A stretch of 64,000 nt of DNA from Amphiura filiformis (lineage: Eukaryota > Echinodermata > Ophiuroidea > Amphilepidida > Amphiuridae): contig NC_092641.1 in NCBI RefSeq assembly GCF_039555335.1, positions 30,812,848-30,876,847 of the forward strand. The letters run 5' to 3'. Positions 1 through 64,000 of the stretch are shown here, piece after piece. Position 1 is the first letter of the stretch. Every line of letters starts with the position of its first letter. Position numbers and translations under genes: made by a program. The notes under the pieces are model-generated. The model had not been told where the DNA came from, ran no database searches, and saw nothing but the letters and a program-made list of their open reading frames with translations.

Positions 1-796
1 AATTATCCCCTGTTTGCAATACGAAAAATATCACTGGTTTTGAGGTCGTATCACTTTGAGTGTGATACAACCGCTTTCTTTTCCAGACACACACTTAGCA
101 CGCAACGCGAGGTAGCACGTAATTGTCATCTCTACCGCATACGCGATCAGCACAGTTTACAATACAACACAGGTATGCAGGCCCGCTAATTGCCGGTACT
201 GATAAAGAGCTGAATAATGCGGCTATATATTGTACGGTAATTTATGAACGCTAAACAATACAAAATTATATTATTTAGCTATATATTAACCAATGAAATG
301 TCGTTATTCATGTCTACTGAATGATAAGGTAGTACATTGTATATTATCAGCTGCATATCTCAAAATCAACATTAACGACAAATAACTCATTTAGCGTGAT
401 CATATCACAATTGCTTCTCTTGTTTTCTAAGTTGCGGACATAACTTTTGATGATGTTTAGGGTGATATATTTGTGATAAGATCAAGCAAAATCAAAATTT
501 GCTTTTCAATTTCATTTCATGTACCATTTGTAGAACCTTGGTTCCAGATATGGTCATTTTAGTGTTGTTCAGAATAATAAAATACAAAAAAGTTATTGGC
601 TATAATATAATTCAAAATCAATATTAGTGACAAAGGATCATTTATTAGCTTGATCACAACACATTGAGCTTCTTGCATAAAAAAAAAGATACAATGCTGA
701 CCAACCGACTTACTTGGCAAGTCCGTCCCCTCTTAGTGCTATCCTTCACATAGCTCTAATCAAGTTGCTGTTTTTGTCATTTTTTTTCTTGTATAG
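1..796. other. SORL1 intron (5' part outside the window)
   Basis: AT-rich sequence with no exon-like open frame and no repeat I can define. Intron status is inferred from the acceptor at 795-796. Confidence 0.6.
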
Positions 797-872
797 ATCG
801 CAGCATGTTCATCATCAGGTTGTGGGACATACACATCAGAGAAGACATTGACTACGGGTTCCACTGATGAAG
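797..872 (+). CDS. SORL1: SORL1 exon: C-terminal end of an FN3 domain
   Basis: The first exon visible here. It follows a T-rich tract and ends at GTAAGT. Only one of the three frames is open; it gives a peptide with the pattern C-SSSG-C and the S-E-K-T-L-T-T that often closes an FN3 domain. It enters in phase 0 and leaves in phase 1, the usual phase between FN3 domains. Its partner exon for the first half of this domain should lie upstream. Confidence 0.8.
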
Positions 873-3800
873 GTAAGTATGCTTCCATTGGGTGAATGAA
901 CCATGTGAGTGCTCCTTACTTGGGAGGGGATGTCAGTCCATTTACAGAGGACTTGCATATGTGCCTTAGTATGTCAAAAAGAAGCACTTTGGGGCACAAC
1001 TGTGAATGGAGAAACAGCCAAAAAAACAGCCAGTGGTGTTTTTTATGTAATTTGATGTTTTTTTGCAAATTTGTAATGCTAATAATGTTAAAAATGTTAT
1101 CTGAAAGTGTCGGACTGAAATTTCATCTGCAACTTGCATTTTTTTTCCACTTTTGGATGTTAACTTTGATCACTTTACCACAAAACAGTGAACTTTAAAG
1201 GATGATATCTCATTTTTAGTTAGGTTGTTATGGCATCACAAGTCGTGTGTCCGGCCGGCCTGCAGTCGGTGTCCGTCAATGAGTAGGCGGGTGTGTATTG
1301 TAAAGCTTTTGGTTAAAATTTGGTCTCATATGAAGTGTTTAAATCCGATTTCAACCATTATTATGTTTTGATGGATCCAAGTGTGTGAAAATATTGGATC
1401 CAAAACATAATAATGATAAAATTGGATGCTTTACGCCCAATATTTATTGTTCTCGCTATGAGTTGTAAAATATTTACGTCTCGTCAATATTTTAAAACTC
1501 ATAGCTTGACCAATAAATATGGGCTCAACCGATCCAATTTTATATCAGACTGGGGTCATAGCTGCATTATGGGTGTCTTCATGTATTGTAGGTATCCAAT
1601 GTCACATACTGAGGTCAAAGGTCATTTGAGGTCAACTTGTAAATAGGCTGAAAATGATGAATCTGGACTCACGTGAACAGATCAAAGGTCACAGGCTGAA
1701 AATGAAAAAAAAAATGTCTCATAATATCTTGGACTACCTATCTGGGACTGCTGTCTCAATTTCTTACTTTTGGGAAACTCCGACTTTGGAATTCCAAAAT
1801 TTCAAAAACTCCAAAACTTAGCTGAGGATTAATCCGGTTTCAACAAAGGTCTGCTAAAGTTGAAGCACTAAAATGGGCTATTCCAGTTAAAATCAATACA
1901 CCCCTATGGAAGACATGACCTTAATCTCCCACACAGGGGGTGCAGATTTCAAATTAATGGAGTTCAATTCGAAATTCACACTCCCTGTGTGGAAGATTAT
2001 TGAAAGATCGTGTCTTCCATAGGGGTTGATGTATATCAATTGGAATAGCCTAATAGACCATTAATAACAAACAAACTGTGCAACATGTTTTTTACCTCCC
2101 GACTTACAGGTAGAATAAAGAGCCCTCCAACGAATGTGGTAGCGTCCGATGTTGGCGCGAATGATATGCATCTGTCCTGGGATGCTCCTACTCGTCTACC
2201 ATCTGGTGTTGAAGTTGAAGTAAGTACTCCACACCTAATAATTCGAGTCAAAGATGATCAGCAGTGTTTTAAATAAGCCAAAAATATGGGCTTAAAATCT
2301 ATTGGCCTGCATCAGTTTTCACAGCAAATTATAAAATTTTAATGTTGCACTGCACTGGTCCAAATTTGTGACACTTTCAGGGTTCTTAACCACTCACGGA
2401 AATCGGGGAAAATTTAAATATTTTTTCAAGAAGGGAAATTTTAGAAAAACAGCCAAAATCAGGGTAGTTTGAGTGGCCCAAGAGGGCATTTGTTTGTGTC
2501 ATTTTGGCATACACATGTCTTGCATACAACACAGAGATGCCAACCCTCATTATTTTAGAGGGAGGCTCCCTATTTTTGGAAACAGTTTTGTCCATTTTAA
2601 CACCCAAATTTGGCATTCTCCTTATTTCTGACATTAATTAATTGGCAACCTTTGTAGATTAAATTCAGATTTCCGCTCTCCCCATGGTTCATTTAGAATT
2701 GGGTAAATGAATCATGAAAGTACTCCGTCCTTAGGATGGGGACGTTAAGCTGTCTGTCCCGTGTGCAAAGAGCCATACCTGTACACATATCTTGCAGTCA
2801 GTTTCGAAAAGAGTAGGGTGTTAACTCCAACCCGTCCTGGTGTTCAAATGGACCCCAATGGAAATAAGCTTCAATAGAGGCTTTCTTGTGTTATCCAGGG
2901 TTGTCAAAACCGAACAAATCAAATTCAGAGCTGTATATTTAATTTGGTAAAACTGAATTTTGATTCAAACAATTTTTGCTGTATTTTTCTTCTAATTATT
3001 ATCATGGGTAGATATATCACTCAATTTGTATGGCTCATCAGAGGTATTATGGAGGCATTATCGTCCATTAGATGATGATCATAACATATAATATTCGCAG
3101 GTATAGTCCAGTCAATCTAAACCAATTTGTGGTGTCACCCACCACTAATTGCAACATAATTTTTTTCACTTTTATACATTTTAGAGATGTCCCCTGAACA
3201 TCATACCAAAAATATACTAAAATATACTTGGTGGAAAGGTAGTTTTTGGCGGGAAAAGGTCATACAGGGGTCAAATTTCAAAATTGCTTTAATCTTTTTA
3301 AAAACTATACCAAAGCATTCCTCTAGTCTTAAGGATTCAGAAAAGTATAGTTTGTCATATCTGTGATGTACCATTCTCAAGTTATAAGCAAAAAGGTCAA
3401 AGGTCAAATTTTGGGCTACACGTGGGTTAAATTTGATAAAATGCTCCGATCGACTTAAAAATGGTCTCAATGTGTTCGTCCTTTAAAAACACTCCAAAAT
3501 AAGAATAGTTTGCCATATCTTGGATGTTTCGTGACCGAGGTAGCAGGGTAAAAGAGGTTATTGACCATTGAACTCTATTGACCCCCACCTAGTTTTCGAT
3601 GTTACGCATGTAATTAAACAAACTAAACAGTGCAAATATTCTCTAAATGAATTATGTTTGCAAGACAAACAATTTGAGACCATTTTTGGTTAAAATCAGA
3701 CCATTTTAGTTTTTGACCTCTGTTGAACCCAATATTTGACCTTTGACCTTTTCGTTTATAACTCAAGAACCGTACATCACAGATATGGCAAACTATATTT

Positions 3801-6800
3801 TTTCTGAATCCTTATGACTAGAGGAATAATTTGGTATAGTTTTTAAAATGATTGGAGAGATTTTGAAATTTGACCCTGTATGACCTTTTCCATAAAAACT
3901 ACCTTTCCACCAAGTATATTTTAGTATACTTGTATGCTGTTCAGGGGACATCTCTGACATTCATAGCAGTGAAAAAAATTCTGTTGCAATTAGTGGTGAG
4001 TCAAAGCCCACTTTGACTGGACTAGTAGCTCATTTGCATAATTCAAAATTTATCAGGAGGATTTCTTGGAAGGGGTCACTATATGTACCTCAGGGGCCCC
4101 TTCCCTGTGGTCTTCTCTCTCTTACTCACCATACAGCTCTATATAACTATCTCTTAATCACAGTCACAAAATAAATATTTTCATATTTTAAGCTTAACAC
4201 AGCCTAGCTCTCTATGGCATGGCAGGGTAGCCCAATGATTTTGCGTGCAATTATTTTGTTGGCAAGTTGAAGGCAGTGCAACAGACAACGCCTTGTGACG
4301 AGAACCACATCATTTAATTTCTATTTATTTCTGTTGTTATTCTATTATAGCATTACAAAATTTACACCGCCACTACACCTTATGCAACAGATGCCAGAAC
4401 CAATCGCACCAAAGATGACAAACCTGGATTCACTGGTAAGGCCATATTAAGACAAAAATACGAGGGTCATTAAAAAAGTTCTATCTCCATCATCACAGCT
4501 CTGTTATCGTACGTGTCACCATATTGAAATTGCCCATGATTATACTCTTAAATCTTGTCTACAAAATAAAAAAATGAAAATATCTCAGTAGGTGCTCCAT
4601 GCTTTTCGCCAGCCCATTCGGGGCTGGTACCTGTTTCAGGTTTGGGGTCAGTTTACTCAAGAGATTATATTTTAGTGGTATTGGAATGATTTTTTTTTTT
4701 ACTTTTTGTGGTTAAATGTTTTTTAAATATTTTAATTGATTTGTTAGGAAAAGTAAGTATGTTTTGCCGTTTCAACGAATGAAAAGCAGTGAGTATTACC
4801 AAAGTTATGTTTGAATTAATATGACTTTAAAAGTTTTAGGTATAGGCCTAAAATGTAACAATAATAGTTAATATACCGCATCATATGGTCAGCAGAAGAA
4901 AAGTATGTCATTTCAGTGTCTTTGACCTGGGGTCCTTGACCACTGAACAGCGTGATATCATGTTGATAACAGATCTAAGAATCAAAATCTTCATCATATG
5001 GACCATATTGATGTCAAAGTAATTATCTATCCTATCCTGTGTCGTTTTATGGATAAAAATGACTCAAAATGCTATTGATGAAATAGTTGCTATCATAAAC
5101 ATCAGTTTTGCCTTTTCAACGGGAAAAATCCGATGCAAAATAAAGTTTTTAGGGCCTAGCTATAATATGGGCATAATTTATGCATGTAGGCTATAGTATT
5201 GAACAATGTGCCCAGTTGACATGCACTTATAGATAAATATGGTTATGTGTAGACAATGTGTTGCAATTTAGTTCTGGTATACCAGAGCGAAATTCAAATT
5301 TCACGATTACTTTGCTAAACTAATTAATCTGCAAGAAATATTTTGTACATAAACATTATGTAGCCAGAGGTTTCCAGTGATATAAAAATCTCAACTTTTT
5401 TGAGAAAAGTTAGGGGATGATGCTGTGGATCACGAAATGCCCTTTTAACTAAAACCTGCAGTCAGTGCAGTGTAGTATTTGTGACGTGGTATATCGAAAG
5501 CAGACACTTTTGGGCAGGATGGTAAATGGAGAAATAGCCAAAAATCTACCCGGGGTGATTTTGTCACGATTTGGGTTTATGATGTTATTAATGTTTAAAA
5601 GATTGTCTGATCGTTTCAGACCGGAATATAACTGGCATGTGTTTGAGACATTTTTCAAGGTAATTCCTACTCTCAACACTTGTCAATAATATTTTTAAAG
5701 GCAGCTTATCTATTATTAATATTAAAGGCCCATTCAGTGATTTGCTCATCCGGACGATCGTAAAAATCATCAAAATTTTGGTACCGTACCTTTGTTATTA
5801 CATAGATGTGCTAAGTCTGCGAATGGTTCAGCCAAAAGCCGTGTAGGCCTATTTAAGACAAAATAAGACATTTTACACGAATCTGTATTTTTAGATACTG
5901 ACAGTATCTAAAATTAGCTACAAGTATTTGAATGGCGGGGCTTGAACTTCCTCAGTACTGCTGTTTTCTTCATTTTTTGCCAAATTTGGCATTTCAAAAA
6001 TACCAAATGACAATTTGAACGACTTAGGCCTATCCTTCTCTTTAAGCAATTTATAAACAATTTTATTTTTTTTTTTTTTTTTCGTTGGGATCACTGAATG
6101 GGTCTTTAAGAAATGTGGCGTATCATGTCAAAAACAGACATCTTTTGGACAGCTTATAAATTTGGAGCCTTTCACATAAAGAGCTATTTTGCTCCACAAC
6201 GCCGTTTTCCCCAATAAAATCGGACATTCCTAAGCGAAGAAATTGAGTTATGGTATTAAAAAATTGGAAATTGAAATATCGTGGGTAAAAAGCTGAAAAG
6301 ACAAATAAAACCAGAACAGAACAATTTAGAGAACAATAATGAATTAATAATAATGAACAATAATGAATTAAAGAGTTGACAGGAGATTAGGAGTTAATGT
6401 TTTCTGCAGTTTCAGTGTACATCTTCTCACCGTTGATGGTTTGGTGGACTGTCATGTAACATGGATGTAGTAAGCCGTGATCCTAAATATGCCTTTCACA
6501 TTGACCAAAACTAATTACAAGACCTCTTCTACATTGAGGCTGGCTTTCCCTTTTAAAGGGAATTTTATTAAATCCTTCCCCTTTTGTAACCCCACTTATT
6601 GAGAGTCACTTTACATCGGCCAGTACCAGCTCTCAGTCTGTTGAGCACCTGTGGACATGGATGTTGTTGGAGGAGGATTGGCAAGCCTCTCTTTTTTGGC
6701 AATAAGCCTAATCACCATTGTAACTTCCTGTTTTTGAAAGCAGTTTTGGGACACTTTGACCTCTGACATACCGGGGTAATTGCAGTAATTAATTTATTTA

Positions 6801-9800
6801 TTATTGTCAAAATGAATATCATTAAAAATACTTAAATATTTTATTTATTCAGTAATAATGTTTTTTGGGTTTGTTTTTATTCTTGTGAAACATTTTAGAT
6901 TATATTTTTTATACGCACAAAAACCAATTTTTCTGATTTTTCCCTGTAGGTCAGAGAGGGCAAAATGTCCCAAAACTGCAAAAACTCCCACAATGCATTG
7001 CAAACTTCCAATGCCGATTCGGCTTATAGAATAGAAATTTAGAGTGTAGCATTATCCTTAACAACCAAATAGTGTGTGTGTGTCCTCATCAGTAAAAGTG
7101 TTAAAATAATGGATATTAAATTGGAATCATAAAATGAATCAACTGGATTCATGTTATTTTGAGAGGCTACAGTATCGCACCTTATCCAAGGTGCATCTTC
7201 AGGCCTGCTGTTGATCTGGCAGCAATTGGTCCTCAACCTGTGACGAGGTGGTGTTGCCAGAGGTTGTTAACTTTGGAGTCCCTTATTATTGATTTGTTGC
7301 TTTATTGATTCAACAGTGCGGAATCTGTGCCCGGGACGTTTGTATTATTCCAAAGTTACGGCAGTGAACAGGCATGGTGAAAGCACAATGGCAGCAATTG
7401 GTCCTTGACCTGTGACATGGTGGTGTTGCCAGAGGTTGTTAACTTTGAGTCCCTTATTATTGATTTGTTACTTTATTGATTCAACAGTGCGGAATCTGTG
7501 CCCGGGACGTTTGTATTATTCCAAAGTTACGGCAGTGAACAGGCATGGTGAAAGCACAATGGCAGCAATTGGTCCTTGACCTGTGACAAGATGGTGTTGC
7601 CAGAGGTTGTTAACTTTGAGTCCCTTATTATTGATTTGTTACTTTATTGATTCAACAGTGCGGAATCTGTGCCCGGGACGTTCATATTATTTCAAAGTTA
7701 CGGCAGTGAACAGGCATGGTGAAAGCCCTATGGCAGCAATTGGTCCTCGACCTGTGACATGGTGGTGTTGCCAGAGGTTGTTAACTTTGGAGTCCCTTAT
7801 TATTGATTTGTTACTTTATTGATTCAACAGTGCGGAATCTGTGCCCGGGACGTTCGTATTATTTCAAAGTTACGGCAGTGAACAGGCATGGTGAAAGCCC
7901 TATGGCAGCAATTGGTCCTCGACCTGTGATAAGGTGGTGTTGCCAGGGTTGTTAACTTTGAGTCCCTTACTATTAATTTGTCCCTGATTATTGATTCAAC
8001 AGTGCGGAATCTGTGCCCGGGACGTTCGTATTACTTCAAAGTTACGGCAGTGAACAGGCATGGTGAAAGCCCAGAGAGCGTGCAGTTGCAGCAAGACACT
8101 ACAGGTGTGACAATAGGAGCGCCATCCAGTCTGCATGTAACAGACCGGACCACAAAATCTGTGACCCTAGGCTGGAATCCAGTAGATATGCCAAAAGCGG
8201 TATGTACAGTTAAAAGCAATATCTGGCTGTTCCAGTTGAGATCCATACACCCCTATGGAAGGCATGGGTAGATTTCAAACAGAGAGTCACCTATTCAGGT
8301 AACCCCATTTGAAATGCACACTCCCTGTTTTTTTATTAAGGTAATGGCTTCCAATAGGGGGTGTATGGATTTCAACTGGAATTGCTCAATATTGTAGCAT
8401 TGCTATAAAAAAAATAGATTTGTATTTCTTCCCATGAAATGGGCTATTCCAGCTGAAATCCATACACCCCTGTGGAAGACACAACCTTAACCGCCCACAC
8501 AGGGAGTGTGAATTTCAAACGGGGTTTCCGAAATTGGTATCTCCATTTGATATTTACACACCCTCATGTCTACCATAAGGGGAGTTTGGATTTCAACTGG
8601 AATAGCCTTACGGTAGATTTCACTGTCACATATGTCCCCTTATTATTTTGAGCTAAACAAACGAGGTAGAACAACAAATATCGTTATTTTATTACAGCAA
8701 AGATATTGCCAGTATCCATCAGTACCGACTGAGGTCGGTCAATTTGATGTTGTATGAACATTCCGTATGCCAGTTTTCAGGGAGTCAATCTGATCAATAT
8801 CAATCAACGTTGCTTTTGCGAGTTGAAAAAATCTAAATTTCATTTCAACTCGCAAGCAATGAAGTTTGATCACATGAACTGCGCTGACCAATCAACCAAC
8901 AGGTTCATTATTTTGGATATTAATTTACTTTTCTCAATTACCAACTTCTGTTGGTGAATGAACTCAAAACAACAGCAATGGCCAAAAAATGTACTTCATA
9001 AAATGTTAAAGCGGCACATTGGAATGTCACCTCTCCCTGGGTAAGAAAGTGCTCATAGTGCTAGCAACAGACCAACAGTAGACATATCACTTAGCACCCA
9101 GATCCAAGCCAGACCACCACCCTGAGGCAGAAGTGTGATTTGGTCCATAGCTCATGGTCAGGACTAGTAGGCAACATTACTTGACCTTTGCAAGGACACA
9201 GTGTTGTGTGTGGTATAGCGCTTGCATACTTGAAAAAAAATAACTGTTTCTTCTATGAACATGAAATGGGAACTAGGTTATCATTGTATTGTGTTGCTTT
9301 ATACCAGACCTGTATACAAAATATGGCTTCTTTGGGGACACATTTTCCAGGGCATGAATGAGGCAGCCTCTGGGCTTGGTCAGTCCAGGGGTCAGTGTTG
9401 ACCAGCTCAAACTATGTAAAGCTGTCCATCTTAATTATGTCATGGCCCTTAAGAAACCCCAAATAGGATCCGCAAATAAGTTCATCAGGATTGTCAATGA
9501 AATATATAATGCAAAATTCTTCTTAACAAATCCAGAATTAGATGTTACATACCTCAATCAATGACAGTTTTGTGCTGACACTTGGCACTTTCTCAAATTC
9601 AATTTGCTAAGAAGAATTGTGCATTATATACCCCAAATAGGATGTTTTAGACCACAACTTTTCACATCTGGCATTCCAATGTGCCGCTTTAAGGAAATTT
9701 ACCATTATGCAATCGCTGTTATTAGTATATAAATGCAACGCATCACAATCACTCAGCAATGGAGTGTGAATTTAGCTTAACCCCCCTGAGCACTACCTGC

Positions 9801-10709
9801 CGATCTAACATTGCCTCTGATTGGTCAATTACATGATATCTTCACTTTAATCACCAATCAGAATGGAGCTTTGCAAATAATTAGCCCTAATTTTTTGTGT
9901 GGTGAAATTATTCAAACACTTACTGATTGGTCCAATTGATAATGAAAACTTCTTTTTTGGCCAGTAGGCAGGTAGTTCTCATGTCGGTGTATTTCTTGCC
10001 TTTCAGTTGTATGCGGTCGAGTACAGCCGTGACAGAAGAAGGTGGGATTCTGCTGATACCACGACCAAATTGACGTTTGAAGTGACAGGTCTGGTTTCTG
10101 GGTTGACCTACCTGTTCAGGGTGCATGTGTCTACAGAACACTGCACAGACGCACCGTTTTCAAATATCGCTCAAGCAAAAACAAAATTTGGTGAGATATA
10201 TTTTGTACATGACTGTCTTTGTAAGATTAGGTTCACAAAACAATTTGGGTATTCTATTTCAAATCCGCACTCCCTCCTGTGAAATATTTTGCTAAAGTCT
10301 TCCACAGAGGGAGTGTAGAATAGACAACTGGGTAACTTCCACTCAAAATATGCACCAGTTGTAGAAAATATAGGTCATATACAGGTGCGTATCCAGGAAT
10401 TCGTAGACCGGGGGGCGCAAATTAGATCTTTGTGAAATATAACATGGCCGCAAAGCGGACATCCCGGGCCGCTTGCGCGACGCAGGGGGGTGTCTGAGGG
10501 GGGATGTGCCCCCCTGAGAAGTGAGAAACTTTTACAAAATGAAGACCTTATTGAAGGCATTTGGTGGACCATTTGGCACTATTATTGTGTAAAATTTCCC
10601 CCCCCCCCCCTGAGATCAGAAGTTGGGAAATTTTCAAAATGAAGGTCTAATGGTAATCCCCCTTAACATTTTTTTGGTATGTTGATCGTCCCTTTCTCCT
10701 CTTCTTTCC

Positions 10710-10748
<39 letters not shown>

Positions 10749-13700
10749 CCTCTCTCCTCTCTTTCCCCTTCTCTCTCCTCTTTCCCCATTTTTTTACCCG
10801 GGGGGCGCGCGCCCCCTTCGCCCCTCCCCTGGATACGCGCCTGATATAGGGGGATTACGGGTTTCAAAATAATTAACCCTAGCCAAGTCCATTGGCAAAA
10901 CATACTCCCTCTGTGAAATAGTTTCCTGAAAACTTCCACCGTGGTATGGCAGATTTCAATTCAAATGAATAGCCCCTTGTTTGATTGTCACCCACGTACA
11001 TACATGTACCACCTGCTCTGAATTTGAAAATGGGGGGGAAAAGTTTTTACTGTGCAAATGAAGATTTTGAAAATGTGTGAAAAAGGGGTGTTTTTTTAGC
11101 AGAATCTTTGGTTGCACAAATAGGTCAACTATTTGTAGTCGTGCCCAATTAGTTATTGGTAGTCGTGACTTTATTATGATCTGGTGATAGTCTGCCATCT
11201 GTTGGGCTATTCCACTTAAAATTCTTGTCTGTCTTGTTCCAAACATCAAGTATGTTGACCTTTTTCCCTTCTTCCCATCATGCACTATTCCAGGGGTATG
11301 ACTTAGTACATGTATCGCATAGATTGGGTGCAACTGATAGTCTTTTCAATTATTTTTTTCGTAATAAGGGCATACTGATATATATGTGGATTATCGTAGA
11401 GTGATGTAGATAATCTGCAAGTTATCAGTGGTTTCATATTTTTTAACATTTTTTAAACGGGTGCAGGCAGTCTATCACTGTGTATCCTATGAATAGTTTT
11501 GCACCTTCGGGTCTATAAAGCGTATAAAAATTTAGGTTTGAGGAACACAAAACTTTTTTTTGACGATCCCATTTCATTTAAGGGGGTACTACACCCCTGC
11601 ACAATTTTGTGCCTATTTTTGCATATTTCTCAAAAATTATAGCGCATTGGGGACAAGTAAGATATGTATATTATAGGGGCAAGGACTACAACTACTGCAC
11701 TGGATATTTTATTTCAGCACAGACAACAGTTGTGGAGTTACAGTCAAAAATGAGGGAAAACCAATATTTAATCAATAAATCGATAACTACTTGCTTTGAG
11801 TTGCTGAATTTTTAGTACAGTAGTTGTAGTCCTTGCCCCTATAATATACATATCTTACTTGTCCCCAATGTGCTATAATATTTGAGAAAAATGCAAAAAT
11901 AGGCACAAAATTGGTCAGGGATGTAGTACCCCCTTAAGACTAGAAAGGTTGTTTTTTTGGCTACCGAAGGGTATCAGTCCTAATCCCTATGAGTGTCTTT
12001 GTTATTATTCCTATAATTGTAAAACAAACATTCTTTCTCCCTTTGCATGGAAATTCTTAGATGGATCAGGAATACAGCCACCAAGGATGTTGAAGACTAT
12101 GAGAATTAAATTAACAGAAGTACACCTGCAGTGGAATACACCCACGGATGCACCACCAGATTCACCTTTGGTAAGGTCAACAGGAACTTGTCTTTGTCTC
12201 GATCAAATATCAATCTTCTTAAGGGATCTGGAATGAGTGTTTTGAGCGTTTCGACAGTATTTTTTGTGGGACATGAGAGCACAGACATATTGAATTGCAT
12301 TCTGAATACGAAGAATGTCTTTCTGATATCAAATAATTTTCATTTTCTGAAATTCACGATATAATACAAATTTTATGACAAATGATTAAAATTTGATATT
12401 TTTCACATTTTTGATATATAACAGTCCTCGAAGTAAATTTCATAAATCTAATGACATATTCTTAAAGTGTATGTAGCTGGGAGGAAGATCTGGGAGATTG
12501 AAGATATGGATTTTTTTCCCAAAAAGACCTAATTGTTTTTGGTGTTTTGGGGGAAAAATCCATTAAAAATATGATATTAGATTTATAAAATTTACTTCGA
12601 GTACTGTTAAATATCAAAAATATCAATTTTTAATCATTTGCCATAAAATGTGTATTACATTGCGAATTTCAAAGTATGAAAATTATTTGATATCTCTGGA
12701 CATTCTTCGTATTCAGAATGCAATTCGATATGTCTGATGTGCTCTAATGTCCCACAATAAATACTGTCCAAACGTTCATACCCCACCCCTTAATTCTCCC
12801 TTATTACACTCTTTATATAAATTTAAAAAAGATTTTATGAAATGTAAAAGAGTGTGTGTAGTCTTTATTGTTTTACACATCTGGACCAATTTATAGCATC
12901 GCACATCATTGCGTTCATCAGTTACAATGGTTCATTATGTATAAAAGAGGCTGTTTTGAAAGTTACATCTGAGTCCATAGGAGTCAACTCTCAAACAATA
13001 CAGTAGGTCCGGTCTATTCATGTGTTTGTGTAAATGACAATTCTCGCTATTCACAATAAGGCGCCAGCGGTTTGCGATGTAATCGTGATGTATCATGGGA
13101 AAAGGTCGACATCCAAGTCCGCGCAATACGAATATTACCATGCTATTACATAGGAACATGTGACAATATTTTTATAGTTTGTCAAAATAAAGGTGTTACA
13201 CGCGAATCGATACTCAATAATACTTAATAATGTGATTTGAAATGTGCACAATTAATTTTTCTCTATCGATTTGCGTGTAATACCGTTATATTGACAAACT
13301 AAAAATATTGTCACGTGTTCCTATGTAATAGCATGGTAATATTCAGACAAGCAGACTTGATGTCGACCTTTTCCCATGATACATCACGATTACATCGCAA
13401 ACCGCTGGCGCTCTTATTGTGAATAGCGAGAATTGCCTCCTATGGACTATGGAATGTATGTTTGAGTGATGCAGCTTGCAAGTAACCATAATGGCTATTG
13501 CAGATGAAATCCACACACCCCTTATGGAAGACATTGTGCTATTGTTGTTCTCTCTGCCTTGCGGGTAGATCTTGGTTGGAGTTTGTCCCCAATCCATTAT
13601 TTTCTAATTATTTTTGTTTGTAACTCCAATGTCATTATTGTATATCATTATCATTATTGCTATATTTATCATTTACTTTGTAGGTTCTAAAAATAGTCTT

Positions 13701-16700
13701 TTCACAATTTCTCATGTAAATGTTGGATTTAGGCTTCTGATTTGCTCATGCATGCATGTTTTGTTTTCATTGTTGTATATCCAACACTGTTACGTTTGCA
13801 ATCTATTTCATGTAATATTTTGGAAATTGTTTAAAATGATTTAATATACTAGATATGCCTACTGGTTACAAAATTGTTTCTTATTTATGTATTGTATACT
13901 TTTGTCGAATTTAGCTTTGATAAATCTTGGTAATTTCTCTACTTACAAGGCTTGTTTGTCTTTGTTCGTTTTTTCTAATGTATTAAATTTGTTTTGCTTT
14001 ATTTAGTATTGTATAATTGAAACATTATGTATAGGGTGCCACAACATCACGCTGTGCGTTTAGTGGCATCCTCATCCACTGCTTCTCATACTTTGTCGTA
14101 ATTTAAAACGTTCCACACTACTCTGTCAAAAGTAATTACTATTATGTATTATGTTTACATGTATAATTGAATGGATGAAATAAAACTGAACTGAGTTCCA
14201 CATAGGGAGTGTGAATTTCAAATGGGGTTACATTACCTGAATGGGTGACTCCATTTGAAATCTGTACCCCTGTTTGGGAGATCAGGTCAGGTCTTCTGTA
14301 AGGGGTATACATGGATTCCACCTGGAATATCCCATAGCTAATACAACCACTTGAAAAAACTTTGTGTGTGTTTCTTTTAGACTTACGTAGTCAACTATAC
14401 CGATGTCAACCAAGGTGACATGCAATCGGCAATAACGGATGCATCAATAAACACCACATACTCGTACATACTAACCGATCTGATACCGGGGCCACGTATG
14501 ACATCTCGGTTAGTTTGTCTGGTCTTGGAGCGAGAGAGAGCAAACATGTAAAAGCTACCACAAGTAAGTGTGTTTCGTACAGTAAGACCCCAAAGCTTTG
14601 TTTGTTAAACAGGATGATACAGATGTGGATGGGCCCCAGATTAGCCAAAATATTGTTGGGTTACCATTACATGAAAATTTTGGATAGGGTCCGGCTTTTG
14701 GATTTTTCTTTCTTTCCTATGTATGCTATGGCATGGAAATTTCTGTATTTCGGTCACTTTTTCTTCAAAAAAGATACGGGCACATTAATTAGAATATGGT
14801 ATTTATATGATATTAATTTGATAATTGTTTTCTCAGAGTTGCCATCGCCACCAGCAGATATTAAGATCAACTGTCTAGCAGGCAATGGGTTTAACCTGGA
14901 ATGGACAGCTGTTACAGTTGACTTTACCAAGGATTTGGTAAGTAGGCTTAGGCTTTGTAAGACTTAGGCTTCCTATATTCGCCGTTGTAGTGTCACATCA
15001 AAATTGATCCGTTGCCAGGTGAACTGTTCGCGCTATCCAACCTTGAATAGCAAGTCATTTAGGGCCTATAACTTCATAAGAAATTTGTATTATTTTTGTC
15101 GTATTTCGGGTACCCGGATTCCCGCCCGCAAATTCAATCGGGTACCCGAGTACCGTCGATGCTAGGTCGATCCTTACAATTGATGAAATATCAATTAATT
15201 AACTGTTTTTGCGATGACATGTAATCTTTGTATACAATGTATTAACCAATGGCATTCTAACAATATGTTTTGTTTTATCTGATAGATCATTAAAGGGGTA
15301 ACCCTATTGGTTTAGGATATCGATTTTCTCTGAACTTACATACATTGTCAAATATTGTCCCCTATATGTATGCATGTAAAAAAAAACTATTTTCAGCGTA
15401 AATGTGAATGAAATATCACAATCAGCAAGCCAATGACAGGCAAATTGCATTCTGGTCCCGATAATTTTAAACAGTAAAACAGGCAAAGGTATGCTGTATA
15501 CTCACTTCAAGTTCAAGTTTGATTTTATTTTGAGAAGAAACAGTCATTTTATGTCAATATAGTTCACTTTCATGGGTTTTTTTTCAGGGGGTGTAGATTT
15601 CAAATAGAGTTACCCATTAAGGTAACCCCATTTGAAATTCACACTCCCTGTGTGGAAGATTAAGGTCACGTCTTCCTTAGGGGTACATGGATGTCAACTG
15701 GAATACCATATTATTTCTCTTTTAGTTTGTTCCGGATCTGCATAATATTTGTGTGTAGCAAATTACTAATTAACATTCAAACTTCATACTTTATTCCCAA
15801 GGGTTATGCAATATTCAGATCGGTAGCAACTGTCAAGGACTATGAAAAAAATGAAATCACCAATCAAACGGAGTGGACGAATGTTGCCAACCAGTCTGTC
15901 AATTTCTGGTCATGGAGCGAGAACATCGAGGCGCTTGCTGCCCATCGAGTGTACATGTTTACTGTGACAACTGGCTACTACAAAGGCTACCATGGTGAAT
16001 TTGAAAAAGGAGAGTCGGCACAGGGAGTTTCAGACCTTCACAATTGCATGTCAGGTGAGGAAGGGTTGAAAGTTACCGTTGGTCATTTGCCTGCACCAGG
16101 GGTAGCACTAGGCTGCATTTTGGGGTCCCGGTCTCATCAAAATACAGTTTGGACCCCCTATTTTTTTAATTTTCTGCGAGTTCAGGGGTTCCTGCAGTCC
16201 CCCGGAGTTGCATTTGTGCAACTTCGACTCGCCAAACTCTACTACGGACCCCCTACTTTCAGATTTTCTGCAAGTTCGGGGGTCCCTACGGACTCTGGAG
16301 CGCTTTGTTCTAGTGCTAAGTCTATCAAATGTACCTATGTGTTACAAAGGTCACCATGGTCAATTTGATTCATAGCATGGGTTGTCAGACCCTAACAATT
16401 ACATGTCATGTGATTCTAATTACAGGCCCATTCAGTGATTTGCTCATCCGGACGATCGTAAAAATCATCAAAATTCAGATTTTGGTACCTTTGTCATTGT
16501 CATAGATGTGCTAATAATATAGCCTGCGAGTGGTTCAGCCGAAAGCTGTGTATTTAAGACAAAATTCTAGACATTTTACACGAATCTGTAATTTAGATAC
16601 TGACAGTATCTATGTAATTTAGATACTGACAGTATCTAAATTAGCTACATGTATTTGAATGGGGCTTCAACTTCGTCAGTACTGCTGTTTTCTTCGTTTT

Positions 16701-19628
16701 TTTTTTTTTTTTTGCCAAATTACAAAAATACCAAATGACAATTTGAAAATGACTTATCCTTCACTTTTAAGCAATTGATAAACAATTTTAATTTTTTTTT
16801 TACACTTTCTTTAATACGGGTGGCTGGCTAAGGCACTGTCTTTGATATAATATTGGATGGCTGAGCATGATACCATAACATATCGGATGAGTCGTAAAAT
16901 ATATCGGACGAGCCAACGGTGAGCTCGATATTTGTATGAGCGAATCCGATATGTTATGGTATCATGCTAAATAAGCCATCCAATATTATCATTATTAGGC
17001 AAAAAAAAAAAAGGGTTTTTTTTATTCCCGACTTTTTTTCATGGTATTTTGAGAAAAAAGTCTGATTTTTGCCGATTTTTTCTGGAAAAAACTATAAAAA
17101 AAATTTTTTTGAAATAAAAAAAATTTCTGCATTTGTTTTTTGTCAAATCGTGGGATTTTACAAACGCGCGCGCAAGCTTTGAGACAAACCTTTTTTTTTT
17201 TGGCCTTTCTTAACTCCTAATAACCCTGAAAACATAATAATGTGTGATACTGGCCAAGACCAAGGCAAAACACTGTAGTTAGAGAGGAGGAAGTTTTTAA
17301 AACCCTGCAGACATTTGGGTACTGGTTCTTAAGGTGGTACTGTACTACACCCCTGATAAATTTTGTGACTAATTTTGCATTTTTCTCAAAAAAAAACTAC
17401 ACATTGGTAACAAAAGTTATGTATATTATAGGGCCAAGGAATCCAATTACTTCATTGAAATTTCAGTGATTCAAGACGTAGACAAGTGGTTCATTATATT
17501 ATGTTAAGAAATGAGGTACATTCTAGCGGTACCTCTTTTCTTATCATGAATAACGTACCGCTTGTCTTGCGTCACTGAATTCCAGTGTAGTAACTGGATT
17601 CCTTGCCCCTATAATATACATAACTTTTGTTACCATTGTGTTCTTATTTTTTTGAGAAAAATGCAAAAATAGTCACAAATTTATCAAGGGGTGTAGTACC
17701 ACCTTAATGTTAGCATCATCTCACATCCAATTGTCTTTTCAACATCTTTTGTCACTATATTTTTTAAATGGTTTTATTGATAGAAAGGAAAACTGTAGAA
17801 CTGATAACCTGAAATATTGCGGAACAAGTTTCATTAATTTTCTAATAATGGACAATGATTTTCGTTCCCTTCAACAGGTATAAAGCCGCCACCGTCCCAT
17901 CAAAAAGGCAAGAAAATGCCCTGGGTAGCGGCGGTTGTCGTAGGGGGCGCTGTAATCCTCATCCTCGTCTTTGTCCTGGTCTACTTTGTGGTGAGACACA
18001 GACGACTACAGAACAGCTTCATGTCCTTCGCAAACAGTCACTATGACACACGGTCTGGAACGGCTACTTTCACCGCCGTTGATGATGACGGAGATGATGA
18101 TTTAGGTAAGGGGTCAGGTTTACTAACATTAGATTTCACTAACATTTGCGACATGTCGGAAGTCCTTTCACTTTTCACCTTGGTCTGGGTTGGACATTTT
18201 ATAATTGTGACTCAATCTGGTCCATGGGGCCAAAGGAGGCATTTTTGAAAATTGAGTTACTGTAATTATTACATTATACATAAAATAGGCTATCATTTGC
18301 TGAAAACACCAAAGGTCTAGCATACTTGGTTCTAAAGTTAAGAAGTTTTTTGATGTCTATTTTCTTATGTATTTTATTGTTTTTTTACTCCATATTTTTA
18401 CTTTTATCTCAGTTTTAAATTTGCGCCTTTGACCCCCCTGGACCAGATCGTGTCACAATTGAATTTTGAAGAGCAGCGAAGACATCACTTGCTATTCTAG
18501 GTGTTGAATCTACATCATATCCAAGATTTGGGCAAAAAAGAAACATTTTATTTGATGGTCGTTTGATGGCATAAAAGAAACATACGTTTTTATTTGAGGA
18601 CCGTTTTTCATATTATCTGGTGTTTAAATGAAGTTATATAGAAAGTGTATGGCCATCATTTTTACTAGCAATATAAAGTGATGTTTGGCAATAAAAATTA
18701 TTAATTTTCCTGATCCAACCTATCCTAATTTCAAAAGGCATGAACAATTTTAACATACAAAAGGAGATTTTCCAACTGTTCCGATCCCAGGGGGTACTCA
18801 ATGATCATACAGGGACGTGCACCAAACATCAACAATACCACAACAGTGATTAGCAGTCCGAATACAGATCGTCAATTGATATTTAAATCTGTGGACAGGT
18901 TTGAATATGAGAGAGTTCCATAAAAATTCTTATAAACATCTCAAAAAAGTAACTAACCCCTTAAATAATGACCATTATTCAAAAGCGGTGATTGTATTAC
19001 AAATCTGTAAAATGTGTTGGAAGCAGAATTTATTTCTGCTCATTTTGACACCTCATTTGTAACAATTGACTAAATATTGACGTCACAGCGTACATTTAAA
19101 TCAATGTAACCCAAGATTTGAAAGTTGCAGTAAATTGTATTGATTTTGTATTCAGTGTAATGGAAGGAAATCTGTGTAATGATATCTGAGTGTTTTTGTA
19201 TTGTAAAAATTTGAATGTAAGTGCAACTTTCAAATCTGAACCTCACTACATTAAATTGACCGGTGTTTTATTGTTTTCTGGGCTCTCGTATCAAATGAGG
19301 TGTCAAAATGCGCAGAAATAAATTCTGCTTCCAACACATTTTACAGATTTGTAATACAATAGCCTCTTTTTGAATAATGGCCATTATTTAAGGGGGGTTA
19401 GTTACTTTTTTCAGATGTTTATTTCAAGAAGGGTGTGGTCAAATGTCAAATTTCAAAAAGTATGTAACAGCTGATTTATTCTGCAACCACAATAGTTATT
19501 TAGTTTTCTACAAAACAGTTCTTTCAGGGACACCCTGTAACATCGTATTTTCTTTCCCTACAGGTACAGATGAAGATTCCCCAATGATACGAGGATTCTC
19601 GGATGACGAGCCTTTGTTCATCGCCTAA
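797..19628 (+). CDS. SORL1: SORL1/SorLA-like sortilin-related receptor, 3' half of gene (partial)
   Basis: Type I sorting receptor that carries cargo between trans-Golgi and endosomes. Exons read at 797-872, 2110-2219, 4351-4435, 8003-8199, 10007-10190, 12061-12170, 14381-14563, 14837-14937, 15802-16054, 17878-18105 and 19564-19628. All have GT-AG borders, and their phases join except for a 1-nt shift in the seventh. They encode the end of one FN3 domain, four full FN3 domains, a 23-residue membrane segment and a cytoplasmic tail with FANSHY and a terminal SDDEPLFIA. In known SORL1, FANSHY binds the VPS26 subunit of retromer and the C-terminal acidic motif binds GGA adaptors; vertebrate SORL1 ends in a very similar SDDVPMVIA. 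The VPS10, LDLR-B, EGF and LDLR-A parts of the family must lie upstream of the window. The tail match makes the identification strong. The FN3 numbering (likely domains 2 to 6 of six) is inferred. Confidence 0.93.
1355..1545. repeat. Nested inverted repeats in SORL1 intron
   Basis: Two adjacent hairpins. CATTATTATGTTTTG pairs with its complement about 60 bases on, and AAAATTGGAT...CAATATTTATTG pairs with CAATAAATAT...GATCCAATTTT. Probably a MITE remnant. The rest of the intron at 873-2109 shows nothing else apart from the MITE at 1875. Confidence 0.7.
1875..2050. mobile_element. Palindromic MITE, family A (GGGCTATTCC ends)
   Basis: About 176 bp that fold back on themselves. It starts GGGCTATTCCAGTT, has TATGGAAGACATGACCTTAA inside, and ends with the inverted TTCCATAGGGG...TGGAATAGCC. 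No open frame, so non-autonomous. Confidence 0.88.
2110..2219 (+). CDS. SORL1: SORL1 exon: first half of FN3 domain A
   Basis: 110 nt, entering in phase 1 and leaving in phase 0 at GTAAGT. The peptide has the FN3 opening pattern: PPTNVV, then LSWDAP, then PSG. Its length equals that of the exon at 12061-12170, which fits duplication of a two-exon FN3 module. Confidence 0.9.
2643..2931 (+). mobile_element. SINE copy, 5'-truncated (same family as 62090-62488)
   Basis: It shares GTAGATTAAATTCAG, CCGCTCTCCCCATG, GGGACGTTAAGC, AGTTTCGAAAAGAGTAGGGT and GTTATCCAGGGTTGTC, in the same order, with the reverse complement of 62090-62488. The tRNA-like head seen there is missing here. Confidence 0.85.
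3103..4030. mobile_element. Long foldback element, ~0.93 kb
   Basis: Terminal inverted repeats of over 200 bp. GTCCAGTC, CACCACTAATTGCAACA, GAGATGTCCCCTGAAC, ATACTTGGTGGAAAGGTAG and AAAAACTATACC recur inverted toward 4030. No coding frame. A diverged relative lies at 46906-47994, with the same CACCCACCACTAATTG motif. Confidence 0.88.
4351..4435 (+). CDS. SORL1: SORL1 exon: middle of FN3 domain A
   Basis: 85 nt between TATTATAG and GTAAGG, phase 0 in and phase 1 out. It encodes the FN3 C-strand segment with HYKIYTATTP. This domain has an extra intron compared with the domains downstream: its second half is split between this exon and 8003-8199. Confidence 0.88.
5255..5448 (-). mobile_element. 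Truncated copy of the TTAA element found at 49752-50070
   Basis: The right end matches the other copy inverted: AAAAGTTAGGGGATGATG, TGTGGATCACGAAATGCCC, then TTAA. ATCTGCAAGAAATATTTTGT and TACATAAACATTATGTA are shared internally. The opposite terminus is not recognisable. Confidence 0.75.
5722..6109. mobile_element. TTAA-flanked MITE with AGGCCCATTCAGTGAT termini
   Basis: TTAA at 5722 and at 6106. The ends are AGGCCCATTCAGTGAT and ATCACTGAATGGGTCT. The interior matches 16425-16803 over nearly its whole length (CTCATCCGGACGATCGTAAA, GATACTGACAGTATCTAAA). Confidence 0.88.
7218..8075 (+). repeat. Five tandem ~172-bp units duplicating intron 3' end plus 5' part of a SORL1 exon
   Basis: The landmark GGCAGCAATTGGTCCT starts at 7218, 7390, 7561, 7732 and 7904, a spacing of 171-172. 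Each unit holds intron sequence, the acceptor GATTCAACAG and the start of the FN3 exon (RNLCPGR through NRHGES). Units 1-4 then return to the repeat start and lack the exon's 3' part and donor. Only the last acceptor, at 8002, leads to a full exon. Units differ by a few substitutions (for example GAAAGCACA against GAAAGCCCT), so they are not exact copies. Confidence 0.95.
8003..8199 (+). CDS. SORL1: SORL1 exon: end of FN3 domain A and start of FN3 domain B
   Basis: 197 nt. It begins after GATTCAACAG and ends at GTATGT, phase 1 in and phase 0 out. The first part encodes the FN3 F/G strands (YYFKVTAVNRHGESP) and the second part opens the next domain (APSSLHVT, then VTLGWNPVD). Two domains share this exon, so an intron was lost or never present here. 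Four upstream partial copies of its acceptor and 5' part make a tandem array at 7218-8075. Only this last copy continues to a donor site. Confidence 0.92.
8225..8388. mobile_element. Palindromic MITE, family A
   Basis: GGCTGTTCCAGTTGAGATCC at the left and GGATTTCAACTGGAATTGC at the right; hairpin, no open frame. It lies 25 bases past the donor of the exon at 8003-8199. Confidence 0.85.
8441..8608. mobile_element. Palindromic MITE, family A
   Basis: GGGCTATTCCAGCTGAAATC to TTTCAACTGGAATAGCC, with the inner CACACAGGGAGTGTGAATTT. The second copy within 400 bases. Confidence 0.88.
9006..9692. mobile_element. TTAA-flanked element, ~0.69 kb, AGCGGCACATTGGAATG termini
   Basis: TTAA at 9006 and 9689. 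Inverted ends AAGCGGCACATTGGAATGTC and GGCATTCCAATGTGCCGCTT. The short open frame inside (9358-9564) has no recognised domain and is probably chance. Confidence 0.85.
10007..10190 (+). CDS. SORL1: SORL1 exon: second half of FN3 domain B
   Basis: 184 nt after the tract TTGCCTTTCAG, ending at GTGAGA, phase 0 in and phase 1 out. It encodes YAVEYS, then VTGLVSGLTYLFRVHV, the standard FN3 C to F strands. Full length, with no stop. Confidence 0.92.
10254..10330. mobile_element. Family A/B MITE fragment
   Basis: A short hairpin with CGCACTCCCTCCTGTG and CACAGAGGGAGTGTAG. Both outer ends are eroded. Confidence 0.6.
10382..10843. mobile_element. Non-autonomous element with CAGGTGCGTATCCAGG termini, carrying (CT)n
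   Basis: Inverted ends CAGGTGCGTATCCAGG and CCTGGATACGCGCCTG. The interior has C-rich and G-rich runs and a CT microsatellite at 10705-10790. The terminus style (CAGGxGCGTA) resembles hAT-type elements. I found no clear 8-bp target duplication. Confidence 0.75.
10860..10975. mobile_element. Family A/B MITE fragment
   Basis: Contains ATACTCCCTCTGTGAAATAG and ends CAATTCAAATGAATAGCCCC; a degenerate hairpin. Confidence 0.5.
11578..11937. mobile_element. TTAA-flanked MITE, GGGGTACTACACCCC type
   Basis: TTAA at 11578 and 11934. Inverted arms of about 110 bases share GGTACTACACCCC, TTTTTGCAT, GTATATTATAGGGGCAAGGA and TACAACTACTG. Relatives lie at 17329-17707 and 52258-52601. Confidence 0.9.
12061..12170 (+). 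CDS. SORL1: SORL1 exon: first half of FN3 domain C
   Basis: 110 nt between AAATTCTTAG and GTAAGG, phase 1 in and phase 0 out. The peptide has PPRMLKTM and VHLQWNTP, the A and B strands of FN3. Confidence 0.9.
12219..12793. mobile_element. TTAA-flanked foldback element, ~0.57 kb
   Basis: TTAA at 12219 and 12790. Inverted arms of over 200 bases share GTGGGACAT, GAATTGCATTCTGAATACGA, AATTATTTGATATC and TAAATTTACTTCGAG. It begins only 49 bases after the donor of the SORL1 exon ending at 12170. Confidence 0.88.
12972..13447. mobile_element. Foldback element, ~0.48 kb
   Basis: GAGTCCATAGGAG pairs with CTCCTATGGAC. Inner arms share GAGAATTCTC-like sequence, CGCCAGCGGTTTGCGATGTA, GGAAAAGGTCGACATCAA-like sequence and CATGCTATTACATAGGAAC. 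A family A fragment (GGCTATTGCAGATGAAATCC) follows at 13490-13536. Confidence 0.85.
13600..14185. mobile_element. Possible LINE 3' tail
   Basis: T-rich sequence with no open frame that ends in GGATGAAATAAAACTGAACTGA, a style seen at LINE 3' ends. The call rests on this tail alone. Confidence 0.25.
14195..14333. mobile_element. Palindromic MITE, family A, left end missing
   Basis: Begins inside the family at CACATAGGGAGTGTGAATTT and ends with CACCTGGAATATCCC. Ends 48 bases before the exon at 14381. Confidence 0.8.
14381..14563 (+). CDS. SORL1: SORL1 exon: second half of FN3 domain C, with a 1-nt frameshift
   Basis: 183 nt between TTTCTTTTAG and GTAAGT. The sister exon at 10007-10190 is 184 nt. 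Read from the 5' end, the frame is good up to LTDLIPG (TYVVNYTD at the start), then goes wrong at a run of four G at 14488-14491 and meets a stop before the donor. Read from the 3' end, it gives TYDISVSLSGLG and ends in the expected phase 1. One base appears to be missing in or near the G run. This is either a sequencing or assembly error or a real broken allele; the intact flanking exons favour an error. Confidence 0.88.
14837..14937 (+). CDS. SORL1: SORL1 exon: first half of the last FN3 domain (D)
   Basis: 101 nt between TTTTCTCAG and GTAAGT, phase 1 in and phase 0 out. It encodes LPSPPADIKI and FNLEWTAV, an FN3 opening with a cysteine between them. Confidence 0.88.
15586..15706. mobile_element. 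Palindromic MITE, family A, left end missing
   Basis: GGGGGTGTAGATTTCAAAT through ACTCCCTGTGTGGAAGATTA to GTCAACTGGAATACC. Confidence 0.8.
15802..16054 (+). CDS. SORL1: SORL1 exon: membrane-proximal half of FN3 domain D
   Basis: 253 nt between TTATTCCCAAG and GTGAGG, phase 0 in and phase 1 out. It is longer than the other second-half exons and reads through YAIFRSV, WTNVANQS and HRVYMFTVTTGYYKG. Possible N-glycosylation sequons NQT and NQS are present. The open frame extends past the donor into the intron, so the border rests on the splice consensus and on the phase match to the next exon. Confidence 0.87.
16425..16803. mobile_element. MITE copy related to 5722-6109
   Basis: It shares GGCCCATTCAGTGATTTGCT, CGGACGATCGTAAAAATCAT and the GATACTGACAGTATCTA palindrome, which occurs twice here. 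The right terminus with GGGTC is lost. Confidence 0.85.
16846..16991. repeat. Inverted repeat, AATATTGGATGGCT ends
   Basis: ATAATATTGGATGGCT pairs with AGCCATCCAATATTAT; the inner arms share GCATGATACCATAACATATC. About 145 bp, MITE-like. Confidence 0.8.
17329..17707. mobile_element. TTAA-flanked MITE, GGTGGTACTACACCCC type
   Basis: TTAA at 17329 and 17704. Arms share ACTACACCCCT, TTTGCATTTTTCTC, ACAAAAGTTATGTATATTAT and AGGAATCCA. It ends 170 bases before the transmembrane exon. Confidence 0.9.
17878..18105 (+). CDS. SORL1: SORL1 exon: transmembrane segment and FANSHY retromer motif
   Basis: 228 nt, phase 1 in and out. A short basic stalk (HQKGKK, then MPW) precedes a hydrophobic span of 23 residues at about 17925-17993, then RHRRLQ as the cytoplasmic stop signal. 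FANSHY is encoded at 18027-18044, followed by an acidic stretch (DDDGDDD). In the known family this motif recruits the VPS26 arm of retromer for endosome-to-Golgi return. Confidence 0.95.
18929..19431. mobile_element. Foldback element, ~0.5 kb
   Basis: Arms of about 125 bases share AAACATCT, AAAAAAGTAACTAACCCC, TTAAATAATG, CCATTATTCAAAA, TACAAATCTGTAAAATGTGT and GAAGCAGAATTTATTTCTGC. It lies in the last intron of the SORL1 gene. Confidence 0.88.
19564..19628 (+). CDS. SORL1: SORL1 last coding exon: C-terminal acidic/GGA motif
   Basis: The exon follows TTTCCCTACAG and runs in phase to TAA at 19626-19628. It encodes DEDSPMIRGFSDDEPLFIA. Known SORL1 proteins end in DDVPMVIA, an acidic sorting motif bound by GGA adaptors. 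Here the two hydrophobic positions are L and F rather than M and V. Confidence 0.95.
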
Positions 19629-20076
19629 GAATGCGAGGGCGCTGTACATAATATTGCGGTGCAGCTGAGCTGTTACGTCGCGTCAACATATCTTGGTTGA
19701 AGAAAAACTGTCACAATTTGTTTGCCAAAAACAGACCCATTTTATTGTCATCTTTGAGTTTTTAGATTGAATGGGTTGTATCTGGAATGTCAATATAGAT
19801 ATGATGTGAACAGTTGTCTTTTAACAAAACAATCCTTTTTTTTGTATTATAGTAAAAGATTTGGTTTATATCTAAAGTTCAGTTTATATACTTTTTCTTG
19901 TATTTTGCAATTTTATTTTTGTCTAATGTTAGATTTATATCAGAACAGCAGGCCAGAATAAGTGTAATTCATGATATTGTTTTTGTTATTTGGTTGTTGT
20001 TTTTTGTCATTTTTTTCCATCTTCTTCTTGGGCTTAAGTTTAGTGAGACCAACAACAACACTGTAGACATTTATGC

Positions 20077-20082
20077 AATAAA
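20077..20082 (+). promoter_or_regulatory. Poly(A) signal AATAAA of the SORL1-like gene
   Basis: A canonical AATAAA about 450 bases after the stop codon, followed by T-rich sequence. It implies a 3' UTR of roughly 0.47 kb. A small inverted-repeat element begins about 25 bases further on. Confidence 0.6.
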
Positions 20083-20106
20083 AGATTTAAAGGTTTTCTT
20101 TTTTTA

Positions 20107-20233
20107 CAGACCTGGATTTCCCGTAAGGCTAAGTGGGCCTTGACCCAGGTGCCCGATATCTAGAGGGGCCCGTAATTGCTATAAGGGCTTTAAATTGTAA
20201 CCAGGCCCAGGGCCCTGAAACAATCCAGGTCTG
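20107..20233. mobile_element. Small inverted-repeat element, CAGACCTGGATT ends
   Basis: CAGACCTGGATTTC and its inverse ATCCAGGTCTG border about 127 bp rich in GGGCC. No open frame. Confidence 0.75.
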
Positions 20234-20352
20234 CTTATAGTTTTGTAATTACTGCAACAAGTATACTCAGATACACACATACGCACTCTTTGGTATGAGT
20301 TGAATCTTTTATTGCAAAATAATGTTTTTGGCCATGTTGGCAAGCCATATGT

Positions 20353-21402
20353 TTAAAGGCACTATCGGTGATTCTCTAAAAGAAAATAATCAACTAGATT
20401 TTTGCATTTTTATAAAGGGTTTTTAAGTGTGCTAAAATACCACACAGGTGATGAGATGGAGAGGTACCCTTTAGTAAGGGTAAGTTACCCTTTAGTAAGG
20501 GTCAAAGGTCATATTTTAGTCAGTGTTGGAGGTGTATGTCCCTGTGGGCATTTGTGTCTACATGCGATTGAATTGAGCTTCATATTTTTCAACACTATTG
20601 TCTTCCTATTTGACAAATTTTTTGTTTGAACAAAATGCCTGATGGCAATTTCATGGACATCGCACAGTGTATTTTACCCATACGAAAAATCATTCCGTAC
20701 GGACCGTACCGTGCATGCACAGATCACAGACAGTGACGCAATCAACCAATCAGCAGTTGGAAAATCGTTAACCCCATGACGTTATCGCTGCATTTTCATT
20801 GTTGAAATTCAGAATCGATCAAAAACACGAGTTTTTAATTGCAAATATTTATTTTTTGTAATTATGAATGTCACTATCTATCTCAAATTAACATTGTGTA
20901 TTATCGTAGCGTTGAATGCGCTGAAGCTTGTGAGGCGGATCCTTTGCAAATTTGGCGGATCTTTTGTTATTTGTGACATTAAAAATCCATCTTTCGCATG
21001 GCCGCTGTGTGTGTGTGTGTGGGAACGGGGTTCAGCTATGCACGCGCTGCATGCATAAACACTAGTACTGCTGACTGCGTGTACCAATCGTAGCAGGGTG
21101 TAAAATATACAACAAAGTCAATGTTTAATCTCAAATACGTTATTGGGTAAATATAAGCATTTGAATAATTTAACAATAATTTGAATCTGAAAAATAAATG
21201 AACATAAAAGTTAATGAGTGATTTTACAACATATTTGACTGTTGGATAAATATGGGTGCTGCAGCTTTGGAGCTAAGGCAATATGGCGCATTACTTTGAA
21301 GTTGGTAATGGGTAAATTACACTGTGCATCGTCCATCACTTTAATCTACTTCTACAAGTTTTGAATTTCTTAACACTTTTGTGGAATCACTGATAGAGCC
21401 TG
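20353..21402. mobile_element. Element of ~1.05 kb, AGGCACTATCGGTGATTC termini
   Basis: The left end TTTAAAGGCACTATCGGTGA matches inverted GGAATCACTGATAGAGCCT at the right. TTAA is present only at the left. The short frames inside show no known domain. Confidence 0.7.
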
Positions 21403-21478
21403 TAAGTCCCAGGGGTGTCCTTGATTTTGTATTGGGTAGGGCTTGGATTCCGAAAACATACCTAAAAATATACCAAAT

Positions 21479-21634
21479 GGGCTATTCCATTTTAAATCCA
21501 CACTACCCCTGTGGGGCAGATTTTGAAAATACCTTCTACAGGAGGTGTATGAATTTCAAATGTAATTTAGCACATTAACCAAGTCTATTTGAAACTCTTC
21601 CACAGGGGCAGTGTGAATTTTAAATGGAATAGCC
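21479..21634. mobile_element. Palindromic MITE, family B
   Basis: GGGCTATTCCATTTTAAATC and TTTAAATGGAATAGCCC ends with ACACTACCCCTGTGG inside; a relative of family A with a different interior. Confidence 0.85.
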
Positions 21635-21970
21635 CAGATGATGAAAAAGAGACAGAATAGTATACTAATTTTCTTTATTTTTGTTTTCAAAAAACATGCA
21701 TCTCTAAACCAATATTCTGACAATTGTGACTCGTAGTCACACCAAAAAATCTGAAAATGTGCCCAAATCTGCCGGGCAAATCTGCTGCACATGCCTGTGC
21801 CCACCTTTCCACAAAGCCGCCTGGGCTTTAAGTATGTATAGTTGTGTTGTCCGCATAGTTATGTTGTCCACATGCGGCTGTTCATGAAACTGGTAAATTT
21901 GCAAGTAGTGAAATAGAAGATTTTGCATTGTAATATTTCTTATGGAAGTATCCTAAAACTGGATTACAAT

Positions 21971-22153
21971 GGCTATTCCAGTTTTAATCCATACACCCCT
22001 TATAGAAGACATGATCGTAATCTCCCACACAGGGGGTGTACATTTCAAATGGAATCAGCCATTCGGGTGACCCCATTTGAAATTCTCAATCCCTGTGTGG
22101 AAGATGAAGCTTGTGTCATCCACAGGGGTGCATGCATTTTAACTGGAAAAGTC
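21971..22153. mobile_element. Palindromic MITE, family A
   Basis: GGCTATTCCAGTTTTAATCC to CATTTTAACTGGAAAAG; CACACAGGGGGTGTACATTT inside. Confidence 0.85.
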
Positions 22154-23355
22154 TACAAAATTGTGGCGGCTGCTGTTAGGTTCTCAAAGACAACATCTTT
22201 GAGTATTTTTGTTCTGTTTTTGTGGGATATATAAGAAAAAAATATTTTGTTTACTCAGATAGTTTATAACTGTTATGTACCAAAATCGATTGCAACTGAT
22301 GATAATTGTATTTCTTGGTCCACATTTTGTAATACTTAATTTGTTAGATGTTTGATCATTATGTGTTATAAATAATTTTAATCTGTATGAGCCTCTAAGA
22401 ACTGATTTGATTGGGTATTAAGAGGCCTTTGTCCTAAATTAAGCCAATCAGAGATAAGGTAGTAATGGCCAGTGGGGCTGAAGGGAGGATTAAAATTAAA
22501 AGTGCTAAAAGATATAAATTTTGATTGGTTATTTAAATGATTAAAGCCATCACTTGAAAAAAAACATGTAAAAGTACGAGTCGTACTGACCAGTTGTAGT
22601 CCTACTATGTAGGACATATTGGGTGGCCTATGGGAAAATCAGACCCTGATTGTAAGACTATCCCTTTGCTCAAGGTGAAATGTACACCTACTCATGTTAC
22701 TCTGTGACCGTTTCCCTGGGAAACAGTGATTGTAAAAGTGTGGCTTTAAATCATAATTAACCTGTCGGTGGCACTCAAAGACACTAATGTCTGTTAAATT
22801 TGAAAATTAGCAATATTTGTTGACTTCATAATTACTTGCAATAATATAATTTTTATTAGTTTAGTTTTAATCAGAAATCATATTATCATCGGTTGCACAA
22901 GTGATTATCATGAATATTCATGAACACTATATTGGCCAATTATGTAATTAGTAGTATATATGGTTTTTGTTATATATTTATGTATACTAGTTAAAAATGC
23001 CCTTTGTTTCTCTTTATTTCAAACTCAAAATAATAAAGATATATAAAGGGGTAGGAAAAACTTTTACTGTTATTTTCCCTTTTTTTACTGGTATACATGA
23101 TTTTTTTTTGTATCATTGACTTAGGTTTTGACTATACCTAAGGGGTAACTGTACTTGTATATTCATACATTCCATGTGTTTATTGGCTCATGTTTATTCA
23201 TCAGTTGCCTTATATAGTAATAGTCTCATGAATAATTAATATGATGAAAAAAAATAAGATCAGTACTTTTATGATGATAAGAAATAATGTAAATTTGTTG
23301 TTAATGTGTTTTTTGTGCTGCTTCAATATGTTAGGAAATCTATTTCAAAATATTG
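22154..23355. other. Intergenic, no feature seen
   Basis: AT-rich sequence without a coherent reading frame or repeat that I can define. Confidence 0.5.
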
Positions 23356-23539
23356 CGCCGTTACAGTTGAAATCCATACACCCTCTATGGAAGACATTAC
23401 CCTAATCTCCCACACAGGGGGTGTAGATTTCGAATGGAGTCACCCATTTAGGTAACCCCATTTGAAATTCACACTCCCTGTGTGGAAGATTAAGGTCATG
23501 TCTTTCATAGGGGGTGTATGGATTTCAACTGGAATAGCA
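23356..23539. mobile_element. Palindromic MITE, family A
   Basis: GTTGAAATCCATACACCC to GGATTTCAACTGGAATAGC with CACACAGGGGGTGTAGATTT inside; close to the family consensus. Confidence 0.88.
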
Positions 23540-23635
23540 CCTTGCTTGATAAATGAATGAAGTTGGATTATTTTCTAGCATATTGAATTTTTTGAAGGGA
23601 AAAATAGTGAAGACAGGGTCTATTGAGCCGAGTGT

Positions 23636-24200
23636 ATAACATTTTGTCCAGAATTGTTTTGTCCAAATACAGTTGGTTCCAATGTTGTTTTGTCCAAATA
23701 CACTTTGTCAAAAATATTTTGATCCAAAAGGTATTTCGTCCATGCATTCTTTGGTCCATCAAAAATTTGGCCCAATGGCTCAATATTTTTTGCCGATGTA
23801 TGCTTAAATTTATGTTGGCCGAAAACACATTGGTAAAAATAAAATAAAATTGGACGAAAATCGCAGCAAATTTTCTGTTAGCTGGAAACATGGAACAAAT
23901 TAAAGTAAGACTGGGCTAATCCAGTTGAAATCCATCACCCCCTATAGAAGACATGACCTTAATCTCCCACACAGGGAGTGTGAATTTCAAATGGGGCTAC
24001 CTGAATGGGTGACTCCATTTGAAATCTATACCCCCTATGTTGGAGATTAAGGTCATGTTTTCTATAGGGGGTGTATGGATTTCAACCGGAATAGCCCATT
24101 TGGACCAAAATAAAGTGGGACAAAATATGGGTTAGCCAAAACTCAGTTGGACTGAAGTACTTTGGATCAAGGTCCATGGGACCAGTAGTTTTTTGGATGA
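23636..24200. repeat. Degenerate TTTTGTCCAAATA-type repeats split by a MITE
   Basis: TTTTGTCCA-like words recur at 23641-23760. Complementary TTTGGACCAAAATAAAG and GGGACAAAATATGGG follow at 24098 and later, after a family A MITE. This suggests a foldback element interrupted by an insertion. Confidence 0.6.
23913..24097. mobile_element. Palindromic MITE, family A, inserted in a repeat
   Basis: GGGCTAATCCAGTTGAAATC to GGATTTCAACCGGAATAGCC; both arms nearly complete. Confidence 0.88.
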
Positions 24201-24991
24201 ATTGTTTTTTTCCTGCCAGGAATTGGAAATGACTAAACCTACCATGAATCAATGTCACAATCTTTTGACAATGTCATAATCCTTTAACAATCACTATGAG
24301 TTGGCAAATGATATCTCAATTCAACTAGCACTGTACAGTGAACTCTATTTATCATTCATATCTCAAATTTGACCTCAAGTTATGCAGTATGAGATTTTGT
24401 ACCTGATATATTCGTAGGTCATTCAATTCATGTGCAGACTTATTGGGGTTAAGGACATGTGTCTTGAGAGATGATGATAGTTGAAGTCCTGGTGTATGTG
24501 AGCGTCATATTAAAGGTTAGGTACTGAAGTGATCAGTGATAATCGATTTGATCCAGTTTAGTGGGCATTTAAATCAAGTTCAGTGTATTTCTAAACTGGT
24601 TGGCATCAGCGAAACTGGATTTGCACTGTTAAGTTACTCCTGATATGGTATGTTGTAGTACCCTTGGTTCAGGATTGAGGTGTTTTAATCTAGACTGTTG
24701 AAATTGTATACATGTTTGCATATATCACTTAAGTGGCCATGGAAGTGAGCTAAACTGGATTTATTTTCACTATTTTTGTCAGTGCTAAAATGGTCCACAT
24801 GAGTGCTTTTGATCCAGATTGTTGCTTAGATCACTTTTGGATGAGCTAAACGGAACTGTGCTATTTTGCCGGTTGCATTATCTAATCGCACACAAACCTA
24901 ATCCTACAGAGTGTATACATACACATGGATACAAGGGCGGCTTGTTGGCGCTCTTGCGGTGCAACTGGGCAAAAGCACCAATGTGGTAATT
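24201..24991. other. Intergenic, no feature seen
   Basis: No open frame or repeat of note. Confidence 0.5.
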
Positions 24992-25153
24992 GGCTATTCC
25001 GGATGAAATCCATACTCCCTCTATGAAAGATGTGACCTTAATATCCCACACAGGGGGTGCAGATTCGAGTAACCCAATTTAAAATTCACACTCCCTCTGT
25101 GGAAGATTAAGGTCTTCCATAGGGGGGTGTATGGATTTCAACTGGAATAGCCC
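24992..25153. mobile_element. Palindromic MITE, family A
   Basis: GGCTATTCCGGATGAAATCC to TTTCAACTGGAATAGCCC. Confidence 0.88.
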
Positions 25154-26088
25154 AACATGCCCGTCGTCATTGGCAGGAAAGACCTATGTGTTTGCGGCCC
25201 CTGAACATGTTTAAAACAAATCTGCCAACCGGTTACATGGGAGGTTTTGCTTTAAACATGTTCTGGGGCCAATGACACATAGGAGGTTTTTCCTACCCAA
25301 CGATGCTATGAAAGTGTAGGAGTGTAGTGCAGAAGTTTGAAAATGAAACCTAAGGCAGGAGATTAAAATATTTTTATCAATAATTGTTGGTGTTCAGGTT
25401 ATATAAACAGGTTTATACTTAACTACATATCACATTGTGAAAAAAAGTAGTGATAATTTTAGCTGCGAAAAAGTATGATAGTAAAATCTGAGAATGTGCT
25501 TTTGGATACGGGGTAAGGTTGTAATATATTAAAAGCACCCCACACCCCCACACACACACCTAAATGTAACCACAGGCAAACAGGAATGTGAAAATGTGTT
25601 TTGCTCTAATGTAGGTGAATCCACCCAAATATCCGGTATAGGATGATTTTTGGAAGCTTAAAAATTGGGCTATTTGAGACCCCTTTACCATGGACTGGCA
25701 CGCTGAAAAGTGGTTTTTGTTTTTTTATACAAAGGAATTTGTCATGTGTGTGTCCTTGTTTGCCTGAATGCCAGTGTTTACAAACACATACGCACAAACA
25801 TGCACCCCCACACACAGATGCAAAAGGAAAAAATTTGAATTTTAAAATCCTTTTAATGAGCACTTACATGGATTAGTTAAATGCACTTTGTTTATACAGT
25901 TCATGACAAAAGTTTGTTAGAAGTCCATATAGATGTGAATAGTCATTAAGACTAAATAAACTTAAGTTTATCAACTTCTTCAGTTGAGCCCAATGAGGCA
26001 GAATCAAGGAATACGGACTCTGCCATCTGCCATGTTTGCGTGTCGCTCATGGGGGCACATAATGTACCTCCAAATTATTTTGCGAATC
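25154..26088. other. Intergenic, no gene seen
   Basis: A small inverted repeat around 25168-25290 (CACATAGG-type ends with AAACATGTT inside) and a CA-rich patch near 25545. No supported gene. Confidence 0.45.
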
Positions 26089-26369
26089 GGGCTATTCTAT
26101 TTAAAATCCACACTACCCCTGTGGAAGATTTTGGAAATATCTTTCACCGGGGAGTATGAATTTCAAATGGAATGAACACATTAGGCAGCTCCATTTGAAT
26201 TTCATACACCCTCTGACTGAGAATGATTCAACCTGAATCTTCCACGGAGGGAAGGTGAGTTTCAAATGGAGCTGCAAATGTGGTCATTCATTTGGAATTC
26301 ATACTCCCCCTGTAGGAGATATTTCCAAAATCTTCCACAGGGGCGGTGTGGATTTTAAATAGAATTGCC
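26089..26369. mobile_element. Palindromic MITE, family B, long form
   Basis: About 280 bp: GGGCTATTCTATTTAAAATC at left, GATTTTAAATAGAATTGCC at right, with an inner pair around TTCCACGGAGGGAAGGTGAG. Same structure as 27865-28132. Confidence 0.85.
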
Positions 26370-26794
26370 AAATTTCAGGCTCTGGGTGACAGATCAAGAT
26401 GGCAGATTGACCATTTTTATGGTTACATATGGTGCCATTTCAAGTCGGTAATCTTGGATATAATATCTTTGGTTGTACCAGTTAATGCCACAAACAGTTT
26501 GTAGGATTTTTTGAATAATGTTATATTGAATTTTATGTAAACTATGAGTCTTTCTTGAAAGTTACTTTAGGTAATATGTGCCACTCTGCTACCTTGTTAA
26601 TATGGAAATAGAAGGGTATGGATGAAGGGTCAAGTATTGGGTAATTAAATGGAATTTGTATAAGTGATTATTTTCATGAGGGTTTTATTTTTATGAATTT
26701 TGTTAATCCAGCCTCAACTGCAAAATTACTCTAAGACACAAAATGTTTAATAATGCACTGCAGGTATGGGGCAGGATTGGGCAATGGTGAAATT

Positions 26795-26849
26795 AACAAA
26801 GGGTCATGTCTGCTATAGAGGATGTATTGATTGCAACTGGAATCGCTCA
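26795..26849. mobile_element. Family A MITE fragment (right arm)
   Basis: GGGTCATGTCTGCTATAGAG through TTGCAACTGGAATCGC. Confidence 0.55.
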
Positions 26850-27010
26850 GTGTTCCTTTGCTTCAAATCGTGAACATATCTTTATGTGAAAATTATTGCT
26901 TATACATTAGGTTTTATGTTAGTATTTTTAAAGGGATTTCAGGGTTTAATAAATATTCCCCTTTTTGTAAATTTAGAGCTACCGTACATTGTCTGTGGTC
27001 TATCCCAAAC

Positions 27011-27284
27011 TTAAGGGCATATTATACTAGACAATCACTAGGAGCATTGCTTTTTTTTTGTGATGTAATTTCCAACGCTTATCAGAAAAGCGATTGTCGA
27101 TATCTGATCGATAAGTCGCTAGTATGTCCTAGCGTCAAGTCGTTGACTTGAAGGCAACTTTGTCACTTGCATCACTAGCCACGACTGGACGCTGGTAGCG
27201 ATTGTGAAAATGCTACCAGTGCTCGATTACCAGTGATTTTTAAATTGCATGCGAGCTTCAACTGATAATATGACATGCCCTTAA
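27011..27284. mobile_element. TTAA-flanked MITE, GGGCATATTATA termini
   Basis: TTAA at 27011 and 27281. Ends GGGCATATTATACTAG and TGATAATATGACATGCCC are inverted with one small gap. Confidence 0.75.
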
Positions 27285-27864
27285 CGCGTCTGCATCCCAG
27301 GTTTTTGAAAGTTGATGTCAAGGTTGATAACAACCAGTTGTGTGTTATTTTGTTGTAGCTGTTGTTATTATGTCAAAGACAATGTTAAATTTTTGTTTGT
27401 GTTGAAACTAAATCGAGGAAAGCAGGTTTATTTTTTTAGTTAAAGCCAGTAGCGAAATTATTATTACAGAATACTCAAGGAGTTTCACTTTAGAACAGGG
27501 TCGAAAAGCCAGGGTGAGAGACATTACTGAAATAGTAAAATACAATACCAACAATCGTGGCAGTGGTTTTCTAACTTTCAACAAAAGTTAAGAACCTCAG
27601 AGTAAATCATGTGGGATATAGGCATAGTATCTATTGCGTGGAAAATTATTTGAACATGGAATATGAATTCCAAAGAGACTGCAGTATGGATTAATACAGT
27701 CCCATCATTTGGTGTGTTGCAAAACCACTTCAAAACCACATGGATGGAACTGCTGCTAATTAATAATATTACAAGTGAATCAACTATAACACTGTGCTTC
27801 AGTTGCAAATAACGGTATGCATCAAGAACAGGGTAAATACAATGTGCATGCTATGGGCTGTAAT
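27285..27864. other. Intergenic, no feature seen
   Basis: No supported gene or repeat. Confidence 0.5.
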
Positions 27865-28132
27865 GGGCTATTCCATTTAAAAAACTCACACCCCCTGTGG
27901 AAGATTTTGGAAATATCTTCCACAGGAGGAGTATGAGTTTCAAATGGAATTAACATATTAGGTAGCTCTTTGAATTTCATACACCTGCTGAGAAAGACTC
28001 ATTTTGAATTTTCCACAGAGGGAGGGTGAGTTTCAAATAGAGTTGTGCTAATTCCATATGAAAATCGTACTCCCTCTGTGGAAAATATGTTCAAAATTCT
28101 TCCAAAGGGGAGTGGATTTGAAATGGAATAGC
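27865..28132. mobile_element. Palindromic MITE, family B, long form
   Basis: GGGCTATTCCATTTAAAAAA to TTTGAAATGGAATAGC, with ACAGAGGGAGGGTGAGTTTC inside. The last member of families A/B that I find in the window. Confidence 0.85.
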
Positions 28133-28201
28133 TTAAATAGTTGTGCAAGCAAGACTTCAGGTTCTTTTTTCATTATGACATTTAGGGACCTCGGTTACAG
28201 T

Positions 28202-28350
28202 TATAGAAAAATTATTTAATTTGTGTACATCGTGGAACATACTCTTTGCATGGCTGTGCGTAGTAAGCTGTTGTACGCAGATAACCTCGCATATATGGGC
28301 GTGTAGAGTAGCGTTCCACGATGTACACAAATTAAATAATTTTTCTATAG
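28202..28350. repeat. Hairpin with ~37-bp near-perfect arms
   Basis: TATAGAAAAATTATTTAATT and GTGTACATCGTGGAAC pair with their exact inverse at 28313-28350. About 75 unpaired bases lie between the arms. Confidence 0.88.
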
Positions 28351-28803
28351 AAATACTACTGGCGGTATATATGAAAGAAAAATAGGACAAGAGAAAGATG
28401 CAAATGTGTGTGGGAATGGTAGGTACTCTGCGGTACTCATTTTATATGTAAAAATGTTTTATTTCTACGGAGAAACACACTACCATTTTATTGAATATGA
28501 TTCAAAGAAACTTTGTTGTAAAAATGAGTAGGAATGTTGATCAGTTAATTCATCTTGTGTGTGTTTTTTACTAAAAGGTGGGAATTCCCCCCAAAAAGGG
28601 TAATCTTTGAAGCTGTTTAGAATTTAAATGTAATTGTTAACAATAAAAGTATATGTGTAGGTCACACCTGTTTGTGTGCATTCAAGTTACCCTTCGAAGT
28701 AGAATTTGTAACTTATGATTTTTTTTTTGTAATCATAGGAACCAAAACTTGTAAACATGGGAAGCAATTAAAATAGTTCTGAAACTATGAGATTTAGACC
28801 CTT

Positions 28804-29009
28804 ACTATAGGTCTGTTCAGCATAATTTGGAACATGACCCTGGCTAGTAACATTTGTTGTCTCATACGCCATGCCCAAAGTCATGTTCTATCATCCTCTA
28901 ACAACTAAAGTGTGTTCTACTATAAGTTGGTAACATGACCCCCATTTGTATAAGATCCATGTAATTTGGTAAAGGTCATATTCCACATTTTACTGAACAG
29001 ACTTATAGT
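28804..29009. mobile_element. MITE with CTATAGGTCTGTTCAG termini
   Basis: CTATAGGTCTGTTCAG at left and CTGAACAGACTTATAG at right. The arms continue with GGAACATGACC against GGTCATATTCC. About 206 bp. Confidence 0.8.
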
Positions 29010-30077
29010 ACTTAATTCATAATCAAACATAGGAAGCCTCGTATACCCAAATTCCTGAAACCATTTTGTGGTCAGTTTGGAACATGCTGTGGTTGTGGGT
29101 ACTTTAATAAGGCACGTCTTTGTGAATTAGGATCCCGGATCAACTTTCATAGGGTAAATTTTAATGTGTTATGTGTCACCTGTTTTCTATTTTCATATAT
29201 GTGAAGTTAAGAAATATCAAAATAATTTTTTGATTGTCGATACACAGAATGTACATCAACATATAAATCAAACTCTTTGAACAAGTGTTTCTATAATGAA
29301 CTTAAAAATTTAGTTCTTTTGTGTTGAAATTGTTTAGAAACACCTAATCATAATATAATGCTTTTCTAGACTTCCACGTATTGTCCAGGGCCATAAGAAA
29401 TTGAATCATCTTACAGTGGTACTAATTATTATTATATTAATATTAATCATTTACCAACACTCCCTATGCCGCACACAAGATCTTGGTTAACAAAGTAAGC
29501 ACTTGACCCAATTTAGAAGAGCCCCGCAGGGTTAGGAAGATTGATATGGTTCAGCAGTATAGAACTTAGGTCTTGTAATTTTTGGTTTAGGTTGGAGAGA
29601 TGAAACCAACTTGACTTTTCAATTGTGGAAGTTGGTCTATAAGGTATATCGTTGAGTTATGAACCAGGACAGTAAGTGGTGGTCATCAAGAATTAATAAT
29701 AGAACAGATGGATATTGAACAGGTGTTTCTATTCCGTAAAATATTATATAATATATATATTTTATTTCTCTTGAATAAAACATTTAGGAACACTTGGTCA
29801 TGAGAAAAATAAGATGTGTTCAAAATGGTATAAAATTATATAAGAAAAATATCTTGATGAAAATATTTTGGATACATTGTAGAATAATGGGTTAGAAATC
29901 AGGGGATATGTAATAAAAGGAAAAATATATGTATATATTATATGCAATAGATATTGTTGTTACGTGTTTTTCTTGATTGAAGTGATTTTTTACTCTCCTG
30001 CAATACCTGTACCCTTTAGCTCTGATTTAAGACTTCATTTGTTTTAAAGAAAAAGGTTCAAAAACCCAACAAAGAAA
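29010..30077. other. Intergenic, no feature seen
   Basis: AT-rich sequence, with an AT microsatellite-like stretch near 29740-29765. No gene supported. Confidence 0.5.
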
Positions 30078-30227
30078 CAGGGGCGTATAAGCGGGTAGAC
30101 AGTGTGGATGAAGTCCAGGGGCCCCCTGAGCAAAAGCGACAATAGAGATAGGGCTGATAAAGGAGATGTTAAAAGGGCCCACACTGCTCCATGTCCATGG
30201 GCCCCTGAGATTCTTGCTATGCCCCTG
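30078..30227. mobile_element. Short element with CAGGGGCGTATAA / TTGCTATGCCCCTG ends
   Basis: 150 bp. The CAGGGGCGTA-type terminus is shared in style with the hAT-like element at 33667. No open frame. Confidence 0.6.
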
Positions 30228-30289
30228 GGAAGGAACAAAATCAAATCAAAAGCTGCATTATAATGTTCTAATCAACGGAAAGCATGACA

Positions 30290-30750
30290 CAAATATTTAT
30301 GAGATGATGTCATTGATTATGATTATTCATGAGATGACATCATTGATTATGAATATTCATGTATGACATTGATTACTAGTATGTATATTCACAAGATGTC
30401 ATTGATTATGAATATTCATGAGGTGACCTCATTGATTATGAATATTCTTTAAATTAAATAATTGATTATGAATATTCATGAGATGACATCAGTGATTATG
30501 AATATTCATGAGATGATGTCATTAATTATGAATATTCATGAGATGTCATTCATTATGAATAATAAGATATGACATTACAATAAATATTCATTAGGTGTTA
30601 TGCATAATAAGATGACGTCATTAATCATTCAAGAGATGACATTGTTAATTATGATTAATCATGAGATGAGATAACGTCATTAATGATGAATATTCTAACG
30701 ACGTGAAGTCATTAGGTAAGAATATTCATGAGTGACGTCATTAATATATG
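30290..30750. repeat. Minisatellite, ~30-bp unit, with TGACGTCA-like words
   Basis: Repeated units of the type GAATATTCATGAGATGACAT followed by CATTGATTAT. Near the right end the unit drifts and gives GATGACGTCATT and GTGACGTCATT, which match the CRE core. Confidence 0.88.
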
Positions 30751-30762
30751 ATAAAAATCGCC

Positions 30763-31244
30763 TTAAGGGTGCATGCCACTAAATCCGCGTGTGAAGCGGT
30801 TTCCGGTAAAAGTTTATCACGACTATAGTCCCAACTTTGCATAAAAAATGTGCAAAATCGGTACAATATTAACAATTTTAGTGTTGCAAATCGTGTTTTG
30901 CTAGAACTTGTGAATGTGATCTCTACTAATTTGAACAGAAAACGCGAAAATTTGAGCGATGTTTACGATGATGAGCGGATGAACACACGAGGTCAAAACG
31001 CGGTTAGCAGTCGGACGTAAACACGGGAAAATCGGGTCTTTTTATATAGCGCTATTTTTTCTCAAAAAGTAGACCTAAAATATGGTGTCATTTTCAGATA
31101 TGTTATGCAGAATTTTGTTCTGATTAAGATGATATCAAATATATATTTCAAAGTAAGACGTAACTCGACTTATAGCCTAAAACGTGACCCCTATTTTGCA
31201 CGTAAAGTCTATGGAAAGCTATTTTGTGGCATGTACCCTTTAAG
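30763..31244. mobile_element. ~0.48-kb element, copy 1 of a near-identical pair
   Basis: Ends AAGGGTGCATGCCAC and GTGGCATGTACCCTT are inverted repeats, and TTAA sits at both outer borders. It matches 32112-32588 over its full length; I noticed only a one-base difference in a T run. No large open frame. Confidence 0.88.
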
Positions 31245-32111
31245 GAGCAATTCCATGCGTTTTCCGCGCGTCTTTATCTATTTAAAATGCACGCGAAGAA
31301 AAGAGGAGGGACATCAACAAGCGCGTTCATGGACGCCGCCAGGTTTTTCGCTGTATGTGCGTTTGCCGCGAATAGGCCTGCTTTTATTTCCAATTTAATA
31401 AAAGTTCCGATTTTGGTAGAAGTTTGAAACCTTTTGATATGAATAAAGAAGAGTTTCAAAATATTGAAAACATTTTTTATTGGTGTTTAAATTACAAAGA
31501 AGTTTTTCAATTTCATTGTTATTTTTTAACCAATTTTTTTGTCATTTAAACTCAAGTTTTGGCCTTCAATTTTAATAGAATTACATAAAATATTAGATTT
31601 AAGATATTTAAGTTTCTAGTTTGCTTTATTTATACCACTGTCCAGTATTTTAAATTGTTATAACATTCAAAGTTTAATTTATATTAATATTTAATTTCAA
31701 ATAGCCATTCATTACATTTGCTTTTTGGACAAAACGGGTTAAAAGTGACGCTGAAGGGGGGGGGGGGTAGGCCTACTTGGTTGACATTTCTTGTCTTTTT
31801 AAATATTCTGCAGGTACTGAGAATGTTTTAATTTTGAAGTTATGCACTTGTAAAAGATGTTTAAAGAACGTTTACTCTTATCATCAATTAATATCTTCAT
31901 GAAAATAGCAAATCGGCAACCATTGTGCATTCATGTGCATGGCAAAATGACGAAAAATGGCAATTGTCGGCTATCATGCTTGTGCTTGAAATCGACATCC
32001 TGTCTAAAGTATGAAAGAAAATAACCCAAAATTTCTTACAATTAGTTCAAAATGTAGTGAAAAAGATAACAAAATCATTTTCAAGGCCTAAAACGATGTT
32101 TTAGCCTCTTC
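31245..32111. other. Spacer between the two 0.48-kb copies
   Basis: AT-rich sequence with a G run near 31756. A frame at 31224-31427 overlaps copy 1 and has no recognised domain, so I do not call a gene. Confidence 0.5.
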
Positions 32112-32588
32112 AAGGGTGCATGCCACTAAATCCGCGTGTGAAGCGGTTTCCGGTAAAAGTTTATCACGACTATAGTCCCAACTTTGCATAAAAAATGTGC
32201 AAAATCGGTACAATATTAACAATTTTAGTGTTGCAAATCGTGTTTTGCTAGAACTTGTGAATGTGATCTCTACTAATTTGAACAGAAAACGCGAAAATTT
32301 GAGCGATGTTTACGATGATGAGCGGATGAACACACGAGGTCAAAACGCGGTTAGCAGTCGGACGTAAACACGGGAAAATCGGGTCTTTTTATATAGCGCT
32401 ATTTTTCTCAAAAAGTAGACCTAAAATATGGTGTCATTTTCAGATATGTTATGCAGAATTTTGTTCTGATTAAGATGATATCAAATATATATTTCAAAGT
32501 AAGACGTAACTCGACTTATAGCCTAAAACGTGACCCCTATTTTGCACGTAAAGTCTATGGAAAGCTATTTTGTGGCATGTACCCTTAA
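32112..32588. mobile_element. ~0.48-kb element, copy 2 of a near-identical pair
   Basis: AAGGGTGCATGCCAC to GTGGCATGTACCCTT, with TTAA at the right and TCAA at the left. Same orientation as copy 1. Confidence 0.88.
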
Positions 32589-32926
32589 GTCAGCATATCA
32601 TCATTCATTTATTCAATACTCACTCATCAGTAGGCCCTTATTCATTCAGTAGGCTCTATTCACTCACTCACTTATTACTGATTTCATTCTTTCACTCAAA
32701 ATTTCCAAACGGCTCGCCAAAATTTGCTTGACCCCCCCTTCTTGGCCCGCCAAAAATCGCTCCCCCCTCACGGTCTGCCAAAAATCTTTGCCCCCCCTCT
32801 AGTGAGTTCATGAATGGCAGAATGAGTAATTGATTGGGTGGGATGTTTGTTGGTAGCGTCGGGGGAAAGAAACAAAATTGGTGCCTCTACCCCCTTCCCC
32901 CACCCGAGAATATCTTAGACGCAGTG

Positions 32927-33217
32927 CAGTGGCGTAGCTAGGGTTTGTGGCGCCCAGGGCTAAGGATACATAATGGCGATCCTCCCCCCATTCTTAAAAC
33001 GATTAAAACAAATGTTGGACAAATAAGGCCTACCACAAATTAATTTTGGTTACTAGAAGTTGAAAATCGGTCTTAAAATATTCCTTCAATTGATTTTGTG
33101 CTGAAATGCACTGGACAATTTTGACTTTCATCGCCGCTTGGAGGGACGCAGAATTGAAGCAGAATTGGTCAATTTGGCGCCCCCTGCCCCACCCCCTCCC
33201 CGGTGGTTACGCCACAG
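32927..33217. mobile_element. hAT-like MITE, CAGTGGCGTAGC end
   Basis: CAGTGGCGTAGC at left and GGTTACGCCACAG at right, about 290 bp, with C-rich and G-rich subterminal parts. Confidence 0.65.
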
Positions 33218-33270
33218 GCTTAATTGATTGTCCAAGTGATTGAGCGAGCTTGTGGGTGATTCCAGACTTG

Positions 33271-33478
33271 CAGTGGCATAGATTTCTTTTTGACATTGGT
33301 TGAATGGGTCAAATATTTCTTGAAGTATATAGTGAATCCAGCACCTTTTGGCGTTGGCGACAGAATAAGTTTATGGTACAAATGCGCGCGGAAAAAAGCA
33401 TGGTGCAAAAGTGGAGTCAATTGGCAAGAAGCCCAAAATATTAAATGGGCACGTTTTAGAATGGCCAAATATGGGTGA
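33271..33478. mobile_element. Truncated relative of the element at 61290-61582
   Basis: It shares CAGTGG, TAGATTTCTTTTTGACATTG, ATAGTGAATCCAGCACCTTT and GACAGAATAAGTTTATGGTA. The right terminus is missing. Confidence 0.75.
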
Positions 33479-33666
33479 TTGTTTGAGGCAAGTTGAGATG
33501 CGAGAGGTGAGATTTTAAATCAAAAAATAATAATTCGAATAAATTGAAATAAATAAATAAGAAAACCACATGGTAAAAGTATAAATAAGGGTTTGTGCAA
33601 ATAATTGAGTAAACAAAAAATAAATAAACCCTAAAGTAAACAAATAGGCCTATAAATAGGCCTAAG

Positions 33667-34793
33667 CAGGGGCGGACTGGCCACTGTGGCGTTGTGGCGA
33701 TTGCCACATGGGCCGCTTGGTTCTGGGCCGCTCAGGGCCGGTTGCTCAAAAAGAAGAGAAAAAGAAAGAAAAAAAGAAAAGAAAGGAGAAGGGGAGAAAA
33801 AAGAGAAAGAGAGAAAAGAAAAAGAGGAGAAAGAAAGGAAAATAGAAGAAAAGGGGAGAGAATGGGGAAGGAGTATCTTAAGACATAGGCCCTAGGGCCT
33901 GAGGCATAGGTCCGAGAGCCGAAGGTGTAAGGCCCAAGACATAGGCCCTAGGGCTTAAGGTATAGGCCCTTGAGTGAGAGGGAGTTGAAAAATGGGGGTT
34001 AATGTAGGTTGTGGCCGCACTGCACGCACATCGCTTCACTCATTTTTAGTGAGTGCCCCCTCCCGGCCTTTGGCCCTTTGGACCACCATCAGCTGTCAAA
34101 ACTAGCATGGCTAGACCATCATTCGAAAACCTCTGGGCTGGGGTGCTCCTTGTAATGCAGGGATTACATTTCATATAAATACTTACAGCCACATTACTCA
34201 GTTCAATACTCAAACCAATTTCTTTCCCTTTTGATGTTTCAACTCATAAGCGTAGGCTAGATCCCGGGGGATGGGGGATAAATCCCCCCCCCAATATTTT
34301 AAAAGGGATGGTCCATATACAAGCCCCCTATGATGACACCTGTAGGCCTATGTGAGTTTCTGACCAAATCAATCTAATTTTTGGCCATTTTAGCCTAAAA
34401 AGTGTCAATTTTTCGCGCTTCGCGCGAATTCATTCCACTGCATCATCACCAGTTAGCTTCAATGCCAAAAATGTTGGTTTGATCTTGATTATTGCAAGTG
34501 AGTGACAATGGATAAAGAATATTTCAAGTCTGTACAAATGGAATTTGGCTTCAGAAATCGTTGTCAAATCCGGGCTTCCTGACCCCCTAGAATAGATAAA
34601 ACCCTTAGTTGTCCGGGGGCTTCGCCCCCTGGACCCCCACCAGGGGCTTTGCCCCTGGACCCTACCAGGGGCCCTTATACGCGGGCCCCTGGACCCCATG
34701 CGCTAGTCGCTACGCTCGCTGCGCTCTATTTTAGTAATAGGGCCGGTCTTAATAAATTTGCCACGGCCGCCTAAAACCACCCGTCCGCCCCTG
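33667..34793. mobile_element. Non-autonomous hAT-like transposon with perfect 8-bp target duplication
   Basis: 1127 bp. Termini CAGGGGCGGAC and GTCCGCCCCTG are exact inverted repeats. The flanks GGCCTAAG at 33659-33666 and 34794-34801 are identical, the 8-bp duplication typical of hAT elements. The interior has a purine-rich block (33745-33865), short repeats of ATAGGCCCTAGGGCC type and GGGCTTCGCCCCTGG palindromes. It has no transposase; the lysine/glutamate-rich open frames at 33686-33895 are a by-product of the purine tract. Confidence 0.9.
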
Positions 34794-34801
34794 GGCCTAA
34801 G

Positions 34802-35344
34802 TAAAAATAAAAAATAAATAAATGAAAAAATTAATAAATCTTATAAATTGATTAATTAACAAATAAACAAACACGTTAGTTAGTTAAGACAAAAAAAATG
34901 AATACATGGATTACATGGCCAATTTTAGACATTTAAAACCTAACATTTTGTCCCGGCATTTTGTCCCGCATTAATTTTGTCTCTATTTCGATTCAAGCTT
35001 CTGTCCATAACACCGGCGCGGTGCATGACGTCACCTCATGAATATTAATAGCCTGCTCTAACGTGGTGCCGAAAAGTGCTAAAAACAAAACAAAAACAGC
35101 AGGCAAGGTACGAAATCGATGGAAGCTTACCTACCAAAAAAGTCTCATAATTTTAAACTCAAGCTGAAGTGACGCGTCAGTGTGTGATTTTATGCTAGGT
35201 TTGTATTTTTATTACGTTTATAAAATGAAGCAGTGGTACCATCTGTATCGACAGGCAGGAGCGTGATGATTTAATTTTAAGCTTACCTTTTCATTTGCAA
35301 AATGCCAAACTTTAAGTTTAGTTAAAACACATTTGCTAAAGTTT
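34802..35344. other. Intergenic, no gene seen
   Basis: AT-rich, with TTTTGTCCCGCATT repeats near 34945-34985. No gene or clear element. Confidence 0.5.
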
Positions 35345-35572
35345 ATTTTTTATTTTTTCCGTGGTCCGAGCCGTGCGCCAAGCGTAGACGAGCGTACACT
35401 CAGAAGAAATAAACAATCACGCTGATTGGCTGATCAACGCACTTGACAACAAGGCAGCCGATTGACCCATTGGCATTGGTCGGCGGCGCGTAGTCTCAGG
35501 CGACCTTGTCACTTCTACGCGATCGCAATTCACCAGCGCGTACCCGGACCACGGAAGTAATAAAAAAATTAC
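35345..35572. promoter_or_regulatory. CpG-rich patch with CCAAT-type words and inverted ends (promoter or MITE)
   Basis: TTTCCGTGGTCCG and CGGACCACGGAA are inverted borders. Inside lie GATTGGCTGAT and CATTGGTCGG (CCAAT-box words on either strand) and many CG pairs, unlike the surrounding AT-rich DNA. It lies about 4 kb upstream of the zinc-finger reading frame. It could be that gene's promoter region, or simply another inverted-repeat element. Confidence 0.35.
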
Positions 35573-36927
35573 TTAAGTCAGCCAAATTTGCCTAGAGAAC
35601 ACAATACTTATTTACATGTAGAAATTTAAAAGAACAGGAAGGTCAAGGAAATCTACATAAATATGTTGTCTATACTTCACTTGACTTGACCATGTGACCT
35701 AAATATATGATTTTTTTATAGCAGGGATTTTGATAGCAGTTCCACATAGAAAAACTGCTAGATCATCATGAGACTATAAAGATCTAGAAACACTACCAAA
35801 ATGCTGTTTTGTTAGCTGAATCTTTTTGATGAAAGTCAATCTTTGACAAGATGTAACTTTGCTATGGAAAGTGCTATGACGAAAAGGTTTTCAGTTTTGG
35901 CTTTCTTTATTCAAGGGCTTTAATTTGATATATAAAATGATGCAGTTTGATGGCAAATGTGAATTCACCTGACATACCTACAAACTCCCACGTGTTGCAA
36001 TGACATGTTTCAATATATTCAAAAATCATAAAATGCAACATTTGTTTTTTCAGCATTGACTTGTCAATGTTTCAACATTGAAATCATCAATTTTGTCAAT
36101 GTTTTTGACCTGAAAAGAGATTTCGGTACTTTTCTAACACTTTTAACTCCGTGAAAATTTTTAAAGTTGAAAACTTTTAAAGTTGACAAAATTGCAACCA
36201 AATCAGTGAAATCACAGTATATGTCATTGCTACAACAAGTGACTGGTAGTACATGATTGGTATGATTCTAAAGCTTGGAAGTAAAGATTTGAAATATATC
36301 TCAAAAAATAGTTCTGTCCAAATATTCAATGTAGTCGATGTTTTCAATGTTTTTATTTCAATGTCAATGGTCAATGGTTTTTTTTAACATTGCACTGGCC
36401 TAGTAACAAATTTAGAATGTTTGAGGACTTGTTCTCAAATTGTAGGAAGTGCCATAGGGTGTCTCCAGTGTAAGCTGTTCTCATTAGTATGTGTCGCAAA
36501 ATATTATGGACAACCTGTTTGACCTATCCCTGTATCTAGGCCTATTCATACATTGCTTGTTTTTATATTAACCTTTTTGTGGTGAAAATTAAATGATTAC
36601 AAATGTCTAAACTTGTCCGACGGCAAACCCGCTAAACACTTATATGTGTAATTTGCAGTCATTTGTAGACCAAAGATTTTGTTCTGATGGCTATGTATGC
36701 CTGTGAATGTACACAACAGTGGCGACACATACACATACATGTACACAGCACTTTTTTGAACTCGCGGTCGGAGCCGGGAGTTTCTGAGCCAGGAGTTTCG
36801 ATAATTGGAACTGTGCTAGTACAGCCCGATTTTGCTGGAGGGCAAACAATGCACTGTGGCTTTACTGCACTGAGCATTATATAAAGGAAACTTGAGTTCA
36901 TGACAAACTGGCCCTGAAAATGTTCAT
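35573..36927. other. Intergenic, no feature seen
   Basis: AT-rich DNA; TCAATGTTTT-like words recur at 36055-36375. No gene supported. Confidence 0.5.
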
Positions 36928-37029
36928 CAACACCAATATCAGCAGTAGATAGCTGCCCTACTTCATCAACACCAATATCAGCAGTAATATCTGCACTACT
37001 TCATCAACACCAATATCAGCAGTATATGA

Positions 37030-37529
37030 GATCACACCACTAAATCAGGTCCAACCCTATCTGACTGAAGAAATAAGAACCAGCCAGTGGTTAATTCGCT
37101 GACCATACCAGGTACCGGTACATTAAAATGGGAAAAAAAGTTTGAAATGAAGGCTGATATGCCCATTTTTTGGTGATAGTTGTGTTCTGTGGATGTTTTT
37201 CTAATCATCTAAGCATAAAAAAATAAAAAATACTACAATTCTGAAATTTTATGAAGGTTTTTTGGTTCCATGGACCAACTGATGTCACAACGTAGAGGCG
37301 CTGAGCTGTAGAGTTTGGTATGGTTTACCTCATGTTCGATGCACCGTGCTGCGAAAAATCAAGCCGCTCAACTACCAAAAAAATACTGGTTCTAGGATAA
37401 AATAATATAGGCCTATCATAAACTTTTGGAAAAATGGTGTTTTGAATGAACGATGACGTTATAACCATGAGAAAATACGCTTTCTTGTAACACATAAAAG
37501 AATATGAACTTGATTTAGTGGTGTGATCC
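37030..37529. mobile_element. MITE with GATCACACCACTAAATCA termini, inside the minisatellite
   Basis: GATCACACCACTAAATCA at left and TGATTTAGTGGTGTGATC at right, exact inverses. Minisatellite sequence lies directly on both sides, so it inserted after the array formed. A relative with GATTTCACACCACCAAAT ends lies at 44390-44857. Confidence 0.88.
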
Positions 37530-37576
37530 CATATAGCTACACTACCTCATCAGTACCAATATTACACTACCCCGTA

Positions 37577-37727
37577 GTCCACTTGCCCATTGTGCATACT
37601 CTGGATATTGTATTTAAGCTTAAAACTCTGATTTAATTAATGTGTGCACAATTGATAGATTTTCACATCTGATCTTTTCAGTCACCCTACACCCTCTGTT
37701 TGTTAGCTCCCCAAGTGGACTACTGAC
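37577..37727. mobile_element. Short element, TAGTCCACTTG termini
   Basis: GTAGTCCACTTG at left and CAAGTGGACTAC at right, about 150 bp. Confidence 0.7.
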
Positions 37728-38078
37728 ATTGGATTGTGGTTTTCATGCTTAACACGGATGTCTATGAGCTTCTATGGATGAGATTTCGGAAATCTGGCCT
37801 ACTAAAATTGGCCATGATGTAATGCATCTTTAAATGGATCTGGCTTGTGATTGGTCGCCCATATCTCGTTATGGTTTAAATCCTCCGGGTACCTATCATT
37901 ACCATTAATACATGGTACACAAGTATGCCGCCATTGTGTTGTGTAATTGCATGAACGCGTCAATAAGTGCATGAGCGCGTATTGTATTTGCTTGTGGTTA
38001 AATTTGATTGATAAACAAGTCTGATTGACATTGTGAGTGTTAGGGACTTTGCCCACTCAAAATCCCATTTTAAATTTA

Positions 38079-38390
38079 AAGTCCATAGTCTATTTTTAAC
38101 CTGGAATTTCGCGATTAATAAACTGGCAGATTTTAAAATCAGAATTGTTCAGTGAAGTGCCAATACAATTATGACATTATGATATGTTGCATTCAATAAT
38201 ATAAGCCTACGTACACTTTACTTTTACTGTCACTAATATAATTATATAAACTTTTTCATACAATTTTATACTAGTATATATTTTGATGTAATAAATATCA
38301 GTATAATTTCGACTTCCACTGAATGCTTTCATCATGATTAACATTAATAACATGCTTTTATTTATCAAAAATAGACTATGGCATAGTCTA
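38079..38390. repeat. Inverted repeat, CATAGTCTATTTTT ends
   Basis: CCATAGTCTATTTTTA pairs with CAAAAATAGACTATGG. It abuts the main minisatellite block and may be a third insertion into the array. Confidence 0.65.
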
Positions 38391-39066
38391 TACCAATATC
38401 AGCAGTAGATAGCTGCACTACTTTTTCAGCACCAATATCAGCAGTAGATAGCTGCACTACATTATCAGCACCAATATCGGCAGTAGATATCTGCACTACT
38501 TTATCAACACCAATATCAGCAGTAGATAGCTGCACTACTTCATCAGCACCAATATCAGCAGTAGATAGCTGCACTACTTCATCAGCACCAATATCCGTAT
38601 TGATGAAGCTACACTACTTCATCAGTACCGATATCAGCAGTAGATAGCTGCACTACTTCATCAACACCAATATCAGCAGTAGATATCTGCACTACTTCAT
38701 CAACACCAATATCGGCAGTATATAGCTATGGACACTACTTCAACAGCACCAATATCAGCAGTAGATAGCTGCACTATTCTATCAGCATCAATATCAGCAG
38801 TAGATAGCTACACTACTTCATCAACACCAATATCAGCAGTATATGACTGCACTACTTCATCAGTACCAATATCAGCAGTAGATAGCTACACTACTTAGTC
38901 AGCACCAATATCAGCAGTAGATCAGTAGACACTACTTCATCAACACCAATGTCAGCAGTAAATAGCTGCACTACTTAATCCGCACCAATATCAGCAGCAG
39001 ATAGCTACACTACTTCATCAACACCAATAATTGTATATTCATATGTATTGGTAATAAAATGAAAGT

Positions 39067-39275
39067 AATTAAATTAAACTTCAACACTACTTGTTTATTT
39101 TGCTTACCGGGAGCGCTTTCGAGAAAAGCAAGTGTGATATCACTTGATCAGGTTGGACTCTAGCCGTTTCCAAGAAAACATTAGAGCTAACAACATCGGC
39201 TGATGACAAGGAAGTTCCTCGGAAGCGCTCCCGGTAAGCGAAATAGACAAGTAGTGTTGAAGCTTAATTTAATTA
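39067..39275. repeat. Hairpin of ~0.2 kb just upstream of the zinc-finger gene
   Basis: TTAAATTAAACTTCAACACT with ACTTGT and GCTTACCGGGAGCGCTT pairs with its inverse at 39225-39275. It ends about 330 bases before the exon with the start codon. Next to it, at 39300-39465, are AAAACATTT-type repeats related to 43790-43990 and 58640-58870. Confidence 0.8.
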
Positions 39276-39605
39276 CTTTCACTTGTCAAATATTTGCTAA
39301 ATATTTCATCAATACTTTTTATTAACATTATGTTAGAATATTTTGCAGTGAGGTGTCAAAAAATGTTTTTGAATGTTATGAAAACATTTGATACCCTTTA
39401 TATAAGCCTACATAAAAACATTTCATGACAATGTTTTCTAACCCTTCATGAATTGTGTCGAAATTGAATTGTGTTTTTGTGTTTGCTGTGTAGGTACTTT
39501 ATTTGAAAAGTCTCACCTCCTCTAGTAATGCACCCTTTGATGTTTTCATTCCTTGCAAGATGTGAAATATGGTAAAACTTATTTTTATTTTTTATTTTCT
39601 TGTAG

Positions 39606-42600
39606 GTTGTAATGCTATCATTGTCAAATGGAGGAATCTATTGTTAGTTCAGCTCTGCCAGAAGGGACCCGTGAGTTACAGGATGCTATCCGTGTTTCCA
39701 TACCACCCAGCTGTCCACCAGCGGTGGCGCAGCAGATACGGCCAGTCGTCTTCAATTTGGATGCCGAAGTGAAGCAGAGAGACTTAGAAACTCAGACATC
39801 ACCATCATGGGATGAATTCCTCAGCTCATTTGAAAAATACTTAGCTCAAAAAATAGAGGCACTGCTAGCTCAGGAAATCAAAGAGAAGACCTGTGTACAT
39901 TTACAGGGACTGACTTTGGAGAAGGTATTGGAAATTGTTGTAGAACATCACAATGCAATTTGTGTGGTTGAGAAGAGAAGACCAGACTTAAGGCCTGGCA
40001 CGCGTAAAACATCACAAAGTGAGTACATTCTCAAAAGACCTGCCGAAAACACGCGAGAAGAACTTGAACAATGCGGTGATAAAGCAATCCACTGTGATCC
40101 GTCTGCGGAAATGCTTCAAGTAGGAAAGAAATCACGGAAGAGTGGCTTAAACAAGAGTGTACCATCCAAGCAAACTTGCTATCAGTGTGAAATTTGTGGA
40201 TTGAAAGTAAACACCATTACCAAATTAACTGCACATACAGCCAAACATACAAATTTGACCCCATACCCGTGTCAGAAGTGTCATCGGACATTCACAACCA
40301 AAGCGAGAATGAGAACACATATAAAAGCTAAGCATAACCCATTGGCTAGATTCAAAATAACATGTCGTTACTGCGGAAAGGCTTTAAAGGATATTCAAAC
40401 TAGAAACGAACATGCTAAAATAGTCCATCTTCGAGAGAAGAGCCATACTTGTTCGCTTTGCTCAAAAAGATATGTATCGAGGACTACAATGGTTATTCAC
40501 TTAAAGAAGAAACATGGTATCGGCGATTTCATAAAATGTCCATTTTGTGACTGCGAACATCCGTCCGGTCATACCCTAGGAACTCATCTAGCCAGCATGC
40601 ACAAAACACAAGTGCCACAATTACTTCTAAATATAACCGTTCATAAATGTCTGATATGCAAGAAAGAATTCAAATATAGGAATTGCCTGCTGAAACACGT
40701 GGGTAAGCATGGTAAGCCAGAATGCACGACATGTAATTATAGAGGGAAGAGACGAGAAAAGGCTATCGCAGAGGCGATCAGTGGTGGCATGGAGCCTGAA
40801 GAGGCCAAAGCAAAAGGTCTTGACGAGTTGGTAAAATGGAACAAGGAATGGATTAAGAAAGCAAAAGAGAAGAGAATGGTGGAGAGAGCAGCAAGACATG
40901 CTGCGATTATAACCAGAAGGGCTATAGCACAAGGTTTGGATCCGGAGTATGCCCAGGATTTAGATAGAGCTAAGAAGTGGTTGATGAGAGGGAAAGAAAT
41001 GGAGAAAGCAGAGTCTGCAAAGTCGCCATCCAAGAGAGTTGATAAGATGAGTGTAGAGGAATTAAGACTTTATCAGAAGAATAGTGAGAGACAAGAGAAG
41101 CAGTTAAAAATGGAAATTGTAAAGTTGAAGAAGAATATTCATAAAAATGCAGTGGATATGGCATTGGGAATTGTTGGAGAAGGAGCAGCTGATAGGGAGG
41201 TGCCAGGTGGAAGCTGTGGACCTCAAGATAAGCCCGTGTTCAGGACAAAGTCGGAAGCTCGTCGAATGAGACTTGTGAATCGAAAGTCATTGACTAATGA
41301 CAGGGGTAAGAAGACAATAGGTGCAGCTGATACGGAGGTCCCGGGTGGAAGCCGTGGACCTCACGATAAGGCTGTGTTCAGGACAAAGTCAGAAGCTCGT
41401 CTAATGAGGCTTTTGAAGCGGAAGTCATTGATTAAAGACACTGGTAAGAAGACAACAGATTTGCTATCAGGACAAAAGCGAAATGTTGAACAGGTGTGTG
41501 CAGATGATGATGAATGTGTAGAGCAAGTTGACATGAGGAATGCTGATCTTGTGAAAACAATTGGTGCTATGAATAAGATTGCGATTCCTCGTTTATCAGG
41601 TAGACATGAACCTGAATACAGGAAGCTGACAGGCAACAAAAAACAGTTCAAAGAGGCAAAAATGCAGCATGTAAATTCAGACCATTCTTCTAAGAGTCCT
41701 CCAAGTGAAGATCTAACCTGTACCGTTTACTCTCAATCACCAGCGGTAACCCACAAAATGATCAAACAAGATGTAGTCACCTTCGCTGTAGCTCGCAGCA
41801 AGTCTTCGCAGATTATCGGCACGCATATGCAGTCGATCCCATCCTCTACGACATCGTCAGCATTCAGTCAAGTGATCATCATTAACACTAATGTCCCTGA
41901 TTTGGTCAAGGCAAAACTTACAGCGGGTGAATTGAAGATGAACATTCTTCCACTTGCTATGAAACAGGATGATATCCAGGTTCTGCCAAGTAATAACAAA
42001 ACCACGTTGGCACCATCAGGGACATCGAAGAAAAAATGCCAAGAAGGGTCCAGTTCACATACAACTACAAGGGTCAAGCCTAAATACAAAATTAACCAAA
42101 AAGGCTGCCAATTTGCAAAACTTGGCTTGACTTGTACTGTTTATTCACAGTCACCAGAACTGACTGTAGATTTGATTAAGAAGAAAGAAATTGCATATGT
42201 TGTCACGCAAAGCAAGTCAAACGAAATCAAGGGTCATCATATGCGTACGGTCGCACCTTCTCCCGATGATGTTGCCAATCATAAGATCGTTATTTACTGT
42301 AATAATACTAGTGAAGTTCAAGGAACACTTGATGCTGGTGAATTAAATATGATTGTTCAGAAACCACCAGATGAAAATCCGTTGGTTGGTCAATCAGGTC
42401 AGACGGTGCAGCATTTGTTATACAATAGGTTTAGTGCAGAATTATCATCCAAAACAGATGAACAGGAAAATACACTGAACGTCATTCAAGAGAGAAGCCA
42501 AGGTCCCACATGTGTCATTTATTCCCAGTCTCCTGAACTTACGCATGAGATGATCAAGAACGATGAGGTAGAATTTGTTATTGCTCGCAGCGAATCGTCC

Positions 42601-43086
42601 GAAATCATCGGCACACACACACGAACTATACCATCAAAGGCAGATTCGGATTTTGGCACCGAGATTGTCATCAACACAAATACACCTGAGGTTGTCAGAC
42701 AGAAACTTTTAGGTGGTGAATTAGACATGCAGATTTTACCTATTCCAGAAGATTCTCTTGTCAGAAAAGGGGACGAAGTAAGCACGAAGAAATCACCATT
42801 CACGGTTTTACCGATGAAAGAAAAGGTGTTCAAAGAACTTTCAAGATCAAATCCATCGATTAAACATGTTTTTTCATCTGTGCTTGGCTCTGCACCACAA
42901 ACAGGTGCTGTGTCACAGGTAGATGATTCGACAGAGGGTAAGAGTAAGGCCAGTGAGACAGCGCCGTTGGATTCAGAAGAACGAAAGAGTGAAACAGTTG
43001 ATGATGATTGTGTCGAAATTGCTATTGATGATGACTGCATAGAACTTCCTGAAGGATCTTCTGTAAAATCACCCACAAAAAGATAA
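39606..43086 (+). CDS. C2H2 zinc-finger protein with three C-terminal repeats of an unrecognised domain
   Basis: Intact 1152-codon frame from ATG 39628 to TAA 43086. An in-frame stop at 39610 fixes the start, and AAAT-ATGG context is good. A likely splice acceptor (TTTTCTTGTAG, 39605) precedes a short 5' UTR, so the coding part is in one exon. Six fingers, C-x2-C with H-x3/4-H, at residues 187-207, 215-236, 246-267, 275-296, 304-325 and 341-361, then a lone CxxC at 366-369. Next comes a charged helical region (374-515) with a two-fold repeat (PEEAKAKGLDE against PEYAQDLDRA). A 46-residue tandem repeat follows (519-564, 565-610). Three copies of a domain of about 80 residues lie at 696-776, 834-911 and 960-1039. 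The acidic end has VEIAIDDD (1129-1136). Probably nuclear and nucleic-acid binding; its role and orthologue are unknown to me. Confidence 0.9.
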
Positions 43087-43500
43087 TGCTGGAAAGATTC
43101 TCGTTGGGCGGATGTAGCCCAGTCAAGTTATGTTAGAAGCAGGATGATTTGGAACTTTTGGCTCGGTGGCCCCACTATGCCCCTGGTTGAGACAAATAAT
43201 ATTCTTACATTTGGACCTGTTTATGGACACAATATTCATATTGTCATGTGACTCATTTCCACTGAAAATTCAATCGAAAGAGATTTGCCCCCAACTTTAA
43301 TTGCTAAAAGATTGAGAATCGCCCTTTTGATTGAAAAAAGAAGTTTGAAAATTCAGATCACCCCCACTGAATATACAGTCGAAAACGATTTGTCCGTAAT
43401 TGAGGACTTCAAAAGATTGAAAATTCAATCTTTTTGATTGAATATTCAATCTATTGCCATTGAAGAGAGTAGTTTGTTTGCTAACCTCTCATTAGTGCTG
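43087..43500. other. Probable 3' UTR with GATTGAAAATTCAATC-like palindromic words
   Basis: Directly after the zinc-finger stop codon. Words of the type AAAATTCAATC and GATTGAATATTCAATC recur at 43265-43455. Confidence 0.4.
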
Positions 43501-43534
43501 TTTTCATGGCATTTAGCCCGTAAAGCATAACGTG

Positions 43535-43765
43535 TTACACTCTCAGGAAAAAAAGGTTCAACTTAGAACCTTTTTTTTTGGTTCTACAAAGAACCCCATT
43601 GGGTTTCAATTGGGTTCTTTGTGGACCAAAAAAGTTCTGTAGCCATGAAACAGGTTCTTTGTAGAACCTTAAGCTTGAAGAACCTTTAAGGAATCTTAAA
43701 GAAAGAACCCTCAAGAGGTTCTTAGTAGAACAGAAAAAAAAAGGTTTTTTATCCAAGAAAATGAT
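43535..43765. repeat. Repeats built from GGTTCTTTGTAGAACC-type palindromes
   Basis: GTTCTACAAAGAACC, GGTTCTTTGTAGAACC, AAGAACC and GGTTCTTAGTAGAAC occur within about 200 bp between AAAAAAAGGTTC and GGTTTTTTATCC. Confidence 0.75.
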
Positions 43766-43789
43766 TTTGTAGTACCAAAAAGGGTTACG

Positions 43790-43990
43790 TTTTACAGAAA
43801 ACGTTTAAATGTCGGGTAATATAAATGGTATAAAACGTTTTTTAAAATAACATTCAAAAACATATTGACAACTTGCTGCAATATTTTGCAAAAATGTTTG
43901 CATGAAATATTTTACAATAAGGTTTTAAAAACGACATTTATATAACCTGATATTTAAATGTTATTAAACGTTTTAAGAACATTTTTGAGT
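43790..43990. repeat. AAACGTTTT-type repeat element
   Basis: Repeated AAACGTTT, TTTTGCAAAAATGTTT and AACGTTTTAAGAACAT words. The same vocabulary occurs at 39300-39465 and 58640-58870 (TATTTTGCA, CCTTTATATAA). Confidence 0.6.
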
Positions 43991-44343
43991 TTGCTATATG
44001 GGTAGCTAGCGCTTTTGCTAGGGGCGTCCAAGTTGAGGGACTGGGGTCAACTTAGGTGCTCAAAACAAACGAGCAACAACACATGCACCTAAATTTCATA
44101 CATTTATATAAAACATAACTACCCTTCAATTGTACATGTTGTAAATACACGCTAACGAAGAAACCGCTCAACAACTCGATGAAGGGGGCAAAAATAGCCA
44201 ATTTTCGTCAGGGTCAAGGATGGTCCCCCACCCCAAGCTACGCCACAAAATGAAATGTAGGCCCCCTATATGAATTGACTCTGTGCAGAAGTAGTGTATA
44301 CATTTATCGACTATAAATTTATACCTTATTTAGAATGTGTGTT

Positions 44344-44349
44344 AATAAA
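44344..44349 (+). promoter_or_regulatory. Candidate poly(A) signal AATAAA downstream of the zinc-finger gene
   Basis: The first canonical AATAAA that I find after the stop codon, 1.26 kb away. If used, the 3' UTR would include the GGTTCTTTGTAGAACC-type repeat at 43541-43760. A variant signal nearer the stop is equally possible. Confidence 0.25.
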
Positions 44350-44389
44350 ACAAGGTATTTAAGATAAAATTAAACATCTTTAGCCTTAT

Positions 44390-44857
44390 GATTTCACACC
44401 ACCAAATAGAATTATATCGTTGTGCGCCCTTAATTTCACTTCTTAGAAAAACCCATGTATTCTCAATTTAAGCATTAAAATGAGCAGAAATTTGCATAAT
44501 TTTAGCCAAATTTGGATTGGTCATGATTAGTAATATTATTTCCTGCAAGTGTACCACAGATGGGCGAGATCAAATAACTTTTAATGATTTTAAGCAGCCT
44601 TTTCTTTACAGAAACACTGGCATGGTTTTGCCTGTAAAATAGGCAATTCCCAGACATCGTAGACTTCGAGGGCCAGTCGTAAAAAATAATGACGGTCAAC
44701 CTATATTTTTTCCCAGCCAGAGGGATCAGGCAAGGGCTGATTTCAACCATCATAGCTGTCGCTTAAAACTGAGTCGCTCCTGTGAAAAAAAATGACGTTT
44801 TCTTAAGGCAAATTTAGCACATATCTCTATGGGACTCTGATTTGGTGGTGTGAGATC
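44390..44857. mobile_element. MITE with GATTTCACACCACCAAAT termini
   Basis: Left GATTTCACACCACCAAAT and right ATTTGGTGGTGTGAGATC. Same family style as 37030-37529. No open frame of note. Confidence 0.75.
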
Positions 44858-45191
44858 TTATGTGTTACATGTATGATGTATGTGTTTTACGAATGTATAA
44901 TCAAAAATAATAAGGGACAACATTTTTAAACCCAAAATGGCAATATTGAAATAGCTCTTAATTCCTCCCCCGGGCATGAGAATTTTCCTGCTTTTGCAGG
45001 ATTTCCAGCTTTTTTGTGGTCCCTAATTTCCGCACTTAATTTCAGCCCATTTTTGGCATTTTTAGCCTCATTTCACGCGCTTTTTCAGGGTTTTTCATGG
45101 ATGATTATTCCCCTGCCTGCTCCCCTCTCTCTCCAATCAAAGCTTTTTACACCACCTCTTGATTTATATTAATTTCTGTGCATGATAGGGA

Positions 45192-45385
45192 TACACTCTA
45201 AATAAAAAATACTCAATGTTGAGTAAAAGGGAACAGAGCAACAAATTGAGTGAATGGAACTCGATGTTGATCAAATTTAGTAAAAATTTAAAGCAATATT
45301 GAGTTCTATTCCATTTGACTCGTTTTGTTGCTCTGTTCCCATTTTACTCAACATTGAGAAAAACTATTTTGTTATTTAGAGTGTA
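45192..45385. mobile_element. MITE with TACACTCTAAATAA termini
   Basis: TACACTCTAAATAA against TTATTTAGAGTGTA, with inner arms around CTCAATGTTGAGTAAAAGGG and GGAACAGAGCAACAAA. About 194 bp. Confidence 0.88.
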
Positions 45386-45651
45386 TAGTTGTTAAACTTT
45401 GGTCAACTTATTTACCCAATGACCTAATTAATATGGTTAATACGATACACTAACACGTCTCATCAATATTTGTTTAGCGGGATGATGATTCAGTTGACTA
45501 TTTGATTAGGACATTCCTTGTCTCTTATATACGTGAAAATACTATATCAAGGTGTAAAATAACAAGCTGTGTCATCAACTTTAAAATTCTTGGCACAATT
45601 AAAGTCGGGACATAATAATGTCCGGGCATATTTTATGTATGCGATTTCCGT

Positions 45652-46873
45652 TAAAGGGTACTACACCCATTGATTTTTTTTTTTTTTTGCATTTTGTGAA
45701 GAAATTACAAAAAAATTGGGCAAAATGGTATGCAAAATGAAGGGCAAATCTTCTCGTTTTATTGGTGGCATCGGTATCAATGTAGCTTACATGCTTTTGA
45801 AGATAGAAGCCAAAAGGAGGTACATCACTGATGATTTAAATTCACTTCATTTTGGAAAGCTTACTATCAACGGATTTCGTTAAAATTTTGGATATGTGTT
45901 GCTAACACATTAGGGAAATAATGTTGATATGTAAAATGGGTATAAGTGGTCCCTGATTTCTTTTATGACTTCATTAACTTGGTGCTCCACAACTATCAAA
46001 AAACGAACCGGTTAAAATGCTTCTATTTTCAATGTTGAGCTATATTTTGTATTTTGAACTTGCGACACTATGTCACTGAAACTTAATTAAGCCATAGCTA
46101 ACAGGTTACCACAACCACACTACAGCAATGTTGAAAAAGATTGTATTTTTTGTCACCTACACCACCATATTAGGTAGTTTTCCGTAAGCTTCATTTTTGT
46201 GATTTTGGTAACTATTTTATATTTATTTGCCCAATCCATCTCAACTAGGCAATCTAAATTGTACTCACCATTTACATCCCAAGGTATTTTAGTATATCCA
46301 CCTCACACATTTCCATTATATATCCAGTAACAGACAAAATATCAAAATTGATGCCTCATTATGACATGTAGGCTATGATATCACAGACTATCACATGTAT
46401 TCCAAATTGATGCCTGAATTTGACCTGAACCAATTGACCTATAACCTGACATTTGATGACCTTATAGCCTTTCACACATTATAGAAGATACATACATGGT
46501 GTAGTATTAAATTGTCTATGTGGAAGAGATTAGGCCTATTTAATTTATTCAGTGTTATAATCAGTGAGTACATTTCTATAGATAGTATAACAAAGGATTT
46601 AATGTATTCTATTCATGTATTCTACTTGGACATGTTCAATAGAATAAATTATGGTTTGTTATGAAACACACATCTCAGTTACCAGGATACAGTAAACAAA
46701 AAAATATATAGGGCTAAAATGATTTTCTAAAATTGTTTAAAACCACTTTGTATGTAGAGATATTTTATAAGTTCAGGACATGAGATGATGAACATATTTA
46801 TATACGTCATTAATTTACAAGAAAAAAAAGAAGATGGGTACTGATGAAAATCAGGGTATTATATCGCCTTAAA
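45652..46873. mobile_element. Possible degenerate TTAA element
   Basis: TTAA followed by AGGGTACTACACCC at left, and CAGGGTATTATATCGCCTTAA at right, which is only loosely inverted. The interior shows no open frame. Weak call. Confidence 0.25.
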
Positions 46874-46905
46874 GCCATGTACGATCTTTTTAAATTAATT
46901 TGAAT

Positions 46906-47994
46906 TATAGGCCAATCAAATTAAAAAATCACCCACCACTAATTGTAACAGAAACCATTTAATCACCATTCATGTCAGAAAAATATATTAAAGAACATAT
47001 CAAAAGTCCAGTGCCTAATTTGCATAAATCCAAAATGGCCGCTTGTGCAGGGGAGAAATTTCAAATTTAGTCAATTGTTGTTAAAAACCATACCTATGTA
47101 TTCCTTCCGTCATTAGTATTCAGAAAAGTATAGTTTGACCTATCTTCGATATACATTTTTGAGTTCAAGGTCAAATGTCAAAATTTGGATTCCGGCACAG
47201 GAGGACAAGAATTGAAAAATTTTGATAAAAATGGCTTAATATTGCTCCGCTTGCAGAAACATTTAAAAAAAGAATAGTTTGCCATGTCTCAGTTGGTTTG
47301 TACTCTGGTAACATGACAAAGAAGATCGAATCCCATTGAGCCCTGGCCCTGTTGATCTTGACCTATTTTGTGATGTTACCTATATATGTAACAAATCATC
47401 CAAAACAATGCAACTTTTTTGCAACAATTTGAGACCAGTTGGATTAAAATTGGAGCGTATTTCCATTGTAAACGATTGTGGACCCCAAAATTTGACCTTA
47501 TAACTCAAGAACTGTTTGTCGGTTACTGGCTGGTCAAACTACATGTATACTTTTTCTGAATCCGAATAATGAGAGCAAGACATATTTGATTTGACCAACT
47601 TTGAAATATCACCCTCTGCATAAGCGACCATTCTGGATTTATGCAAGTTAGGTACTGTTCCACTCGATAGAGGTTATCCACTTGACTCATGTGTGACTAC
47701 TAACCAAAGGCGCTGGTTCCCGTAGTATTCCTCATTCAAAACAATTCAATGCATGACCTCGGAGTTACCAGCATGACTTTGGCGGGATATTTTGAAACAG
47801 TCATGGTTTCACATGCAGGTACTTCTTTTGAAAGTCCTAAACAAGGTATAGCAGTCGCTGATAGGATATGCAGCTTATAGAACACGGATATTTTCTTTAA
47901 TATACCTTTCTGAAATGAATGGTGATTAAATGGTTTATGTTACAATTAGTGGTGGGTTAAGCCCTTATTTTCCTTAATTTGATTGGCATAATAG
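46906..47994. mobile_element. Long foldback element, ~1.09 kb, relative of 3103-4030
   Basis: GCCAATCAAATTAA pairs with TTAATTTGATTGGC. CACCCACCACTAATTGTAAC and CATTTAATCACCATTCAT recur inverted at 47925-47965. The interior shares AGGTCAAA-, TTTGCCAT- and CAATTTGAGACCA-type words with the element at 3103, in the same order. Confidence 0.85.
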
Positions 47995-48315
47995 TAACAA
48001 TGGGTGTTACAAATAAGTAAGAAAAGATGTTCGTAAATAAATCCCCTCTAAATCTAAGATTAGTCTTATGATTTTCTAGTAGTATGAATACTGTATAGGC
48101 TTATCCAGACCTGCCAACTGTCCCGCAATGTTTTTCGCATTTCTTATTACGCCAAATACTCATTTGGGAAAAAAACTTTTATGACGATAAACTGAGTTTA
48201 TAGCGTATCGACAAACTTAAATTGGAGAACATACACTTAGATTTTCAACTTTGTTTTTCAATTCGGGGTTCGAAAAACAGTAGGTTTTCGGAAAACGCCA
48301 TTTATCCCTATTATA

Positions 48316-49755
48316 TTAAGGTGGCTGTGTACTCTCAGACATGCGTGTAGTAAAAGTGCAATAACTTTGTAATTATTCGCGCAAAACATATAAAAGTATA
48401 CATTTTTATGAAGGCAAGACATCAATAAATCTTAATATAAATACAGATTTGGGGTAAAAACAACAGTTTTGAAGAAAATCACAAAAAGTGAGTTTTTGGC
48501 AATATTTGTTAGGTACATCATAACAAAAAACACTCTTTCCAAAATATTTTATTTTGTTTTAGCTCAATCTTGAGGCTCCATTCCAAAAACGGTTTTTTTA
48601 TTTTTTTGATATTGGCCTTATTTTTTGAGATATTGACCATATAAGACATCAAATTGAACTTTTAAAATTCACAAACGCCTATTTGCACAAAATGATGCCT
48701 AAAATCGGAAATAGACCAAAATATACAAAATGAGAAAACCGTTTCTTGAGTCGATCATGCTTTTACGATGATCATATTTGCTTACCTATAGATGCTGTAT
48801 TTATTGAGTTATCGTGTACCTAAATCGTCATTTTACCGAGAAAATGAACATTGAAATAATGGCCGTTGAAGTTTAAAGTGGTCACATTTTGCACTTTCAT
48901 CGAATCTCACAGGAGAATGCGACAGTTTTCGTTTTTGTAACTTATATTACGTGAACATCGGGTAAATCCACAGCCCCTTGAGAAGTTTGAGCGAAATCCA
49001 TTCATAACTTGATATTTAAATCGGGGAAAGAACTTGAAAAAAAAACACATTTTATCAGCTAAAACGGAGCCATTTGACCACTAGGTTTTTGTGAAATCCA
49101 CAGAATTAGAGAAGGAGAACCGGGACTCCCTATACCGCCACGTACAATCACGCCGTCAGCTATGGGGAGAAAATTGGGGGTATTCGGGTCCTTGCCGACG
49201 ATGCGCGGAGATGAACGAAAACAATTCTGCGTCTCATCTGTAGCGTCTTGGTACTCGCATGCAGGTCGCATCAAGTGCGTCTCTCAAATGCGCCCATCAT
49301 CTATGTCACGCTTGCATGACAACGAATGCCTCGAGTGCATTCCGAGGGAAACCGAATACCCCCAATTTTTGCTCCATGCCTGTATCAAGATGGCGGTCGA
49401 GTCCTGGTTCTCTGGTTTTAATTCTGTGGTGAAATCAGTGCTTCCGTGGTGTTTCCATAAGATGCGCCGCGCGTGCAGATAAGCGTCGCGTATTTGTGCG
49501 TTAACAAATTGCGCGATACGCAACGCGATGAGTTGTTGCGCGCGTGTACCTTGCTGGTACAACAAAGATTTTCTTTCCTTTTCAATTTCAAACACGAGTG
49601 GAATAGTGAAATAAAATCGTTAAAATATTGCAGTTGGAGTTTACAAATCTGGATTTTCATTCCTTGTATTTATAAAAAACATAACAAGGTACAAACATAT
49701 CATAAAAACTCAATTTTGAGAAAGAAACAATGGCTAGAGTACACAGCCGCGTTAA
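48316..49755. mobile_element. TTAA-flanked element, ~1.44 kb, GCGGCTGTGTACTCT termini
   Basis: TTAAGGTGGCTGTGTACTCT at left and AGAGTACACAGCCGCGTTAA at right. Only short frames inside (for example 49162-49482), none with a domain I know. It ends on the same TTAA that starts the next element. Confidence 0.85.
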
Positions 49756-50070
49756 AGGGGCATTTCGTGATCCACAGCCTCATCCCCCCACTTTTCTCAA
49801 AAAAAGTCGAGATTTTTATATTACTGGAACCCTCTGGGTACATAATGTTTATGTACAAAATATTTCTTGCAGATTAATTCGTTTTGCAAAGATATCGTGA
49901 AATTTGAATTACAACGCATTGTCTATGGAGCAGTGTAATACACATAATCGTGGATAACTCGCAAACGCAAAATCGGAATCAACTGAAATTTTGGGAATAG
50001 GCTTTTTTCGTGGATATGTACTGAAAATGTCATAAAAAGAGGATGCTAGGATCACGAAATACTCCTTTAA
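49752..50070. mobile_element. TTAA-flanked MITE, AGGGGCATTTCGTGATCC termini
   Basis: TTAAAGGGGCATTTCGTGAT at left and ATCACGAAATACTCCTTTAA at right, 319 bp. It shares TTAA 49752-49755 with the element on its left, so one of them inserted at the other's border. A truncated copy lies at 5255-5448. Confidence 0.88.
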
Positions 50071-51000
50071 GTTTTATCGACTTATCAAAAAATTAGAAAA
50101 TAAATGCATATCCCTTTATCCTCGTGCTTCATCCAGTAACTTTGTTGTGACAACACATGTACTGGAACCGATGTTTGAGTACTCTTTTACCCGTAATTTC
50201 ATGAATTTGTCGTTTTATTTTTGAGTCATAGTTTGTTCAAATATGAAATAGCATACCACACACTTGAAATATATCTCACGTTCCTGAGATAATACGTATT
50301 TTGAGCTATTTCTGAAATTTTCACCGAAATTGAAGCCTTCACGTCAGAATTCCGATTGTGGTGCATGTGTGGTCTAGGCCTACTAATCACAGGAAAATTG
50401 TTAAGAAGAGGGCGAGATATACTTAAAACAATAGCTTAACCCCTCATGCACGCAGCGTTAATTTTAATCCGTTTGTAATTTTGACATGATTAAACCATTG
50501 TAATATTTATGTTAATTAGGGCTTTAATTAAAACATATGATATTTACTCATGTTGAAGTATGATGCAATTCAAATTGTATCAATTTATTTATTTACTAAA
50601 ACGTTGCTCCGGTTTGCTTTTGACATGATTAGAACATATAATATTTATTTGTAAATACACTTCTAGTGCCCGTTTCTATTCATCGTTATGTATTCTTCTC
50701 CCGTGCATTATTTTCGCGAACTACCCTTCACAGCCCAAATTATATAAACCTGCACGCTAAACAATGCATTATCTAAAACCTGCACGCTAAACAATAGATT
50801 CTAGATAATACGTGCACGCTCAAATACTAGAAATACTACTTTCACATAACCATATAGTAGAGTTAGGTGACGCTTTCGACACAGAGGTCACATAACTATA
50901 TAATTGTCTGTTCGATATATATACCATCAAAAAGTACGAATATACATTCTGTGGTGTTAAAATGGTATAGTTACAAACGGTGTTCTATAATAGGGTACAA
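50071..51000. other. Intergenic, no gene seen
   Basis: AT-rich sequence. Three short CCTGCACGCTAAACAAT-like copies occur at 50750-50815. Confidence 0.5.
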
Positions 51001-51017
51001 TTACCGAATAGGGTGCA

Positions 51018-51113
51018 ACTCGCTAGACTTGAGTCCAGTCCTCGTTTACGGAGTTTAGGGTTTAGGGTTGGGGTAGGGCAGTCTTGTAATAAGACTAGTA
51101 GAGTTGCACCCTA
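51018..51113. repeat. Inverted repeat, AATAGGGTGCAACTC ends
   Basis: AATAGGGTGCAACTC pairs with GAGTTGCACCCTATT. Between them is GTTTAGGGTTTAGGGTTGGG, a short run that only resembles telomere repeats. Confidence 0.7.
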
Positions 51114-51607
51114 TTATGCAAATATCATTGTCATAAATTATGATTAATGACCTCAAATAAATCAAACATCAAATGAGAATAATCGAGCTTCTATTAATTA
51201 AAAAGGGCCAAAAACAGGTGGATCATAATTATACAAGATGACACCATTGCAAAATATTCAGCATTTTACAAATGAAATACATGAAGGCCTATACACCAAT
51301 CCGAGAAGCGTTTACTGTATTTGGCCCTCTATTGACGGCAACACAGATGTACCAGAGCGGGAGATTTAATTCGTAATTCAATACTCATGATTGTGTATTG
51401 AATATCACTGTTGTGTACAATTCCGGGTACAATTCTGTGTAGCACACAATAAATAATGGATGGAACCCCCGACCTCGGGACACCGCAGTTTTACATCGGG
51501 GACACCGCAGTAATGGCGAAGTCGGATAGGTGTATATCTAAAATAACATAGCCGGGCCCGGGAAACACACACTAGCTCATAATATCATGATCATGCTTTA
51601 TAATACA

Positions 51608-51641
51608 ATAGGCCTTCAAACACATGTGTTTGAAGGCCTAT
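51608..51641. repeat. Perfect 34-bp palindrome
   Basis: Two 17-base arms without spacer, centred on ACACATGTGT with AGGCCTT outside. Embedded in AT-rich intergenic DNA. Confidence 0.95.
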
Positions 51642-52056
51642 GATAATACTGAACAAATTGTTAAATCCCAATGTCGTGTGTTTTAATATAAGTAGATTTT
51701 AAAGTTCAAATTATAGAGCTATAAAGTCCAGTTGATATTCACCGTAGTACTAATCGGACATCTAAATCGATCGTTTCCAGATGAACTGGTTCAGTGCTCT
51801 AAATGATCACAACATATTGGTTACAAACCATGCGTGAATAAGTTACTAAAGTATGACGTATGGCGCAATCGATACCATTGATAGCTAACTTTTACAGGGA
51901 TTGATTTTCTTTACCAGTTAAATGCTACGTAGCTGGTCAATGACCTGACGGTGTTTTTAAAATGTAAGATATTTTCCCTAATATTAAAACTAATATAATG
52001 AATGCAGCAATTAATATTGCCTATTGTTTTAATAGGCCTACACTCAAAGTGTATGA

Positions 52057-52222
52057 CGGATAATGTACTCGTGCAAATGCATTCGTCAAGATAATTGCAC
52101 TTGCCATGGAGTTATTGCATTTAGCTCTTGAGCCTATCGGCTCTCGAGCTAAATGCAATAACTCCACGGCGCGTGCGATTATCTTGACGAATGCATTGCA
52201 CTCAGTTCATTATCCTTATCAT
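52057..52222. repeat. Hairpin with ~75-bp arms and almost no loop
   Basis: GATAATG, TGCATTCGTCAAGATAAT, GGAGTTATTGCATTTAGCTC and GAGCC on the left pair with the right arm; about 6 unpaired bases at the tip. MITE-like. Confidence 0.88.
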
Positions 52223-52257
52223 AATTAGCTTTAATTAAACACAATTATTTACTTATG

Positions 52258-52601
52258 TTAAGGTGGTACTACACCCCTTGATCAATTTGTGACTATTTTT
52301 GCATTTTTCTCAAAAGAACAATAACACACTGATAACAAAAGTTATGTATATTATAGGGGCAAGGAATCCAGTTACTACACTGGAATTTAAGTGACTCAAG
52401 ACAAGTGGTACGTTACACTAGAATGTACCTCATTTCTTAACATATATATAATGAACTACTTGTCTTGAATCTCTGAAATTTCAGTGAAGTAATTGGATTC
52501 CTTCCCCTATATTATACATAACTTTTGTTACCAGTGTGTAGTTATTTTTTGAGGAAAATGCAAAATTAGTCACAAAATTTATCAGGGGGTGTAGTACCAC
52601 C
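52258..52601. mobile_element. MITE, GGTGGTACTACACCCC type, right TTAA lost
   Basis: Left TTAAGGTGGTACTACACCCC and right GGGGTGTAGTACCACC. The interior matches 17329-17707 closely (ACAAAAGTTATGTATATTAT, GGAATCCA). Confidence 0.9.
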
Positions 52602-53131
52602 AGTACGATGCAATCCAATATTGTATATATATATTTGAAATACTAAAACCGGGACTAAAACATTAATCATATCACTGACGTATCATTATGTTATTACCAA
52701 ACTTGAGTAATCAAATATTAATGTCAATACGAAACCAAATCAATTAATTAAAATATATTAATTATTATCAATAATAAATAACAAACCAAAACACACACCC
52801 CATCAAAGAATTTCAAGTCCAACTGAATAAGTGGGACTGTGGGAGTACAAATAATATTGACCAGACCGTTTATATATGTTAACACAATGCATTACGACTT
52901 ATTATGAGGCTGAAGTCGCACGGTCATGTTATATCTAGATTCAAATTTATGTATATCTCGCCCTAACAACAGGTACGCCATCCAAACGGAGCAATAGGTC
53001 CGAAGTCCACCTAACGGCAATAATTATACACCTATCAACCCGCCATATCTTTGGTGATAAATTCTGTGTCTCTTCTCGATATACATTCCACGGGAAAATA
53101 TAAAGACGGACTATAATTATTGTGATTCAAA

Positions 53132-53201
53132 ATGAAGATATCGTCGGGAATTTGCAGATTTTTAGTATTAACAAGTATTTTAATTAGCGTCTCTTGTTTA
53201 G
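53132..53201 (+). CDS. NIDO gene exon 1: signal peptide
   Basis: ATG at 53132 with AAA before it, then a basic start, a hydrophobic core and VSC before a likely cleavage site. It ends in phase 1 at GTAAGT. TATAAA at 53099 is only 33 bases before the ATG, so it is unlikely to be the TATA box unless the leader is almost absent. Confidence 0.82.
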
Positions 53202-56200
53202 GTAAGTACAATCAAGTTCAATATTATTATGCTAATATTTTATTAAGGAATATTAAATATTGTTTGAGCGGATATATGCCAATGTGATAATTTCGTAAAT
53301 GCGTACGGCAAATATTGTATTATGAGCACAGTTATGTTTACATGGTACCACCAGCCAAGCCCATTTGGTGTGATATTTGTAGCAGTGAACGATGCCAGCA
53401 TCAAAATTGTCAGCTGATTTGATGGGGTAATTAATTTCAAATCTGGAAGAAGCGCCCAATTTTCTGTTTCAACAAAAGTTAAAACTTTCCAGGATGTTAG
53501 CTCAAGTTAGCTTCCATTTCGACCATCATTTTCAAATTTAACAATATTTTTGGATGACGGTACGCGGTACTTTTTGTCAAATCTGGTATAAAAAATGTAA
53601 AAGAGTGAAAACTCACTCCCCAAAAGAGGGATTTACTTATAAGACCACTCAAAAAAAGAGTGAAATGTGTTTTTTCAAACTTTAAAATCACTCTAAAAAG
53701 AGTGAAACTACTCTAAAACTATAGAGTGAATTATAACTATTTCAAGGAGTTAAATGAAGGTCAACTCTAAAAACGTGTTCTTCATTTTAAAACTCTTTGA
53801 ACGAGTTGAAACTCACTCTTTTAGAGTAGTTTTCACTCTTTTTTGAGTGGTTTTAAAGTTAAAAAACACATTTCACTCCTTTTTGAGTGGTTTTATAAGT
53901 GATTCACTCTTTTGTGGAGTGAGTTTTTCACTCTTTTACATTTAGAGAGATATGTTTTCGGGGTTAGTACCGTTAGTTTCTTCTCTGACTTTTATGTCGC
54001 TGCGGTGAACTTCCTGTTTGTCATGTTACATTATACAAGGAGCTTATTTTGGTGGAAAGGTTCATGCTCTATATACATGTACATGATGTACGACCAGAAT
54101 AGTTGTTAAAATAATTTATTATAAATATTATGACTTTTTCGGACGACTTTTCTAAACAAGACTAAAGACGTCGATGAGGTCAAAGAGGCTAAAAATGAGA
54201 ATACTGAAATGCCTAAATCCCGGCCTCAATGAGAAATAATGTAATAGATAGATACCGAAAATTACTCAGAATAATGTAAGCGCCATTAATTTTGGTTAAC
54301 ACCTTAATTCGTATCATTTTCTGACACTGTCAGAACCAGTGTTCGAATTACTAAGTAATTGTTTTACTTTGGGGTGCACTTTAGCACCCATTTTGAAAAT
54401 TGTGGTGCAATTTAATCAGATGCAGGGCAATTTAAAATGCAGTCTCAGAACTCAGTCTCATGAATTTTATTATTTTTAAAAGTAGACTCTCTTTTGTATT
54501 TGCTATGATGTCACACAAATAACGTGTATACTGTGCACAAAACATTAAATACAAATTATCGAAAAGCGACAACTGGCTATATATAAAAAATGCTCGTTCA
54601 TCAAAAAATAAGAAAGATGTAGACACCATTATGATACATGGAGTATGTGCACATCAAATGAAAAATGACTGAAACTGGCGACCTGATTATTATGCAACTT
54701 TATCGACTCTTTTATCGTTTTTCCAATTTATTTTTCTCTTTTTAATCAGGATAGTTAAACACATAAAATCAGTGACATGTATAGTGATTTTGCTCTATAC
54801 ACTTTGAAAGTTGTATCGTAACAGGGCGAATTTTGTGATGCAAATTGCACTGCTATATGGCTTATTTTGAACTCTGGTCAGAACGTTGTATAAAAAATCA
54901 TTTGGTATTATATTCATCTTTAGTCTCAGTAATTTACTAAATGTTGGCTAAATCTTTAACCAACACTGGGTAAATCCCTGGGCCTCAAGGAAGAACAGAT
55001 GATTAAGATTAATTGTGTTTTCAACTGATTGAGTGTCCCAGGTTAAAGAAGAAATAAAACAAACAAATAAACCCGGGAAATAAATCTTTATCAACATAAT
55101 TATGAGGGTTGCGTATGGTACCCAGCAGTTGGTTAAAATGACACTTTTACACAAATTTGGTAAAAAATGTACCAAATTTGGGTAAAAGTGTCATTTTACC
55201 CAATCGCTTTGTGCCGTATGAACAACCCTCATAGTTTGGGTAAAGTTTAACTCAACTGATTTTTACCGAGTGTTTTCACCGTGTATTATGTAATTTTCTG
55301 TTTTCATTTCATTTCTCTAATACAATTTACAAAATAATATTATTATTCACTATTTTTGATGTCTATCTTTCAGATCTATACGAATATGGTCCATTTGGTA
55401 TATAAATTATTGATGATTTTAATTTTCATATTAAAGAACCACTACTCCAGAATACTTTTCGTACACTGTGTTAAATAAACATAATCACTAAGGATGAAAT
55501 AAAAACTCGACCGCCAGTTCCGTTCGGTTTCTATTGAAAACTGGACGGAATCGGCGGTCAACCGCCGGTAGTCGAGTTTTGATTTCATCCCTATAGCCAA
55601 CTGCAAAGTGACCAATTTCCGGAGGGGACTCAATGAAAATATGAGTACATCGCGAGTACCCCGTGCAACTTGGGGATTCCCTCTCCAATAAGATTAGGAA
55701 TGTCGAGGTCCCGGGTCGAGGTTCATTTAAATTGGTCGCTCAAAAATACATGCACTTAAATAGAAGCGATTTTCACCACAGATATTGGAGAACGTCCTAG
55801 CTATATGAAACATATAATTTTGTTCTAAATATTTAACACGGTGCGAATAGTATTCTAACTTTAACACCACCAGATTCCTTCTCACTAACCCAAAAGCATT
55901 GTTCGAAAATAAAATAATAAATGCAGAAATGACTAATCACATTCGTTTGCCCTACATAATTAGAAGGCGAATGAACCTACATTTTGAAAATTTGAACAAA
56001 GAATAAAACAAATTAACAATTGAAAGAAAATGCAAGGTCCCCACCATTCCAGAGGTAATATAGGAACCCCGATATATGCCCATTGAGAAGGAGTCTGGTG
56101 GTGTATCTTCGATATTCAAGTAGACTTTTGTTTAGTAGATATATGAACTGTGAATTAATCGTATCACTTATTATTATATAGATCATAATTAATTCCGGTT

Positions 56201-59200
56201 CAATAGAATTATTATCGTGACTATAATGTTCTAATTAATTTGAAATATATTAATTTGTTGTTGTTTATTTCAGAAGTACGTAGACAATTTTAAGTTAAAT
56301 CGTAGATAGTTAGAATATCATATTGCATATATTTCTATAAATAAACAACATATATTCCATTATTATTTCTTTAAAAATAAATTATAAAAATTCATTTTAA
56401 ACTACTTTTCATGTGAGAATGTACCAGATATGACCCTCTTCACTCTCATTGGATTTCTGATCGCACATCCACGGCAGGGTCTATCAAGTTGAGTAGGCCT
56501 GCAATGCATACCCCTTTTTAGGAACCTGTAAATACTAGTCATAATTAGGGCAAACTGAATTACTTACAGCTCCTATGTAGGCCTGTGTATCAAGGACTGT
56601 ATCATAACGCTGTTTAGGGATATATGCTATACAGGGTGTCCCAGAATGATCTGTACCGGGAAAGATGGAATTTTTTAGGTATGAAGGGCATGTTAAATGT
56701 TCATATTGTTTTACATTTTAAGTTTTACATATATTTAGCTTTCTCAGATTTTTTAGATTTTAAAATTGGACGTTTCTAGTAGAAGTTATAGAAGATTGCG
56801 TAAAATGGTGAATTCTAAGTTTTGACAACGCAACCTATTTTGAAAATCTAACATTACTAACCGTTCAGCACAAAGTTCTTTGGAAAAAGTTATGCAGGTA
56901 TTTTAGTGGTGCCCTGTTCATATATCCACCAAATAGCCGATATCTATCTATTATTTATGACGTTACGAAGCAATCATTACATGGAATTAAGGATTTGCGG
57001 CCTAATCCCATTCTCTCTTTGGCAGTAGTTTTAGTTATTGTGGTGTGAGGTCCATGTCATTTGAAATGCTTGCAGAGGTCGAACTGGTTGTGGTACAATA
57101 AAGATGGCTCCTCAATTTATTGGGCAGCAGCGTAGATTTCTTTCAAAAACTTACTGGCAAACCGGCAGCTATGTTGAGACGCAAAGAAGATTCATTAGAC
57201 GATTTCCGCGAGCACGCGTTCCAGTCAAAGGAGCGATAGTGTATAACGTAAAGAAGTTTGACGAGCACAGAACTGTCAGGAATCGGCAGAGTGAAGCTTC
57301 AGGTGCTCGTAAGACTGTAAGAACTAGAGCGAACATTGCAGCTGTCTGGCAAGCTTTAAGGCCCAACCCCAACAGTAGTTGTCGTCGAAATGCTGTGCCA
57401 AACATCCCACGTTCTTTATTTAATCGTATCATGCCATTTTCAAGGGTATGCGAGTCGTTTGCGCTGAAAATGAAAAGCAGTTTTTCATTGATTTTACATT
57501 ATTGCATGCCACGCCAAAACAAATAAAGGTAGCGTGCTGAAATTAACAGAATAAGTAGGAGACATGTCCAGCATTATAATGCATGTATCAAAAATAGATA
57601 CACTGCCCGTCTTCTATTTTTAGTTATTTTTGCAAACACGGTACAAATCATTCTGGGACACCCTGTAGTTTTATCACACAAATACCTGTGTACGATGTTA
57701 TCATGTCATAAAACAACAATACAGTCAATTAAACAGGTTAAAGAGATCAAAAGTCCGTCTGATCAAAAGTCAGTCAATGTGCGATGAAGGCATAGGGTAT
57801 ACCTTTTATTACTTATAAAAAATAATTGATTAAAGAATCAGTATGACACAACACACTAAAATAATAATTGCGGTTTTCGCATAATGACGTATATTAGACT
57901 ATCGAATTCGCCCCGGAATTCGCCGAAGGCGGGGAGCGACCATCGGTTTCGCACTCTGTATCCAGTTTAAAACAAAGGGACGGTTCGTAGTTATTCATGG
58001 TTTGTCAATATGCATTTAATTATTTCCGCATACTGACGAATACTATAGACTATCGAATTCGCCGAAGGCTTGGAGCGACCATCGGTTTCGCCCTCTGTAG
58101 TCAGTTTAAAACAAAGGGACGGTTCGTAGTTATCCATGGTTCGTCAATATGCATTCCTCGTAAATCTGACTGACTGTACGAACCCCAGTGCAACATACAC
58201 GTACAAGGCTTGGCGCATATTATCGCAAGTATGAAGATAGTCATCTAGTTTTTTTAAATACACACGTGTGTGTGTTTTTAAGTCAAAGAATTCGGCACAG
58301 ATATGAGTAAATGTAAATATGACATGTGTCAATATATGACACGATCTTGACCGAGCAAAGTGTTAAGCAAATAACAAAGATATGTCGTCACCAGGGTCGC
58401 CAAATATTAGCGGCGTTTTATTTACCTTTCAATCGTAATTTTGACCAGAATTGAAAACTTATTCAAATTGTTTGCATACAGTAAGAACATGATTATAGGC
58501 CTCTGTTTACTCTAAATTCAATTTAGGAAACTAGTTTTGAGAGTGTGTGTATGGAGTGGATTTCACTCTTTAATTTACGCAATAACATTGTGTGTAGTTA
58601 TAGTAGAGTACAATAGTTAGAATCATAATTTTCCTATTTTAGCAACACAGGTTATATAAAGGTCATGAAAACGTTTTTATAACAACACTTTAAAATGTTA
58701 TCAAAATGCTAAACATTCTTGAAAAATATTTTGTCAACTCTTAAATAACATTATGTGTTAGAACGTTTTGCATTAAGGTTTTGAAAATGTTTTTGAAACG
58801 TTATTACAACGTTTTGATACCCTTTATATAACCCGACAATAAAATATTTTCTGTAAAACGTTTGATGGGTATATACTATATATAGTATAAGTTATAGCTG
58901 TTGGAGCAGAAACCTTTGAAGGCCCAACAAAAAATGTTTTGAAGATTTTTTTTTCCAATTGTTAGAAACCACATTCTTTAAAATAAAATACCGTAAAACC
59001 TCGTCTACAAGCATATAGAATGCTTTTGATGAAAGCTAAATTAATCAAGGCGCCATCCATCGACAAAATTATGACATTATGGAGTTTGAGCAAATAAATT
59101 ATTGATACAAGCATAATACAAACAAGTATTATTGTAAGACCAATCTATTGTATTGGCATATTTACGGCTGTTTCGTATTAATTTAGCTTTCATCAAAAAC

Positions 59201-62200
59201 TCCAAATATGCTTGTAGACGAGGTTTTATGGTATACCAAAAACACCCGGTGTAAACACCCAGGCGCTCTGGTATGATGAACCAATGTGGTTCTCTATAAG
59301 CCTGAAGAACATTTCATGGTTTGCCAAAAGGTTCTCGACTCTCCATAGATTTAAATTTTCAAGAACTTTTTGAGGGTCTGGATAGGACAATTTATGACTA
59401 TTTTGAACTACCGTTATAATTATATTGTGTCATTTATTTTTGTTGCAGAATTATATGATTTTGGCCCAAGTTATGGAGACTCACAGCTAGCAATAGTGAA
59501 CGATGTGTCAGTAGAAGTAACACTATCTCAAGAATTCCCATATTTCAATAAATTATACAAAAAAGCATACGTAAGTATTAGGTGTATACACTGTAAAAAA
59601 TAATAATGTTAATTTCACAGCTGAAATGATGTGTGACTATAATCGGCAAACAAATGCCTGTAAATAAATTTTACAGCGTATTATACTGTAAAACTAAAAA
59701 ACAATAAAATGGTGTACAAATTTACATCAAACTGTAAATACAATGCAATTTACAGTAGGCCTTTTCTCAGTAGGCATTTCTCAGGCCTTATTGGCCTTCC
59801 TGCTTTTTTCCGCCATATATATTTTTTGTGTCTTTTGTATTTTCTTGTAATTGATATAGGCCTATTTCTTGATGTTGTTGTATTAGGCCTATATGGAAAT
59901 AAATAAATGAATGAAAAGGGTTTTCTGTTAAGGCATACACGCTGGAGATTCTCAAGTCTGGTCCCTGGGTCCTGCTTCTGGACCATAACTAACGACATAT
60001 CTCATAGATCGTGTTTATAGTGGGGAAATGTACGGTATTTTGGCGTATAAATTAATGTGCTCAAACAAGTTTTGAGACGTTTTCTTACACTATCAAGAAC
60101 CAATGAGCCAATACTGGGCTTGTTTGTACTCATTTTAATGCATTTTAATGCTGATTCCAAATATGGGCATGAAAATATACAATTTGTAAATTTGTAAATT
60201 TTAAAGAAAATTTGCAACTTGCCGTCATCAATCGGCGACACCAGTGTGAAGAAGGTTCACCAGGTATAAATTTGCACTGCATCTTTGCTTTTACAGATTA
60301 ATGAAAATGGCGTAGTATCAATGCTTGTACCAGTATCTGGTGCTGACCAGAAGGAGCCTCTACCAATTAACAACGAACAGGTAAGATACAACCTTGTGGA
60401 GACAAAAAATGCTCCATAAGGAGAAATTCAACACATGACATCAGAAATTGCTGTAAAGCGATTGAAGCAATAAAATAAAGGTTAAAAGGTCTCCAGAGGT
60501 TAATGGTATATGCCTATCCTATGGAGTATATATTTGGTCCTTTGTAGACACACGTTAATCCATGAGATAAAAAAAATTGGAAATTATTCAGAATTGTGTG
60601 ATCCACAAAGTATAGTGCTCGCGTAAGTGTGCACATTTACCCAGTCCTATTATATTCAAAGAAGCAACAATGATAGCAACGTAGACTTTCCTGTTTGTGG
60701 ATGTCCTCACACAAAAAGCACGCATCGTGACACTGCTCAATATTATCACAAAGCAACACACTTTGCTCGATAAGTATTTACGACGTGAATTCATCCAGGG
60801 ATCCAATACGTTTGCTATCGGACACGTAAAAAAACGTCAATTAGCTTCCATCAGGATTTACCTCTGACTTGAGAACAAACCTGTCCCTTGTCTACAGAGT
60901 ATCATAGTTCATGGACTTATTACTAAGCAATTATAATTCTGACAAGAGTCATGCATACGAGTATATTATAGGTGCCCTTTCCTGCTGAAGATTCAGTGAC
61001 TCGGAAAACCATTTGATATATAACCTGTTCATATTCTAATAACGTACACTGTAAAACATTGTGTTTTACATGAATTTTGCAACATGAATGTCTTTTATCA
61101 AGACAGACATGTCTTTAAATAAAATAAATAAATATATGTCTCACATCCTGTGAAGCCAGTCCCGAGATACTTTACGTAATGTACTCACGCGCCAAACCAC
61201 CAAGACTTCAGCTGCAGGTGTTAAAAGTCACGTCACTATATTATGAAAGACATGTCCATGTCACAGGAATAATGTATCCAAGACATGTCCAGTGGTGTAG
61301 ATTTCTTTTTGACATTGGTGGAGTGGGGTGGGGGTTGATATTTTGAAGTATAGTGAATCCAGCACCTTTTGGCGACAGAATAAGTTTATGGTATTTTATA
61401 AGTGTGCGCTTTGGGGGCTAAAATGGTTAAATATGAGGTTAATTTGGTCAAAACCCTACATACATGCGTCAACATTGGGGGGAGGGGGATGATTGTATGG
61501 ATCATCTCCCTGGCAAAATATTGGGGTGATTTATCCCCCCCCCCTCCCCCACCTCATCCCTCATCAGGGATCTACGCCTATGGGCATGTCCATGTCACAG
61601 GAACAATGTCATATCTCCATTAAATACAATTTTAATTCCAGTGTTGTTTCTGTAGGAATAACATAACGTATCATTATACTTTTTTGTTCGTATAAAAATA
61701 TTTTTACAGAGAGTTCTAATCGCTCCATTTTGGGCCAGTGTTGATATCACTGAAGGCGGCAACGTATACTATCGTCAAGTCGGTGGCACAGACGATGTAC
61801 TAGACAGAGCTACGTCTGAAATCAGGACGTGCTTTCTCCCCGAGTTTGAATTTACCGCAACTTATGCTGTGATTGTAACGTGGGATCGGGTGTCTTTCTT
61901 TGGACATGAGACGACGAATAACATAAACCCCGTAAGTTATTTTTGATAAGATACTGATGCTCATTATCCATGATATTGGGCGCATGGCAGAAACTCGTTG
62001 CGTTGGCAACCTGAAAATGCTTAATTACGCTGTAATTATTCCTTAAACAAATCAGTTCCATGTTGCCAACTTTTCATCTGATTTTTTTTAATTTGATTTG
62101 TTTGGGTTTTGACAACCCTGGATAACCCAAGAAAGCCTCTATTGAAGCTTATTTCCATTGGGGTCCATTTGAACACCGGGACGGGTTGGGAACAGTTAGG

Positions 62201-62985
62201 GGTTAACACCCTACTCTTTTCGAAACTGACTGCGAGATACATGTACAGGCATAGCTCTCTGTACACGGGACCGACGGCTTAACGTCCCATCCGAAGGAGT
62301 ACTTTCATGATTCATTTACCCAATTACATGGGGAGAGCGGATGTCTGAATTTAATCTACAGATGTTTCCAATAAATTTCAGACATTTTTGTCCAAGTCAA
62401 TATCCCAGCAAATTTCCGCTGCCGGGAATTGAACCCGGGACCTCATGCACTAAAGGCAAGTACCCTAACCATTAGACCACGCTCTCCACAAAAAAAAAGT
62501 GGTAATAACCATTCTATGGCCAAAAATACGTCCAGCAAAATACACCTGTTACCAGCTGTTAACATTAACAACCAAATGCCTCATGCGATGCGCAGGATTT
62601 CATAAGTTAGGCAGATGCGCCCACCACTGTCAGTCGAAGTCACTTCCAGGAAAGCTGGACTGAAGAAGGTCATCTGATGTCAAATAATGTGTCTCTTTTT
62701 ACATAAAGCTGTCAAGAAAAAATGCTTAATACTTTAAGGGACTTATAGCGTAATCTGTAACCACTGTAGAAATGTAATTATATCCATTATTTAATACATT
62801 CGCTGATAATATGGCGGGTAATATGGATTATTTTTTTGCCTCACCAGTTAAACACATTCCAGTTGGTGCTAGCATCTGATGGTATAAATTCATTTGCGTT
62901 CTTCCTGTACGATAATATTGAATGGAATGCTGGAACGGATGACCAAGGGGATCCAGAGTATGGTACGGGCAGGTTCGGAGCCACG
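53132..62985 (+). CDS. Secreted NIDO-domain protein, 5' part of gene (partial)
   Basis: Exons 53132-53201, 55374-55397, 59449-59570, 60297-60380, 61710-61931 and 62848-62985 join in frame to 220 codons, and the gene runs past the window end. Residues 1-24 look like a signal peptide (MKISSG, then FLVLTSILISVSC). The rest reads as a NIDO domain: LYDFGPSYGDS, INENGVVS, IAPFWASVDITEGGNVYYR, then WDRVSFFGHE and LNTFQLVLASDG. NIDO is an extracellular domain found in nidogen, alpha-tectorin, SNED1 and MUC4-type proteins. Without the downstream domains I cannot say which of these it belongs to. It is probably extracellular matrix or membrane-bound. No other gene lies close by on this strand. Confidence 0.88.
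53595..53943. mobile_element. MITE with TGTAAAAGAGTGAAAACTCA termini, in NIDO intron 1
   Basis: Left TGTAAAAGAGTGAAAACTCA and right TGAGTTTTTCACTCTTTTAC. The interior repeats ACTCTTTTTGAGTGG words on both arms. About 350 bp. Confidence 0.88.
54960..55272. mobile_element. Inverted-repeat element in NIDO intron 1
   Basis: ACACTGGGTAAAT near the left and TTTTACCGAGTG at the right. A strong inner hairpin (TTAAAATGACACTTTTAC, ACCAAATTTGGTA-type) lies at 55132-55205. Confidence 0.65.
55374..55397 (+). CDS. NIDO gene exon 2: candidate 24-nt symmetric microexon
   Basis: Preceded by a good acceptor (GTCTATCTTTCAG) and followed by GTATAT, phase 1 on both sides, so it can be included or skipped without a frameshift. 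It encodes DLYEYGPF, very like ELYDFGPS at the start of the next exon. It could be a used microexon that doubles the N-terminal motif, or a decayed exon copy. Confidence 0.5.
55491..55590. repeat. 100-bp hairpin, GGATGAAAT ends
   Basis: GGATGAAATAAAAACTCGAC and CGCC pair with GTCGAGTTTTGATTTCATCC, 94 bases after the microexon. The arms also share TTCCGT and ACGGAA. Confidence 0.8.
56632..57665 (+). mobile_element. TA-flanked Tc1/mariner-like deletion derivative
   Basis: 1034 bp. Left CAGGGTGTCCCAGAATGAT and right ATCATTCTGGGACACCCTG are exact inverses, each next to TA. It carries the N-terminal helix-turn-helix part of a transposase at 57104-57435 but no catalytic region. Confidence 0.9.
57104..57526 (+). 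pseudogene. Truncated transposase, helix-turn-helix N-terminus only
   Basis: 140 codons from ATG to TAA. QRRFLSKTYWQTGSYVETQR, RRFPRARVP and VRTRANIAAVWQAL have the pattern of the DNA-binding N-terminus of IS630/Tc1/mariner-like transposases (DUF4817-type, S-x-x-E-x-Q-R-x-F..RFP). After about residue 110 (FNRIM) the match ends and the frame reads unrelated sequence. The DDE catalytic domain is absent, so it cannot be an active transposase. Confidence 0.75.
57878..58152. repeat. Two tandem ~140-bp units
   Basis: TAGACTATCGAATTCGCC, GGAGCGACCATCGGTTTCGC, CAGTTTAAAACAAAGGGACG and GTTCGTAGTTAT recur at about 145-base spacing. In unit 1 GAATTCGCC is doubled. Confidence 0.88.
58640..58870. repeat. 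AAACGTTTT-type repeat element
   Basis: AAAACGTTTTTATAAC, GAACGTTTTGCATTAAGG, ACAACGTTTTGATACCC and TAAAACGTTTGATGGG. Related to 43790-43990 and 39300-39465. Confidence 0.6.
58988..59234. mobile_element. MITE with ATACCGTAAAACCTCGTCTA termini
   Basis: Left ATACCGTAAAACCTCGTCTA and right TAGACGAGGTTTTATGGTAT. Arms continue through CAAGCATAT and AAAGCTAAATTAAT; 247 bp in the intron before NIDO exon 3. Confidence 0.88.
59449..59570 (+). CDS. NIDO gene exon 3: start of NIDO domain
   Basis: 122 nt between TTTGTTGCAG and GTAAGT, phase 1 in and phase 0 out. LYDFGPSYGDS and FPYFNKLYKKAY match the usual opening of NIDO-containing proteins (LYPFG..GD, then FPFFG..Y). Confidence 0.88.
60297..60380 (+). 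CDS. NIDO gene exon 4
   Basis: 84 nt between GCTTTTACAG and GTAAGA, phase 0 on both sides. INENGVVS corresponds to the conserved N-x-N-G turn that precedes the NIDO core. Confidence 0.88.
61290..61582. mobile_element. hAT-like MITE with near-perfect 8-bp flank repeat
   Basis: CAGTGGTGTAGAT at left, ATCTACGCCTATG at right. Flanks GACATGTC (61282) and GGCATGTC (61583) differ at one base. The interior matches 33271-33478. The host sequence nearby repeats CATGTCCATGTCACAGGAA, which weakens the flank evidence a little. Confidence 0.7.
61710..61931 (+). CDS. NIDO gene exon 5: core of NIDO domain
   Basis: 222 nt between TTTTTACAG and GTAAGT, phase 0. It contains APFWASVD, GGNVYYRQV, VLDRATSEI and VTWDRVSFFG, the most diagnostic parts of the domain. 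Confidence 0.93.
62090..62488 (-). mobile_element. tRNA-derived SINE, full-length copy
   Basis: On the minus strand the head reads GAGAGCGTGGTCTAATGGTT (box A type), and GGTTCAATTCCCGG is a box B. The body follows, with GGGACGTTAAGCCG and AGTTTCGAAAAGAGTAGGGT, then GTTGTCAAAACC near the tail. The head looks like a pol III promoter of tRNA origin. The copy at 2643 shares the body only. Confidence 0.88.
62848..62985 (+). CDS. NIDO gene exon 6: C-terminal part of NIDO domain
   Basis: 138 nt between GCCTCACCAG and GTAAGA, phase 0. NTFQLVLASDG, FAFFLYDNIEWNAG and GRFGAT match the NTFQ..L..DG, F..Y..I.W..G and G..A order of the domain. The next exon (expected to start with a GFN-type motif) is not found before 64000. 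Confidence 0.92.
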
Positions 62986-64000
62986 GTAAGAAAGATGATT
63001 TTAACAAAGAGTAAAACAAAAATAAGTACCCCTTTGAATTTGTTTCCATGTTTCAAAAAGCATGTCTTGAAAGCATGATTGAAAATATTTTGACATACAT
63101 CATTAATATCAGCTACAGACTCATAGCCTATTCATATCCCATATCAATTTGTAAGCACTCTTTAGCAAAGTCATAGTTCATTGAATCTACAACCGTATGA
63201 CAAAACAGGCGAAAATAGTAACTTTTTGCACAAGATTTGCAATTTAAAGAGAATTGGCCATTGCTCATTCTAATGATGCTAGTATATGGACAATATAAGT
63301 GTGCTTTTTCATTTAATGACATAAAATTTGAAAAATATTGTAAGGAACACTTGAGGTTTTGACTTTGAAACCTACATTTTGGTCCAAAAATGTGGTTGGA
63401 TAGGTAGTTTTCAATAAATTTATCACATTCGCCTTGCTATATAACATTGAATTGCGTTATCTGTTGACCTAGTGACGAAAAGTGTTTTAGGGGGAAGTGT
63501 TAGCTAAAAATTCTGATTGGATGAAGGGAACACTTGAGATTTTGACAAAAACCAATCAAAGAGGCCCATTTTTCAGTTAGAAGCTCCACAGCTCTTACGA
63601 TGCTATGCACTCAACCGTGTAGTGTAATCAAAGACTGTGTGGAGACAATTCACTGCTTGCTTGAGAGCTCTTGGACGAAAATGTGTGCTCATGTATATCG
63701 AGGTGGAAACTGTGCGCATGATGGTTTATAAGAGAATCATTTTTGTATAGAAACCTTTCCATATGAGTGGTTCTAATCCCAGAGTGTTCTGATACCTGAG
63801 CAGTCAGACATCAATGGAGAGATTGCTTTTTGTCAAAAGTCGTAAAAATGGGTATCCTTTTACAGGAGGGTGGTTAAACAGAATCACTATGTGCATGCAC
63901 TTTCTGTTTGACCAGAATATGGCAATTGCAATCGGGCGCTTGCATTTTAATCAGGCACCCGGTATCAGGAAAACTTGCATTATAATCAGGCAACCATTAT

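Follow-up and report, generated by a model that had tools for sequence, protein, structure and literature searches.

The window, the whole 64-kb stretch of DNA that was analysed, contains four open reading frames of at least 150 amino acids, one of which encodes a protein of 1152 amino acids (Table 1). A pattern scan of this protein found six C-x2-4-C-x12-H-x3-5-H fingers in series, and a search of the whole protein against Pfam matched zf-C2H2_4 (E 3.7e-12, 46.3 bits versus a cut-off of 27); it thus belongs to the C2H2 zinc-finger class. The N-terminal 180 residues, searched alone, matched no Pfam family, and no mobile-element Pfam family was found in the protein. Residues 370-696 gave a single weak Pfam row (HdcB, E 0.11) and contain an in-frame tandem repeat of 46 amino acids, located between the fingers and three domains of ~80 residues, the two units of which have 86% DNA identity (dS 0.27, dN 0.13). 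Judged from the sequence, this repeat is a separate duplication, far younger than the copies of the ~80-residue domain. Near the C-terminus, the segments DDDCVEIAI and DDDCIEL have what we take to be a resemblance to SUMO-interacting motifs, making SUMO binding putative; a crude pattern for such motifs, run over the whole protein, had its sole match at residue 111 and none at residues 1125-1140.

Table 1. Features of the zinc-finger gene, with positions numbered from the first nucleotide of the window.
Feature	Position	Strand	Basis
T-rich tract, splice-acceptor-like	39580..39605	+	read by eye
Coding frame, 1152 aa, six C2H2 fingers and three domain copies	39628..43086	+	ORF list, Pfam
Six C2H2 zinc fingers, residues 187-361	40186..40710	+	Pfam, pattern
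Tandem pair of basic 46-aa units (138 nt each)	41181..41456	+	repeat search, dS/dN
Domain copy R1, residues 696-777	41713..41958	+	alignment, profile
Domain copy R2, residues 834-913, most diverged	42127..42366	+	alignment, profile
Domain copy R3, residues 960-1040	42505..42747	+	alignment, profile, AlphaFold2 model
Acidic/hydrophobic segments DDDCVEIAI and DDDCIEL, residues 1125-1140	43000..43047	+	sequence

Upstream of the gene, the T-rich tract ends in TTTTCTTGTAG, 22 bases before the ATG, and its likeness to a splice acceptor suggests an intron in the 5' untranslated region, followed by one coding exon. An inverted repeat (39057-39284; 70-nt arms, 91% complementary, 88 nt apart) lies ~340 bp upstream of the open reading frame and is perhaps a small foldback mobile element. 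A minisatellite of ~39 bp is present at 38392-39029 (16.2 copies) and at 36923-37024 (2.6 copies), open in part in frames of both strands.

Elsewhere in the window, ten pieces chosen from 221 stop-to-stop frames were searched against Pfam, of which two matched FN3 (the match at 2049-2276 falling below its cut-off) and two matched NIDO. FN3-like pieces lie within 2049-19628, and membrane-tail-like sequence with FANSHY and GFSDD...IA occurs at 17859-18248 and 19392-19628, presumably as in SORL1/SorLA; the first tail piece had no significant match among PDB sequences. Five tandem copies of 171 bp (7217-8073, 95% matches) overlap an FN3 match and reflect either recent duplication or an artefact of assembly. 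A segment of about 490 bp is directly duplicated (30765-31249 and 32112-32595); its two blocks have identities of 100% and 98% and spacings of 1347 and 1346 bp. ARAGORN found no tRNA genes in the 64-kb window, and likewise made no call for a tRNA-like Rfam match (62421-62480, minus strand; 38 bits versus a gathering threshold of 29), which is located between the two NIDO matches and is perhaps a tRNA-derived SINE. The small number of long reading frames, the lack of ARAGORN calls and the short FN3 or NIDO pieces give the window a eukaryotic look, and the zinc-finger protein is probably that of an animal, perhaps a marine invertebrate.

The three copies of the ~80-residue domain, R1, R2 and R3, were located by alignment and by profile where a sequence-only reading had placed them, and the motif parts named in that reading are present, except that in its N-T/N element only one N is invariant. 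Their pairwise identity is 38-57%, varying with the pair and the alignment, and Smith-Waterman scores between copies lie 26-43 standard deviations above those of shuffled sequences (1000 shuffles each). The linkers that separate them (56 and 46 residues) contain many polar residues. Among the copies, pS is 0.71-0.80 and pN only 0.28-0.38, so that the protein sequence is clearly more conserved than the silent sites; the dN/dS values of 0.16 and 0.23 are rough because synonymous change is near saturation, dS for R3 and R1 being infinite. R1, R2 and R3 thus share a common ancestry, are old and have been under long-standing purifying selection, as the sequence-only reading had held, and a recent duplication is ruled out by the near-saturation of synonymous sites. 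A profile built from the three copies, to which they themselves score 144-150 bits each by construction, found no significant fourth copy in the 64-kb window when 2866 six-frame pieces, each 15 amino acids or longer, were searched (best other E 1.6), nor any significant further copy within residues 1-695.

The repeated domain did not reach a curated cut-off in Pfam-A or NCBIfam. The best Pfam row for a single copy was DUF2064 for R1 (E 0.045, 14 bits versus a cut-off of 25.8); R2 gave three rows (E 0.046 to 0.13), all under cut-off, R3 gave none, and the best NCBIfam row for the domain (E 0.072) was also under cut-off. When residues 646-1152 were searched, Ste5 (the Fus3-binding region, a short peptide model) appeared with E 0.0019 and 18.6 bits versus a cut-off of 27, no stretch passing alone and the best stretch being 14 residues inside R2; for the whole protein its E was 0.033. 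DUF2064, pulA_all-beta, MGS, CtaG_Cox11, Ste5 and RE_HindVP were all rejected, being below their own cut-offs. Among PDB sequences the three-copy profile listed three entries, all DDC1 and none significant (E 6 to 8.2). No relative of the domain was confirmed in viral contigs and prokaryote genomes, a result that says little about its spread because an animal domain is not expected there. Judged from searches of Pfam-A, NCBIfam, the PDB, structures and the literature, the domain is apparently undescribed, in keeping with the sequence-only reading, which recognised no family with this signature.

AlphaFold2, given an alignment of only three sequences (R1 entering as an alignment row, with models made of R3 and R2), produced a fairly confident model of R3 (pLDDT 82.8, pTM 0.68), three of the five models scoring only 37-43. 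The R3 model has the layout beta-alpha-beta-beta-beta-alpha-beta, and the low-confidence model of R2 (54.7) orders its elements similarly. The repeated domain is thus predicted to be alpha/beta, confidently for R3 only, which agrees with one of the two folds guessed by the sequence-only reading and not with the other, all-beta; its expectation that the three copies would fold alike is borne out in part, by R3 and by the element order of R2. Disorder of all copies is ruled out by the R3 model.

Searches of structures with the R3 model gave no significant match, absence from these lists excluding no family. The top Foldseek row was the periplasmic N-domain of FtsH (2muy; E 0.19, probability 0.18, TM 0.29, rmsd 9.5). 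The domain could belong to a known small alpha/beta fold, presumably ferredoxin-like, ACT or similar, having diverged too far to be recognised by the profiles or by a model fed by only three sequences. The beta-alpha-beta ... beta-alpha-beta order of the R3 model is one found in common small folds and fits this explanation, which we regard as doubtful.

The two halves of R3 look alike (CVIYSQSPELTHEMIKNDEVEFVI and IVINTNTPEVVRQKLLGGELDMQI), with C-V-I-Y-S-Q-S-P-E-L... in one and I-V-I-N-T-N-T-P-E-V... in the other, and they match in predicted layout (E2-7 H10-18 E23-28 and E52-58 H61-70 E74-79). A bold reading of the domain is that of a new fold, confined to some animals, in which two beta-alpha-beta halves that arose by ancient internal duplication are joined by an extra strand; the protein would therefore hold six copies of one primordial half-unit and, with its DNA-binding array, function as a trivalent reader. 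A column-shuffle test of the half-repeat was not significant (observed score 13.0, shuffle mean 10.1, reached in 155 of 2000 shuffles), and on this result the half-repeat is rejected as an established fact. When first and second halves were compared singly, in nine combinations, the sole one to stand out was that within R3 (1 of 200 shuffles), followed by R3 with R2 (11 of 200). We consider this origin and role quite unlikely.

There are 24 residues invariant across the three copies, 13 of them polar (a class taken to include T, C and Y). The polar Y-S-Q-S-P ends strand 1, S-x-S-x-x-I-x-G-x-H follows strand 2, and the invariant N follows strand 4. Six of the ten positions in the loops that follow strands 1, 2 and 4 are invariant, versus three of the 18 loop positions elsewhere (Fisher p 0.035, for a grouping picked after the data had been seen and from three sequences, in which functional and structural conservation are inseparable). 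In alpha/beta domains, the usual binding site is formed by strand ends that precede helices, and we infer a shared binding surface for this reason, its loops being assumed from the element order of the R3 model to lie on one face. The three invariant positions in other loops are all in G-E-L, which forms the loop after helix 2 (3/3 invariant); on a side assumed to be opposite, again from element order, it would run against a strictly one-sided surface.

Polar residues could serve a different purpose, those that immediately precede the two helices (S-Q-S-P-E and N-T-N-T-P-E in R3) forming an anion pocket. Each domain would then bind a small molecule, a nucleotide or a phospho-group and, in the manner of an effector domain, tune the zinc-finger protein. 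S, T and N residues do directly precede both helices, and the two PDB sequences weakly matched by R3 alone (3ppn, E 0.77; 4got, E 1.3; neither significant) are solute-binding proteins. Against such a pocket, the second loop is altered in R2 to C-N-N-T-S-E, ligand-binding families have no significant match to the domain, and FepB (3tlk), among the 50 Foldseek rows listed, scored no better than unrelated rows (E 3.1, TM 0.22). Ligand binding of this kind seems unlikely.

The reading that we prefer, in our judgement evenly poised between right and wrong, is that the protein is a nuclear C2H2 regulator in which three alpha/beta beads dock one kind of partner and bring a cofactor to DNA. The six fingers would choose the DNA sites, and the C-terminal part would present three beads of one ~80-residue domain, separated by polar linkers. 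Each bead would bind the same kind of partner through its conserved polar surface, and the three jointly would provide avidity, by which a cofactor complex could be brought to the sites chosen by the fingers. The fingers, the three homologous and constrained copies, the fold of R3, the element order of R2, the polar loops and the polar linkers count toward docking; the low-confidence R2 model, the three poorly scoring R3 models and the invariant G-E-L loop count against it. Both the fold and the docking function derive from prediction. Interaction domains beside fingers are described as common in C2H2 proteins (PMC5509000).

Three tandem copies would also suit multivalent assembly by a self-association module, the copies pairing within or between molecules, as do ZAD or SCAN in other C2H2 proteins; preferential homodimer formation is given as the main common property of these two domains (PMC5509000). 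Against this, none of KRAB, SCAN, ZAD and BTB is among the eight Pfam families listed for the whole protein up to E 10, a listing from which HMMER filters remove most matches above about 0.1. Self-association is distinctly improbable as the role of the domain.

The domain looks real, though it perhaps adds only modestly to the unnamed protein domains. A constrained, apparently folded, tripled domain that is below every cut-off in Pfam and NCBIfam and has no significant match among PDB sequences would be a new entry, its three ~80-residue pieces are handles for finding partners, and a fold confirmed as new would be relevant to structural biology as well. Among known proteins, the resemblance of R3 to the solute-binding proteins 3ppn and 4got is weak and not significant, and their chains are of 249-311 residues versus ~80 for the domain; the FtsH N-domain, at 82 residues, is near the domain in size, its structural match not being significant. 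KRAB, SCAN, ZAD and BTB proteins likewise combine a C2H2 array with separate domains, and proteins whose C2H2 cluster lies in the middle are described as mostly having no other conserved domain (PMC5509000). In the present protein, the fingers occupy the first third and, in contrast to the KRAB, SCAN, ZAD and BTB proteins, the extra domain is C-terminal to them, predicted to be alpha/beta and present in three copies. The protein is thus apparently a variant of the kind that joins C2H2 fingers to accessory domains, and its tripled domain, predicted to be alpha/beta, is apparently undescribed.
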